Part shown: in pieces, positions 1 to 64,000 of the stretch | How the letters are laid out: every line of letters begins with the position of its first letter | Position numbering within the stretch: position 1 is the first letter of the stretch | Assembly (NCBI RefSeq): GCF_038502225.1 | Contig: NC_091346.1 | Location: 12,339,865-12,403,864 of the forward strand | Length of the DNA stretch: 64,000 nt | Direction: 5' to 3' | DNA from: Cherax quadricarinatus | Lineage: Eukaryota > Arthropoda > Malacostraca > Decapoda > Parastacidae | Program-made: the position numbers and the translations under genes | Notes under the pieces: generated by a model | The model's database searches: none | What the model saw: the letters and a program-made list of their open reading frames with translations, nothing else | What the model was told of the DNA's origin: nothing

Positions 1-299
1 AGTAATCTCCAGACAAATTGGTGAGTGTTATTAACATAAATTCTCCTTCTGATATATAAATGTGTATATGTATTCATTAACTCAATTTAACATACAGTCC
101 ATATAATTTATATTAATAGTTTACCAGAATTACTGGAGACGTATTTCATTTGAGATTAATATAGGTCCAGAGTGACTTGTGGAAATATGAGAGTAGTAGG
201 TATCGATGGGGAACATTTTTTGCGACCTAGGATGTCCTAAAATTCCTACATGTCTCTGTAACTGATAAGAAATAATTATCTTTTTTACCAATTACTGGT
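1..299. other. AT-rich sequence, nothing recognised
   Basis: Moderately AT-rich unique-looking DNA. I see no open frame, repeat family or RNA gene in it. Confidence 0.5.
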
Positions 300-339
300 A
301 TGAATCTTATCAGATTCATCCAGGAAATTTTAATTTTCC

Positions 340-475
340 ACAGTAGTAGTAATAGCAGTAGTAGTAGCAGTAGTAATAGTTGTAGTAATAGTAGTAGTAC
401 TAGCAATACTAGTAGTGTTAGTAATGGGAGTAGTAGTGGTAGTTATAGTAGCAATAGTAGCAGTTGTTGTGCCAG
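340..475. repeat. (AGT/AGC)n trinucleotide microsatellite
   Basis: Imperfect AGT/AGC/AAT triplets. Read in frame they give a Ser/Asn run, which is a by-product of the repeat rather than a gene. Confidence 0.85.
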
Positions 476-479
476 GTTG

Positions 480-1605
480 GTGGGTGTAATGGTAGTGTAG
501 TGGCAGTGAGCAGTGGTAGAGTGGAGTGGTAGCAGTGCAGGTGGTGGCAGTAGTGAGTAGTGGTGCCAGTAAGTGGTGGTGGTGAGTGGCAGTGGGAGGC
601 AGTGAGTAGTGATGTGGTGGTGGTGCAGTGGGAAAGCAGTGGTGGTAATGGTAGTGGTGGTGGTGGAACTGGTAGGTGGAGGTGGTGGTAGGTGGTAGGT
701 GGGAGGCAGTGAAGGCTAGTGGTAGGTAGGTGGTAGGCAGTGGAGCAGTGGTATGTGGTAATAATGGTAGTGGAGACAGTAGCGGCAGTGGTAGTGAATG
801 GTAGTGGAGTAGCGGTGAAGCAGTGGTAGTGGAAGTGGTGGTGTGGTGGTGGCGGTGGGAGGCGGTGGTGGTGGAATGCCGTGGAGTGGCGGTGGAGGCA
901 GTGGTAGTAGTGGTGTGGTGGTGCAGTGGGAGCAGTCAGTGAGTAGTAATGGTGGTTAGGCAGTAGAACCCAGTGGTAGTGTAATGAAGTAGGTAGGTGT
1001 AGCAGTGGAAGCAGTGTGTAGTAGTTAGGTAGTGGTGGCAGGTGGGAGGCAGTAGTAGCGGTAATGGTAGTGGTAGTGGACAGTAGGAAAGGCAGTGGTG
1101 GTGGTGTGGTGGTGTGGTGGCAGTGGAGAGGTGGTAGGTGGTGGTAGTAGGTGGTGGAAGGAGCAGGTGGAGTAGTAATGAGTGGTGGTGGTGGTGGAGG
1201 TGCAGTGGTGGCGGTGGTGGTGGTGGTGGTGGTGGTGCGGTGGAGCCAGTGGTGTGGTTGTGGTGGTGGCAGGTGGAGGCGGTGGTGGTGGTGGTGGTGC
1301 TGGAGTGGTGGTGGTGAGCGTGGGAAGCAGTGGTGAATGGTGTGGTGGTGGTAGGTGGGTAGCAGTGGTAGCAGTAGTACTAGTGTGGTAGCAGTGAAGC
1401 AGTGGTAGTGGTAGTGAATAGCAGTATGGTGAAGTGAGCAGTAGGTGGTAGTAATGGTAGTGGATAGGTATCAGTAGAGTATTAGTGGCATAGGTAGTGG
1501 TAGTAGTGGTAGTGCAGTGGAAGGCAGTGGTAGTAGGTGTGGTAGGTGGTAGCCAGTGGGAAGCAGTGAGTGGTAGTAATAGGTAGGTGGCATAGGCAGG
1601 TGGTA
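480..1605. repeat. Degenerate GTG/GGT/AGTGG purine-rich repeat tract
   Basis: About 1.1 kb of irregular GTG, GGT and GCAGTGG motifs with no fixed period and almost no C-rich sequence on the plus strand. Phase is lost by frequent 1-2 base indels. The short Trp/Gly/Val-rich frames here follow from composition. Confidence 0.8.
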
Positions 1606-1609
1606 GTAG

Positions 1610-1801
1610 GTGGCAGGCAGTAGTAATGGCAGTAGTAGTAGTAATAGTAGTAGTAGTAGCAGTAGAAGCAGTAGTAGTAGTAATAGTAGTAGTAGTAGCA
1701 GTAGAAGCAGTAGTAGTAGTAATAGTAGTAGTAGTAGCAGTAGAAGCAGTAGTAGTAGTAATAGTAGTAGTAGCAGTAGAAGCAGTAGTAGTAGTAATAG
1801 T
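1610..1801. repeat. 39-bp higher-order array of AGT triplets
   Basis: Thirteen-triplet units (AGT, AAT, AGC and AGA variants in fixed order) repeat about four times, the last one shortened. The order of variants (GCAGTAGAAGC in each unit) shows unit-level duplication rather than simple slippage. Poly-Leu and poly-Tyr frames on the minus strand are artefacts of the repeat. Confidence 0.85.
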
Positions 1802-1994
1802 ACAAGGGTCAGCAAATACTTCGGTTCACGTTTAAAAATGTTTTTCTAACTAATTTTGGGCTACTGATTTCAAATGACAACTTAAGTTTGCTCCAGCATC
1901 AACAGTTTGGTGAAACAGACCTCCGGGTGAACTATTTCAGAACGACATATAAAGCATAGAGAAAATATTCCAGCAAAAACCTGACGATTAGTTT
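1802..1994. other. Non-repetitive spacer, nothing recognised
   Basis: Unique-looking spacer between the AGT array and the 26-bp satellite. No gene seen. Confidence 0.5.
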
Positions 1995-4900
1995 GAAGGC
2001 CGGTTAATACAGGACAGTGTTGCGGGAGTGTTACTGGACAGTGTTGCGGGAGAGTGTTACTGGACAGTGTTGCGGGGGAGTGATACTGGACAGTGTTGCG
2101 GGAGAGTGTTACTGGACAGTGTTGCGGGAGAGTGATACTGGAACGCATGTTGCGGGAGGTAAAATTGATACAGAACAGTGTTGCGGGAGGAGTGAATACT
2201 AGGACAGTGTTGCAGGAAGTGATACTGGAGCAGTATTGCAGGGAAGTGATACTGGACAGTGTTGCGGGAGAGTGATACTAGGACAGTATTTGCCAGGGAG
2301 GAAGTAATGCTGGAACAGTATTTGCCGGAAGTGATACTGGAAGCAGTGTTGCCGGAGAAATGATACTATGGACAGTATTGCAGGGAGAAGTGATACTAGG
2401 ACAGTATTTGCGGGAGAAGTGATACTGGAACAGTATTTGCGGGAGGATAACTGGCACCGTGAGGACAGTGATTACGGAACAGGAGAGCAGGATTATTGCT
2501 GGAACCAGTGTTGCGGGAAGTGATTACTGGAACAGTATTTGCGGAAGGTAATACGCTAGGACAGTGTTGCGGGAGGAAGTGATTACTGGACAGTGTTGCA
2601 GGAAAGGGTGATACTAGGACAGTATTTACCTGGGAGTGATACTGGACAGTGTTGCATGGAGAAGTGATACTAGGACAGTGTTGCGGGAAGGTGATACTGG
2701 AACAGTGTTGCAGGGAGTGATACTGGAACAGTATTGCAGTTGATACTGGGAACCCAGTGTTGCGGGAGAAGTACTGGAGCAGTGTTGCCGGGAGTGATAC
2801 CAGGACAGTGTTACTAGGAGAAGTGATACTGGACAGTGTTGCCAGGGAAAGTGATACTGGAACAGATATTTTGCAGGAAGAAGTGATACTAGGACAGTGT
2901 TACGGGAAGATGTAATACTGAACAGTATTTGCCAGGGAGAAGTGAATACTGGAACGATGTTGCCAGAAGGAAGTGATACTGGAACGAGTGTTGCGGGGAA
3001 GTGATGCACAGGACGAGTGTTGCAGGGGAAAAGTGATACTGGACAGTATTTGCGGGAGAGGTGATACTGGAACAGATGTTGCAGGAAGAGGTGATACTGG
3101 AACCAGTGTTGCAGGGAAGGTGATACTGGACAGTATTTGCGAAAGTGATACTGGACAGTGTTGCGGGGAGGTAATGCTGGACAGTGTTGCGGGCAGGTGA
3201 TACTAGGACAGTATTGCAGAGGTGATACTGGAACGAGTATTTGCGAGGGCAGAGTGACTAGGACAGTGTTGCGGGGAGGTGAATACTAAGACAACAGTAT
3301 TGCCCAGGAAGGTGAATGCACAGAACAGTGTTGCGGGAAGTATTACTAGGACCAGTCTTTGCGGGAAGAAGTGATACTCAGACAGTATTGCGGGAAGTGA
3401 TACTGGACAGTATGCAGGAGGTGATACTAGGACAGTGTTGCAGAGGTAATTACTGGACAGTGCTGAGTGATAGACTGGCAGTATTTGCGGAAGTGAATAC
3501 AGGACAGTATTATTTGCGGGAAGAAGATGACTAGGAACAGTGTTGCGGAAGGAGAGTACTAGGACAGTATTTGCCAGAGAGGAAGTGATACTGGAACGAG
3601 TATTTGCAGGGAGAGTGATACTGGAACGAGTATTTGCGGGATGGATACACTGGACAGTATTTGCCGAGGAAGTGAATACAGGACAGTGTTGCAAGAGGTA
3701 GACAGAACGAGTATTTGAGGAAGTGATACTGGGACAGGTATTGCGAGAGTAAGTATGCAGGAACAGTGTTGCGAGAAAGTATACTGGAACAGTGTTGCAG
3801 AGAAGGTAATGCAGGAACAGTATTGCGGAAGGGTGATAACTGGAACAGGTGTTGCAGAAAGTAATGCTAGGACAGTGTGCAGAGGAGGGAAGTGATACTG
3901 GATGCAGTGTTGCCAGAAAGTGATACTAGAACGAGTGTTGCAGAAGTGATACTAGACAGTGTTGCGGGAAGAAGTAATACTAGAACAGTATTTGCCAGGG
4001 AGAGTGATACTGGAGCCAAGTGTTGCAGAAGTGATACTGAAGAACAGTATTGCAGAAGGTGAATACTGGAAGACAGTATTGCGACAAAGGTAATGCTAGA
4101 ACAGTATTTGCTGAGGTAATGCTGGAACAGTGTTGCGGGAGGGCATACTAGAACAGATATTGCAGAAAAGTGATAACTAGACAGTGTTGAGAGAAAGTGA
4201 TACTGAACAGTGAGCAGTATTACACAAGACGAATGTTGCCGGGAAGTAAATACTAGACAGTGTTGCAGGAGAGTGATACTGGAACAGTATTTTGCAAGAA
4301 GAAGTATACTAGAACAGTACTGCAGAGAGTGATACTGGAGCAGTACTGCGGAAATGTATTACTGGAACAGTGTTGGCCGAGGAAGTGAATACTAGACAGT
4401 ATTGCAGAGGAAGTGATACTAGGAACAGTATTGCAGAAGTGATACTAGAACGAGTATTTGCAGGAAAGTGAATACTGGAACAGTGTTTGCAGGAGAGGTG
4501 ATACTGGGAACAGATATTGCGAGGAAAGTGAATACTAGAACAATTGATGTTGCAGGAGAAAGTGATACTGGAACAGTATTGCGAGGAAATGATACTGGGA
4601 ACAGATATTTGCGAGAGTTGAATACTAGACAGTATTGTAGGGTAAGTGATTACTGGAGCAGTATTTGCCGAAAGTAAATAACTAGGACAGTATTGCGAAG
4701 AGGTAAATACTGAGGACAGTGTTGCGAAGGATGATACTGAGACAGTGTTGCGGGAGGGGAAAGTGATACTAGACAGTGTTGCACTGAAGGAAGTGATACT
4801 GGAACGAGTGTTGCGAGGAGTGAATGAACTACAGTTACAGGTGATTACTGGGCAAGGTATTGCGGAAGGTATTACTGAAGCAGTGTTGCAGGGGAGGTGA

Positions 4901-5935
4901 TACTGGAACGAGGTGTTGCCGGGAGTGATACTGAACAGTGTTGCCAGGGGAAGGTGATGGCTACAGTGTTGCGAAGGTATTACTGGACAGTATTGCAGAG
5001 AAGTGATACTACAGACAGTGTTGCGAAGGTTGCAGGGGAAGGTGATACTAGGACAGTGTTGCGGGGGTGATACTGAACAGTGTTGCAGAGGGGAGTGACT
5101 CTGGACAGTATTTCCAGGGAAGTGATACAGGAACCAGTGTTGCGGGAAGTGATACTGGACAGTGTTGCAGGGAGTGACTCTGGAGCAGTGTTTCGGGAGT
5201 GATACTACAGACAGGTTGCGGGAGGGGGTGATACTGGAACAACAGTGTTGCGAAGGGGGTGACTCACAGGACAGTGTTTCGGGAAGTGATGCACAGGACG
5301 AAGTGTTGCAGAGGGATGATGAACTGAACAGTATTTACGGGGAAGTGATACTGGAACAAGTGATTGCCGAAGGAGTGATACTGAACACTGGTGTTGCGGG
5401 GAAGTGATACTGGACAGTATTTGCGAGGGAAGTGACTGGACAGTATTTGCCGGAGAAGGGGTGATACTGGAGCCCAGTGTTGCAGAGAAGGTTGCAGGGA
5501 AGTGATACTGGACAGTATTTGCGGGGAAGTGATACTGAACAGTGTTGCAGGGAAATGGACTCTGGACAGTGTTTCCAGAAAGGGGTGATTACACGGACAG
5601 TATTGCAGGGATGAGTGCTGGACAGGTGTTGCGGGGAGGTGACTCTGGACAGTGTTTCGAAGGGGTGATACTGGACAGTGTTGCGAGGGAGTGATACTGA
5701 ACAGTGTTACAGGGAAGTGACTCTGGACAGTGTTTCCGAAGAGAAGTGATACAGGACAGTGTTGCAGGAGAGTGATGACGGACGAGTGTTGCAGGAGTGA
5801 CTCTGGACAGTATTTCGAGGAGTGATACTGAGGACAGTATGCGAGTGATACTGAACAGTGTTGCAGGGGAGTGACTCTGGGGCAGTATTTCCGAGAGATG
5901 ATACACAGACAGTGTTGCGGGGAGAGTATTACTGA
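1995..5935. repeat. 26-bp satellite, degenerate flank
   Basis: Repeats related to the 26-bp unit containing ATACTGGACAGTGTTG, but with heavy single-base indels (TGTTGCGGGAG against TATTTGCGGGAG, GGAACAG against GGACAG). Spacing drifts between about 24 and 32 bp. It grades into the uniform array near 5.9 kb. Long minus-strand frames begin to open only where indels become rare. Confidence 0.9.
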
Positions 5936-7234
5936 ACAGTGTTGCGGGAGAGTGATACAGGACAGTGTTGCGGGAGAGTGATACAGGAAATTGTTGTGGG
6001 AGAGTGATACAGGACAGTGTTGTGGGAGAGTGATACAGGAAATTGTTGTGGGAGAGTGATATTGGACAGTGTTGTGGGAGAGGGATAGAGGACAGTGTTG
6101 TGGGAGAGTGATACAGGACAGTGTTGTGGGAGAGTGATATTGGACAGTGTTGTGGGAGAGGGATACAGGACAGTGTTGTGGGAGAGGGATACAGGACAGT
6201 GTTGCGGGAGAGGGATACAGGACAGTGTTGTGGGAGAGGGATACAGGACAGTGTTGTGGGAGAGGGATACAGGACAGTGTTGTGGGAGAGGGATACAGGA
6301 CAGTGTTGTGGGAGAGGGATACAGGACAGTGTTGTGGGAGAGTGATACTGAACGGTGTTGTGGGAGAGGGATACAGGACAGTTTTGTGGGAGAGTGATAC
6401 TGGACAGTGTTGTGGGAGAGGGATACAGGACAGTGTTGTGGGAGAGTGATACTGGACAGTGTTGTGGGAGAGGGATACAGGACAGTGTTGTGGGAGAGTG
6501 ATACTGGACAGTGTTGTGGGAGAGGGATACAGGACAGTGTTGTGGGAGAGTGATTCTGGACAGTGTTGCGGGAGAGTGATACTGGACAGTGTTGTGGGAG
6601 AGTGATACTGGACAGTGTTGTGGGAGAGGGATACAGGAAAGTGTTGCGGTGGAGTGATACAGGACAGTGTTGCGGGGGAGTGATACTGGACAGTGTTGTG
6701 GGAGAGGGATACAGGAAAGTGTTGCGGTGGAGTGATACAGAACAGTGTTGCGGGAGAGTGATACTGGACAGTGTTGTGGGAGAGGGATACAGGAAAGTGT
6801 TGCGGTGGAGTGATACAGGACAGTGTTGCGGGGGAGTGATACTGGACAGTGTTGTAGGAGAGTGATACTGGACAGTGTTGCGGGGGAGTGATACTGGACA
6901 GTGTTGTAGGAGAGTGATACTGGACAGTGTTGTGGGAGAGTGATACTGGAGAGTGTTGCGGGAGAGTGATACTGGACAGTGTTGCGGGAGAGTGATACTC
7001 GACAGTGTTGTGGGAGAGGGATACAGGACATTGTTGTGGGAGAGTGATACTGGACAGTGTTGCGGGAGAGTGATACTGGACAGTGTTGCGGGAGAGTGAT
7101 ACTGGACAGTGTTGCGGGAGAGTGATACTGGACAGTGTTGCGGGGGAGTGATACTGGACAGTGTTGCGGGAGAGTGATACTGGACAGTGTTGCGGGGGAG
7201 TGATACTGGACAGTGTTGCGGGAGAGTGATACTG
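5936..7234. repeat. 26-bp satellite, homogenised block 1
   Basis: Regular 26-bp tandem array. Variant classes (GAGTGATAC/GAGGGATAC, TTGCGGG/TTGTGGG) occur in runs and alternations, so there is higher-order structure. The minus-strand unit has no stop codon in any phase, and 26 is not a multiple of 3. All three minus frames are therefore open and encode the same 26-residue cycle, which explains the overlapping open frames of 455 to 673 codons. Confidence 0.95.
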
Positions 7235-7399
7235 GACAGTTGTGATGAATGGTTTGAAAAACCGACAATTTGAAGATTGAGACACTTATGCAGCATATGG
7301 GAATCTTTATTCAGGATTGATGGACTGAACTCATCGACTCCAGGCTGAGGGACTGATTACCTCATACTCCTCCTCTCCATACGCCTTCCTCTTTGTATT

Positions 7400-7434
7400 G
7401 GACTGATGAAGCCACTGTGTGGCGAAACGCTTCC
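7400..7434 (+). ncRNA. Hammerhead-ribozyme-like motif 1 (stem III changed)
   Basis: Stem I half GGA (7400-7402), core CTGATGA (7403-7409), one extra A, stem II GCCAC-TGT-GTGGC (7411-7423), core GAAA (7424-7427), then ACGC instead of ACGT, then TTCC. The final C of ACGC removes the self-complementary ACGT and the expected U at 16.1, so this copy may be inactive. The fold is inferred by eye. Confidence 0.55.
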
Positions 7435-7776
7435 TGAATAAAGATTCCCATATGCTGCATAAGTGTCTCAATCTTCAACTTGTCGGTTTTTCAAACCATT
7501 CATCACAACTGTCAGACACTGCAGCATCATGGGATCTTCTTACAAAGAATTCTTCAACACTTGTTCAACCTTTGGACGAAGACCTACTTCGACTAGTGGA
7601 TGGTACCACTATGACCCCGCCTCCGCCTGCTTCACCTCACCTCACTACAGTATATAAGCCATGTCTACGGCCTATGCTGTACATTCTACAAGATTGATGG
7701 ACTGAACACATCGACTCCAGGTTGAGGAACTGATTACCTCATACTCCTCCTCTCCTTACGCCTTCCTCTTTCTATT

Positions 7777-7811
7777 GGACTGATGAAGCCACTGTGTGGC
7801 GAAACGTTTCC
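7777..7811 (+). ncRNA. Hammerhead-ribozyme-like motif 2
   Basis: GGA (7777-7779), CTGATGA (7780-7786), one A, GCCAC-TGT-GTGGC (7788-7800), then GAAACGTTTCC (7801-7811). GGA can pair with TCC as stem I. GAAACGTTTC is self-complementary, so stem III could form between two molecules, as in minimal dimeric hammerheads. The predicted cleavage follows GTT. The single A between the core and stem II departs from the textbook form. Confidence 0.65.
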
Positions 7812-7852
7812 TGAATAAAGATTCCCATATGCTGCATAAGTGTCTCAATCTT

Positions 7853-10310
7853 CGATACTGGACAGTGTTGTGGGAGAGGGATACAGGACAGTGTTGCGGG
7901 AGAGTGATACTGGACAGTGTTGCGGGAGAGTGATACTGGACAGTGTTTTGGGAAAGTGATACTCCACAGTGTTGTGGGAGAGTGATACTAGACAGTGTTG
8001 TGGGAGAGTGATTCTGGACAGTGTTGCGGGAGATGGATACAGGACATTGTTGTGGGAGAGTGATACTGGACAGTGTTGCGGAGGAGTGATACTGGACAGT
8101 GTTGCGGGGGAGTGATACAGGACAGTGTTGCGGGGGAGTGATACTGGACAGTGTTGCGGGGGAGTGATACTGGACAGTGTTGCGGGGTTGCGGGGGAGTG
8201 ATACTGGACAGTGTTGCGGGGGAGTGATACTGAACAGTGTTGCGGGGAAGTGACTCTGGACAGTGTTTCGGGGGAGTGATACAGGACAGTGTTGCGGGAG
8301 AGTGATACTGGACAGTGTTGCGGGGGAGTGACTCTGGACAGTGTTTCGGGGGAGTGATACTGGACAGTGTTGCGGGGGAGTGATACTGAACAGTGTTGCG
8401 GGGGAGTGACTCTGGACAGTGTTTCGGGGGAGTGATACAGGACAGTGTTGCGGGAGAGTGATACTGGACAGTGTTGCGGGGGAGTGATACTGGACAGTGT
8501 TGCGGGGGAGTGATACTGGACAGTGTTGCGGGGGAGTGATACTGGACAGTGTTGCGGGGGAGTGATACTGGACAGTGTTGCGGGGGAGTGATACTGGACA
8601 GTGTTGCGGGGGAGTGATACTGGACAGTGTTGCGGGAGAGTGATACAGGACAGTGTTGCGGGAGAGAGATACAGGACAGTGTTGTGGGAGAGTGATACAG
8701 GACAGTGTTGCGGGAGAGTGATACAGGACAGTGTTTCGGGAGAGTGATACAGGAAATTGTTGTGGGAAAGTGATACAGGACAGTGTTGTGGGAGAGTGAT
8801 ACAGGAAATTGTTGTGGGAGAGTGATACAGGACAGTGTTGTGGGAGAGTGATACAGGAAATTGTTGTGGGAGAATGATACAGGACAGTCTTGTGGGAGAG
8901 TGATACAGGAAATTGTTGTGGGAGAGTGATACAGGACAGTGTTGTGGGAGAGTGATACAGGACAGTGTTGTGGGAGAGTGATACAGGACAGTGTTGCGGG
9001 AGAGTGATATTGGACAGTGTTGTGGGAGAGTGATACAGGACAGTGTTGTGGGAGAGTGATACAGGAAATTGTTGTGGGAGAGTGATACAGGACAGTGTTG
9101 TGGGAGAGTGATACAGGAAATTGTTGTGGGAGAGTGATACAGGACAGTGTTGTGGGAGAGTGATACAGGAAATTGTTGTGGGAGAGTGATATTGGACAGT
9201 GTTGTGGGAGAGGGATAGAGGACAGTGTTGTGGGAGAGTGATACAGGACAGTGTTGTGGGAGAGGGATACAGGACAGTGTTGTGGGAGAGGGATACAGGA
9301 CAGTGTTGTGGGAGAGGGATACAGGACAGTGTTGTGGGAGAGGGATACAGGACAGTGTTGCGGGAGAGGGATACAGGACAGTGTTGGGGAGAGGGATACA
9401 GGACAGTGTTGTGGGAAAGGGATACAGGACAGTGTTGCGGGAGAGGGATACAGGACAGTGTTGCGGGAGAGGGATACAGGACAGTGTTGTGGGAGAGGGA
9501 TACAGGACAGTGTTGTGGGAAAGGGATACAGGACAGTGTTGCGGGAGAGGGATACAGGACAGTGTTGCGGGAGAGGGATACAGGACAGTGTTGTGGGAGA
9601 GGGATACAGGACAGTGTTGCGGGAGAGGGATACAGGACAGTGTTGCGGGAGAGGGATACAGGACAGTGTTGCGGGAGAGGGATACAGGACAGTGTTGCGG
9701 GGAGTGATACTGGACAGTGTTGCGGGGGAGTGAAACTGGACAGTGTTGTGGGAGAGGGATACAGGACAGTGTTGCGGGGGAGTGATACTGGACAGTGTTG
9801 TGGGAGAGGGATACAGGACAGTGTTGTGGGAGAGTGATACAGGACAGTGTTGCGGGGGAGTGATACTGGACAGTGTTGCGGGGGAGTGATACTGGACAGT
9901 GTTGTGGGAGAGTAATACAGGACAGTGTTGCGGGGGAGTGATACAGGACAGTGTTGCGGGGGAGTGATACTGGACAGTGTTGTAGGAGAGTGATACTGGA
10001 CAGTGTTGCGGGGGAGTGATACTGGACAGTGTTGTAGGAGAGTGATACTGGACAGTGTTGTGGGAGAGTGATACTGGAGAGTGTTGCGGGAGAGTGATAC
10101 TGGACAGTGTTGCGGGAGAGTGATACTCGACAGTGTTGTGGGAGAGGGATACAGGACATTGTTGCGGGGGAGTGATACTGGACAGTGTTGTAGGAGAGTG
10201 ATACTGGACAGTGTTGTGGGAGAGTGATACTGGACAGTGTTGCGGGAGAGTGATACTGGACAGTGTTGCGGGAGAGTGATACTGGACAGTGTTGCGGGAG
10301 TGATACAGGA
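7853..10310. repeat. 26-bp satellite, homogenised block 2
   Basis: Regular 26-bp array with clear sub-blocks: a TTTCGGGGGAGTGA variant near 8.25-8.45 kb, a 52-bp alternation of GGACAGTGTTG and GGAAATTGTTG units near 8.74-9.19 kb, and a run of GAGGGATACAGG units near 9.2-9.7 kb. The three overlapping minus-strand open frames of 786-894 codons and the plus-strand ones up to 212 codons are periodic by-products. Confidence 0.95.
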
Positions 10311-10478
10311 CAATTTGAAGTGACACTTATGCAGCGGGGTTTCGCCACACAGTGATACTGGACAGTAATCAGTCCCTCTGCCTGGAGCGATGTGGGAGAG
10401 TGATACTGGACTGTAGTGAGGTGAGGTGCGGAGGGGGGTCATAGTGATACTGGACAGTGTTGCGGGAGAGTGATACTG
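10311..10478 (-). mobile_element. Shredded inverted copy of the foldback element
   Basis: Short pieces of the element appear in reverse orientation and in the correct reverse order: CAATTTGAAG plus ACACTTATGCAGC, then TTTCGCCACACAGTG (the hammerhead segment), then TAATCAGTCCCTC with CCTGGAG, then CTGTAGTGAGGTGAGGTG with GGGGTCATAGTG. Pieces are joined directly or by satellite words such as GATACTGGACAG. Either a deletion-riddled inverted copy or a consensus artefact where reads from a palindromic region were mixed. Confidence 0.6.
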
Positions 10479-10643
10479 GACAGTTGTGATGAATGGTTTG
10501 AAAAACCGACAATTTGAAGATTGAGACACTTATGCAGCATATGGGAATCTTTATTCAGGATTGATGGACTGAACTCATCGACTCCAGGCTGAGGGACTGA
10601 TTACCTCATACTCCTCCTCTCCTTACGCCTTCCTCTTTGTATT

Positions 10644-10678
10644 GGACTGATGAAGCCACTGTGTGGCGAAACGCTTCC
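10644..10678 (+). ncRNA. Hammerhead-ribozyme-like motif 3 (stem III changed)
   Basis: Same layout as motif 1: GGA, CTGATGA at 10647-10653, stem II GCCAC-TGT-GTGGC, GAAACGC, TTCC. It shares the ACGC change with motif 1, as expected for a duplicated copy. Confidence 0.5.
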
Positions 10679-11020
10679 TGAATAAAGATTCCCATATGCT
10701 GCATAAGTGTCTCAATATTCAACTTGTCAGTTTTTCAAACCATTCATCACAACTGTCAGACACTGCAGCATCATGGGATCTTGTTACAAAGAATTCTTCA
10801 ACACTTGTTCAACCTTTGGACGAAGACCTACTTCGACTAGTGGATGGTACCACTATGACCCCGCCTCCGCCTGCTTCACCTCACCTCACTACAGTATATA
10901 AGCCACGTCTACGGCCTATGCTGTACATTCTACAAGATTGATGGACTGAACACATCGACTCCAGGTTGAGGAACTGATTACCTCATACTCCTCCTCTCCT
11001 TACGCCTTCCTCTTTGTATT

Positions 11021-11055
11021 GGACTGATGAAGCCACTGTGTGGCGAAACGTTTCC
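11021..11055 (+). ncRNA. Hammerhead-ribozyme-like motif 4
   Basis: Same layout as motif 2, with CTGATGA at 11024-11030 and GAAACGTTTCC at 11045-11055. The core, stem I (GGA/TCC), stem II and the palindromic ACGT are all present. Confidence 0.6.
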
Positions 11056-11096
11056 TGAATAAATATTCCCATATGCTGCATAAGTGTCTCAATCTT

Positions 11097-11589
11097 CGAT
11101 ACTGGACAGTGTTGTGGGAGAGGGATACAGGACAGTGTTGTGGGAGAGTGATACTGGACAGTGTTGTGGGAGAGTGATACTGGACAGTGTTGCGGGAGAG
11201 TGATACTGGACAGTGTTTTGGGAAAGTGATACTCCACAGTGTTGTGGGAGAGTGATACTGGACAGTGTTGTGGGAGAGTGATTCTGGACAGTGTTGCGGG
11301 AGATGGATACAGGACATTGTCGTGGGAGAGTGATACTGGACAGTGTTGCGGGGGAGTGATACTGGACAGTGTTGCGGGGGAGTGATACAGGACAGTGTTG
11401 CGGGGGAGTGATACTGGACAGTGTTGCGGGAGAGTGATACTGGACAGTGTTGCGGGAGAGTGATACTGGACAGTGTTGCGGGGGAGTGATACTGGACAGT
11501 GTTGCGGGAGAGGGATACAGGACAGTGTTGCGGGGGAGTGATACTGGACAGTGTTGCGGGAGAGTGATACTGGACAGTGTTGCAGGAGA
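11097..11589. repeat. 26-bp satellite, homogenised block 3
   Basis: Regular 26-bp units. The first ten or so match the units after the first foldback copy, including rare variants, which confirms the 3.24-kb duplication. Confidence 0.93.
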
Positions 11590-12640
11590 ACAGTATTGCA
11601 GGGAGAAGTAATACAGACAACATTGCAGGGAGGAAGGAATACAAGAGACAGTATTATTTAGAAGAGATACAGAGGACAGTATTGTTCAGGAAGAGGATAC
11701 AGAGGACAGTATTGTTGAAGGGAAGATACAGAACAGTATTGTGAAGGAGACACAGAACAGTATTGTAGAAGAAGGATACAGGTTAACAATCTTGTTAGCA
11801 GAGACAGATACAGAGAACAGTATTTGCAGAGAGAAAGAGATACAGAGACAGTATTGTAGAGAGAAGAATACAGGAACAGTATTGTAGAGAGAAAGTATAC
11901 AGAGACAGTATTTGTAGGGAAGGGGAGGGATAAGAAGAACAGTATGAAGAAGGATGCAGACAGCATTTTAGAGGAAAGGATGTAGAGACAGTATTGTAGG
12001 AAGAGGGCTAGAGACAGAGGACCCAGTATTGCAGGAGGTATTACAACAGAACGTAATATTGTAGGGAAGAAGATACAGAACAGTATTTGCACAGAGAGAA
12101 GATACAAGAACAGTATTAGGAAGGAGGAATACAAGAACAGCCCATTGTTCTTAGAGAGGATACAGAGGAACAAGTATTGCAGGAAAGAGATACAGGGACA
12201 GTGTTAGGGAAGAAGAGAATACAGAACAGTAATTGCAGGAAGGATACAGAGAACAGTATTTGTGAGAGAAGAATACAGAGAACAGTAAGTGCAGAAAGAA
12301 TAACAGAACAGTGTTAGAGAAGAGAATACAGAGACAGCATTTTGGGAAAAAGAATATAAAGACAGTATTGTAGAGAGAAGAGATACTAGAGAACAGTATT
12401 TACACTGAGAAATACAGAACAACAGGTATTGTAGGAGAGAGGATACAGAGGACAGTATTGCAGAGGAAGGATACAAGAACAGTATTGCAGAGAGAAGGAT
12501 ACAGAGACAAGTGTTGAGAGAAGATACAGAACAGTGTTGCAGAGAGAGGATACAGAGAACAGTATTGTAGAGAGAAGAGATATAGAAGACAGTATTGTAG
12601 GAGGAAGAAGGATACAGAGACAGTATTGCTGGAGAAGGAC
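11590..12640. repeat. Degenerate relative of the 26-bp satellite, right flank
   Basis: Variable-length units of about 25-31 bp built around GATACAGAGAACAGTATTG and AGAGAGAAG. They align to the GATACAGGACAGTGTTG variant of the main satellite with many single-base insertions. Short Leu/Ser/Cys-rich minus frames here are by-products. Confidence 0.8.
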
Positions 12641-13440
12641 CTACAGGACATAAGAAACATAAGAACATAAGGAAACACTGCAGCAGCCTGACTTAGGCCC
12701 ATTACTAGGCAAGGAAGTCACCTTTGCAATTTCATCCCACCTAACAAAACATTTGCCCAAGCCCAATTTTCAAGTTACCCACCCAGGAAATAAACTCTGA
12801 TGTGAAAAGTCCCTCCAAATCCAACCCCTCCCACTCCTTGTACCTTATGCCAAGCCTAGTGAAACTACCCAGAGTCCTAGCCATCAAATAAGCCCAACTA
12901 GGTAGACTGTTTCCACTCATCAGCTGCACCCTATTTCCAGACCAATGCTTTCCCTATAATCCTTTCACAAATCTAGAAACTTATCTAATTTAAATCCATT
13001 ATGCAGGGACTCTCTCTTGGAGGAGAGGACATCCTCAAGACCTTATTAATATCCCTTTAATTAATTACCTATCTTCCCACTTATACACATTCGATCAGGT
13101 ATCCCCCTCATTCTTCCCCCGTCTAACAAGTGAATGTAACCAGAGTCTTTTAATCTTTCTTCATAGGGAAGATTTCCTAAATACTATGTATTAATTTAGT
13201 CATCCTACGCTGAATGTTTTCCCTAACAGAATTTATGTCCATTTTATAATACAGGAGACCCAGGAACTGAGCTACTATAATCTAGGTGATTTACCTTACT
13301 AATGATGTATAAAGGCTGCAGTATGACCCTCCTGGACTTCCTGTTGATTACACTTCTTGATATAAAGTCGAGTAAATCCTATTTGCCTTATTACGTACAC
13401 TTAGGCATTGCTGTCTTAGGTTTAAGGTTGCTGCTCACCA
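12641..13440 (-). pseudogene. CR1-like LINE fragment, 3' end of reverse transcriptase ORF plus 3' UTR
   Basis: Read on the minus strand, this matches the LINE at 25441-28640 from the segment encoding YYRMDINSLENIQRRM through the C-terminus and 3' UTR to a tail of TTCTTATG-type repeats. It is 5' truncated, as is usual for LINE insertions. The frame is broken many times by one- or two-base insertions, often in G or T runs, while substitutions are fewer. It lies inside the indel-rich flank of the 26-bp satellite and interrupts it. Non-coding relic. The indel excess may be age or poor consensus. Confidence 0.8.
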
Positions 13441-15085
13441 CCAACCCCCAGTGATTTGGGGAGGGAGGGATGCAGGGACAGTGTTGTGGGAAGGGAGGAT
13501 ACAGGACAGTGTTGGGAGGGAGGATAAAGGGACAGTGTTGGGCAGAGGAATACAGAGGACAAGTATTGTGGGAAGGGAGACAGGAACTATGTTGCTAGGA
13601 TAAGAAATTACAGGAACAAGTAATATTAGGCAAGGAGGAATACAGAACAAGTATTGTAGAGAAAGAGATACAAGAACAGTATTGTAGAAAGAGATACAGA
13701 ACAGTATTGCCAGAGAATACAGAACAGTTATTGCGAGGGAAGAGATACAGAAGAACAAGTATTGTAGGAGAAAGAATGGAAACAGATATTGCAGGAAAGA
13801 GATACAGAGAACAGTATTGCAGAGAGGAAAGAGATACAGAACAATTTTGCAGGAAAGATACAGAGAACAGTATTGCAGGAAGAAGAGGAATACAAGAACA
13901 GTAATTGCAGAAGGAATACAGGAACTAGTATTGTGGACAGAGAAGGAATACAGAACTTAGTGTTATTAGGAAAGGACACACAGAACAGTATTGTGGGAGA
14001 GAAGGAATACAGCAGAACAGTATTGCAGGAGAAGGAGATAGAGAACAGTGTTGTAGAAGAAGGATACAGAAACAGTGTTGTAGGGAGAGGGGAGATACAG
14101 GAACAGTATTGCACAGAGAGGATACAGAACGAGTATTTACTGGAAGGGAAGGATACAGGGAACAGTATTGAGAAAGGAATACAAGGGCAATTTTGTAGAA
14201 AGAAATACAGAACAGTATTTGCAGGGAGAGGGATACAGAGACAGTATTGCAGAAGGATAAAGGAACAATGTGTGGAAGTAGAATACAGAACTGATTGTGT
14301 AGGAAGTAGGACCAAGACAGAACTGATTATTGGGCACAAGATAGAGAGTACAGAGGACAAGTCTACAGAATGGAAATACAGAGAACAGTATTGTACAAGG
14401 AGAGATACAGAACAGATATTGTAGAAGAGAATACCACAGAACAGTATTATTGACAGAATGGGTAATATTGAAGAGGATACAAGGACAGTATTTTGCAGGA
14501 AGAAGAGATGGGAACAGTATTGACTTAGAGTATTGTAGATGCAGGAAACAGTGTTGCAGAGAGGATAACAGAGACAGGTACAGCAGGAGTTTTTAGAAGG
14601 AATACAGAACAATTTGCAGTTTTACGGAGAGGGATACAGAACAGTATTGTTCAGGAGAGGAATACAGAGAACAGTATTGCAGGAGAAGGAGCCACAGAGA
14701 CAGTATTGAGAGAAAGAAAATACAGAGACAGTAGTGAAGAGAAGAGATGGATACAGAGAACATTATTGCAGAGGGATACAGAGAACAGTATTGTGAGGGA
14801 GAAGGATACAGAGCAATGTTGTAGAGAAGAAGGATACAGAGACAGTATTGTAGAAAGAAGAACTCTGAAACAGTATTTGTGAGGAGAAGATACAGAGAAC
14901 AGTATTTGCAGAGGAGATACAGAGACAGTATTTACTAGAAAGAGAATACAGAACAAGTATTGTAGAAAAGAGATACAGAGAACAGTAATTGAGCAGAAAA
15001 TTCAGAACAGATACTGCAGAGAGGATACAGAGACAGTATTTGTAGGAAGAGAAGGGAATACAGGAAAGTATTGCAGGAAGAAGAC
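13441..15085. repeat. Degenerate 26-bp-related satellite, second part
   Basis: Continuation of the GATACAGAGAACAGTATTG type of repeat on the other side of the LINE fragment, with unit length varying from unit to unit. Confidence 0.8.
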
Positions 15086-15157
15086 TATTATTATTCTTTG
15101 CAAAGGAAAAAAGATTACCTTCACCAGCATGTAGGTATTCATCCCGTCTTAACTCAC

Positions 15158-15241
15158 TTGCATGTTGCCGAAGATGGTGAAAATACCGAAGACTATAACC
15201 AGACTCAGGAGTAGCACGTTCACAGAAGACAACCTCCTCAT
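15158..15241 (-). CDS. Candidate first coding exon: signal-peptide-like N-terminus with splice donor
   Basis: On the minus strand an ATG at 15241 with A at -3 opens a 28-codon frame starting MRRLSSVNVLLLSLVIVFG. It has a two-Arg N-terminus followed by a hydrophobic core of about 15 residues, as in secretory signal peptides or a signal anchor. The frame ends at CAA followed at once by GTGAGTTAAG (15157 downwards), a strong donor match. A following exon would have to lie beyond the satellite to the left, so the intron would contain repeat DNA. I do not recognise a family. The alternative is a chance frame. Confidence 0.35.
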
Positions 15242-15388
15242 TCTTGCTGTTGTTGAAGGATGAGAGACGTCTTGAAGTCTTTTGGTGCTGAGTATCCTTC
15301 AATCCTATGACAGCTTGCTAGGGTATTACAGCAGTAGTGAGACTGTTCTCGGGTTCAATGACTGCATTCTCAGTTTTATTCCAGATCC

Positions 15389-15762
15389 TCAGGTCTTACA
15401 CCAGTGGTAACAGTTTCCAGTTGCCTCTGCTATGTCTGCAGGATTTACAGCAGTGGTGATAATATCCTTAGGATCTGCAAGAGTGATAGTGTCCTTACTT
15501 TTTAAAGTAGCAGTAAAAGGAGCCCCTGGTCCTATAGCAATAACGTCCTTAGGTCCAAAGTGAGTGTTGATTATGTCCTTTGGTACTACAATAGTGAAGA
15601 ATGTGTCTTTAATTCCAACAATAGTGATGTCTGTATTCGTAGTTTCCAGTGCAGTAACCGCAGAGTTCGTAGATAATACACCAGTGGTGATAGTGCCAAG
15701 TTCTTCAACTGTGATGGTAGCGTTCCTAGCTCCTAGAAATGTTGTTATACCATATCCAGGAC
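15389..15762 (-). CDS. Candidate exon or minisatellite-derived open frame, Thr/Ile/Val/Asp-rich
   Basis: Minus-strand frame of about 124 codons without a stop, preceded by a pyrimidine-rich TTTCTTCTTGTAG that resembles a splice acceptor. The translation is internally repetitive with recurring phrases such as PKDIIT, PKDVIAI and KDTITL, spaced by roughly 17-22 residues. The DNA shows a matching 50-57-bp periodicity (ACAGCAGTGGTGATA, GTCCTTAGG). It ends at TGA in TGTAAGACCTGA. There is no ATG in the frame, so it would be an internal or terminal exon. It lies upstream of the signal-peptide-like exon, so the two do not simply join. A decayed minisatellite is equally possible. Confidence 0.3.
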
Positions 15763-15784
15763 CTACAAGAAGAAATTCTTTTCA

Positions 15785-15975
15785 CTAATCTAAATAAAAT
15801 TGCATAAAAACACATTTCATAATTTTAATATGTATATATACACATAAAATTTGCAATCATGCAGAAAAAGGATTCACATTGAATACTAGAGATTAATATA
15901 TTAGTCCTTGAAGAGGAATTTTAAAAGTGCACGCATGCTGGTTTTTGTATATAAATAGCAGCAGGCGACGCCAGT
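15785..15975. other. AT-rich spacer, nothing recognised
   Basis: Short AT-rich stretch between the possible exon and the hammerhead-type terminus. No gene seen. Confidence 0.4.
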
Positions 15976-15977
15976 AT

Positions 15978-16185
15978 TGTTAGGTAAGACACATATGCAA
16001 CAGTTAGGTATCTTTATTTCGAAACGTTTCGCCTACACAGTAGGCTTCTTCAGTCGAGTACAGAAAAGTTGATAGAAGCAGAAGAGACTTCAAGACGATG
16101 TAATCAGTCCATCACCCTAAAGTTTTGAGGTGGTCAGTCCCTCAGTCTAGAGAAGAGCATTGTTTCATAGTCTGAAACACCAGTA
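15978..16185 (-). mobile_element. Penelope-type terminal sequence with hammerhead-like motif
   Basis: On the minus strand this has the same plan as the foldback element: AGACTGAGGGACTGA, a spacer, a hammerhead-like core, then AATAAAGATACCTAAC and a GCATATGTGTCTTA end. Sequence identity is only partial, so it is a separate family member. It is not inside a satellite. Confidence 0.6.
16020..16056 (-). ncRNA. Hammerhead-ribozyme-like motif 5 (covarying variant)
   Basis: Minus-strand order: CGA, CTGAAGA, one A, GCCTAC-TGT-GTAGGC, GAAACGTTTCG. Compared with motifs 2 and 4, stem I changes from GGA/TCC to CGA/TCG and stem II from GCCAC/GTGGC to GCCTAC/GTAGGC, both with pairing kept. Core position 7, which may be any base, changes from T to A. 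Such paired changes argue for selection on the RNA fold. Confidence 0.7.
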
Positions 16186-16276
16186 TTAAAAATCTCACTC
16201 CGTCTCCATGATGAGACATCTGTTAATAACTTAATTACAGCAGTAACCGATATCGACACGTATAGAGAGTTTACTT

Positions 16277-16371
16277 GACTCACGAAATCGTAATGACTCG
16301 GTTACAAACAAACCATACCACAGGTGGGGTTAGAACCCGTGATCGTGGGTTCTAACCCCACCCGTGGTATA
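16277..16371 (-). mobile_element. tRNA-derived SINE fragment with palindromic B-box hairpin
   Basis: Minus-strand SINE end (GACTCACGAAATCGTAATGA) runs into the B-box region, which is followed at once by the inverted B-box region. Positions 16315-16370 form a hairpin with arms ATACCACAGGTGGGGTTAG / CTAACCCCACCCGTGGTAT. Same family as 17600-17762 and 41702-41985. Confidence 0.65.
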
Positions 16372-17330
16372 GCTTGAGAGAGAGTTTACTCTCTATAACA
16401 ATTATTTTCCTTTTGAAAGCACGCCGGGTCACCATCTGGAAAAACCAGGGCCGGGACAGAACCAGCGCACCTATTACTACTATTACTACTTTTAAAACTA
16501 AGCTGATCACTGCAAAGAGACTAATTCACCCATGGTTACCATATAGCATATTCCAGTCCATTGATAATAAACATAACTATGAAAAACAATGCAGATTGGA
16601 ACTGATAACTAGAGAACAAATTAAAACCTTGTCACGTGTAATTAACAAACTATCAAGGAAGTCGAAACAACTAGCAGGATTAATAAAATGAAAGAGAGCA
16701 TGGAAATCACCTAAAAAAAACACTCTCCTAAATAATAAATCAAAAGTACAGATGGTGTTCTAACTACACCAGACTGCTGGAACAGCCAACATAATATTTT
16801 TTCCTACTCTCCTACAGGATCAAGTCCCGCCACCAGCATCCACAGTTCCAAGGCGGAAACAGGCACCTAGTATCTAGTTCCAGGTTATCGTACCCAGGCC
16901 ACTTTTATAAAAATAAAATTTGCTTAAAAACAAGACAGAAACTTTGGATAATTTAACACCACTAAGGTACCAAAACGAAGCTTGTGTGTCATCACTCACC
17001 ATTGCAACATTATGCAACAAATCATAAGAAGCTCAAACTTTTCCAATAAAGATAACAAGAGTTACTCCAAAACTAACAAAGAAGAGCCAACCACTGTGGT
17101 GCTTTTATACAGAGGAAAGCATATATAAACCACATGTAAGCTTTTATTCATTTGTTAAAGCATAAATAAAACAAATACAAAGTTGTACAATCTTTAATTA
17201 ACGTGGTAAATATTTATGTATAATTTATAAATTTCAAGATGTGTATTACATTTTTTTTTGTCTCATGAATATCCAAGGAAACAGGTACTTGGGTCACACT
17301 ACATATACATGCACACGTATACACATACGA
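16372..17330. other. Unique-looking AT-rich DNA, no gene seen
   Basis: A 105-codon plus frame (16374-16691) exists but shows no motif and begins inside the SINE hairpin. I do not support it as a gene. Confidence 0.4.
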
Positions 17331-17334
17331 GGAT

Positions 17335-17480
17335 TATGTGGATTAAAATAAGGATTGGATGCGAAAAGTGGGTTATAATTAGTATTTATGCACCTGGAGA
17401 AGAGAGGTGCATGAGCGTGAGACGGAGAGATTTTGAAAGATGTTAGCCGAGTATTTGGGAAGTTTTGGATAAAGCCTCCT
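17335..17480 (+). pseudogene. RTE-like LINE endonuclease fragment
   Basis: A short frame encodes GCEKWVIISIYAPGEER and then an Arg-rich stretch, matching the SVYAPG beta-strand region of RTE-type APE endonucleases. It is only about 50 codons and not joined to a reverse transcriptase. RTE 3' parts of apparently the same lineage lie at 43479-44500 and 60593-63098. Confidence 0.5.
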
Positions 17481-17599
17481 CAAAGCCATCATGTTGACGG
17501 CTTTGAGGGGACTTGAGCTAGAGTTTGTCGCGGCCACGCCAGCTGGAGATTCGTCTGTAAAAACTTGCATTTGTGGTCACAGTGGTGCCTATGCTAACT

Positions 17600-17762
17600 T
17601 TCCTATGGTGTAGAAATATACCTAGTTGGACGAATCTTATTGTGGCTAGCTGACCCAGTGGCTAATGTGATGGTCTGGAGTTTTGAGACTCTCTGATCGC
17701 GGGTTCTATCCCCGCCCGTGGTATGGATTGTTTGCAATCGTGTCATTACGATTTCGTGAGTC
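17600..17762 (+). mobile_element. tRNA-derived SINE
   Basis: Leader TGGTGTAGAAATATACCTAG, A-box-like TGGCTAATGTGATGG, B-box-like GGGTTCTATCCCC, then ACCATACC-type sequence and the conserved end GTCATTACGATTTCGTGAGTC. The boxes are those of a Pol III promoter. The tRNA cloverleaf is not kept, so this is not a tRNA gene. Confidence 0.75.
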
Positions 17763-18860
17763 ATATAGATCCATTTATCAACTTTTCCTGTTAGTCCTTT
17801 ATCACGCATTTTGTGCGCTTTTACACCATGGCCGCACTTGTCAAAGGCTTTTGCAAATTCTGTATATACTAACTACATCTGCATTTTGTTTAACCTCCGT
17901 AGCATCCAGGGCCTTGTCATAGTGGTCAAGTAGTTGGGACAGGACTGACGTGCTCTAAATCCGTGTTGCTCTGGGTTGTGTAAACTGATGGGTATCTAGG
18001 TAATTGGTAATCTTGCTTCATAAACCCTTCAAAGATTTTTATATGGGATGTTAGTGCTATCGGTCTGTAGTTCTTTGCAACTGATTTAGTGCCACCTTTG
18101 TTGAGTGGGGCTATGCCTGTTGTTTTAGTGAGTGTGAGAAGACCCCCTGTGTCCTTGCTCTCTCTCCACATAATGCTCAAGGCACGTGACAAAGATTTCT
18201 TGTAGTTCTTGATGAACACAAAGTTTCATGAGTCCGAGCCTGGGGCAGAGTGTATGGGCATGTCATTTATTGCCTTTTTGAAGTCTTGTGGTGTTAGGAT
18301 AATATCAGAGATTTTTGAGATGACCCAATTCTGAGTCTCTGCCATTTAGACTGTCGACCCTTAGTCTGGTTAACGGCTTGCTGAACACTGAGTCGTATTG
18401 TGACTTGTATCTCACTCATTTCTTTGCTGTCATCTGTGTAGGTTCCATCTCTCCTAAGCAGAGGCTCAATACTAGATGTTGTTTTCCCCTTAGATTTGGC
18501 ATAAGAGATGAAGCATTTTGTCTTTCTTTCAATTTCCTTCCTGAGATTCTTGTCTCCTGTAAGATTCCTTTAGCTTAAGTTCGATATTTGCTATTTCTCT
18601 GACCAGTGCCTCCCTTCGTACTTCAGATATACTGGCCCCTCTCAGCAGCTCTGTGATTCTTCACCTTCGCCTGTATAGGGAGCATCTCCTCTCTTTCTAG
18701 TTTACAGTCTCTTTCTTTTTCTTAATGGAATGTAACTTGAGCAGACCTCAAGTACCACAAAGTTAATTTTTTCGAGGCAAAGGTTCGGATCTGTGTTATT
18801 TAGGATATCTTCCCGGCTTGTTTCCTTTAGGATATGGTTGACTTGTTTCCATTGTATGTG
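17763..18860 (-). pseudogene. CR1/Jockey-superfamily LINE fragment (ORF2 linker and RT N-terminal part)
   Basis: Minus-strand frames give in order HILKETSREDILNNTDPNLC, a charged linker, ILTPQDFKKAINDMPI, IAPLNKGGTKSVAKNYRPIA and a segment ending near CHYDKALD. These are the endonuclease-RT linker and RT blocks up to the region before the catalytic Asp. Several stops and indels break it. It joins directly to the SINE end at 17762, so one element inserted beside the other. The plus-strand LINEs at 19070 and 48480 belong to the same family. Confidence 0.75.
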
Positions 18861-18867
18861 GCCCGTT

Positions 18868-19069
18868 TCCTGGTGGCTAAAGCTCTCGCTTCAGACGGCG
18901 AGGGTCCTTGTTCGATTCCCGGCGAGGTAGAAACACTGGGCGAGTTTCTTTACACCTGTTGTCTATGTTCCCCGTCAGTAAAATGGGTACCTGGGAGTTA
19001 GTCGACTGGGACAAAACTGACCTGATTTGCCCAAAATGCTCTGCATAACAAGTGGCTTTCTATATAGAC
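18868..19069 (+). mobile_element. tRNA-derived SINE (second family)
   Basis: A-box-like TGGCTAAAGCTCTCGC, B-box-like GTTCGATTCCCGGCGAGG, then ACACCTGTTGTCTATGTTCCC, AAAATGGGTACCTGG and GGCTTTCTATATAG. Same family as 37758, 42235 and 51620. Confidence 0.8.
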
Positions 19070-20545
19070 TCATGGAACTCTGTGTTCATCAAGAACTGCA
19101 AGAAGCCCCTAACATGTGCTTTTAACGTCCTGTGGAGAGGGAGTTTGGACACGGGTCGTCGCACAGTTACTAAAAAAACAGACACAGCCCCACTCCACAA
19201 ACGGGGCAGTAAAGCAAAGTATAGAACTACAGACCGATAGCGCTAACGTCCCATATCATAAAAATCTTTGAAAGGGTCCTGAGAACCAAGATCACCACCC
19301 ATCTAGATACCCATCAGTTACACAACCCAGGGCAGCATGGGTTTAGAGCAGGTCGCTCCTGTCTGTCTCAACTATTGGAGTACCATGACAAGCTCCTGGA
19401 TGCTCTAGAAGACAAACAGAATGCAGATGTAATACATGTAATAATGTAGTCAACAGAGTAAAGTCTGAGGCGGCTACAGTGAAAAACTCTGTTCCACAAG
19501 GAATAGTAGTAGACCCTATCTTGTTCCTCATCCTCAAATCGAGCATAGACAGGGATATAAGCCACAGCACCGTGTCTTCCTTTGCAGATGACACCCGAAT
19601 TTGCATGACAGTGTCCTCCACTGAAGACACTGCAAGACTCCAGGTGGACATCAACCAAATCTTTAAATGGGCTGCAGAAAACAATATGAAGTTCAATGAT
19701 GAGAAATTTCAATTACTCTGATATGGAAAACGTGAAGAAATTAAAACTATATCGGAGTATAAAACAAACTCCAACCACACAATAGAGCGAAAAATTAATG
19801 TCAAAGACCTGTGGGTGATCATGTCAGAGGATCTCACCTTCTAGGACCATAACATTGTATCAATCGCATCTGCTAGAAAACTTACAGGATGGACAATGAC
19901 AACCTTCTAAACCAGGGATGGCAAGCCCATGATGATATTCTTCAGGTCACTTGTTCTATTTAGGCTGGAATATTGTTGCATACTAACAGCACCTTTCAAG
20001 TCAGGTGAAATTGCTGACCTAGAAAATGTACGACACACACAACTGCGATATAACACCTCAGTTACTGGGAGCGCTTGAAGTTCCTCAAACTGTACTCCAT
20101 AGAATGCAGGCAGGAGAGATACATGATTATATGCACTTGGAAAATCCAAGAGGGACTAGTACCAAACTTGCACACGAAAATCACTCCTTATGAAAACAAG
20201 AGACTCGGCAGACGATGTAACATCCTCCCAATGAAAAGCAGGGGCACCACTAGCACGATAAGAGACAACACTATTCAACTGCCTCCCAGCATACATCAGG
20301 AGGATTACCATTAGACCCCTGGCTGTCTTCAAGCAGGCACTGGACAGGCACCTAAAGTCAGTACCTGACCAACCAGGCTGTAGTTTCTATGTTGGATTAT
20401 GTGCGGCCAACAGTGAGGCCTGGTCACAGACCGGGCCGCAGGGGCGTTGATCCGCGGAACTCTCTCCAGTTATACTCCAGGTATTAGTATGTCAGTGATG
20501 TCAGCTAAGCCTGTATACCTTGTACATGTACTTGTAGAAATAAAC
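19070..20545 (+). pseudogene. CR1/Jockey-superfamily LINE, RT to 3' tail, decayed
   Basis: Frames in order encode a FIKNCKKPLT segment, the GQHGFRAGRSCLSQL block, SVPQGIVVDPILF, SSFADDTRICM with the catalytic Asp pair near 19586, and a C-terminal RREYMIICTWKIQEG-type block, followed by TGATGTCAGCTAAGCCTGTA and TGTACATGTACTTGTAG. At least three frame breaks and a deletion after NADVIHV remove function. The tail sequence is shared with the SINE at 51620-51930, which suggests the SINE borrows this LINE's machinery. Confidence 0.8.
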
Positions 20546-20551
20546 ATATTA

Positions 20552-20553
20552 TA

Positions 20554-20624
<71 letters not shown>
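20552..20624. repeat. (TTA)n microsatellite at LINE 3' end
   Basis: About 23 ATT/TTA triplets directly after the LINE tail. Confidence 0.95.
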
Positions 20625-20639
20625 GTTTTTGAAGCTGAA

Positions 20640-21060
20640 TTTTGTGAAGGCACCCTCAGAACTGATCACATTTTGCTGGTCAGGAGATCTGCGCATACAT
20701 GTCTGTATGTCTATTGTGACATACAAAAAGTACGTAACCTTTATTCAGCGCATGTACACACCCTCATTGAAAGGCTATCTCCCCCAACCAGCGAACCAGT
20801 ACTAGGGCCGGACGATGGAGCCCGTCGTTCGATCAGTACCCAGGTTCAACCAACGAGAAGATGGTTCTGGCAATCGCAGAGGTGTTGTGGGTACCACCCG
20901 CCTGTCTGCCCTTGTCATTTCCATTCCAGAGCTGGTTGAAGCACGATCTGCTCTCTAGTGGCAACTATTCTGGCTTGCTTACCGTAGAGTGCACTAATAC
21001 TGTGTACATACTTCTGTTCTAACTTGGTGAAAGGATAATATGGATCAAAAGTTTTTCTTC
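20640..21060. other. Unique-looking DNA, no gene seen
   Basis: Two overlapping plus frames of 60-88 codons occur without recognisable motifs. Confidence 0.35.
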
Positions 21061-21064
21061 TGTG

Positions 21065-21290
21065 TTTGTTATGCTCCCTTTACACCCAGGATAATAGGCC
21101 TTTGAATTCCTGGGTTGTAATATCTATTATGTTATGATCTGAGCGCATTGTCTTTCATGCGGTTATATTACGTATGATGTCATCGTTGTTAGGGAAGATG
21201 AGGTCAGACGTATTTTCTAGTCTTGTAGTCTCTAATGGTTTAACGTGAATTTGGTGCAGATATTTAATAGCTCGTGTGTGTGTGTGTGAA
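21065..21290 (-). pseudogene. LINE endonuclease C-terminal fragment
   Basis: Minus frame reads LENTSDLIFPNNDDIIRNIT and then, after a stop, MRSDHNIIDI. These match the LDLI and SDH blocks at the end of APE-type LINE endonucleases. The SDH His and Asp are kept. Nothing upstream on that strand continues the protein, because the CAC-rich repeats begin. Confidence 0.6.
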
Positions 21291-21339
21291 TTTTCAGCCG
21301 AGCTGCATCCTGGGGTGATCTTTACACTTGTGCAGTTAA

Positions 21340-21610
21340 TGAGTACTCCTACCACCACCACGACTAATACCACCACCACCACTACCACAGTACCAACACC
21401 CCCAGCAGCAGCTCCCCTACCAACACCTTTAGCACCACCACCAGCATAACACCAGCACCCCACCACCACAACACCACCACCACACCACCAGCATCCCCAC
21501 CACAACCAGGACCACCCCCACCACAGCCACCAACAACACCGTATTCACTAGCAGCACCCCTACCACCATCTGAATAACCACCACCACCACTAGAACCACC
21601 ACCTCAAAAA
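21340..21610. repeat. Irregular CCA/CAC-rich repeat
   Basis: ACCACC and CACCAG words without a fixed period, leading into the 21-bp array. Confidence 0.8.
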
Positions 21611-23470
21611 CTACCACCTTCACAGCCACCACTACAACCATCACGGCCACTACTACCACCATCACGGCCACCACTACAACCATCACGGCCACCACTACAA
21701 CCATCACGGCCACCACTACAACCATCACGGCCACTACTACCACCATCACGGCCACCACTACAACCATCACGGCCACTACTACCACCATCACGGCCACCAC
21801 TACAACCATCACGGCCACCACTACAACCATCACGGCCACCACTACAACCATCACGGCCACTACTACCACCATCACGGCCACCACTACAACCATCACGGCC
21901 ACCACTACAACCATCACGGCCACCACTACAACCATCACGGCCACTGCTACCACCATCACGGCCACCACTACCACCATCACGGCCACCACTACCACCATCA
22001 CGGCCACTACTACCACCATCACGATCACTACTACCACCATGACGGCCACCACTACCACAATCACGGCCACCACTACCACCATCACTGCCACCACTACCAC
22101 CATCACGGCCACTGCTACCACCATCACGGCTACCACTACCACCATCACGGCCACTGCTACCACCATCACGATCACTACTACCACCATCACGGCCACCACT
22201 ACCACCATCACGGCCACTACTACAACCATCACGATCACTACTACCACCATCACGGCCACCACTACCACCATCACGGCCACCACTACCACCATCACGGCCA
22301 CCACTACCACCATTACGACCACTGATACCACCATCACGGCCACCACTACCACCATCACGGCCACCACTACCACCATCACGGCCACTACTACCATCATGAC
22401 GGCCACCACTACCACCATCACGGCCACCACTACCACCATCATGGCCACCACTACCACCATCACGGCCACTACTACCACCATCACGATCACTACTTCCACC
22501 ATCACGGCCACCACTACCACCATCACGGCCACCACTACCACAATCACGGCCACCACTACCACCATGACGGCCACCACTACCGCCATCGCGGCCACCACTA
22601 CCACCATGACGGCCACTACTACCATCATCACGGCCACCACGACCACCATCACGGCCACCACTACCACCATCACGGCCACCACTACCACCATCACGGCCAC
22701 TACTACCAATATCACGGCCACCACTACCACCATGACGGCCACCACTACCACCATGACGGCCACCACTACCACCACGACGGCCACTACTACCACCATGACG
22801 GCCACCACTACCACCATCACGGCCACCACTACCACCATCACGGTCACCACTACCACCATCACGGCCACTACTACCACCATCACGGCCACCACTACCACCA
22901 TCACGGCCACCACTACCACCATCACGGCCACTACTACCACCATCACGATCACTACTACCACCATCACGGCCACCACTACCACCATCACGGCCACTACTAC
23001 CACCATCACGATCACTACTACCACCATCACGATCACTACTTCCACCATCACGGCCACCACTACCACCATCACGGCCACCACTACCACCATGACGGCCACC
23101 ACTACCACCATCACGGCCACTGCTACCACCATCACGGCCACCACAACCACCATCACGGCCACCACTGCCACCATCACGGCCACCACTACCACCATCACAG
23201 CCACCACTGCCACCATCACGGCCACCACTACCAACATCACGGCCACTACTACCACCATCACGGCCACCACAACCACCATCACGGCCACCACTGCCACCAT
23301 CACGGCCACCACAACTACCATCACGGCCACCACTGCCACCATCACGGCCACCACAACCACCATCACGGCCACCACTGCCACCATCATGGCCACCACAACC
23401 ACCATCACGGCCACCACTGCCACCATCACGGCCACCACTGCCACCATCACGGCCACCACTACCATCATCA
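21611..23470. repeat. 21-bp minisatellite (GGCCACCACTACCACCATCAC type)
   Basis: Close to 90 copies of a 21-bp unit. Variants are GCCACTACT/GCCACCACT, ACGATCACT and CTACAACC. The CTACAACC type is confined to the left 400 bp, so homogenisation is local. As 21 is a multiple of 3 and the unit has no stop in several frames, it yields a 680-codon Val/Met frame, a 624-codon Gly/Arg/Asp/Ser frame (both minus) and a 506-codon Thr/Ile frame (plus). I treat none as a gene. Confidence 0.93.
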
Positions 23471-23704
23471 CGATCCAACTCCGTAGATCAAGAGCCCTTC
23501 ACCAGCATCAAGGAACCTCCCTAAAAGGGGATGGTAATCAAGGACACTACTCCCTTTAAGGAAAGTTTCTTTCACTGGTGACAGGCTCTTGATCCAAGGA
23601 ATTAAACCTGATTTCTTCTTAAATTAACAATGAATGCCTCAATGTCTGCCTTTCCAAGGCGCTGTATCATCCTTACGGATTTAGTGCTCCATTTTTAATA
23701 TTAA
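23471..23704. mobile_element. Decapod-type interspersed repeat fragment
   Basis: Contains inverted pieces (TAGATCAAGAGCC / GGCTCTTGATCC) and GGCGCTGTATCATCCTTACG with GATTTAGTGCTCC, wording I associate with a common decapod repeat. A related piece lies at 47690-47755 in the opposite sense. Confidence 0.45.
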
Positions 23705-23832
23705 TAACGCGTAGCTGATGTTAGGTGACTAGCCCAGGTAGTGTTAGGTGATCAGAGGGGACCTGATATAAGGTGACTAACCCAGACAGTTAGTGCTAGG
23801 TAATCAGAGGGGACCTGATGTAAGGTGACTAA
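23705..23832. repeat. 52-bp satellite, segment 1
   Basis: Units containing GGTGATCAGAGGGGACC and GACTAACCCAGG. Start of the large array that runs to 35.9 kb with interruptions. Confidence 0.9.
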
Positions 23833-24780
23833 CCCATTACATTACAGTAGAGCACTCCAGGAAGATTTGAATAGACTGATGCAGTGGTCGGAGAGGTGGC
23901 AGATGCAGTTTAATATAGACAAATGCAAAGTTCTAAATGTTGGACAGGACAATAACCATGCCACATATAAACTAAATAATGTAGATCTTAATATTACGGA
24001 TTGCGAAAAAGATTTAGGAGTTCTGGTTAGCAGTAATCTGAAACCAAGACAACAGTGCATAAGTGTTCGCAATAAAGCTAATAGAATCCTTGGCTTCATA
24101 TCAAGAAGCATAAATAATAGGAGTCCTCAGGTTGTTTTTCAACTCTATACATCCTTGGTTAGGCCTCATTTAGATTATGCTGCACAGTTTTGGTCACCGT
24201 ATTACAGAATGGATATAAATGCTCTGGAAAATGTACAAAGGAGGATGACAAAGGTGATCCCATGTATCAGAAACCTTCCCTATGAGGATAGACTAAGGGC
24301 CCTGAATCTGCACTCTCTAGAAAGACGTAGAATTAGGGGGGATATGATTGAGATGTACAAATGGAAGACAGGAATAAATAAAGGGGATGTAAATAGTGTG
24401 CTGAAAATATCTAGCCTAGACAGGACTCGCAGCAATGGTTATAAGTTGGAAAAATTCAGATTCAGGAAGGATATAGGAAAGAACTGGTTTGGTAATAGAG
24501 TTGTGGATGAGTGGAACAAACTCCCAAGTACAGTTATAGAGGCCAGAACGTTGTGTAGCTTTAAAAATAGGTTGGATAAATACATGAGTGGATGTGGGTG
24601 GGTGTGAGTTGGACCTGATAGCTTGTGCTACCAGGTCGGTTGCCGTGTTCCCCCCTTAAGTCAATGTGACCTGACCTGACTAGGTTGGGTGCATTGGCTT
24701 AAGCCGGTAGGAGACTTGGACCTGCCTCGCATGGGCCAGTAGGCCTGCTGCAGTGTTCCTTTGTTCTTATGTTCTTATGA
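23833..24780 (+). pseudogene. 5'-truncated CR1-like LINE, copy A (RT C-terminal region)
   Basis: A 250-codon frame starts at LQEDLNRLMQWSERWQMQFN, just after the catalytic Asp-Asp region, and runs to KYMSGCGWV at 24607. It covers the RT thumb and C-terminal domain with the LVRPHLDYAAQFWSPYYRM block. A 3' UTR follows, with a tail of GTTCTTAT repeats as in CR1-type elements. No palm catalytic residues, hence not functional. It sits inside the 52-bp satellite and is duplicated with its flanks at 28773-29720 (constant offset 4,940 bp). Confidence 0.9.
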
Positions 24781-25440
24781 TCTGATGTAAGGAGACTAAC
24801 CCAGGTAGTTATTGCTAGGTGATCAGAGGGGACCTGATGTAAGGAGACTAATCCAGGTAGTTATTGCTAGGTGATCATAGGGGACCTGATGTAAGGTGAC
24901 TCACCCAGGTAGTTATTGCTAGATGATCAGAAGGGACCTGATGTAAGATGACTAACCCAGGTGGTTATTGCTAGGTGATCATAGGGGACCTGATGTAAGG
25001 TGACTAACCCAGGTAGTTATTGCTAGATGATCAGAGGGGCCTGATGTAAGGTGACTAACCCAGGTACTTAGTGCTAGGTGATCAGAGGGGACCTGATGTA
25101 AAGTGACTAACCCAGGTAGTTATTGCTAGATGATCAGAGGGGACCTGATGTAAGGTGACTAACCCAGGTACTTAGTGCTAGGTGATCAGAGGGGACCTTA
25201 TGTAAAGTGACTAACCCAGGTAGTTATTGCTAGGTGATCATAGGGGACCTGATGTAAGGTGACTAACCCAGGTAGTTATTGATAGATGATCAGAGGGGAC
25301 CTGATGTAAGGTGACTAACCCAGGTACTTAGTGCTAGGTGATCAGAGGGGACCTGATGTAAAGTGACTAACCCAGGTAGTTATTGCTAGATGATCAGAGG
25401 GGACCTGATGTAAGGTGACTAACCCAGGTAGTTAGTGCTA
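24781..25440. repeat. 52-bp satellite, segment 2
   Basis: Thirteen units between LINE copies A and B. Variant order (GTACTTAGTG alternating with GTAGTTATTG) matches segment 4 after copy C, except for four extra units here. Confidence 0.93.
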
Positions 25441-27741
25441 GTTAGTAACTTGAGTACTAGGAGAACTAGTAATAGGCAAAATGAGGTGGATATTGGAAAG
25501 CCAGTGGCACTAATTGACAAGGACAGTAATAGGTTTAGTGGAATAACAGAAAGGAGCAGGAAGGGTAAAGAGAGAGGAGGGTCATTAAAAATTTATTACA
25601 CAAATAGTCGCAGTGCTAGGAATAAGATGGACGAGTTGAGACTAGTTGCTAGTGCAGGTAACATAGATGTATTTGCCATTACTGAGACGTGGTTTAATTC
25701 AAAAAGTCGGGACATGCCTGCAGAATGTCACATTCAGGGTTTTAAATTGTTCCAAGTAGATAGAAGTATCGGGAAGGGGGGTGGGGTGGCATTGTATGTC
25801 CGAGATCGCTTGAACTGTTGCATAAAAACGGGTATTAAGTCTGAAGTAACACATACAGAGTCTGTTTGGATAGAATTTTCAGAGGGGCATGAAAAATTAA
25901 TTTTAGGTGTGATATACCGTCCCCCAAATTTAGATAGGGACCAAGGGAGACTACTATGGGAGGAAATTGTTAGGGCCACAAGGCACGATAATGTAGTAAT
26001 TCTAGGAGACTTTAACTTTAGTCATATTGATTGGAATTTCTTGACTGGGAATTTAGAATCATACGATTTCTTAGAAGTAGTCCAGGATTGTTTTTTGAAG
26101 CAGTTTGTGACAGAACCTACAAGGGGAAATAACCTGCTTGACTTAGTTCTGGCAAACAATGAATCCCTTGTTAATAATTTAGAAGTTTCAGAGGAACTGG
26201 GTGCTAGCGACCACAAATCAATTACATTTAGAATTGAATGGAAGTATGATAGTAGGGATAACTCAGTAACAGTCCCAGATTTTCGCTTAGCAGATTACGA
26301 TGGGCTTAGAGAACACTTATCATCTGTTGACTGGGGTAACGAAGAGAGCTATCAATATGACAGTTTTCTGAACACAATACATGCTGCTCAAAGAACGTTT
26401 ATCCCTTATAAGGAAATTAGATCAAATAGAAATGACCCAAAATGGATGAATAATAGGCTGAAATATCTACTAGGGCATAAGAAAGGAATTTATAGGCGTA
26501 TCAAAAGAGGCGAGGGTCATCTTATGAATCAGGATATTGACATTAAGAGGGACATTAAAAAGGGGATAAGAAAAGCTAAAAGGGACTATGAAATTAAAGT
26601 TGCTAGGGATTCTAAAACTAACCCAAAAAGTTTTTTCCAGGTATATAGAACAAAAGTCAGAGATAAGATAGGTCCCCTTAAAAATAACTATGGGCATCTT
26701 ACTGACAAAGAGAATGAAATGTGCTCGATTTTAAATAAATATTTTCTCTCGGTTTTTACACAGGAAGACACTAATAATATTCCGGTAATTAATTTTTATA
26801 GTGGATCAGAAGAAGATATATTATGTAACATCACAGTCACTAGTGAAATGGTTGTGAAGCAGATAGACCGACTGAAGCAAAATAAGTCACCGGGTCCTGA
26901 TGAGGTTTTTTCAAGGGTTCTTAAGGAATGCAAAGTGGAAGTCTGTGAACCATTAACTAATATTTTTAATTTATCTCTTCAAACAGGTGTAGTGTCTGAT
27001 ATGTGGAAGATGGCTAATGTAATTCCTATTTTTAAAACAGGGGACAAGTCGTTACCGTCAAATTACCGCCCAATAAGCCTGACCTCAATTGTAGGCAAGT
27101 TGCTGGAGTCAATTATAGCTGAGGTTATAAGAAGCCATCTCGATAAGCATAGCTTGATTAATGATACTCAGCATGGATTCACAAGAGGCCGGTCTTGTCT
27201 AACTAATTTATTAACTTTCTTCAGTAAAGCTTTTGAGGCTGTTGACCACGATAAAGAATTTGATATTGTTTACTTAGATTTTAGTAAGGCATTTGATAGA
27301 GTTCCGCACCAAAGACTGTTGAAGAAAGTAGCAGCTCATGGCATTGGGGGAAGGGTGCTCTCGTGGATCGAGTCATGGCTCACAGACAGGAAGCAGAGAG
27401 TGTCCATAAATGGGGTTAAATCCGAGTGGGGATCAGTAACAAGTGGCGTTCCACAGGGATCAGTCTTGGGCCCGTTGTTGTTTATAATATATATCAATGA
27501 TCTTGATGAAGGAATTGCTAGTGATATGAGTAAATTCGCCGATGACACGAAGATAGGTAGGATAATTGATTCAAACGTAGATGTTAGGGAACTTCAGGAG
27601 GATTTAGACAAACTCTACTCTTGGTCAGAAAAGTGGCAGATGCGGTTCAATGTAGATAAATGCAAGGTTCTGAAGCTCGGGAGTGTCCATAACCCTAGCA
27701 CTTATAAGTTAAATAATGTAGAACTTAGCCATACAGATTGA
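25435..27741 (+). CDS. LINE ORF2: APE endonuclease plus reverse transcriptase, ended by TGA
   Basis: Encodes the target-primed reverse transcription enzyme of a CR1-like LINE. Numbering from 25435, the endonuclease spans about residues 50-270: TETW with E84, YRPP at 161-164, GDFN with D192 and N194, SDH at 258-260. The RT spans about 525-768: PSNYRPISL, YLDFSKAFD with D615, GVPQGSVLGPLLF, FADD at 701-704. All catalytic residues I can place are present. The first six bases are satellite. The first ATG in frame (25627) lies inside the endonuclease, so the start is lost by truncation. TGA at 27739-27741 sits where copies A and C have a Cys codon, so it is a point mutation. The C-terminal third follows in the same frame. 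Confidence 0.9.
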   Translation: MLVSNLSTRRTSNRQNEVDIGKPVALIDKDSNRFSGITERSRKGKERGGSLKIYYTNSRSARNKMDELRLVASAGNIDVFAITETWFNSKSRDMPAECHIQGFKLFQVDRSIGKGGGVALYVRDRLNCCIKTGIKSEVTHTESVWIEFSEGHEKLILGVIYRPPNLDRDQGRLLWEEIVRATRHDNVVILGDFNFSHIDWNFLTGNLESYDFLEVVQDCFLKQFVTEPTRGNNLLDLVLANNESLVNNLEVSEELGASDHKSITFRIEWKYDSRDNSVTVPDFRLADYDGLREHLSSVDWGNEESYQYDSFLNTIHAAQRTFIPYKEIRSNRNDPKWMNNRLKYLLGHKKGIYRRIKRGEGHLMNQDIDIKRDIKKGIRKAKRDYEIKVARDSKTNPKSFFQVYRTKVRDKIGPLKNNYGHLTDKENEMCSILNKYFLSVFTQEDTNNIPVINFYSGSEEDILCNITVTSEMVVKQIDRLKQNKSPGPDEVFSRVLKECKVEVCEPLTNIFNLSLQTGVVSDMWKMANVIPIFKTGDKSLPSNYRPISLTSIVGKLLESIIAEVIRSHLDKHSLINDTQHGFTRGRSCLTNLLTFFSKAFEAVDHDKEFDIVYLDFSKAFDRVPHQRLLKKVAAHGIGGRVLSWIESWLTDRKQRVSINGVKSEWGSVTSGVPQGSVLGPLLFIIYINDLDEGIASDMSKFADDTKIGRIIDSNVDVRELQEDLDKLYSWSEKWQMRFNVDKCKVLKLGSVHNPSTYKLNNVELSHTD

Positions 27742-28164
27742 GAAAAGGACTTGGGGGTTATGGTAAGCAGCAACCTTAAACCAAGACAGCAATGCCTAAG
27801 CGTACGTAATAAGGCAAATAGATTACTGGGATTTGTATCAAGAAGTGTAAGCAACAGAAGTCCAGAGGTCATACTGCAGCTTTATACATCATTAGTAAGG
27901 CCTCACCTAGATTATGCAGCTCAATTCTGGTCTCCATATTACAGAATGGACATAAATTCGTTAGAAAACATTCAGCGTAGGATGACTAAATTAATACATA
28001 GCATTAGAAATCTTCCTTATGAAGAAAGATTGAAGACTCTTAAGTTACATTCACTTGTTAGACGAAGAATGAAGGGAGACCTGATCGAAGTGTATAAGTG
28101 GAAGATAGGTATTAATAAAGGGGATATTAACAAGGTCTTGAGGATATCTCTCCAAGAGAGAACC
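27742..28164 (+). pseudogene. LINE ORF2 continuation after the TGA (RT C-terminal region)
   Basis: In-frame continuation beginning EKDLGVMVSSNLKPRQQ, with the RPHLDYAAQFWSPYYRM block. It ends where a 130-bp insertion enters at LQERT. Needs the TGA at 27739 to be read through to be joined to the enzyme. Confidence 0.85.
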
Positions 28165-28294
28165 CGCTCTCCAGGAGCTTTATCAAGCTTGATAAAGCTC
28201 CTGGAGAGCGAAACGTTGCCACAATAAATGTCACATTAGTTGCACTTGTGTCCTTTTACTTTACATATTGTCGGTAATTCTACCAACTTTATTA
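28165..28294 (+). mobile_element. 130-bp hammerhead-bearing insertion with 12-bp target duplication
   Basis: Flanked by CAAGAGAGAACC at 28153-28164 and 28295-28306. The insert opens with a perfect 46-bp palindrome (28165-28210, centre AAGCTT), then a hammerhead-like segment, then AATAAATGTCACATTAG, a T-rich part and TCGGTAATTCTACCAAC. No coding capacity. It interrupts the LINE frame, and the LINE protein continues on the far side. Size, duplication length and ribozyme suggest a non-autonomous Penelope-related retroelement. Confidence 0.75.
28187..28220 (+). ncRNA. Hammerhead-ribozyme-like motif 6 (U3-A8 core variant)
   Basis: Layout GC, TTGATAA (28189-28195), one A, GCTC-CTGGA-GAGC (28197-28209), then GAAACGTTGCC. 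Against CTGATGA, C3 becomes T and G8 becomes A together. These two bases pair in the hammerhead core, so the change is compensatory. Stem I is short (GC/GC). Cleavage would follow GTT. Confidence 0.5.
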
Positions 28295-28486
28295 CAAGAG
28301 AGAACCTGCAGTAATGGATTTAAATTAGATAAGTTTAGATTTAGAAAGGACATAGGAAAGTATTGGTTTGGAAATAGGGTAGTTGATGAGTGGAACAGTC
28401 TACCTAGTTGGGTTATTGAGGCTGGGACTTTGGGTAGTTTCAAATTTAGGTTGGATAAGTACATGAGTGGGAGGGGTTGGATTTGA
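28295..28486 (+). pseudogene. LINE ORF2 C-terminal end, beyond the insertion
   Basis: Continues the LINE B protein from QERTCSNGFKLDKFRF to SGRGWI and a TGA at 28484-28486, after the second copy of the target duplication. A 3' UTR and a TTCTTATG tail follow to 28640. Confidence 0.85.
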
Positions 28487-28640
28487 GAGGGACTTGCACA
28501 TCGGAGCTTGTTTCTTGGGTGGCATTGAAAATTGGGTTGGTCAAATGTTTGTTAGTGGGATGAATTGTAAAGGACCTGCCTAGTATGGGCCAACAGGCCT
28601 TCTGCAGTGTTCCTCCTTTCTTATGTTCTTATGTTCTTAT

Positions 28641-28772
28641 CAGAGGGGACCTGATATAAGGTGACTAACCCAGGTAGTTATTGCTAGGTGATCAGAGGGG
28701 ATCTGATGTAAGGTGACTAACCCAGGTAGTTATTGATAGGTGATCAGAGGGGACCTGATGTAAGGTGACTAA
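28641..28772. repeat. 52-bp satellite, segment 3
   Basis: Two and a half units between LINE B and LINE C. They include the rare GGGGATCTGATG variant also found at about 30.24 kb. Confidence 0.9.
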
Positions 28773-29720
28773 CCCATTACATTACAGTAGAGCACTCCAG
28801 GACGATTTGAATAGACTGATGCAGTGGTCGGAGAAGTGGCAGATGTAGTTTAATATAGACAAATGCAAAGTTCTAAATGTTGGACAGGACAATAACCATG
28901 CCACATATAAACTAAATAATGTAGATCTTAATATTACGGATTGCGAAAAAGATTTAGGAGTTCTGGTTAGCAGTAATCTGAAACCAAGACAACAGTGCAT
29001 AAGTGTTCGCAATAAAGCTAATAGAATCCTTGGCTTCATATCAAGAAGCATAAATAATAGGAGTCCTCAGGTTGTTTTTCAACTCTATACATCCTTGGTT
29101 AGGCCTCATTTAGATTATGCTGCACAGTTTTGGTCACCGTATTACAGAATGGATATAAATGCTCTGGAAAATGTACAAAGGAGGATGACAAAGTTGATCC
29201 CATGTATCAGAAACCTTCCCTATGAGGATAGACTAAGGGCCCTGAATCTGCACTCTCTAGAAAGACGTAGAATTAGGGGGGATATGATTGAGATGTACAA
29301 ATGGAAGACAGGAATAAATAAAGGGGATGTAAATAGTGTGCTGAAAATATCTAGCGTAGACAGGACTCGCAGCAATGGTTATAAGTTGGAAAAATTCAGA
29401 TTCAGGAAGGATATAGGAAAGAACTGGTTTGGTAATAGAGTTGTGGATGAATGGAACAAACTCCCAAGTACAGTTATAGAGGCCAGAACGTTGTGTAGCT
29501 TTAAAAATAGGTTGGATAAATACATGAGTGGATGTGGGTGGGTGTGAGTTGGACCTGATAGCTTGTGCTACCAGGTCGGTTGCCGTGTTCCTCCCTTAAG
29601 TCAATGTGACCTGACCTGACTAGGTTGGGTGCATTGGCTTAAGCCGGTAGGAGACTTGGACCTGCCTCGCATGGGCCAGTAGGCCTGCTGCAGTGTTCCT
29701 TCGTTCTTATGTTCTTATGA
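28773..29720 (+). pseudogene. 5'-truncated CR1-like LINE, copy C
   Basis: Same start, end and sequence as copy A at a 4,940-bp offset, with few substitutions. One of them turns a CAG codon into TAG at about 28847 (QM-stop-FNIDK), so the intact frame begins only at 29095. It lies in matching satellite on both sides, so A and C are one insertion later duplicated, not two insertions. Confidence 0.9.
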
Positions 29721-30642
29721 TCTGATGTAAGGAGACTAACCCAGGTAGTTATTGCTAGGTGATCAGAGGGGACCTGATGTAAGGAGACTAATCCAGGTAG
29801 TTATTGCTAGGTGATCATAGGGGACCTGATGTAAGGTGACTCACCCAGGTAGTTATTGCTAGATGATCAGAAGGGACCTGATGTAAGATGACTAACCCAG
29901 GAAGTTATTGCTAGGTGATCATAGGGGACCTGATGTAAGGTGACTAACCCAGGTAGTTATTGCTAGATGATCAGAGGGGACCTGATGTAAGGTGACTAAC
30001 CCAGGTACTTAGTGCTAGGTGATCAGAGGGGACCTGATGTAAAGTGACTAACCCAGGTAGTTATTGCTAGATGATCAGAGGGGACCTGATGTAAGGTGAC
30101 TAACCCAGGTACTTAGTGCTAGGTGATCAGAGGGGACCTGATGTAAAGTGACTAACCCAGGTAGTTAGTGCTAGGTGATCAGAGGGGACCTGATATAAGG
30201 TGACTAACCCAGGTAGTTATTGCTAGGTGATCAGAGGGGATCTGATGTAAGGTGACTAACCCAGGTAGTTATTGCTAGGTGATCAGAGGGGACCTGATGT
30301 AAGGTGAATAATCAATCCAGGTAGTTATTGCTAGATGATCAGAGGGGACCTGATGTAAGGTGACTAACCCAGGTAGTTATTGTTAGATGATCAGAGGGGA
30401 CCTGATGTAAGGTGACTAACGCAGGTAATTATTGCTAGATGATCAGATGGGACCTGATGTAAGGTGACTAACCCAGGTAGTTATTGCTAGGTGATCAGAG
30501 GGGACCTGATGTAAGGTGACTAACCCAGGTAGTTATTGCTAGATGATCAGAGGGGACCTGATGTAAGGTGACTAAACCAGATAGATTGTGCTAAGTGATC
30601 AGAGGAGATTTCATATGAGGTGACTAACCCAGGTAGTTAGTG
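29721..30642. repeat. 52-bp satellite, segment 4
   Basis: About 18 units. Units 1-8 repeat the variant order seen after copy A. The unit boundary at 30173/30174 corresponds to the LINE B insertion site. Confidence 0.92.
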
Positions 30643-30647
30643 TTAGG

Positions 30648-31788
30648 CGTTACAAAAAACGCGATTTCTAATAAGCATAGAGATCTCTAGTGATTACTAG
30701 AAAGGACTGCCCTTCTAGCATCCAGCCTGTTACTGGGTTTTTGTAACAAGTAGTCAGTATCCTGGTCCAATTATCCATTAGAATTTAGTAAGATTCCATA
30801 GTGTTTCAGGATTACAACTGGTAGGCTACTAACTAAAGAAATTAAAATTTAATAAGTTTATTTATAACAAAATTGTCTAGGCGTATATTATTAAAGCAAA
30901 TTAAACTAATCAATTGAATATAATACAGGATACAAGTTGCTACACTACTCTGGTGTACAGTAGTATTGTGTTGAAGGCACATATCACATCTTTATGGCTT
31001 TTAAGTACCGTCTGGTACATTGTCAGCATTTAATAACATAATACAAATATATACAAGTAAGTTTGTGTGTATGTGTGTAAGTGCTCTAAGTAGTTCGCTA
31101 TGTCTCAAGACTCGACTAGACTTAACCAGTGACTGACTAAAAGTCCTCACATAAACTAACTTCTTGACCAACCTGGCAATCAGAACAGCTTGCTTGAACA
31201 ATAAGGCGACTGTTAAGCCGAACAGCAATATAACAAGCAACAGCAACACAGAATCAGGAACAAGGAGATAATATAACGACACTAAGTAGGGACCATCTGC
31301 AGATCCTCCACAAAAATCACAAAACTCCCATACTACTGAATCTAAGTTGAGCATAAGAAAATCCCCGACTGTGACAAAACACAGATACCTATAAATTAGA
31401 TCAGAAGCTACAGCTCAGGACCTGAGTTTCTCAGAGTGTCTGTGCTACACACAACCTCAGTACAACGTCGAAAATCACTAAGTCTAGGGCCAAACAGAAA
31501 AGAGGGCGAGTCAAAGCAAGACAGTCTCACCCAGGAGAGGTGTTATCACCCCCCTCCTTCCCCAATCACGTGACTCCGTGGACTGCTGCTGCCCAGCAAC
31601 ACAGAGAAGCCTGCAGGGAAACAAGCAGAACTGGTAGTTAGATCCTACCTAATAATATAACTAAGTCAAATAATAATATAAAGCAATATATTTACGATTT
31701 AGCTAATATCGCAAATATAAGCAATATAAAATTATACGAAGAGGTAATATACATTATATACATTGTGACCCATTCAGGGGTCGCAATA
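30648..31788 (-). mobile_element. Solo LTR, minus orientation
   Basis: A 1,141-bp block in the satellite, inverted relative to 33765-34973. Flanked by TTAGG (30643-30647) and CTAGG (31789-31793), a 5-bp target duplication with one mismatch. Ends correspond to TG...CA with one change at each end (CG and TA on the plus strand). A minus frame of 117 codons (31001-31354) starting MLNLDSVVWEFCDFCGG recurs in the other copy, but I see no known domain. Confidence 0.8.
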
Positions 31789-31793
31789 CTAGG

Positions 31794-33764
31794 TGATCAG
31801 AGGGGACCTGATGTAAGGTGACTAACCCAGGTAGTTATTGCTAGGTGATCAGAGGGACCTGATGTAAGGTCACTAACCGAGGTAGTTAGTGCTACATGAT
31901 CAGAGGAAACCTGATGTAAGGTGACTAACGCAGGTAGTTAGTGCTATGTGATCAGAGGGAACCTGATGTAAGGTGACTAACCGAGGTAGTTAGTGCTAGG
32001 TGATCAGAGGGACCTGATGTAAGGTCACTAACCGAGGTAGTTAGTGCTACATGATCAGTGGGACCTGATGTAAGGTGACTAACCCAGGTAGTTAGTGCTA
32101 TGTGATCAGAGGGAACCTGATGTTAGGTGACTAACCCAGGTAGTTATTGCTAGGTGATCAGAGGGACCTGATGTAAGGTCACTAACCGAGGTAGTTAGTG
32201 CTACATGATCAGTGGGACCTGATGTAAGGTGACTAACCCAGGTAGTTAGTGCTATGTGATCAGAGGGAACCTGATGTAAGGTGACTAACCGAGGTAGTTA
32301 GTGCTAGGTGATCAGACGGGACTTGATGAAAGGTGACTAACGCAGGTAGTTAGTGCTAGGTGATCAGAGGGGACCTGATGTAAGGTGACTAACGCAGGTA
32401 GTTCGTGCTAGGTGATCAGAGGGGACCTGATGTAAGGTGACTAACCCAGGTAGTTATTGCTAGGTGATCAGAAGGGACCTGATGTAAGGTAACCAACGCA
32501 GGTAGTGGGTGCCAGGTGATCAGAGGGGACCTAATGTATGGTGACTAACCCAGGTAGTTAGTGCTAGGTGATCAGAGGAGACCTGATGAAAGGTAACTAA
32601 AGCAGGTAGTTAGTGCTAGGTGATCAGAGGGGACCTGATGTAAGGTGACTAACCCAGGTAGTTAGTGCTAGGTGATCAGAGGGGACCTGATGTAAGGTAA
32701 CTAACCCAGGTAGTTAGTGTAAGGTGATCAGAGGGGACCTGATGTAAGGTGACTAACCCAGGTAGTTAGTGTAAGGTGATCAGAGGGAACCTGATGTAAG
32801 GTGACTAACGCAGGTAGTTAGTGATAGATGATCAGAGGGGACCTAATGTATGGTGACTAACCCAGGTACTTAGTGCTAGGTAATCAGAGGGGAACTGACG
32901 TAAGGTGATTAACGCTGGTAGTTAGTGCTAGGTGATCAGACGGGACCTGATGTAAGGTGACTAACCCAGGAAGTTAGTGCTAGGTGATCAGAGGGGACCT
33001 GATGTAAGGCGACTAACGCAGGTAGTTAGTGCTAAGTGATCAGAGGGGACCTGATGTATGGTGAGTAACGCAGGTAGTTAGAGCTAGGTGATCAGAGGGG
33101 ACCTGATATAAGGTGACTAACCCAGGTACTTAGTGATAGGTAATCAGAGGGGAACTGACGTAACGTGATTAACGCTGGTAGTTAGTGCTAGGTGATCAGA
33201 CGGGACCTGATGTAAGGTGACTAACCCAGGAAGTTAGTGCTAGGTGATCAGAGGGGACCTGATGTAAGGCGACTAACGCAGGTAGTTAGTGCTAAGTGAT
33301 CAGAGGGGACCTGATGTATGGTGACTAACGCAGGTAGTTAGAGCTAGGTGATCAGAGGGGACCTGATATAAGGTGACTAACCCAGGTAGTTAGTGCTAAG
33401 TGATCAAAGGGGACCTGATGTAAGGAGACTAACGCTGGTAGTTAGTGCTAAGTGATCAGAGGGGACCTGATGTATGGTGACTAACGCAGGTAGTTAGAGC
33501 TAGGTGATCAGAGGGGACCTGATATAAGGTGACTAACTCAGGTAGTTATTGCTAGGTGATCAGAGGGGACCTGATGTAAGGTGACTAACCCAGGTACTTA
33601 ATGCTAGGTGATCAGAGGGGACCTGATGCAAGGTGACTAGCCCTGGTAGTTAGTGCTAGGTGATCAGAGGGGACTTGATGTAAGGTGACTAGCCCATGTA
33701 GTTAGTGCTAGGTGATCAGATTGGACCTGATGTAAGGTGACTAGCCCTGGTAGTTGGTGCTAGG
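31794..33764. repeat. 52-bp satellite, segment 5
   Basis: About 38 units with more divergence than segments 2-4. A subset carries TAACGCAGG and GAGGGACCTG variants in local runs, and a block of about 270 bp near 32.87-33.11 kb recurs at 33.12-33.36 kb. Confidence 0.92.
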
Positions 33765-34973
33765 TGTTGCAACCCCTGAATGGGTTGCAATGATTTTTAT
33801 GTATATATATAATTATTACCTTTTCATATAATTTTATATTGCTTATATTTGCGATAATAGCTAAATCGTGAATGTATTGCTTTATATTGTTATTTGACTT
33901 ATGTTGTTAGGATGTAACATATTATGTGCTCAGTTCAAGTCTTGATTGTCAAACTACTGTAATTATCGCTTGTGGCTCGTTAGACTGCCGGCTTCTGAGC
34001 TGCAGTTGTCCACGGAGCTATCACGTGATCGAGGGGGGGTGTCCTCACCTCGCCTAAAGTATTCAGTCTGCTCTAGACTCTCTTGGAGGTTGGACAGATT
34101 GTCTGTCTCATTATTCTTGTTAGTTCTGTAGAACTCTGTTCACAGAACATTGTATAGACTTCGTGATTTTCGACGTTGTACTGAGGTTGTGTGTCACATA
34201 GACACTCTGAGTATCTCAGGTCCTGAGCTGTAACTTCTCACTTTACTTGTACTGGTATCTGTGTATTATCGCAGTTGGGGATTTTCTTATGCTGAACTTA
34301 GATTCAGTATTATGGGAGTTTTGTGACTTTTGTGGAGGATCTGCAGATGGTCCCTACTTAGTGTCGTTATATTATCTCCTTGTTCCTGATTCTGTGTCGC
34401 AGTTGCTAGTTGTATGGCTATTGGGCTTAGCATTCTTTTTTGTTCAAGCAGACTGTTCTGGTTGCCAGTCGGTTAAGAAGTTAGTTTATGAGAGGACTTT
34501 GTCAGTCACTTGTTTAAGTCTAGTCGAGTCGTGAGACATAGCGAACTACTTAGAGCACTTACACACATACATACACACTTGTACATATTTGTAATATCTT
34601 ATTAAATGTTAATGTACCAGATGGTACTTAAGAATTATAAATGTGTTATGTGCTTTCAGCACAATAATATTGTACTCGAGAGATGTGATATTATTTTGAT
34701 TACTGTGATTAATTTAATTTAATTTAATTTGATAATATACCTCTAGACAACTTAATGATTAATAAATTTATTAAATTTTAATTTCTCTAGTTAGTAGCCT
34801 ACCAGTTGAAATCCTGAAGCACTATTGAATAATACTGAATTCTAATGGATAATTGGACAAGGATACTGACTACTTGTTACGAAAACCCAGTAACAGGCTG
34901 GATGCTAGAAGGGCAGTCCTTTCTAGTGTTCACTGGAGATCTCTAAGCTTTTAGAATCGCGTTTTTTGTAACA
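33765..34973 (+). mobile_element. Solo LTR, plus orientation
   Basis: A 1,209-bp block starting TGTTGCAACCCC and ending TTTTTTGTAACA, with a perfect 5-bp target duplication CTAGG at 33760-33764 and 34974-34978. TG...CA ends, 5-bp duplication, no coding domains and a second full-length copy in the same satellite all fit a solo LTR. The parent superfamily cannot be told. A 95-codon frame (34247-34534) is similar to the one in the other copy. Confidence 0.85.
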
Positions 34974-34978
34974 CTAGG

Positions 34979-35925
34979 TGATCAGAGGGGACCTTATGTA
35001 AGGTGACTAACCCTGATAGTTATTGCTAGGTGATCAGAGGGGACCTGATGTAAGGTGACTAACCCAGGTACTTAGTGCTAGGTGATCAGAGGGGACCTGA
35101 TGCAAGGTGACTAGCCCAGGAAGTTAGCGCTAGGTGATCAGAGGGGACCTGATGTAAGGTGACTAACCCAGGTATTTAGTGCTAGATGATCAGAGGGGAC
35201 CTGATGCAAGGTGACTAACGCTGGTAGTTAGTGCTAGGTGATCAGACGGGACCTGATGTATTGTGACTAACCCAGGTAGTTAGTGCTAGGTGATCAGAGG
35301 GGACCTGATGTACGGTGACTAACGCAGGTAGTTAGTGCTAAGTGATCAGAGGGGACCTGATGTAAGGTGACTAAGGCAGGTAGTTAGTGTTAGGTGATCA
35401 GAGGGGACCTGATATAAGGTGACTAACTCAGGTAGTTATTGCTAGGTGATCAGAGGGAACCTGATGTAAGGTGACTAACCCAGGTAGTTAGTGCTAGGCG
35501 ATCAGAGGGGACATGATGTAAGGTGACTAACCCAGGTAGTTAGTGCTAGGTGATCAGATTGGACCTGATGTAAGGTGACTAGCCCTGGTAGTTAGTGCTA
35601 GGTGATCAGAGGGAACCTGATGTAAGGTGACTAACCCTGATAGTTATTGCTAGGTGATCAGAGGGAACCTGATGTAAGATGACTAACCCAGGTAGTTAGT
35701 GCTAGGCGATCAGAGGGGACCTGATGTAAGGTGACTAACCCAGGTAGCTAGTGCCAGGTGATCAGAGGGCACCTGATGTAAGGTGGCTAACCCTGGTAGT
35801 TATTGCTAGGTGATCAGAGGGGACCTGATGTAAGGGAACTAACGCAGGTAGTTAGTGCTAAGTGATCAGGGTGGGACCTAATGTAAGGTGACTAACCAAG
35901 GTAGTTAGTACTAGGTGAATAAAAG
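34979..35925. repeat. 52-bp satellite, segment 6
   Basis: About 18 units, increasingly divergent to the right, where the unit starts to read CTAGGTGAATAAAAG like the SINE body. Confidence 0.9.
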
Positions 35926-36045
35926 AATCAGTTGTAAGGTACTAACACCCAAGTATTGACTCATTGGTAGATGAGCAGTGGCATCAGGTGACTAACACCG
36001 AGGTACCTACTTATTGCTAGGTGAATAAGGGTATCAGTTTTAGGT
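35926..36045 (-). repeat. SINE-body-like tandem units at the array edge
   Basis: Two degenerate units with GACTAACACC, AGGTACCTACTTATTG and CTAGGTGAATAAGGG. On the minus strand they read TTCACCTAGCAATAAGTAGG and GTACCTCGGTGTTAGTCACC, which is the body of the tRNA-SINE family. Confidence 0.7.
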
Positions 36046-36049
36046 GGAG

Positions 36050-37290
36050 GTGTACTGGGAGGTTCCCTGCACTGGAAGGTTCACTGCACTGTTAGGTTCC
36101 CTGCACTGGGAGGTTCCCTGCACTGGAAGGTTCCCTGCACTGGGAGTTCCCTGCACTGGGAGTTCCCTGCACTGGGAGGTTCACTGCACTGTAAGGTTCC
36201 CTGCTCTTGAAGGTTCCCTGCACTGGGAGTTCCCTGCACTGGAAGGTTCCCTGCACTGGGAGGTTCCCTGCACTGTAAGGTTCCCTGCACTGGAAGGTTT
36301 TCTGCACTGGGAGGTTCCCTGCACTGGTAGGTTCCCTGCACTGGGAGGTTCCCTGTACTGGGAGGTTCCCTGCACTGGGAGGTTCCCTGCTCTGGAAGGT
36401 TCCCTGCTCTGGAAGGTTCCCTGCACTGGAAGGTTCCCTGCACTGGGAGGTTCTCTGCTCTGGAAGGTTCCTTGCACTGGAAGGTTCCCTGCACTGGGAG
36501 GTACCCTGCTCTGGAAGTTTCCCTGCTCTGGAAGGTTCCCTGCTCTGGAAGGTTCCCTGCACTGGGAGTTCCCTGCACTGGAAGGTTCCTTGCACTGGGA
36601 GGTTCCCTGCACTGGAAGGTTCCCTGCTCTGGAAGGTGGGACTGCTCTGGGAGGTTCCCTGTACTGGGAGTTCCCTGCACTGGAAGGTTCCCTGCACTGG
36701 GAGTTCCCTGCACTGGAAGGTTCCTTTCAGTGGAAGGTTCCCTGCACTGGGAGGCTGCCTGCACTGGAAGTTCTCTGCACTGGAAGATTCCTTGCACTGG
36801 AAGGTTCCCTGCACTGGACGCTTCCTTGCACTGGAAGGCTCCTTGCACTGGAAGGTTCCCTGCACTGGAAGGTTCCCTGCACTGGAAGGTTCCCTGCTCT
36901 GGAAGGTTTCCTGCACTGGGAGTTTCCTGCACTGGAAGTTTCCTTGCACTGAAAGGTTCCTTGCAATTTAAGGTTCCCTGCACTGGAAGGCTCCCTGCCC
37001 TGGAAGGTTCTCTGCCCTGGAAGGTTCCCTGCAGTGGGAGGTTCCTTGCACTGGAAGGTTCCCTGCACTTGAAGGTTCCCTGCACTGGAAGGTTCTCTGC
37101 ACTGGAAGGTTCCCTGCACTGGTAGGTTCCCTGAACTGGAAGTTTCCTTGCACTGGAAGGTTCCTTGCACTTGAAGGTTCCCTGCACTGGAGGGTTCCCT
37201 GCACTGGTAGGTTCCCTGCACTGGAAGGTTCCCTGCACAGGGACGTTCCCTGCTCTTCAGGGTTCCCTGCACTGGAAGGTTCCCTGCTAT
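36050..37290. repeat. 17-bp satellite (GGTTCCCTGCACTGGAA type)
   Basis: About 73 units of 17 bp with CACTGG/CTCTGG and GGGAGG/GGAAGG variants and occasional one-base-shorter units. All frames on both strands tend to stay open (302-codon plus frame, 385-codon minus frame). These are artefacts of the repeat. Confidence 0.93.
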
Positions 37291-37478
37291 AATTCCCGCC
37301 TCTCCTGTACCTCTCAAGATACCTTTATTGTAAATGTACCTTCCTGTTCAACGTGAATTCTGGAACTCTCTTAATTCTGTCAGTTTTGCGGAGTAATGAA
37401 TGGTTGCATCGGTATAAACGGTAAAACAATGGCCTTATGGTGGAGGACAGTAAGTGCAGCCAGAGTGCGCAAGTGCAC
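37291..37478. other. Short unique-looking spacer
   Basis: Non-repetitive DNA between the 17-bp array and the CAC-rich tract. No gene seen. Confidence 0.35.
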
Positions 37479-37688
37479 TTCCTCTCCCACCATCACTATC
37501 ACTACCATTAGTGCCACCATCAGCTCAGCCACCATTATCAGTACCTGCATTACTATCACCACCATTACCACAACCAGCAAATCAACCTCCGCCCCCACCA
37601 CCAGCATACCACCACCAACAGCAGCACCACCACCAGCAGCACCACCACCACCACCACCACTACCACCACCAGCAACACCACCACCCTA
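37479..37688. repeat. ACC/CAC-rich repeat
   Basis: Irregular CACCAC and CAGCAC words giving Thr, His or Pro-rich frames. Confidence 0.85.
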
Positions 37689-37689
37689 G

Positions 37690-37757
37690 GTTCTCTACAC
37701 AAATGCTGCTATGTATGATATGTAACTGTATTTGTGTATACCTGAATAAACTTACTA
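37690..37757 (+). mobile_element. LINE 3' tail fragment
   Basis: GGTTCTCTACACAAATGCTG, ATGTATGAT and CCTGAATAAACTTAC match the tail of the LINE at 46418-46985. No coding part is present. Confidence 0.55.
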
Positions 37758-38545
37758 GGCCCCGTGGTCTGGCTGGCTCTCGCTTCACACGCAGAGGTCC
37801 GGGTTCTGTTCCCGGCAGGGGTGGAAACATTGGACGCCTTTTCTTACTGCTGTTGTTCTGTTCACCTAGCAAGTAGGTACCTGGGTGTGGGTCACATCCT
37901 GTTCAGCTAGCAAGTAGGTACCTGGGTGTGGGTCACATCCTGTTCAGCTAGCAAGTAGGTACCTGGGTGTGGGTCACATCCTGTTCACCTAGCAAGTAGG
38001 TACCTGGGTGTGGGTCACATCCTGTTCACCTAGCAAGTAGGTACCTGGGTGTGGGTCACATCCTGTTCACCTAGCAAGTAGGTACCTGGGTGTGGGTCAC
38101 ATCCTGTTCACCTAGCAAGTAGGTACCTGGGTGTGGGTCACATCCTGTTCACCTAGCAAGTAGGTACCTGGGTGTGGGTCACATCCTGTTCACCTAGCAA
38201 GTAGGTACCTGGGTGTGGGTCACATCCTGTTCACCTAGCAAGTAGGTACCTGGGTGTGGGTCACATCCTGTTCACCTAGCAAGTAGGTACCTGGGTGTGG
38301 GTCACATCCTGTTCACCTAGCAAGTAGGTACCTGGGTGTGGGTCACATCCTGTTCACCTAGCAAGTAGGTACCTGGGTGTGGGTCACATCCTGTTCACCT
38401 AGCAAGTAGGTACCTGGGTGTGGGTCACATCCTGGGGGACAAGACAGATGGAAACAAGACAGACAATCCCTCGATAACTCACTGGCTTTCTTGAGTTATT
38501 CTGGGTGGCTAACCCTCCAGGGTTAAAAATCCAACAAAAATTTTC
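37758..38545 (+). mobile_element. tRNA-derived SINE, expanded internally
   Basis: Head with GGCTGGCTCTCGCTTCACAC and B-box GGTTCTGTTCCCGGC, body with GTTCACCTAGCAAGTAGG, and after the internal expansion a 3' part GGGGGACAAGACAGATGG, TTGAGTTATTCTGGGTGGC and AACCCTCCAGGGTTAAAAAT. The SINE is complete at both ends, but its middle has become the 41-bp array. Confidence 0.8.
37861..38434. repeat. 41-bp tandem array, 14 copies, inside a SINE
   Basis: Exact 41-bp periodicity: TTCACCTAGCAAGTAGGTAC followed by CTGGGTGTGGGTCACATCCTG. Units are almost identical, the only variant being GTTCAGCTAGC in units 2 and 3. So the expansion is recent or still homogenised. Confidence 0.97.
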
Positions 38546-38549
38546 TTAT

Positions 38550-38995
38550 CTTACAACCAGCACACCACCACCACCAGTACCTACATTACCAGCACCATCA
38601 GCACACCACCGGCACACCACCAGCACCACCAGTACCTACATTATCAGTATCACCGGCACACCGCCAGTACCTACATTACCAGCACCACCAGTACCTACAT
38701 TACCAGCACCACCAGTACCTACATTACCAGCACCACCAGTACCTACATTACCAGCACCACCAGCACATCACCACCACCAGTACCTACATTACCAGCACCA
38801 ACGGCACACCAGCACACTACCAACACCACAACAATACCGCCCCACCACACAAGCACACCAGCACCGCCACACCACCTACACCACACCAGAGCCACACCAG
38901 TACCGCCACACCAGCACACTACCAACACCACAACAACACCGCCACACCACAACACCACACGAGCACCGGCACACCACCAACACCACACCAGTGCC
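38550..38995. repeat. CAC-rich repeat with a 24-bp unit
   Basis: Units of ACCAGCACCACCAGTACCTA plus CATT repeat at 24 bp between about 38.65 and 38.77 kb, then become irregular CACACCAGC words. Confidence 0.85.
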
Positions 38996-39586
38996 AGCAT
39001 AGCCACAAGCACACCCCCCACGAGCACCGCCACAAGCACACCACCACGAGCACCGCCACAAGCACACCACCACGAGCACCGCCACAAGCACACCGCCACA
39101 AGCACACCACCACGAGCACCGCCACAAGCACACCACCACGAGCACCGCCACAAGCACACCACCACGAGCACCGCCACAAGCACACCGCCACAAGCACACC
39201 ACCACGAGCACCGCCACAAGCACACCACCACGAGCACCGCCACAAGCACACCACCACGAGCACCGCCACAAGCACACCACCACGAGCACCGCCACAAGCA
39301 CACCACCACGAGCACCGCCACAAGCACACCACCACGAGCACCGCCACAAGCACACCACCACGAGCACCGCCACAAGCACACCACCACGAGCACCGCCACA
39401 AGCACACCACCACGAGCACCGCCACAAGCACACCACCACGAGCACCGCCACAAGCACACCACCACAAGCACACCACCACGAGCACCGCCACAAGCACACC
39501 ACCACGAGCACCGCCACAAGCACACCACCACGAGCACCGCCACAAGCACACCACCACGAGCACCGCCACAAGCACACCACCACCAG
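38996..39586. repeat. 26-bp CAC-rich satellite (CACAAGCACACCACCACGAG plus CACCGC)
   Basis: About 22 units of 26 bp, with a few shortened ones (CCGCCACAAGCACACCGCC). Unrelated in sequence to the 26-bp array at 2-15 kb. Minus frames of 242-285 codons with a VLVVVCLWRCSWWCACGG cycle are artefacts. Confidence 0.93.
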
Positions 39587-40036
39587 GTGTAAGGTGACAA
39601 ACATCCAGGTGTCTTCCTATTGCTAGGTAAATAGTGGCAGCAGGTGTATAGTGACTAACATTAAGGTTCCTACTTACTGCTAGGTGAATAGCGACAGTAG
39701 GTGTAAGGTGACTAACACTCATGTACCTACATACTGGTAAGTGAACAGGTGCATCAGGTCTGACTAACTACAGGTGCCTGCTTATTGCTAGGTGAATTGG
39801 GGTAGCAGGTGTAAGGTGACTAACACACAGATACCCACTTACTGATAGGCGAACTGAGACATCAGGTGCCGCTAACAACCAGGTACCTACTTATTGCTTG
39901 TGATGTATATAAAATGAGTGCCACCTAGGAACCTACTTACTGCAAAGTGAAAAGCTGCAGCAGGTTTAAGAAACATACCTAACTTGTCACCCGTGCCGAG
40001 AATTAAACCCCAGTCCCGCTGTGTTGTACACAGTAA
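39587..40036 (-). mobile_element. tRNA-SINE, minus, with body amplified into 54-57-bp repeats
   Basis: Right end reads on the minus strand as a SINE head: GGTTTAATTCTCGGCACGGG and TGACAAGTTAGG. To its left, about six degenerate units repeat CTAGGTGAATAG, GGTGTAAGGTGACTAACA and AGGTACCTACTTA at 54-57-bp spacing. These are the reverse of the SINE body. Confidence 0.7.
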
Positions 40037-40044
40037 CATACACA

Positions 40045-40440
40045 GGGTGTGCACTTTATTAGGTACACTTGTTTACATGCTCGTTTATGCAGATACCTAA
40101 TCAGCTAATCATATGGGATCCTCAGTGCATAAAGGATGCAAACACAGCCAAGAGGATCAGTCGCTCTCGCCTAACATCAGAATGCGGAAGTAATGTGATC
40201 TGACTGTCGTAAGACTGTTGGTCCCAGACGAGGTGATTTGAGTGTCTCAAAAAGTGTTGACCTCCTGGATTTTCATGTACAGTAGTCTCTAGAGATTACA
40301 GAGAATGGCGTGAAAACACAAAATATCAAGTGAAGGAAATTCTGTGGGAGAAAGTGCTCTCTTAATGAGATAAATGAGAGAAGAGTCAGACTGATTCAAG
40401 TTGGTTAGAACGTGACAGAGTTACGTAAGACACTCGTCCA
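40045..40440 (+). pseudogene. Decayed Tc1/mariner-like transposon 5' part
   Basis: CACTTTATTAGGTACACTTG at the start, then a broken frame with pieces resembling the transposase N-terminal helix-turn-helix: LTVVRLLVPDEV, VSQKVLTSWIF and KHKISSEGNSVGESA. Stops and indels are frequent. No DDE domain is present. Identification rests on recall of the nucleotide family and is not a database result. Confidence 0.55.
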
Positions 40441-40639
40441 GCTCAAGGTAGCGGGAACGGCAGATGCCCTGAGCGCCATCTGTCCCAGCATCACCAGAGT
40501 CTTGCCGACTCTATGGACGGATAATGTCGCCTAGTCAACAACACCAGCACTTCCCTCTGGAACACTGAAGAAGTGAGCGGGTCCGGCAGCGGGAGCTCGC
40601 TACACGGCTCTGAGACCGGGAGAGAAGTCAAGAGAGGCG
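40441..40639. other. Spacer before the kinase fragment
   Basis: No recognised feature. Confidence 0.3.
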
Positions 40640-40960
40640 GCGGCAGTGGCTCCTCTGCATCAAAGATCGACTCTACATGGCCACTCTAATAGTGCTCTAC
40701 ACCTTCTAGCTCTCCACAGCTCTCTCCTACTTGGAAAGCAAAAAAATTGTTTACAGAGACATACTGCTAGAAAAGTGTTGGTGTATCCTCACGACTGCGT
40801 CAAACTGGCCGATTTTGGTTTATCACAGTGGGTGGACGGACAGAACTACTATCAGTCCAGCAAGGGTAAGCTGCTCATCAAGTGGATGGCATAAGAAAGT
40901 ATTAACGTTAGAAGATTTACCAGTAATAGTGACGTCTGGAAGTGTATGCAGACTCCTGCT
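40640..40960 (+). pseudogene. Focal adhesion kinase-like tyrosine kinase domain, decayed
   Basis: Frames encode the middle of a tyrosine kinase domain of the FAK type: ATLIVLYTF, a stop, LSTALSYLESKKIVYRD (catalytic loop, with HRD as YRD), then after a frame shift RKVLVYPHDCVKLADFGLSQ with the DFG at about 40812-40820, activation-loop YY, SKGKLLIKWMA, a stop at the expected Pro, ESIN and RRFTSNSDVW. FAK relatives share the YLESK, DCVKL.DFGLS and SKGKLPIKWMAPESIN phrases. No intron splits it, so it may be a processed copy or a captured exon. Two stops and at least one frameshift make it non-coding. Confidence 0.75.
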
Positions 40961-41160
40961 CAGGGACTAGCTTGTAAGACAGAGGCTAGTGTGTCAGGAA
41001 GTATATGGAAGCTCCTGCTCAGGGGCTAGCTTGTAAGACAGAGGCTAGTGTGTCAGGAAGTGTGTGCAGGCTCCTGCTCAGGGACTAGCTTGTAAGACAG
41101 AGGCTAGTGTGTCAGGAAGTATATGGAAGCTCCTGCTCAGGGGCTAGCTTGCAAGACAGA
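40930..41160. repeat. 59-bp tandem repeat, about 4 copies
   Basis: Units from GGAAGTGTATGCAGACTCC to GAGGCTAGTGTGTCA at 59-bp spacing. Units 1 and 3 carry GGGACTAG and units 2 and 4 GGGGCTAG, so it grew as a two-unit dimer. The first unit begins inside the kinase homology. Confidence 0.9.
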
Positions 41161-41700
41161 TTCGTATTAGATACCAGAAGAGATAATATATACATTACCT
41201 TTAAAACACAATGATCCTTAAAGCCAGAAGTCTAAGTTAAAGTATAGACAGACCGAAATCTCAACTAATAACCAGTTATCACTGTGAGTCAGAGACGAGT
41301 AGATGGCGTTGCCGACCATACCAGGGACCATTAACAGATCCTCTATATGGGTTGATTAACTTTCCTCATTGCTGAAACAGAGTCCAGCTCAATACTGAAA
41401 ATAGTCCAGCACAATACGATTCCATTCCTGACTGAAGCGGTATGTAGATACTGCACCTTAATAACTAAAAATAAACATCCTACCTATAAACATAGCTAAC
41501 AATATAAGGGCAGATAATAGTATACATCACAATATCATTATTTTAGTTATTAATAATGATATCGGCAATATAGCATTAAGAGAAATAATTTACGAGATTA
41601 AATTGTCAGATAATTTTAGATTAGCTCCTCTTCAGGGGTAAATGAAAATCGTTTTCTTTTATATGACTTACTCATATAAAAGAACTGAGAGTAACATTAA
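41161..41700. other. AT-rich DNA, nothing recognised
   Basis: No open frame above about 40 codons and no repeat recognised. Confidence 0.4.
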
Positions 41701-41701
41701 A

Positions 41702-41985
41702 AAACAAACCATACCACGGATGGGGTTAGAACCCGCGATCAGAGAGTCACAAAACTCCAGACCGACGCGTTAGCCACTGGACCAGCTGACTATAATAAAA
41801 TTCATCTAACTAGGTATATTTCTACACCATAGGAAGGTTAGCATAGGTTAGTTGGATGAATCTTATTGTAGCTGGTCCAGTGGCTAACGCATCGGTCTGG
41901 AGTTTTGTGACTCTCTGATCGCGGGTTCTAACCCCACCCGTGGTATGGTTTGTTTGCAATCGTGTCATTACGATTTCGTGAGTCG
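41702..41985. mobile_element. Two tRNA-SINE heads as a large inverted repeat
   Basis: Left copy is minus (41702-41830), right copy plus (41840-41985). Both contain GGTCTGGAGTTTTGTGACTC or its reverse and the B-box GGGTTCTAACCCC. Arms are about 105 bp with about 35 bp between. Only the right copy has the 3' end TTACGATTTCGTGAGTC. Could form a long hairpin. Confidence 0.75.
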
Positions 41986-42234
41986 AGTAACATTAATTAA
42001 AGCAGTCTCGAATATTTTGCATTTTCCTAAGTATTTAAAATTTATGTTTCGTTTTCATTCCAGCTTTCCGATAAAATTATGTGTATTAATAAGGAAAAGA
42101 AGATTGACCAAAATAATTTTAGAATGACCTTCATTTATATTATTATATATATGAAAGTTCTGTAACAGTAGAAAACTAAATGTTCAGATAAGATTAGATA
42201 AATATATAATAGGACTCAGATCCGCATCAGGAAA

Positions 42235-42640
42235 CACTTGTACAAGGTATACAAGTACATGTACAAGGTATACAAGTACATGTACAAGGTATACAAGTAC
42301 ATGTACAAGGTATACAAGTACATGTACAAGGTATACAAGTACATGTACAAGGTATACAAGTACATGTACAAGGTATACAGACCATAGCTGACATCAGTCA
42401 CATACAACTATATAGAAAGCTGCTTGTTATGCTGAGCATTTCCCGCAAATTAGGTCAGTGTCCCAGGATGCGACCCACACCAGTCCACTAACACCCAGGT
42501 ATCTATTTTACTGATGGGTGAACATGGACAGCAGGTGTCTTAAGGAAACACGTCCTAATGTTATCACCCGTGCCGGGGATGGAACCACGGCCACTCACTG
42601 TGTGAAGCGAGAGCGTTCCCTACCTGGCCACAATTTATAG
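42235..42640 (-). mobile_element. tRNA-SINE, minus, with 21-bp tail repeats
   Basis: Read on the minus strand: GGTAGGGAACGCTCTCGCTT (A-box region), GGTTCCATCCCCGGCACGGG (B-box), GGTGTTAGTGGACTGGTGTG, GCTTTCTATATAG, TGATGTCAGCTATGGTCTG, then about seven copies of a 21-bp repeat made of the tail words GTATACCTTGTACATGTACTT. Complete copy, non-coding. Confidence 0.8.
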
Positions 42641-43475
42641 AAAAAAAAGCAAATAATTGTACATTTTTTCCCAAGCCGCCAAAAAATAGTTAATCAGGGA
42701 ATTAGTTCAGAAAAATTGTTCAAGGATGTGACAATTTCCGTGACTGTTTCCCAACAATCACAGTTGGAAAAGTTTCTTAAGATGACGGATTGTTATGTGA
42801 TAACTTGCAAAAACGTCTTCTAATTAAATTGAAATATTCAATACTTGAGTTTAATTGCATTAGAAACTTACGCTACACTCCGCACTATTCCTTTCGCGCA
42901 GTGACATACATGGTGCTGGAGCTACACAATACGGGATACCTCTCTCAGATCACCCAAAAACCGAAATACATATAATTATGAACAATTTCTAAGAGAGCAA
43001 AAACTCTTTATCTAAGACGAACAAACTGACATTTAAACGACGTCTCACCAGTCTGTATACAAGGTGAAAGCATCAGCTGCATTAAATCTTACATATATCT
43101 TGCCATAACAAGAGTATTACAATGTTAAGAAGTGAACCAGACTCTGACACTATAATTCTTACTAAATGTCTTGAAGAAAATTAACATAGATCTAAATGGG
43201 TTGTGAAAACATGCACTCATAATTATTTTCATAACAAGTACGAAGTGAATCATGGTAGACAACTAGAGCATAAATTTATGTACAGGTACATATAAACACA
43301 GTTACACAGATTCTGGTGTGTAGCAGTATATGTGTATATTACCCAGGATAATTCCCAGAAAAGTCAGGCAAAATGACTTATTTTCATTAGGATTCTTGTA
43401 ATATCTTATTATTTAAACCTAATAAGTTAAAACAGCTAAGTAACTGAGCTATGTGAAAAGTAGTTATAATAAAAT
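42641..43475. other. AT-rich unique-looking DNA, no gene seen
   Basis: Only short frames without motifs. Confidence 0.4.
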
Positions 43476-43478
43476 AAG

Positions 43479-44500
43479 ATGATGATGACACTGTGCTCTT
43501 GGGAGATTCTGAAGAGAAGCTGCAGAGATTGGTGGATGAATTTGGTAGGGTGTGCAAAAGAAGAAAATTAAAGGTGAATACAGGAAAGAGTAAGGTTATG
43601 AGGATAACAAAAAGATTAGGTGATGAAAGATTGAATATCAGATTGGAGGGAGAGAGTATGGAGGAGGTGAACGTATTCAGATATTTGGGAGTGGACGTGT
43701 CAGCGGATGGGTCTATGAAAGATGAGGTGAATCATAGAATTGATGAGGGAAAAAGAGTGAGTGGTGCACTTAGGAGTCTGTGGAGACAGAGAACTTTGTC
43801 CTTGGAGGCAAAGAGGGGAATGTATGAGAGTATAGTTTTACCAACGCTCTTATATGGGTGTGAAGCATGGGTGATGAATGTTGCAGCGAGGAGAAGGCTG
43901 GAGGCAGTGGAGATGTCATGTCTGAGGGCAATGTGTGGTGTGAATATAATGCAGAGAATTCGTAGTTTGGAAGTTAGGAGGAGGTGCGGGATTACCAAAA
44001 CTGTTGTCCAGAGGGCTGAGGAAGGGTTGTTGAGGTGGTTCGGACATGTAGAGAGAATGGAGCGAAACAGAATAACTTCAAGAGTGTATCAGTCTGTAGT
44101 GGAAGGAAGGCGGGGTAGGGGTCGGCCTAGGAAGGGTTGGAGGGAGGGGGTAAAGGAGGTTTTGTGTGCGAGGGGCTTGGACTTCCAGCAGGCATGCGTG
44201 AGCGTGTTTAATAGGAGTGAATGGAGACAAATGGTTTTTAATACTTGACGTGCTGTTGGAGTGTGAGCAAAGTAACATTTATGAAGGGATTCAGGGAAAC
44301 CGGCAGGCCGGACTTGAGTCCTGGAGATGGGAAGTACAGTGCCTGCACTCTGAAGGAGGGGTGTTAATGTTGCAGTTTAAAAACTGTAGTGTAAAGCACC
44401 CTTCTGGCAAGACAGTGATGGAGTGAATGATGGTGAAAGTTTTTCTTTTTCGGGCCACCCTGCCTTGGTGGGAATCGGCCAGTGTGATAATAAAAAAAAT
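43479..44500 (+). mobile_element. 5'-truncated RTE-like LINE, 3' kilobase
   Basis: Begins within the RT catalytic block (ADDTVLLGDS) and includes the ORF end, a 3' UTR (TTCAGGGAAACCGGCAGG, CTGCCTTGGTGGGAATCGG) and an A-rich tail AATAATA. Provides the uninterrupted 3' UTR that defines the nested insertion in the other RTE copy at 60.9 kb. Confidence 0.88.
43493..44248 (+). CDS. RTE-like reverse transcriptase C-terminal part (truncated)
   Basis: 251 codons without a stop. After the lost palm domain come KLKVNTGKSKVM, VFRYLGVDVSADG, LPTLLYGCEAWVM, LEAVEMSCLRAMCGVN and GRRGRGRPRKGWREGVKEVL, the thumb and C-terminal blocks typical of RTE-type elements in decapods. The catalytic Asp pair lies just upstream at the truncation point and the first catalytic Asp is absent, so it cannot work as an enzyme. 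The listed start follows the first available Met. True translation would begin further upstream in a full element. Confidence 0.85.
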   Translation: MLLGDSEEKLQRLVDEFGRVCKRRKLKVNTGKSKVMRITKRLGDERLNIRLEGESMEEVNVFRYLGVDVSADGSMKDEVNHRIDEGKRVSGALRSLWRQRTLSLEAKRGMYESIVLPTLLYGCEAWVMNVAARRRLEAVEMSCLRAMCGVNIMQRIRSLEVRRRCGITKTVVQRAEEGLLRWFGHVERMERNRITSRVYQSVVEGRRGRGRPRKGWREGVKEVLCARGLDFQQACVSVFNRSEWRQMVFNT

Positions 44501-44805
44501 AATAATATTAGGAACAAGGTATACTGAGTTATTTACATTAATATTAAAGAGACGATCAGTTCACACTAATACTTTCTTGTTTAAACATAAAAATTAAAAA
44601 TTCGCTTAAAAATACATTGAAAACAACATACAGCAGATTTTTTCCTGTAATATATTTGTCAGTTGCAAAATATTTTAGCATAAGGTTGATGAAGTCATAC
44701 GTCTGGCAGTGGGCATCTGGGGGGACTGCAGCTCTGCAGCTCCTATGAACGAGTCTCCACTAATAGGTACTACATGTATGTCAGCTATACAAGAAATCAC
44801 TCTTC
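44501..44805. other. Spacer, nothing recognised
   Basis: AT-rich, no frame of note. Confidence 0.35.
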
Positions 44806-44809
44806 CTTT

Positions 44810-45480
44810 CTGTACCGTCATTCATTAGGTACCTTTTGCTACTCTTCCTGAGTTGGTTCATGCTATGACAGACTTAGACATGTGCAGGCAGTCTGTTCCA
44901 CTCCTTTATTACTGTACAATAAAAGGTGTTTGAAGCCCGACCACTGACTGTAGGTACTACAAAGTTGTGTTCCCTTCCCTTACTACTTTACTTGCTTTGG
45001 TTCCCAGCCTTGATAAACTTGGCAGCAAGATATTCCTGACACTGCTTGTGAACAATTTTATAAACGTGATTGAACTTCAGTTGGTTTACTCTAATTTTAA
45101 CATTGAGCATATACAGTTGTAATTCGTCCTGGCCTACATGCACTCTTGGTCCCAGGTCCAGGATGAACCTCACCATTTTATTCTGGGTGATTTGTAGTCT
45201 GTCTTTCAGTTTTCTTGTCAAGGCAAAACACCCTAAAGAGCAAGAGTAATCTATATGGCATTGTATAAGAACTAGACATGGGGTCCTCCGAGCCTCGGTA
45301 GGTAAACACTGAGCTTGTCTGTAGAATAAGTTAAGTTTAGCATTCGCTCTCTTTACTACACAGTAACCTATCGTTTCTCCTGACATGCTGGGGTCAAAGA
45401 GGATTTCCAGATATTTCAATGAATATAACTGAAAGTTACTTCCTAAAAGTTCATCACTAGTTATCCCTTTGTGGAAATTT
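44810..45480 (-). pseudogene. LINE reverse transcriptase C-terminal fragment (third type)
   Basis: Minus frame of 143 codons (44988-45419) includes MKYLEILFDPSMSGE, CLVLIQCHIDYSCSLGCF, LQITQNKMVRFILDLGPR and RVNQLKFNHVYKIV. After a frame break come NFVVPTVSGRASNTFYCT and IKEWNRLPAHV. These are the post-catalytic blocks of a non-LTR RT of a family distinct from the CR1-like copies here (L2- or RTE-X-like style). No palm motifs. Broken and truncated. Confidence 0.7.
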
Positions 45481-46215
45481 TTTTACATAATTTCCTAAAT
45501 GTAGAAGATATAAATTAGTAATATAATAATTGTGTAATAAAATATGATGCTGATTTGACTCTTTCGAGAAATTTCGAGTAAGGGGGGTAGAACAGCTGCA
45601 GAGGGACGCCGGGGAGGGGGGGAGACGCCATATTGAATTTATTGTGTGAACACTGGACTGAATTGTGCAATGTAATCAGGCGTTCTCGAAGGTCAGTTGG
45701 TGTATATCGACCTCAATCCGTAATTTAGAAATTGCTGACACGTTCCTGCTGAAGAACTGGGATAAATACTGTGGAAAACCCTTACAATTCGGCAATCAGG
45801 ACGACAAAATAGAGGACTTCAATGAATCCTCCTCAACAATACACCTTAGCTAAGTGATGCTTACCCATAACGTACAGTATTTTTTGCATTGGCCATAGTA
45901 AATCCTATCTGCTAGGGTAATTTTAGGGTGTGTTCCATCAACATTAAGTGTCTTTTAGTAATTAAATGGTAAGTGTTAATACCAATTATATTTTGTGTAC
46001 CCGGCAAGCCTAATCATATACAGCCCACACAACTTTAATTTACCAGAGTAGCTGGTTATTTTATAATTATTAATTTAATGTAAGGGGTGAATTGGGCATC
46101 GAGGGAGTAACAGTTCAGCGACCTGCTGTGACTTAAGTCCCACTTACCTCACCCAAATTGCTTGCAGGTGATAATTCAATTGTAAGACCCTGCAAGCCTC
46201 CTGCAGGTGATTTGC
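45481..46215. other. Unique-looking DNA, no gene seen
   Basis: One 62-codon frame (45665-45853) starting MQCNQAFSKVSWCISTSIRN has no motif or splice context I can support. Confidence 0.35.
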
Positions 46216-46217
46216 TC

Positions 46218-46219
<2 letters not shown>

Positions 46220-46281
<62 letters not shown>

Positions 46282-46284
46282 TCA
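46220..46284. repeat. (AAT)n microsatellite
   Basis: About 20 uninterrupted AAT triplets. Confidence 0.95.
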
Positions 46285-46417
46285 TAATACTCTTTCTTAA
46301 ATCACTTCAAAAGGCAACTGCCCAAGAAGAACTTTCTCGCTTAACTGTCAGTAATAATATAACTCAAATTGTATTTAATGATGGATCGAAGAAGGAGTCT
46401 ATTGGCAGGGATTTTTT

Positions 46418-46985
46418 TTTTTTTTTGGGTTATCCCAGGTTCTTTACACATATGCTGCTATGTATGATAATCTATGTAACTGTACTGTGTATTACCTGGA
46501 GAGAGTTCCGGGGGTCAACGCCCCCGCGGCGCGGTCTGTGACCAGGCCTCCTGGTGGATCAGAGCCTGATCAACCAGGCTGTTGCTGCTGGCTGCACGCA
46601 AACCAACGTACGAGCCACAGCCCGGCTGGTCAGGAACCGACTTTAGGTGCTTGTCCAGTGCCAGCTTGAAGACTGCCAGGGGTCTGTTGGTAATCCCCCT
46701 TATGTATGCTGGGAGGCAGTTGAACAGTCTCGGGCCCCTGACACTTATTGTATGGTCTCTTAACGTGCTAGTGACACCCCTGCTTTTCATTGGGGGGATG
46801 TTGCATCGTCTGTCAAGTCTTTTACTTTCGTAGTGAGTGATTTTCGTGTGCAAGTTCGGTACTAGTCTCTCTAGGATTTTCCAGGTGTATATAATCATGT
46901 ATCTCTCCCGCCTGCGTTCCAGGGAATACAGGTTCAGGAACTTCAAGCGCTCCCAGTATGCCTGAATAAACTTACTCATGTTGTC
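46418..46985 (-). pseudogene. CR1/Jockey-superfamily LINE 3' end
   Basis: Minus frame of 154 codons (46515-46979): YWERLKFLNLYSLERRRERY, MIIYTWKILERLVPNLHTKI, GPRLFNCLPAYIRG and FKLALDKHLKSVPDQPGC. The 3' tail reads TATCATACATAGCAGCATAT and ends in an A run (T14 on plus at about 46422). It shares the C-terminal block with the elements at 19070 and 48480. Truncated at the 5' side just before the C-terminal domain. Confidence 0.82.
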
Positions 46986-47689
46986 ATCTCCATGGATAAG
47001 AACGATAGGAGTTATGTAGAAGCATAAAAATTAACAACTGGGCCTATATACTGCACACTTAATTGTCTGTGTCTCGCATTAGAAATAACATTAGGAAAGA
47101 AGTAAATAATGAAAGTGAATGTCAGGAATGTAGCTGGAAACCTGAGTAGATCTTTCACTCACTATGATAACTTGAACGTAGATAAGTACGTTTAAGGAGC
47201 AGCACATAGAGTGAACAGACTGACTGATAATGTAGTTAGTATACAGGCTGAGGTTTAGTTACAAGTACCTCTGTGGTCTGCCTTACTGTCACTTTCTTGA
47301 ACACTATTTGCTTAAATTTCCACTAATTGAGAAATATAGATATATTACAATAACTTTCTGTGATATGAAAATAAGATGAAATATATTTTAAGCAGACATT
47401 CTAAACTGGGTTGTATCAGATAAGACAATAGTAGATAGATATAAATCCATATGAATTTCTGTTAATCCTATTATTTATGCCCCTGCTCTACCATCAACAA
47501 AATTGACATGGGATGAACAAGAAGCTGTATCATCTGTAAAATTTACTCATGTGAAGGATAAGATATGTAGCCACATGTGTGGATGTTCCCAGGTCTGGTT
47601 ACCTCTGGCATGTAGCTGCATACTACTGATATTAACATATCTGGTTTACCTTATCTGTTGACTAGCATTTCAAGTGACCTTGAGATGAG
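46986..47689. other. AT-rich DNA, nothing recognised
   Basis: No supported feature. Confidence 0.35.
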
Positions 47690-47760
47690 TAGGAATTATC
47701 ATGTTGTCAAGGGGAAGCACTAAACCCATGAAGGTCATCCAGGTCAACTTGAAGCCTATT
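47690..47760 (+). mobile_element. Decapod-type interspersed repeat fragment
   Basis: GAATTATCATGTTGTCAAGG and GGAAGCACTAAACCC are words of a repeat common in decapods. Related in the opposite sense to 23640-23700. Confidence 0.45.
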
Positions 47761-48184
47761 GCTTGTGCAGGCCGGGGATTTATTTAAGATTTAGATATTT
47801 AAGGCTCTGAATAACAGCTAAAAACGTTGATATAATTAAAAACAAACTATTTTTTCAGCTCTGTTATCTCGACTTACTGTCGCCTCTTTTAACTGCCTCA
47901 TATATAGTTAGCACTCGTATATAACAGAGAAATGTCCGACTTCAGAAACCTTGTACTTGGATAGGTTTCACTCGCCAGGAGCAGTAGTTTATAAATCTCC
48001 TGGTGATCGAAACCACTACTAATAACAATTCCCAAATGTTGCACATTGTTTATTTTGCACACGATATTACCGTGTGTGAAAAATAATTATTAAGTTAACT
48101 CGCTTTTATGAAAACTGTCATTTACTAAAATTACTCAAAATTACTAAATATAAAAAAAAAAGTTATGAAGTGTTTTTTACTTTT
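47761..48184. other. AT-rich DNA, nothing recognised
   Basis: No supported feature. Confidence 0.35.
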
Positions 48185-48245
48185 TTTTTGTCGAGTGACC
48201 CTACATAGGTGGGAGATGGCCCGTGTATTAAAACAATTAGAATAG
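48185..48245 (+). mobile_element. RTE-like 3' end fragment
   Basis: GTCGAGTGACCCTACATAGG and GGGAGATGGCCCGTGTATTA resemble the end of the RTE 3' UTR at 44450-44490. Only about 60 bp remain. Confidence 0.45.
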
Positions 48246-48479
48246 AGAACATTAAATATCAGTCGCAAGGCATAAAATATTCAGTTAATGAGTGGCTAGA
48301 CAGCGTAAAACAGAAATGTTGAAGGTGTAAATTTAGTAATGATGATAAATTAGGAACCAAACCACATCTGAGTCTGTTGTGTTAAACTAAGGCTGGTCAG
48401 TTGGGTGTAAAACCCATTAATTGCATTAGGATCATTAAGGCTTTAACCAGTTCATTACTAGTCAAAAATATTTTAGCCC

Positions 48480-49905
48480 CGAGCGCTAACGTCCTATATC
48501 ATAAAAATCTTTGAAAGGGATCTAAGAAGCAAGATCGCCACTCTAGATGAGTGGCGATTTTGCAGCATAGGTTTAGTGCAGGTCACTCCTGTCTCTCCCG
48601 GTTACTGGACCACTATGGCATGGTCTTGGTTGCTCAAGAGAACGAACAAAATGCAAATGTAGTATACAAAGACTTTGCGAAAGCCTTTGAAAAGTACGAT
48701 CATGGTGCAATAGTGCACAAAATGCGTAATTAAGGAATAACAGGAAAAGTGGGTAGATGGATCTATAACTTCCTAACAAATGGAACACAAAGAGTAATAG
48801 TAAACAGGGTCAAGTCAGAGACGGCGACACTCAAAAGCTCAGTTCCACAAGGCACAGTACTCGCTCCCATCCTGTTCCTCATCTTTTCCAACATAGACGG
48901 AGATGTAAGCCACAGCACCCTGTCCTCCTTTGCGGATGACACCCGAATTTGCATGGCAGTGACCTCCATCGAAGACACCGCAAAACTCCAAGCGGACATC
49001 AACCATATCTTTAATGGACCTCAGCAAACAATATGATGTTCAATGAAGACAAATTTTCAATACACCGCTATGGAAAACACTATGAAGTAAAATCTGTATC
49101 GTAGTTTAAAACAAATTCCAACCACACAATAGAGCGAGAAACTGATGTGAAGGACCTGGGAGTGATAATGTCAGAGAATCTCACTTTCGAAGATCACAAT
49201 GTTTCTACCACATCTGACAGGAAAATGAGAGGATGGATAATGAGAACCTTCAAAACTAGAGATGCCAAGTCCAAGATGATTTCAAATCGCTTGTTCTCTC
49301 TTGGCTAGAATATACACTAATGGCCCATTTCAAGGCAGGCGAAATTGCAGACCTTGAGAATATACAGAGAACTTTCACGGCGTGTTTAAGTACAATAAAG
49401 CATGTAAATTACTGGGAACGGTTGAAGTCCTTTGATTTGTACTGCCTGGAACGCAGGCGAGAAAGCTTCATCATAATATACACTTGGAAAATCCTAGAGG
49501 GACTAGTCCCAAATCTGCACACGAAAATCACTCCCTACGAAAGTAAGACTCGGCAGGAGATGCAACATCTCCCCAATAAAATGCAGGGCTGCCACGAATA
49601 CGCTAAGAGACAACATAATAAGTGTCAGGAGCCCAATACTGTTTAACTGCCTCCCTGTATCCGTAAGGGGTATTACCAATAGACTCCTGGGTGACTTCAA
49701 GTCGGAGCTGGACAGGCTCTTAAAGTCAGCACCTGATTAGCCTGGTTGTGGTTAGTACGTCAGTTTATATGCGGCCGGCAGGAACAGTCTGGTTTATCAG
49801 GTCCTGATCCACCGCGAGGCTTGGTTACAGACCGGGCTGCGGGTCGTTTACCACCGAAAACCCCCTCCAGGTATACTCGTCAAGGTATAGACATGCACCA
49901 TGCTA
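48480..49905 (+). pseudogene. CR1/Jockey-superfamily LINE, RT to 3' UTR, decayed
   Basis: Same family and extent as 19070-20545. Frames encode RTNKMQM-type and VVYKDFAKAFEKYDH (first catalytic Asp in the KDF motif near 48668), GRWIYNFLTNGTQRVIVNRV, SVPQGTVLAPILF, SSFADDTRICMAV (about 48928-48966), IFNGPQQ, then after shifts NYWERLKSFDLYCLERRRES and VNNRLLGDF-type ends. At least four frame breaks. The 3' UTR includes GGTTACAGACCGGGCTGCGG. Confidence 0.8.
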
Positions 49906-50009
49906 TGTATATGATCATGTAAGGCAGGACGACAGTCTTTTTTACCACCAGACCAGAATACATTAATCACTAAAAACGTTGATTAAACTCAACTATCAGA
50001 AATATTGGG

Positions 50010-50130
50010 CGTGTTTTTTTTTTACACCTGTTGTCTATGTTCCCCATCAGTAAAATGGGTACCTGGGTGTTAGTGGACTGGTGTGGGTCGCATCCTGGGA
50101 CACTGACCTAATTTGCCCCAGCATATATAC
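50010..50130 (+). mobile_element. tRNA-SINE body fragment
   Basis: Lacks the head. ACACCTGTTGTCTATGTTCC, AAAATGGGTACCTGGGTG and GGTCGCATCCTGGGACACTG match the SINE body. Ends at ATTTGCCCCA. Confidence 0.75.
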
Positions 50131-50214
50131 TGTGTGACTGATGGTGGTTAATGGGGTTTAAAGTCTATCGATTCCACTTTTCTTACCCCACATATACTTA
50201 AATATAGCAGAGAA

Positions 50215-50930
50215 TATTTAACCTCCTACTGTTTCCAACAATGGATATACAATGGGTACATACAATGTTTTTGAGTAAAACAATGTTTTAAATATTACCG
50301 CTCTCTGAAACATATTTAACCTGGTATTCCTCAAAGTTTGTAATCTCTTTAACATATTATCCCTGACTATTGTCAGCGATAATATAGTTACATTCATAGT
50401 TAAATTCATAGTTACATTCTCTGGCTTTCGCCATATCGTTATCAAAATATACACCACAAAATATACACCACAAAATATACACCACAAAATATACACCACA
50501 AAATATACACCACAAAATATACACCACAAAATATACACCACAAAATATACACCACAAAATATACACCACAAAATATACACCACAAAATATACACCACAAA
50601 ATATAAAAGGTTCTGCCTATCACTCTTATACATCCACAAACCTAATCCCATTATTTTGATCTTATGGAGATTAATGCACAACCCTGTTCCAAATTCATAC
50701 ATATTTACTCTATTCCACAACTCACGTTAAACTCCTGGTTTATTAATAATGTATCATCGATATACACAACTACACTCGGCAAGACACGTCCTCCTACACT
50801 TAGTGAACCTTGTAACACTCACGAACTGACCTATAAAATGGTTCCTCAGTAACTGCAAACAATACTTGGGATACTGGACAACCTTGTCGGATCCCTTTAT
50901 TGCATCCACTGAAACCATTCACATTCACCA
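50215..50930 (-). pseudogene. Non-LTR reverse transcriptase remnant, split by a 14-bp array
   Basis: Minus-strand pieces in order: FSGCNKGIRQGCPVSQVLF (the RQGCP block), VVVYIDDTLLINQEF (catalytic YIDD), FGTGLCINLHKIKIMGL, then a tandem array, then MLKRLQTLRNTRLNMFQRA and KTLFYSKTLYVPIVYPL. This is the order of a LINE RT palm, thumb and C-terminal region. Frame breaks and the repeat array show it is dead. It differs in family from the CR1-like and RTE-like copies. Confidence 0.65.
50447..50605. repeat. 14-bp tandem array (AAAATATACACCAC)
   Basis: About eleven near-perfect copies. Fourteen is not a multiple of 3, so three overlapping minus frames with a FVVYILWCIFCGVY cycle stay open. It sits inside the RT remnant, so it arose after that element decayed. 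Confidence 0.95.
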
Positions 50931-51615
50931 TACAGAAATAAATAACAATCGTTGTGATGGTTCTCCACATCATAGACACCCAAGTTTAAACTTATAATTT
51001 GCTTATTTTTCCACAGTCATAAGAATTCTACACAGATTTTGCAAACCATATTGGCAGCCCATAATTTGTCATGTTCTCCAAACAACACTCAAAAATAACC
51101 AGTTTAAGCTTCTTTTAGAAAATCTATGATTTTTTTTTTGTCTTTGCAAAGAGTATTCTCCACAACTGTAACAAAATGCACTGGGACTGTTCAAGCAGAC
51201 TCTTCGTGAAGAGCTGATGGTTCTTTGGAAATAATAACAAAATAAAAATAACAATATTGTTACGTAGCCGTTGGTGACGCAACTCTTGTCGTTAAATTTT
51301 AAATTATTTAAAAATAAAATATTAATCTTTATTAAAACTGTCTGTAAATACAAATTGTCACTATATATACATGTTATGGCTTAGTTTCCTGTTGAGAGAT
51401 GCAATATTTCACAAACTAGAACCAGTTTGAAAAACCTACTGCCATTTTCGAATTCAGCAACCCCAAAATACCCTAAATACGTTTAAATGTCTTTGACAAA
51501 GATTTTTTTTTTAAATAAAATATAAATTCCATAAGAGTTTAGCTATACAAGTTAAGATCCACTAAAATTACTTTCTACACTTTCTCAAGGGGTTCATTGA
51601 TGTAAAGAAAATGAT
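50931..51615. other. AT-rich DNA, nothing recognised
   Basis: Short frames only. Confidence 0.35.
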
Positions 51616-51619
51616 CCGG

Positions 51620-51930
51620 TGCTCGTGGCCTGGTGGCTAAAGCTCTCGCGTCACATGGCAAGGGTCTGGGTTCGATTCCCAGCCAGAGTAGAAACACTTG
51701 GTGTGTGTTTTTTTTTTTACACCTGTTGTCTATGTTCCCCATCAGTAAAATGGGTACCTGGGTGTTAGTGGACTGGTGTGGGTCGCATCCTGGGACACTG
51801 ACTTGATTTACCCGAAATGCTATGCATAACAAGGGGCTTTCTATACAGTAGTACTTCACTGATGTCAGCTATGGTCTGTATACTTTGTACATGTATTTGT
51901 AGTAAATAAAAATATTAAAGAACCTGATCT
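51620..51930 (+). mobile_element. Full-length tRNA-derived SINE
   Basis: Head with TGGCTAAAGCTCTCGC and GGGTTCGATTCCCAGCC (A and B boxes), T-rich linker, body with AAAATGGGTACCTGGGTG, AAGGGGCTTTCTATACAG, and tail TGATGTCAGCTATGGTCTG, TGTACATGTATTTGTAG, AATAAAAATATT. The tail is nearly the same as that of the LINE at 19070-20545. Confidence 0.85.
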
Positions 51931-52076
51931 TTTTGTCTAGTTCCTCAGATCAAATCTAATTGATCCAACCCCTCCCTTCCACGCTCCTTCCCTTCTTTTC
52001 CCACCATAACCCTTCCCTTCCTTCCCTTCCTTTCTTACCCTTTTGGCCCTTGGGGATTTCCCCTTACAAATTACAG
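51931..52076. other. Pyrimidine-rich tract (CCCTTCC)
   Basis: CCCTTCC-type repeats. Could act as the pyrimidine tract of the acceptor proposed at 52076 or be a simple repeat. Confidence 0.4.
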
Positions 52077-52266
52077 CTCCAGGGATGAAGTAAAAGGGAT
52101 CGTGGTCCGTCCCATACCGTCGAGTCCCTCAGTGTTACCGCTGTTTTCCGTTGAATGTGGATCATCTGATGATGTGCTGAGCTGCTCTCCGGAGTTCTGG
52201 AGGGAGACTTCGGATGTTCTCAAGGTGACAGAGGTATCTTTAGAGGCTGACTATCGGTTCCAGGAG
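52077..52266 (+). CDS. Candidate internal exon, unknown protein
   Basis: After CCCCTTACAAATTACAG (acceptor-like, with a pyrimidine-rich tract upstream) a 63-codon frame without stops begins SRDEVKGIVVRPIPSSPSVL and ends EVSLEADYRFQE at CAGGAG followed by GTAGCA (donor-like). Composition is mixed and acidic with no low-complexity run, unlike the repeats around it. The 190-bp length is normal for an internal exon. I recognise no family. Chance or an element remnant are the alternatives. Confidence 0.27.
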
Positions 52267-52444
52267 GTAGCAACATAATAAGAAATGTCTCACATCATGT
52301 TTTCAGAATCACCTGCCATGGTTTCAAGCCCACCCCGTTCCATGATTTATTTACCCCCTCTTATGTCTGTCGAGGTGGCTCGATGGATGTGAGGTTGCTG
52401 GTCTGGATTTGCTGGTTTACTAGCTTGAAGGGGATGGTAGGGAG

Positions 52445-53230
52445 TGCGAAGGCTTACTCAACCCTGTAAGATCTTAAGTAGGTCTTACCAAGGCTGGCTC
52501 CTCCTTAGGAAAATTAATGTATAGAAAAAGAATAATAACATACAAATATAAACACTTCATTGTTATAATTGAAAATATAAAACATTTAAATATCAACGCT
52601 AATATATACAGTTAGACTGGGGTGTCTGATGTTGTTGACTCTGCACCTTGTAGAAATTGTAGCCGTTGCTGAGGATGTAGGGGTGTCACAGCTGTTGAGT
52701 GACAACCCAACGACTAGTTCGTCACAGTGTCTAGCCTTGAATAATCCGTCAAGATGTTAGGAATGCAGGTCCTTCACCACTGCAAAGATGAGGGGTAGTT
52801 GCCTGGGGTTGTCTACACTCAGGTATGTAGATAAAAAGAGACGTCCCAGAACTCATGTGAAGTTCGTCTCCTTCAGCACTGTTTCTATGGTTGCCAGATG
52901 ACCCAAGCTGACATTCCAAGCTAGAGACAAAAGTTAACCACTGCTTGAGAAATCACTCTCCATGATAAGGAAAGTATTTAAAAGACTGGTAAGGGTTTAA
53001 AAGCATGTTACTCATGAAAGTCAAGGCATTATGAACTAAGTTTTCAAAGTTAAAAGTGAAGCTTTTAACCAATATATCCATTAAAAACAGGAGCAGAGGC
53101 TTTTACTTACAGTTGTGCTGGGAGTTGTGAGTCAAGTGATTATCCATTTGGTTGGAGCCCCACACATCACCTTTCCGGGTGGGGAAAAAGGGGGGGATAG
53201 CGGAAGCTAGACACTGACCCTACCTTAACA
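52445..53230 (-). mobile_element. 3' LTR of Gypsy element G1 (minus)
   Basis: On the minus strand it starts TGTTAAGGTAGGGTCAG and ends GAGTAAGCCTTCGCA, aligning along its length with the LTR at 56827-57665. The terminal CA is kept. Shared internal landmarks are CATGGAGAGTGATTTCT, GGAGGAGCCAGCCT and TATATTAGCGTTGA. Confidence 0.8.
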
Positions 53231-53397
53231 AGCAGACTGGCAATTAAACTATCGTCACCATATACTCGCTCACTAATCCTATATGTTGAACTTTTCCCTC
53301 ACACTCCCCCAAGCCAAGACTTATAGTCAAGGAATATAAGAAGAATAGGCAAGGAAAAAGTTCTAAACCAGGAAAGTCACGTAAGGTACCAAATCTT

Positions 53398-54936
53398 CTA
53401 CTGACTGTCAGGACTTAACCAGTCAGAGAAATAATTGGATGAACCATTGATATACACAATATGAAACTTAAAAGCTTGGAGTGCCAGTGTCCACCTCAAG
53501 AGGCGACTGTTGCTTCCTTTAAAAGTTTTTAGGTATATCAAAGGCTTGTGATCCATCTCTAAAATGAATTCTTTTTCCCAATAAATAAAATTTAAGTTTG
53601 GAGATACCCCACACAAGGGCCAAACATTCCTTTGTATGGTGGAGTATCTCGCTTCTGCAGGAAGAAGTTTCTGGCTTAGGAAGCATACAGGAAAGGGTGT
53701 ACCATCATGATACTGTAGTAACACTGCACCTAGGCTGGTATTGGAGGCATCAGTTCTTAAACAAAATGGCTTATTAATATCTGGAATCTTATGTATAGGG
53801 TCTTTAGAAAAGATGTTCTTAAGTTCATTAAACTTTTCTCGAGCTATGTTGGAAAGTTCAAGAGGTTCCTTCACAGACTTTTTAAGGTAGTCAGATAAGA
53901 TGCCTGTAAGATCGGTAATGTTGGGGATAAACCGTGCATAAAAAATTACAGAACCAAGAAAGCTATGCATGAACTTCTTGGTTTTGGGGAATTTAAACTC
54001 TAATAAAGCTTTGATCTTACTGGGTAGAGGCTGCAAAGAGTTATTAGAAAGAATCAATCCGAGATATCTAATTTTGTTATACCCAAGGAAGCATTTCTTT
54101 GGCTTGGCAGTGAGGCCATGTGAGCCCAACCTACGTAAAACTGATGTTAATGTTTGGATATGCTTGCCCCACGTGGATGTCATTACGTAAATGTCATCAA
54201 AATAAAATAAAACATTTGGCATATTACCCAAGACCTTTCTCATCAGTCTCACATAGGTAGCACAGGCAGTTACCAAACTGAAGGACATAGTTCTATACTG
54301 CATCAGTCCTTGGTGTGTAGGAAAACCGGTGTACTGCTTAGATGAAGGATCTAACATTACTTGATGATATGCCTGTGCAATATCAATCTCTGAAAAGAAA
54401 GAAGAGTCATAAAATTTGTGTAGATCGGTATCTATTAAGGGCATAGGCTCACCATCCCACCGACTTACAGCATTAGGTCCTCTGAAGTCAATAGCAAGTC
54501 TATATGAATTGTCTTCCTTCTTAACCATGACTATTTGTGAGCAATATGCAGATACTGAAGGTTCAACGATCTTTAGTTTTAATAATCTGTCTACCTCTCG
54601 GTCAAATGCGTCCCTAAGGTGAACTGGAACTGGGCATAATTTCTGTTTGATAGGGTTGTCCGTGACTAAGTCAATATTATGGACTACCATGGAGGTGACA
54701 CCTGGATTATCCGTAGAAACATCTGAGAACTTACCCACACATTGAAGTAGTTCATGTTTCTCATGGTCATCCAAAGACTCATTGATATTAATGTTTGTCG
54801 CACCTGTGTGTTCAAGAGTCACCAAGTCACGTAGTTCTCTGTCATAATCTACGTTAGAGGTGTCAATTACGCACGCCTTACACTCATCAGTTGTCTTATC
54901 AAGTTTGTATGGAGAAACTAAATCAAAGTCATTCAG
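53398..54936 (-). CDS. Gypsy G1 reverse transcriptase and RNase H
   Basis: An open frame from just after the TGA at 54937-54939 to 53398. Counting from the Met at 54825, the RT spans about residues 65-260 with SEIDIAQAYHQ (D148), FRGPNAV at 115-121 and FYFDDIY (D210, D211, where FDD replaces the commoner YIDD/YVDD). Connection follows, with KTKKFMHSFLGSVIFYARFI. RNase H starts near 355 with LRTDAS (D359) and has DHKPL at 425-429. Residues about 400-418 look out of frame, as if two small compensating indels occurred, and the RNase H Glu expected there is missing. RT lies downstream of integrase, the reverse of ordinary Ty3/Gypsy pol. Confidence 0.85.
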   Translation of the reverse strand: MNDFDLVSPYKLDKTTDECKACVIDTSNVDYDRELRDLVTLEHTGATNININESLDDHEKHELLQCVGKFSDVSTDNPGVTSMVVHNIDLVTDNPIKQKLCPVPVHLRDAFDREVDRLLKLKIVEPSVSAYCSQIVMVKKEDNSYRLAIDFRGPNAVSRWDGEPMPLIDTDLHKFYDSSFFSEIDIAQAYHQVMLDPSSKQYTGFPTHQGLMQYRTMSFSLVTACATYVRLMRKVLGNMPNVLFYFDDIYVMTSTWGKHIQTLTSVLRRLGSHGLTAKPKKCFLGYNKIRYLGLILSNNSLQPLPSKIKALLEFKFPKTKKFMHSFLGSVIFYARFIPNITDLTGILSDYLKKSVKEPLELSNIAREKFNELKNIFSKDPIHKIPDINKPFCLRTDASNTSLGAVLLQYHDGTPFPVCFLSQKLLPAEARYSTIQRNVWPLCGVSPNLNFIYWEKEFILEMDHKPLIYLKTFKGSNSRLLRWTLALQAFKFHIVYINGSSNYFSDWLSPDSQ

Positions 54937-55965
54937 TCAGTTAACCGAATTTCTTCGGTAATATTTCTTAAGAATGTTGATATGATAAAGCTTAGATTTC
55001 CCCTTGACTTCTATGAGGTAATCAACCTTCCCACAAGTTTTCAATACCTTATACGGACCTTTCCATACTGCTAATAATTTATTTGACTTGATAGGCAAAA
55101 GTACCAGAACTTCATTCCCTACTTTAAAACTTCTCCTCTGACTTTTGGTATCAAAATAGGTTTTGTACTGGTCCATTGATAAGCTTAAGTTTTTCGAAAC
55201 TATGTCAGAGGTCTCCTCATGTTTGGATCTAAGGTCAATGAGAAACTGATAAGAAGACTGAACCTCAGTATTCACCTCCTCATTAGTCCATAAGTCATGA
55301 AGGATGGACAATGGACCTCTGGCCTGTCTACCATAGAGAAGTTCAAATGGTGAAAACCCCAAAGAGTCACTGGCAACTTCCCTCATGGCAAACAAAGCAC
55401 AGGGTAGGTAACGATGCCACTCCTTAGGTTTATGGGAGCAAAGTTTCCTTTAAATGGACTTGAGAACCGAATGCTGGCGCTCAGTCCTCCCATTACAGCT
55501 GGGATGATAGGGTGTTGTGAAGAGAGGCTTCACTCCCAGAAGTTCTTAGAGATGTTGCATTAATTCAGATGTGAATTGTGTCCCACGGCCAGACAAAATT
55601 TCTCTAGGGATGCCAACTCTGGAGAAGATGGACAAAAGCACTTCAGCCACCTTTGTAGTAGTTGTGGACTTTAAGGGTACGGCTTCAGGGAAACTCGAAG
55701 CATAATCAACTAATGTTAAAAATATATCTATGTCCCCCAGATGAAAGTGGTGATAAAGGACCAACGATGTCAATAGCTACTCTTTCAAACGGTGCCGTAA
55801 AGATTGGCATTTTGACCATAGGTACTCGCCTGGTACCTCGGGAGGATGACAGTTGGCAAACTTTACATGATCTACAATATGTAGTGATATCTGAGGACAT
55901 TTAGTGCAAAAAATAGTTTCCCTAATTTTATTCAAGGTTATACGATGTGAGAAATGTCCGACCAC
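54937..55965 (-). pseudogene. Gypsy G1 integrase, broken
   Basis: Pieces in order on the minus strand: zinc-binding region (HFSHRITLNKIRET, then a frame shift), core start VAIDIVGPLSPL, LVDYASSFPEAVPLKST, SGRGTQFTSELM, a gap of frame, MREVASDSLGFSPFELLYGR, and a C-terminal GKVDYLIEVKGKSKLYHI. The second catalytic Asp (DRGTQF in the plus copy) is Gly here. TGA at 54937-54939 replaces the Cys codon seen in the plus copy, and the frame beyond it is RT, so IN and RT were one polyprotein. Several indels break it. Confidence 0.8.
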
Positions 55966-56063
55966 TGGCAGGTCATGAGCCTTTTAAGAACAGTCTCTCT
56001 GCATTGACTTGGAACAACTAAGATGGAATAGTCTATCTCGTCTGAATTTAATTTGAATACCGA

Positions 56064-56690
56064 TTAATGCATGATACCTTTAATATATTCAAATTTATAT
56101 GAAAAGTTTTTCATTTGGATAACTTGATTTTTGCTAGCTGCGTTATGGCAATTCTGAAAAGAAGGGCAATTACGTTGTAAATTGACAAAGGAGTCCTTAG
56201 ATATATCTAAAGGCTTAGAGTCAGAGAAAATCAAAGGATGGACAGTAGGAGAAGCCTGGGCTTTTGTTTGAGCCCTAGTCAGGACATTTATAGTATCGGA
56301 GGTGATATCCTCACTTTCATCTAACAAGTGAACCGGTGATTCTACTATCTTGCTTTCGAGAGTAGTATCACCGGTTTCTAACTCCACATGAATATCAAGA
56401 GACATTGTCTCATCTGAACTGTGGAGGGGCTTTTCTGACTTTACAGGAAGAGGAGCTGAAAAACTTATGTCCATCTTTGGTGATGAAAGGTCAACCTCAG
56501 AAGGAAGAATGGCACCTTTTACAATACCTTTTAGTACGGAGCAAGAAGTGATTGGAGCTAGTATGGTTTTGGACCAACCTGTGAACCATTTAGACCTAAT
56601 ATAACAACGGATGGTAGGAAAAGTGTCTGTACAGCCCAAGTAGTCTGAAAGGATAGCAAAGGCATGAGTTTTGTTAGGGAAAAGTTCAAT
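56064..56690 (-). pseudogene. Gypsy G1 protease-integrase linker, truncated
   Basis: Minus frame with SDYLGCTDTFPTIRCYIRSK, LSSPKMDIS, TINVLTRAQTKAQA and FSYKFEYIKGIMH, aligning to codons after the protease active site of the plus copy. The protease DTG and all of gag are missing. The apparent Met at 56732 lies in DNA that instead matches the 3' internal end of a plus-oriented copy, so I do not use it as the start. Confidence 0.75.
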
Positions 56691-56826
56691 AGATAGGAGT
56701 AGAGAGGGAATATATAGTAACAATAGTTTCATTGCTGGCTACTTGTTAAGGTAGGGTAAGTCAAGCTCCCGCTATTCCCGCCTTTTTTCCCCCACCCCAA
56801 AAGTGATAGTTTGACTGCCAGCTGCT
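56690..56826 (+). mobile_element. Duplicated Gypsy 3'-internal-end / LTR-start fragments
   Basis: Positions 56700-56743 (AGAGAGGGAATATATAGTAA to GCTGGCTACT) match the sequence just before the LTR of G1. Then TGTTAAGGTAGGG (LTR start, 56744) runs about 55 bp. Then GTGATAGTTTGACTGCCAGC (3' internal end again), then the full LTR at 56827. So the internal-end/LTR junction occurs twice. Confidence 0.65.
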
Positions 56827-57665
56827 TGTTAAGGTAGGGTCAGTCTAGCTCCCGCTATCCCTTCCCCTCCTTCTTATCCCCCCCCCGAAAGGTGACGTGT
56901 AGGGCTCCGGTCCAAACAGTAATCACTAGACTCACAGCTCCCAGCACTACTGTAAGTACATGCCTGCCATGTATTCTAGTGGTTTTATTGGTTGAAAGTT
57001 TCACTTTTGACCAATAATAAACTTTGTCCTTTCAGTCTTGCTCTAGGTTGACTGTTGTAATAATCACCACATCTTTTAGGTATTGTACTTATCATGGAGA
57101 GTGATTTCTTAAGCAGTGGGAAACCTGTCTATCTTTCCAGCTTGGATGACAGAGAGGGTCACCTGCCAATCAACGAGCAGAACTGATGGAGATGGACTAA
57201 CGTCCTGAGACTTCCCCTTTTTGGATTTAATTGTCTGTGCACCTGTATGAAATTGCAGGACATAACCCCTCATCATTGCAGTGGTAAAGAACCTGCTTTC
57301 CTGTCATCGGGATATAATACTCATGGCTATACTCTGAAGAACGAACCGGTGGGTTGTAACCAACACCTGCAACCCCCTCCCCTATCACCAGCAACGACTA
57401 CAATTTCAACAACACAGTGTCACCAACACCAGACACCCAAGTTTTATATTAGCGTTGAATTCAGTTATTTATATTTTTCATTTTTCATTTTCTTTAATGT
57501 AGGATTAATATTTCATTTTTAAGTGTTTTATATTTTATATTTTCTATATAATAATGTTTATGTTTGTCTGTTATTATTTCTTTTTCTATTCATTAATTTT
57601 CCTGAGGAGGAGCCAGCCTGGGTAATACTGTCTGAAGTTGTTACAGGGCTGAGTAAGCCTTCACA
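56827..57665 (+). mobile_element. 5' LTR of Gypsy element G2 (plus)
   Basis: 839 bp from TGTTAAGGTAGGGTCAG to GAGTAAGCCTTCACA. Ends TG...CA. It contains CCAATAATAAACTTTG, a possible poly(A) signal, and AT-rich sequence before the end. Aligns to 52445-53230 reversed. Confidence 0.8.
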
Positions 57666-57667
57666 TG

Positions 57668-57684
57668 TGGCGACCTTGCCAGGA
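57668..57684 (+). promoter_or_regulatory. Primer-binding site of Gypsy G2
   Basis: TGGCGACCTTGCCAGGA lies two bases after the LTR end. A TGG start complementary to the CCA end of a tRNA is the standard form of a PBS. TGGCGACC-type sites are known in invertebrate Gypsy elements. The exact tRNA is not identified. Confidence 0.7.
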
Positions 57685-58234
57685 TCAACTCGACTGAATC
57701 AAGATTCAACTCCATCTCGAATCTACCATTGGAACTTCAATGCCGCATACCACAGACGGTTACCACCAGCCATGAGTAATCATTCTCTATGGTAGGACTA
57801 CAGTATAGGTATTAAAAAGATTTGGTGATTGTTATAGTCTCAATTTATTGTAAGTCAAGTCAAGGCAGGAATACTAGTTAATTCTGTCATCTATTTTTGT
57901 GTGAGCTTGAAACACTTTGGAGGATTAGACTCTAGGGACCCGAGATTTTCCAGTGACAATTTGTTTCATTGAGCTCTTTATTATATCAAGGGAACTGTCA
58001 TAGGGCACTCTTGATTTGTTGGTGAGAAGAGTGGATGGTCAAGTGACCCCATTCTACTTACTGTTTGCTCGGAGCCTGCATAGAACCCTTTGTTTTAATT
58101 AATACATATTGTTTAATTGAAGTAGGATCGAGCCCTCTGGTTTATTTACAGTTTGAGCGGAGCAGGAATTGAACCCTCCGTTTTCTTTAATACCCGTTTC
58201 ATTTCCCCTGATAGTTTAAGTTATTCTTGCAAGT
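57685..58234 (+). other. Gypsy G2 leader (5' untranslated)
   Basis: About 550 bp between the PBS and the first gag ATG with no long frame. Two direct repeats (GGAGCAGGAATTGAACCCTC and a variant TAGGATCGAGCCCTC) occur near the end. Confidence 0.6.
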
Positions 58235-59507
58235 ATGGATGAATACCAGTTTTGGATGAACGCTGCAAGTAAGTTAGGAAAACAGGGAAAAATTTAGAAT
58301 CTTTCACTAGTGCTAAGATCCAGGAAAGACTTGAAAGAGAGAGAATTGAGAGGGAAGAAAGACAGAAAGGGAAAGAGAAGAAGAAAAGGAGAGAGAGAGA
58401 ATCAAAAGAGAAGAGAAAAAGGAAAGAGAAAGAATTGAGAGAGAAATCCAAGAAAGACAGTTATAAAGAGAGAGAGAAGACAAAAAGGAGCGTGATAGAC
58501 TTGATCGTGAGGAGAGAGCTAGAGTACATGAAGAACAAGTTAAATTAAGAGAACTTGAGGAAAGCGCAAAGGATAGGGAACGTGAGGAACAAGCTAAAAT
58601 ATGTGAGGAACAAGCTAAGATACGTGAGGAACAGGTTAAACTAAGAGAACTTGAGGAAAGAGCAAAGGATAGAGAAGTTGAGGAAAAAGCTAGAGAACAT
58701 GAGTTAATTGAGAGAGAAAAGGATCGCGAGCTCGAAAAATCTCGCCTTGAATTAGAGAATAAAAAGTTAACTTTTACACAACAACAATTAGAGGAAGGAG
58801 TAATGGAACAACGTGCAGTCAGTGCATATATTCCAACACCTAATTTACCTCCCTTCACAGAGGGGGAAGACATAACTTCATACATTATCAGGTTTGAAAA
58901 TACTGCTACCCTCTGTGAATGGCCTGCTGACACCTGGGCTACCAGGTTAGGAATGTTATTTTCTGGTACAGCCTTGAATATCTATGCAACTTTGTCGCAG
59001 GATATCATGTGTAATTATAACCTACAGAAGAAGACAATCCTTAAATCATATCAAAAAACCACTAATTCTAACAGGAAAGATTTCAGGTATGCCACCTTAC
59101 AGCCTGGCCAGAACTTTCAGCAGTTACAGGTGACACTCTTTCGTTTGTTCGACTTTTGGATAGAGAGTTCAGGAATTGATCGCAGTTATGAATCTCTTAG
59201 AGACTTCATGGTTGCTGACCAGTTCCTGACAGCTCTTCCCCATCAGATACGAACATTCATCAGAGAATGTAACCTAATTAAAGCTGAGGAAGTTGCTGAG
59301 GCTGCTGACCTGTATGCTGAGGCTCACAATTCCTATAAAGACCTGAAGGGATCTAACCCTAAGGGCAAGGGTTCATCAGACCTTAAGAAATCAAAGCCTC
59401 TAGTGGAAAGTAAAATGACTTCTTTTGTTCCTGTTTGTTATTTGTGTGGTGTTAAGGGACATAAACGTCCAGATTGTCCTTCTAAGAAGGTCCAAAAAGT
59501 TGGATGA
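58235..59507 (+). pseudogene. Gypsy G2 gag with coiled coil, SCAN-like capsid and zinc knuckle
   Basis: Begins MDEYQFWMNAASKLGKQ at 58235. A long charged coiled coil of Glu/Arg/Lys heptads follows to about 58790, interrupted by one small frameshift near 58370 and a TAA at 58464-58466. From 58467 the frame is open: capsid part PPFTEGEDITSYIIRFE, LRDFMVADQFLTALPHQIR, AEEVAEAADLYAEAH (SCAN-like helices), then a CCHC knuckle CYLCGVKGHKRPDC at about 59435-59476. It ends at TGA 59505-59507. The N-terminal breaks are the only lesions visible. Confidence 0.82.
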
Positions 59508-60597
59508 TGTTTTAAAGACTGTAATGACCAAGCAACCTTCTGTTCAGGAACAGTTAATGGACTTAATGTATCTACCATTTTACGAGACACTGGATGCACA
59601 TGTATAGTCATTTCTGATAAGCTGTTCCCTAACCTTAAAGAAACTCATTCCTCTGCTATTCTTGCAGACTACTTGGGCCGTACAGACACTTTTCCTACCA
59701 TCCGTTATTACATTAGGTCTAAATGGTTCACAGGTTGGTCTGAAGCAGTACTAGCTCCCATCACTTCTTGCTCCGTACTAATAGGTAATGTAAAAGGTGC
59801 CATTCTTCCTTCTGAGGTTGACCTTTCATCACCAAAGATGGACATAAGCTTTTCAGATCCTCTTCCTGTAGAGTCAGAGAAGCCCCTCGAAAGTTCAGAT
59901 GAGACAATGTCTCGTGAGATTCATGTGGGATTAAAAACCAGTAATGATACTCTCGAAAGCGAGGAAGTAGGATCACCGGTTCACTTGTTAGATGAAAGTG
60001 AAGATATCACCTCCGATACTATAAATGTCTTGACTAGGGCTCAGACCAAAGCCCATGCTTCTCCTACTATCCATCCTTTGATTTTCCCTGACTTTAAGCC
60101 TTTAGATATATCGAAGGACTCCTTTGTCAATTTACAACGTAATTGCCCTTCTCTTCAGAATTGCCATAATGCTGCTAAACAAAATCAAGTTATCCAAAGG
60201 AAAAACTTTTCATATAAATCTGAATATATAAAAGGTATCTTGTACAAGTCAGTATTCAAATTAAATTCAGATGAGATAGACTATTCCATCTTTGTTGTTT
60301 CAAGTCAATGCAGAGAGACTGTTCTTAAAATGGCTCATGACCTGCCAGTGGCCGGACATTTCTCGCATCGTAAAACCTTAAATAAAATTAGGGAAACCTA
60401 TTTTTGGCCAAAAATGTCCTCAGATTTCACTACCTATTGTACATCGTGTAAAGCTTGCCAACTGTCATCCTCCCGAGGTACCAGGCGAGTACCTATGGTC
60501 AAATTGCCAGTCTTTACGGTACCTTTTGAAAGAGTAGCTATTGACATCGTTGGTCCTTTATCTCCACTTTCATCTGGCGGACATAGATATATTTTTT
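59508..60597 (+). CDS. Gypsy G2 pol: protease and integrase N-terminal half
   Basis: In the same frame as gag and directly after its TGA. Retropepsin site STILRDTGCTCIVIS (DTG at about 59585-59593), a variable linker, then the integrase HHCC zinc finger HDLPVAGHFSHR...CTSCKACQ (about 60340-60460) and the core start VAIDIVGPL with the first catalytic Asp near 60543. Broken at HRYIF by the RTE insertion. No reverse transcriptase lies between protease and integrase. Whether the TGA is a readthrough codon or a mutation is open. Confidence 0.85.
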
Positions 60598-60898
60598 TTT
60601 CAACAAGTCGGCCGTTTCCCAACGAGGCAGGGTGACCCAAAAAAAAAGAAAGAAAATCCCCAAAAAGAAAATATTTTCATCATCATTCAACACTTTCACC
60701 ACACTCGCACATTATCACTGTTTTTGCAGAGGTGCTCAGAATACAACAGTTTAGAAGCATACACATATAAAGATACACAACATATCCCTCCACACTGCCA
60801 ATATCCCAAACCCCTCCTTTAAAGTGCAGGCATTGTACTTCCCATTTCCAGGACTCAAGTCCGACTATATGAAAATAACCGGTTTCCCTGAATCCCTT

Positions 60899-60899
60899 A

Positions 60900-60942
<43 letters not shown>

Positions 60943-61493
60943 ATGTGTGTGTGTGTATGAATTTGTATGTGTGTGCGTGTGTGTGTGTGTGTGTGAGAGA
61001 GAGAGACTCAGCAATCAACATTTGCACCAATAACTCACTACAGTTGTGACCGGGTGTGGAAGTGTGAATTGCTCATTACTCTAAAATTTGTTCATGATTG
61101 CAGCCATGTATAAACGTAAGTAACCATTCTTACAGTATTCATTACCTTTGTAACTTGTGAGTTCATTACCTTTGTAACTTGTGAGTTCATTACCTTGTAC
61201 CTAGTTCAGCCATCAAAACTTTGGAGCCCGGTCCCTGGACCCATTGTGTACCTCTGTAATTGTAAATACCTTTGTAACTTGTCATGATTGCGACTAGACC
61301 TACCTGGAGTTCATTACCTTTGTAAATTGTGAGTTCATTACCTTTGTTAATTGTGAATTCATTACCTCTGTAACTTGCTCAGCTATCAAAACTTTGAGGC
61401 CCAGTCCCTGGACCCATTATGTACCTCTGTAATCTTTTGACTACCGCCCACAGGATGGGTATGGGGTGCATAATAAACATATTAACTAACTAA
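60899..61493 (+). mobile_element. Insertion nested in the RTE 3' UTR (LINE-type 3' tail with GT repeat)
   Basis: About 595 bp flanked by CTGAATCCCTT at 60888-60898 and 61494-61504, an 11-bp target duplication. Starts with a (GT)n tract and contains repeated words TTCATTACCTTTGTAACTTG and AGTCCCTGGACCCATT, ending GGATGGGTATGGGGTGCATA and AATAAACATATTAACTAACT. Non-coding. Probably a 5'-truncated LINE or a SINE. Confidence 0.75.
60900..61005. repeat. (GT)n / (GA)n microsatellite
   Basis: GT repeats with short interruptions, then GAGAGAGAGA. At the left edge of the nested insertion. Confidence 0.93.
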
Positions 61494-61540
61494 CTGAATC
61501 CCTTCACTAAATATTACCCTGCTCACACTCCAACAGATCG

Positions 61541-63061
61541 TCAGGTCCCAAGTACCATTCGTCTCCATTCATTCCTATCTAACACGCTCACGCACGCTTG
61601 CTGGAAGTCCAAGCCCCTTGCCCACAAAACCTCCTTTACCCCCTCTCTCCAACCCTTTCGAGGACGACCCCTACCCCGCCTTCCTTCCTCTATAGATTTA
61701 TATGCTTTCCATGTCATTCTACTTTGATCCATTCTCTCTAAATGACCAAACCACCTCAACAACCCCTCTTCTGCCCTCTGACTAATACTTTTATTAACTC
61801 CACACCTTCTCCTAATTTCCACACTCCGAATTTTCTGCATAATATTTACACCACACATTGCCCTTAAACAGGACATCTCCACTGCCTCCAACCGTCTCCT
61901 CGCTGCTGCATTTACCACCCAAGCTTCACACCCATATAAGAGTGTTGGTACTACTATACTTTCATACATTCCCTTCTTTGCCTCCATAGATAACGTTTTT
62001 TGACTCCACATATACCTCAATGCACCACTCACCTTTTTTCCCTCATCAATTCTGTGATTAACCTCATCCTTCATAAATCCATCCGCCGACACGTCAACTC
62101 CCAAGTATCTGAAAACATTCACTTCTTCCATACTCCTCCTCCCCAATTTGATATCCAATTTTTCTTTATCTAAATCATTTGACACCCTCATCACCTTACT
62201 CTTTTCTATGTTCACTTTCAACTTTCTACCTTTACACACATTCCCAAACTCATCCACTAACCTTTGCAATTTTTCTTTAGAATCTCCCATAAGCACAGTA
62301 TCATCAGCAAAAAGTAACTGTGTCAATTCCCATTTTGAATTTGATTCCCCAAAATTTAATCCCACCCCTCTCCCGAACACCCTAGCATTTACTTCCTTTA
62401 CAACCCCATCTATAAATATATTAAACAACCATGGTGACATTACACATCCCTGTCTAAGACCTACTTTTACCGGGAAGTAGTCTCCCTCTCTTCTACACGC
62501 CCTAACCTGAGCCTCACTATCTTCATAAAAACTCTTTACAGCATTTAATAACTTACCACCTATTCCATATACTTGCAACATCTGCCACATTGCTCCTCTA
62601 TCCACTCTATCATATGCCTTTTCTAAATCCATAAATGCAATAAAAACTTCCCTACCTTTATCTAAATACTGTTCACATATATGCTTCAATGTAAACACTT
62701 GATCTACACATCCCCTATCCACTCTGAAACCTCCTTGCTCATCTGCAATCCTACATTCTGTCTTACCTCTAATTCTTTCAATTATAGCCCTACCGTACAC
62801 TTTTCCTGGTAAACTCAGTAAGCTTATTCCTCTATAATTTTTACAGTCTCTTTTGTCCCCTTTCCCTTTATATAAAGGGACTATACATGCTCTCTGCCAA
62901 TCCCTAGGTACCTTCCCCTCTTTCATATATTTATTAAACAAAAGTACCAACCACTCCAACACTATATCCCCCCCTGCTTTTAACATTTCTGTCATGATCC
63001 CATCAGTTCCAGCTGCTTTACCCCCTTTCATTTTGCGTAATGCCTCACGTACCTCCCCCAC
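61541..63061 (-). CDS. RTE-like reverse transcriptase, 506 codons without a stop
   Basis: Encodes the RT of an RTE-type LINE. From the Met at 63061: RT fingers with KAAGTDGI at 15-22, VPLYKGKGD at 61-69, NYRGISLL at 75-82, catalytic AFMDLEKAYDRV (D145), LRQGCVMSPWLF at 202-213, FADDTV at 251-256 (D253, D254), then YLGVDVSADG, LLYGCEAWV and the basic GRRGRGRPRKGWREG near the end. All palm residues are intact. The endonuclease is missing through 5' truncation at 63098, where the frame is still open, so the listed start is only the first Met. It is the least damaged enzyme frame in the window. Confidence 0.9.
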   Translation of the reverse strand: MGEVREALRKMKGGKAAGTDGIMTEMLKAGGDIVLEWLVLLFNKYMKEGKVPRDWQRACIVPLYKGKGDKRDCKNYRGISLLSLPGKVYGRAIIERIRGKTECRIADEQGGFRVDRGCVDQVFTLKHICEQYLDKGREVFIAFMDLEKAYDRVDRGAMWQMLQVYGIGGKLLNAVKSFYEDSEAQVRACRREGDYFPVKVGLRQGCVMSPWLFNIFIDGVVKEVNARVFGRGVGLNFGESNSKWELTQLLFADDTVLMGDSKEKLQRLVDEFGNVCKGRKLKVNIEKSKVMRVSNDLDKEKLDIKLGRRSMEEVNVFRYLGVDVSADGFMKDEVNHRIDEGKKVSGALRYMWSQKTLSMEAKKGMYESIVVPTLLYGCEAWVVNAAARRRLEAVEMSCLRAMCGVNIMQKIRSVEIRRRCGVNKSISQRAEEGLLRWFGHLERMDQSRMTWKAYKSIEEGRRGRGRPRKGWREGVKEVLWARGLDFQQACVSVLDRNEWRRMVLGT

Positions 63062-63109
63062 ACTTACATTCTGCTCTTCTTCACTCCTAAAAGATGGTAT
63101 AGATATATA

Positions 63110-64000
63110 TTAACATTAATTGATTATGCTTCGAGTTTCCCTGAAGCCATACCCTTAAAGTCCATAACCATTACACAGGTGGCTGAAGCCCTTTTGTCCA
63201 TCTTCTCCAGAGTGGGCATCCCTAGAGAAATTTTGTCTGACCGTGGGACACAATTCACATCTGACTTAATGCAACATCTATACCAACTTCTGGGAGTGAA
63301 GCCTCTCTTCACCACACCCTATCATCCCAGCTGTAATGGGAGGATTGAGCGCCAGCATTCGATTCTCGAGTCCATTTTAAGGAAACTTTGCTTCCTTAAA
63401 CCTAAGGAGTGGCATCGTTACCTACCCTGTGCTTTGTTTGCCATGAGGGAAGTTCCCAGTGACTCTTTGGGGTTTTCACCTTTTGAACTTCTCTATGGTA
63501 GACAGGCCAGAGGCCCATTGTGCATCCTTCATGACTTATGGACTAATGAGGAGGTGAGTGCTGAGGTTCAGTCTTCTTACCAGTTTCTCCTTGACTTTAG
63601 ATCCAAACTTGAGGAGACCTCAGACATAGTTTCGAAAAACTTAAGCTTATCAATGGACCAGTACAAAACCTATTTTGATTCCAAAAGTCAGAGGAGAAGT
63701 TTTAAAGTAGGGGATGAAGTTTTTGTACTTTTGCCGATCAAGTCAAATAAATTATTAGTAGCATGGAAAGGTCCATATAAAGTATTAAAAATTTGTGGGA
63801 AAGTTGACTACCTCATAGAAGTCAAGGGGAAACCTAAACTTTATCATATCAACATCCTTAAGAAATATTACCGAAGAAATTCGGTTAACTGCCTTAATAA
63901 CTTTGACTTAGTTTTTCCACACGAACTTGATACGACTACTGAAGAATGTAAGGTGTGCGTAATTAACACCTCTAACTTGACTATGATGAAGAACTACATG
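63110..64000 (+). CDS. Gypsy G2 pol: integrase core and C-terminal domain, runs off the window
   Basis: Continues the G2 polyprotein after the RTE insertion: LIDYASSFPEAIPLKS, ILSDRGTQFTSDLMQHL (second catalytic Asp), TTPYHPSCNGRIERQH (catalytic Glu), ALFAMREVPSDSLGFSPFEL, FKVGDEVFVLLPIKS and a chromodomain-free C-terminal VDYLIEVKGKPKLYHI, then a linker open to base 64000. No stop in about 296 codons. In G1 the same linker leads into reverse transcriptase, which would lie beyond the window here. The D-D-E residues are kept, unlike in G1. Confidence 0.88.

Follow-up and report, generated by a model that had tools for sequence, protein, structure and literature searches.

The question raised by this locus is whether several tandem repeats that lie close together in a crayfish genome were born from the body of one SINE. 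The window analyzed is a stretch of 64,000 nucleotides of the Cherax quadricarinatus genome (contig NC_091346.1, positions 12,339,865-12,403,864), and the genome-wide searches covered the whole assembly (3.95 Gb in 7,334 contigs). The first-pass annotation of this window had proposed that a 41-bp array, a group of decayed 54-57-bp units, and a 52-bp satellite all follow the order of the body of a tRNA-derived SINE. The motifs that it quoted are all present in the sequence. The findings presented below favor, with a probability of roughly 0.88, a reading in which a tRNA-derived SINE of Cherax-like crayfish repeatedly spawns minisatellites from its body by segment duplication, expansion, and drift within the arrays.

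For the SINE itself, blastn searches with the window SINEs located five copies or parts in the window (S1, S2, S3, S5, and S6) besides the decayed head S4 (Table 1). The window SINEs have a tRNA-like head in common and differ in their tails, and the body of most of them includes TACCTGGGTGTTAG and GGTGTGGGTCGCATCCTGGG. A box B-like (pol III) motif, GGTTCGATTCC, is visible in the genomic loci L066-L072. An Rfam search of the window gave no match, and ARAGORN found no tRNA gene in it. Single-copy relatives of S6 are common in the genome (40 scored among 1,978 first-look candidates). Among these SINEs, L066 and L068-L072 are dispersed, near-identical members of one young subfamily, with 97.1-99.6% identity to a consensus of eight SINEs (built from eight of nine, with L067 left out). 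L061 (83.5% to the same consensus) and L063 (94.9%) also belong to this subfamily. Copies of the family are thus numerous, dispersed, and nearly identical, and all follow the same order of head, body, and tail, as is characteristic of a tRNA-derived SINE.

Table 1. SINE copies and tandem arrays in the window. Positions are counted from the first nucleotide of the window; for the 52-bp blocks, strand refers to the SINE sense.
Feature	Position	Strand	Basis
S1, single-copy tRNA-SINE	18869..19070	+	blastn to S3, E 3e-29; alignment
52-bp satellite block 1	23715..23836	-	
52-bp satellite block 2	24779..25441	-	
52-bp satellite block 3	28639..28776	-	
52-bp satellite block 4	29719..30647	-	
52-bp satellite block 5	31789..33766	-	
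52-bp satellite block 6	34974..35946	-	
Three transitional units, right array edge	35890..36046	-	57/52 consensus scores, tree
S2, tRNA-like head	37766..37857	+	Matched by S3 head query, E 5e-9 (as L003, same place)
41-bp array, 14.1 copies, inside S2	37858..38434	+	99% identity
S2, 3' part and tail	38433..38555	+	S2 tail query matches tails in other loci
About seven decayed 54-57-bp SINE-body units	39584..39985	-	Consensus beats 200 of 200 shuffles against SINEs
S4, decayed SINE head feeding the 54-57-bp units	39956..40036	-	Score 61 against S3 head
S3, single-copy tRNA-SINE	42401..42635	-	blastn, alignment
S5, 5'-truncated SINE	49998..50116	+	90% to S3 across 111 bp
S6, single-copy tRNA-SINE	51621..51856	+	blastn, alignment

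Two of the proposed derivations are borne out by position as well as by similarity. The 41-bp array is enclosed by the head and the tail of S2, and all 11 genomic matches to its junction in an exact-pattern scan fall in this same element. The S2 tail, used as a query, also matches the tails in L045, L051, L053, and L054 (E 5e-17 to 2e-27). Likewise, the decayed 54-57-bp units adjoin the SINE head S4 and run out of it. This head was missed in a general flank scan at E 1e-3. In direct comparisons, its score with the S3 head lies well above the maximum of 300 shuffles (32), and its scores with S2 (37), S6 (36), and S1 (31) were reached by one, none, and four of 300 shuffles, respectively.

When the 41-bp array, the edge of the 52-bp satellite, and the array at 39.6 kb served as queries against the genome, tandem arrays came to light on many contigs (with 40 scored out of 337, 960, and 1,703 candidates). 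A 57-bp repeat of the SINE body is also present on many contigs. At the fetched loci, Tandem Repeats Finder reported units of 31, 32, 37, 39 (two kinds), 43, 44, 46, 50, 52 (a second kind), 53, 54-55, and 57 bp, to which reading of the sequence added a 27-bp unit in L074 and a 40-bp unit in L077. These lengths do not all represent separate births, because the units of 50 and 53-55 bp look like the 57-bp unit with small deletions. The units of the 41-bp and 57-bp families are part of the SINE, are shorter than it, and occur in four or more tandem copies, with the 41-bp type at one locus.

As a control, three single-copy SINEs were compared with 20 candidate units and with nine unrelated minisatellite units, and each score was set against 200 dinucleotide-preserving shuffles. 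Seventeen of the 20 candidates beat all of their shuffles, and these span twelve lengths (31, 32, 39, 41, 43, 44, 46, 50, 52, 53, 55, and 57 bp). For every one of the nine unrelated units, some shuffles scored at least as high (7 to 170 of 200). The proposal that several satellites come from one tRNA-SINE body is supported by this result. The first-pass annotation had named scores no better than those of shuffled sequences as the outcome that would speak against it, and this outcome was obtained for the window 52-bp unit (35 of 200 shuffles), which is discussed below. The two other candidates that did not beat all shuffles are the 37-bp unit of L058 (2 of 200), for which derivation from the SINE is doubtful, and the 39-bp unit of L059 (13 of 200), for which it is not claimed. 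The possibility that all tandem units in the window are SINE-derived was rejected, as the 26-, 17-, 59-, 21-, and 14-bp arrays fail against shuffles (for the 26-bp array, 7 of 200 reached the score). Viral contigs matched neither of two patterns, one of 21 bases (SINE) and one of 25 bases (satellite); an 18-base pattern found in the near-identical viral contigs L001 and L002 was treated as a chance match because in L001 it lies within a 532-aa reading frame. The pattern search of GTDB genome contigs also gave no match.

The flanks of the arrays place many of them inside SINEs. Among 34 arrays scanned at E 1e-3, nine have directly outside them both a head on the SINE-5' side and a tail on the SINE-3' side (window S2, L029, L031b, L033, L045, L051, L053, L055, and L056b), one has a head alone, seven have a tail alone, and 17 have neither. 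As controls, 93 segments taken from these loci yielded one head and three tails. For four of the nine head matches the query had been cut from the same locus; independent head matches exist, with a best E of 5e-9 or lower. In three arrays of the 34, a SINE end is on the side opposite to that expected: a tail 5' of L052 and a head 3' of L054 and L031b. At L054 a second SINE directly adjoins, and we take the tail at L052 and the head at L031b to be neighboring SINEs as well.

A second test, which looked for the unrepeated remainder of the SINE at the array edges, covered 30 of the 34 arrays (the segmental copies L026, L035, and L040 and the array of L059 were omitted) and 28 on the 5' side, since L043 and L049 have no 5' flank. 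A 3' remainder was present at the 3' edge of 17 of 30 arrays and a 5' remainder at the 5' edge of 8 of 28, each beating 200 shuffles; both were present in seven arrays, and the swapped-flank controls gave 0/28 and 0/30. The 3' test is partly circular for the 41-bp array and two 32-bp arrays because the remainder overlaps the unit; when these three are set aside, the counts are 14 of 27 arrays with a 3' remainder and four arrays with both ends. Terminal units of the 41-bp and 57-bp families therefore run into the SINE terminus, though not in every array. The loci are not all independent events, because segmental copies share their flanks (L026, L028, L035, and L040, at 96-99.8% identity). Furthermore, the sample is biased because the queries were themselves tandem, and therefore no frequency of tandem SINEs is claimed.

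The multi-copy intermediates that were sought between single-copy SINEs and long arrays were also found. In L074, a 27-bp stretch of the SINE is present twice. L073 and L075 are SINEs with two body copies, and they count as one event because their flanks are shared. Higher numbers occur in L076 (about four body copies, one of them partial), L054 (four 32-bp copies), L077 (about nine copies of 40 bp), and S2 (14 copies), and arrays at other loci have dozens. Three junctions were chosen because actual sequence or the single-copy consensus makes them readable, and all three have direct repeats at the ends of the duplicated stretch. The 32-bp unit is bounded twice by CCTGGG (6 bp; P = 0.003 for 6 bp or more), the 41-bp unit by TCCTG (5 bp; P = 0.008 for 5 bp or more), and the 27-bp duplication of L074 by TGTT (4 bp; P about 0.02 for 4 bp or more), where P refers to random breakpoints 25-60 bp apart within the body. 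The stretch that matches the 41-bp unit is 44 bp long in the single-copy consensus. Other junctions have about 2 bp (44-bp unit) or 1 bp (second 52-bp unit) of microhomology, and the common 57-bp unit has none, with about two extra bases; these readings of 0-2 bp are approximate because the mapping references r1 and r2 were assembled by hand from first and last units of SINEs. Judged from these sequences, duplication at short direct repeats appears well supported for some units, not for all. Such repeats are not unusually numerous in the SINE body. Shuffles showed no significant excess: the counts of 4-bp direct repeats in three body sequences were 7, 14, and 15 versus shuffle means of 5.0, 12.6, and 11.0, and were reached by 123, 199, and 97 of 500 shuffles, respectively.

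These data also bear on the direction of change. An old 57-bp satellite may have existed first, with the SINE capturing one of its units as a body, and both the presence of the 57-bp unit on many contigs and a 39-row tree of SINEs and units, in which the groups cannot be rooted and 24 of 34 inner branches are open, are compatible with this order. However, capture of one unit is expected to leave one frame, whereas the observed units have many frames and lengths, with the 32-bp units spanning the 3' part of the body and the 41-bp units another part. The unrepeated SINE remainders at array ends and the SINEs with two and four copies also argue against capture, which makes this direction very improbable. 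Duplication within existing SINEs is the preferred explanation.

The 52-bp satellite requires a separate account. It was described in the first-pass annotation as a 7-kb satellite, which has to be corrected: its sequence sums to 4.8 kb in six blocks across 12.2 kb (23.7-35.95 kb), since it is broken up by LINE copies and two solo-LTR-like inserts. One of the LINE copies between the blocks has endonuclease and reverse-transcriptase domains. The LINE at 25.4-27.7 kb has a reverse-transcriptase frame whose best match, among the 120 of 540 matches listed, is a Cherax quadricarinatus protein (94% identity over 63% of the query). The two solo-LTR-like inserts are inverted, with CTAGG or TTAGG beside their ends.

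Concerning its descent, the part of the proposal that claimed direct similarity between the 52-bp unit and the SINE body did not stand: against the three single-copy SINEs its score is 21, with a shuffle mean of 18.4. The part that claimed kinship holds by way of the 57-bp repeat. On the SINE strand, the 52-bp unit scores 63 against the 57-bp body unit of L043 (100 shuffles: mean 19.6, maximum 32; z 9.4), and on the opposite strand it scores 14, which is under the shuffle mean and reached by 73 of 100 shuffles. It also beats 100 shuffles on the SINE strand against the second 52-bp unit, from L044 (score 43), and against the 41-bp unit (score 38), and six unrelated control units gave no match to it on either strand. 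Against the 32-bp unit it scores 32 on the wrong strand, above the maximum of 100 shuffles (30), and such scores therefore carry some noise. Moreover, the 52-bp and 57-bp units have in common the junction GTTAGTCACCTTACA, at a place where the single-copy SINEs have GTTAGT followed by GGACTGG or CGACTGG. Within the window, the 52-bp satellite also matches the units at 39.6 kb (blastn, E <= 1e-3).

The right edge of the satellite contains what appears to be the transition itself. From 36.05 kb inwards, the order is a unit of the 57-bp SINE type, a shortened 57-bp type, a hybrid, and regular 52-bp units. The scores of the three edge units against the 57-bp and 52-bp consensus sequences are 69/38, 37/18, and 44/59, compared with 32/74 for the first regular 52-bp unit. 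The 39-row tree described above, with its 24 open inner branches, took in one of up to four units from 39.6 kb; in it, the two outer edge units group with 57-bp units and SINEs, whereas the hybrid takes a basal position in the group of 52-bp units (support 99/97). A satellite of separate origin that abuts decayed SINE-body units by chance would account for the non-significant score against single-copy SINEs and for two further observations: neither the flank scan nor the remainder test found a SINE terminus beside the 52-bp array, and the exact 52-bp pattern is private to this locus, with 20 of 20 genomic matches in the window. By contrast, chance abutment does not predict a match to the 57-bp unit in SINE orientation only, a common GTTAGTCACCTTACA junction, a hybrid unit between the two types, or the blastn match to the units at 39.6 kb, and it is highly improbable. 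On the sequence evidence, the 52-bp satellite is read here as a second-generation derivative of the SINE body, related to it indirectly, because the link runs through the 57-bp family and the transitional edge units.

It is also conceivable that the main route of spread was insertion of multi-copy SINE RNAs by a LINE, rather than expansion at each locus. L044 and L054 have the second 52-bp unit and the tail in common, and L029 has this tail with related units; the 5' flanks of the three differ, and two of them are cut within the body. Reinsertion of an RNA from a multi-copy SINE could leave such a pattern. All three loci are on one contig. As the main route, however, such insertion is unlikely: the 41-bp and 52-bp types are private to one locus, judged by exact matches to their junctions; several 57-bp arrays share flanks as segmental copies; and no clear target-site duplication was seen by eye at L044. 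At window S2, none was clear by eye either.

Expansion at individual loci, with later spread of some arrays, may be described in four steps. First, a stretch of 27-57 bp of the body would be duplicated in tandem after insertion of the SINE, with the stretch ending on the element's own 4-6-bp direct repeats in the three readable junctions; the duplicated products are observed, and duplication after insertion is the process that probably gave rise to them. Second, slippage or unequal exchange may raise the copy number to four, nine, 14, and dozens, as in the observed series, while the SINE head and tail would remain outside the growing array. Third, small indels and substitutions within an array produce a new unit that is then homogenized, as the change from 57 to 52 bp shows for one locus. 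Fourth, some arrays may travel on, carried by segmental duplication or perhaps by the RNA of a multi-copy SINE. A function need not be invoked, as the arrays resemble mutational by-products.

Alu and B1 are 7SL-derived SINEs. Minisatellites from Alu and mouse B1 have been reported (Jurka and Gentles 2006; Bois 1998, as cited in PMC6947457 and PMC9659126), and the available text of PMC6947457 describes the model of Haber and Louis, with duplication between short flanking repeats of 5-10 bp. As far as these sources could be consulted, the likeness is that a SINE segment between short direct repeats is duplicated and expanded; the difference is that those are mammalian SINEs, whereas the one described here is a crustacean tRNA-type SINE. 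On the crayfish side, many unit frames come from one body in one genome. Among crayfish, the accessible portion of PMC7859515 reports 240 minisatellite clusters that make up 24.7% of the genome of Pontastacus leptodactylus. That genome resembles the present one in being loaded with 10-100-bp tandem repeats, and differs in that the origin of its minisatellites is treated there as speculative, with no SINE source in the portion available. The accessible text of PMC10454600 likewise deals with decapods rich in repeats and names no SINE from which satellites arose, and that of PMC12628747, PMC12692304, and PMC3504011 contains no crustacean case of a SINE-derived satellite. None appeared among the literature matches listed (titles and starts of abstracts, with subscription literature mostly outside the scope), which is no proof of absence.

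The closest parallel in kind is provided by the SINE-derived satellites (sSats) of squamate reptiles. In the available text of PMC10702118, the authors leave it uncertain whether sSats occur in squamates alone; they also refer to previous descriptions of SINEs that carry short internal duplications (about 30 nt). The consulted text shows that, as in the crayfish, the tandem units are part of a tRNA-SINE, the terminal unit continues to the SINE end, several unit variants exist, and longer arrays are more uniform. According to the same text, the squamate units are around 70-290 nt long, compared with 27-57 bp in the crayfish, and arrays with both SINE ends are a minor, uncommon class, compared with 9 of 34 in the crayfish, a number from a biased sample. 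The crayfish arrays bear on the question, left open there, of SINE-derived satellites outside squamates.

How a satellite begins is usually a matter of guesswork, since its earliest steps are no longer visible. In this one genome, segments of a single SINE body are present in one, two, about four, about nine, 14, and dozens of copies, and at an array edge one satellite unit is caught turning into another. A minisatellite-rich crayfish could therefore serve to measure the rates at which satellites are born. More tentatively, and with considerable doubt, one SINE body may act as a satellite nursery, and a large part of the minisatellite families in the genome would then stem from its independent duplications at many loci, each with its own frame; if true, this would help explain the abundance of minisatellites in crayfish. 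Compared with Alu, B1, and the squamate elements, the SINE-body minisatellites of Cherax are of an already known kind, and it is the series of steps preserved in this crayfish that is unusually complete.

Within the 52-bp satellite of the window (4.8 kb in six blocks), a 1.7-kb block composed of satellite units and a 3' LINE fragment is present in two copies (window 23715-25441 and 28651-30386) that share 97.5% identity, with a longer LINE copy lying between them. This arrangement is a local duplication. The same satellite contains two solo-LTR-like inserts, which are similar to each other (86% over 843 bp and 83% over 138 bp). For the 26-29-bp satellite of the window, kinship to the body of the tRNA-type SINE was not supported, as its score against three single-copy SINEs was reached by 7 of 200 dinucleotide-preserving shuffles.

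Satellite and inserts in the window
Feature	Position	Size	Orientation	Description	Neighbours at insert ends
Satellite	2007-15073	26-29-bp units		long, partly decayed	
Solo-LTR-like insert	30648-31788	1.1-1.2 kb	inverted	inside 52-bp satellite	TTAGG/CTAGG
Solo-LTR-like insert	33765-34973	1.1-1.2 kb	inverted	inside 52-bp satellite	CTAGG/CTAGG

Elsewhere in the genome, SINE-body arrays with different units (~27 bp and 44 bp) directly adjoin at locus L057 (~1740-2244), and look as though one arose from the other. In L044 (3309-3626) and L054 (2600-2934), the SINE tail is also found in tandem, as a unit of ~117 bp with (TTA)n at its end, close to arrays of a second, different 52-bp SINE-body unit. 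Moreover, SINEs may insert end to end, since a second SINE head directly follows a SINE both at the end of L061 and in L054 (~2150-2560).
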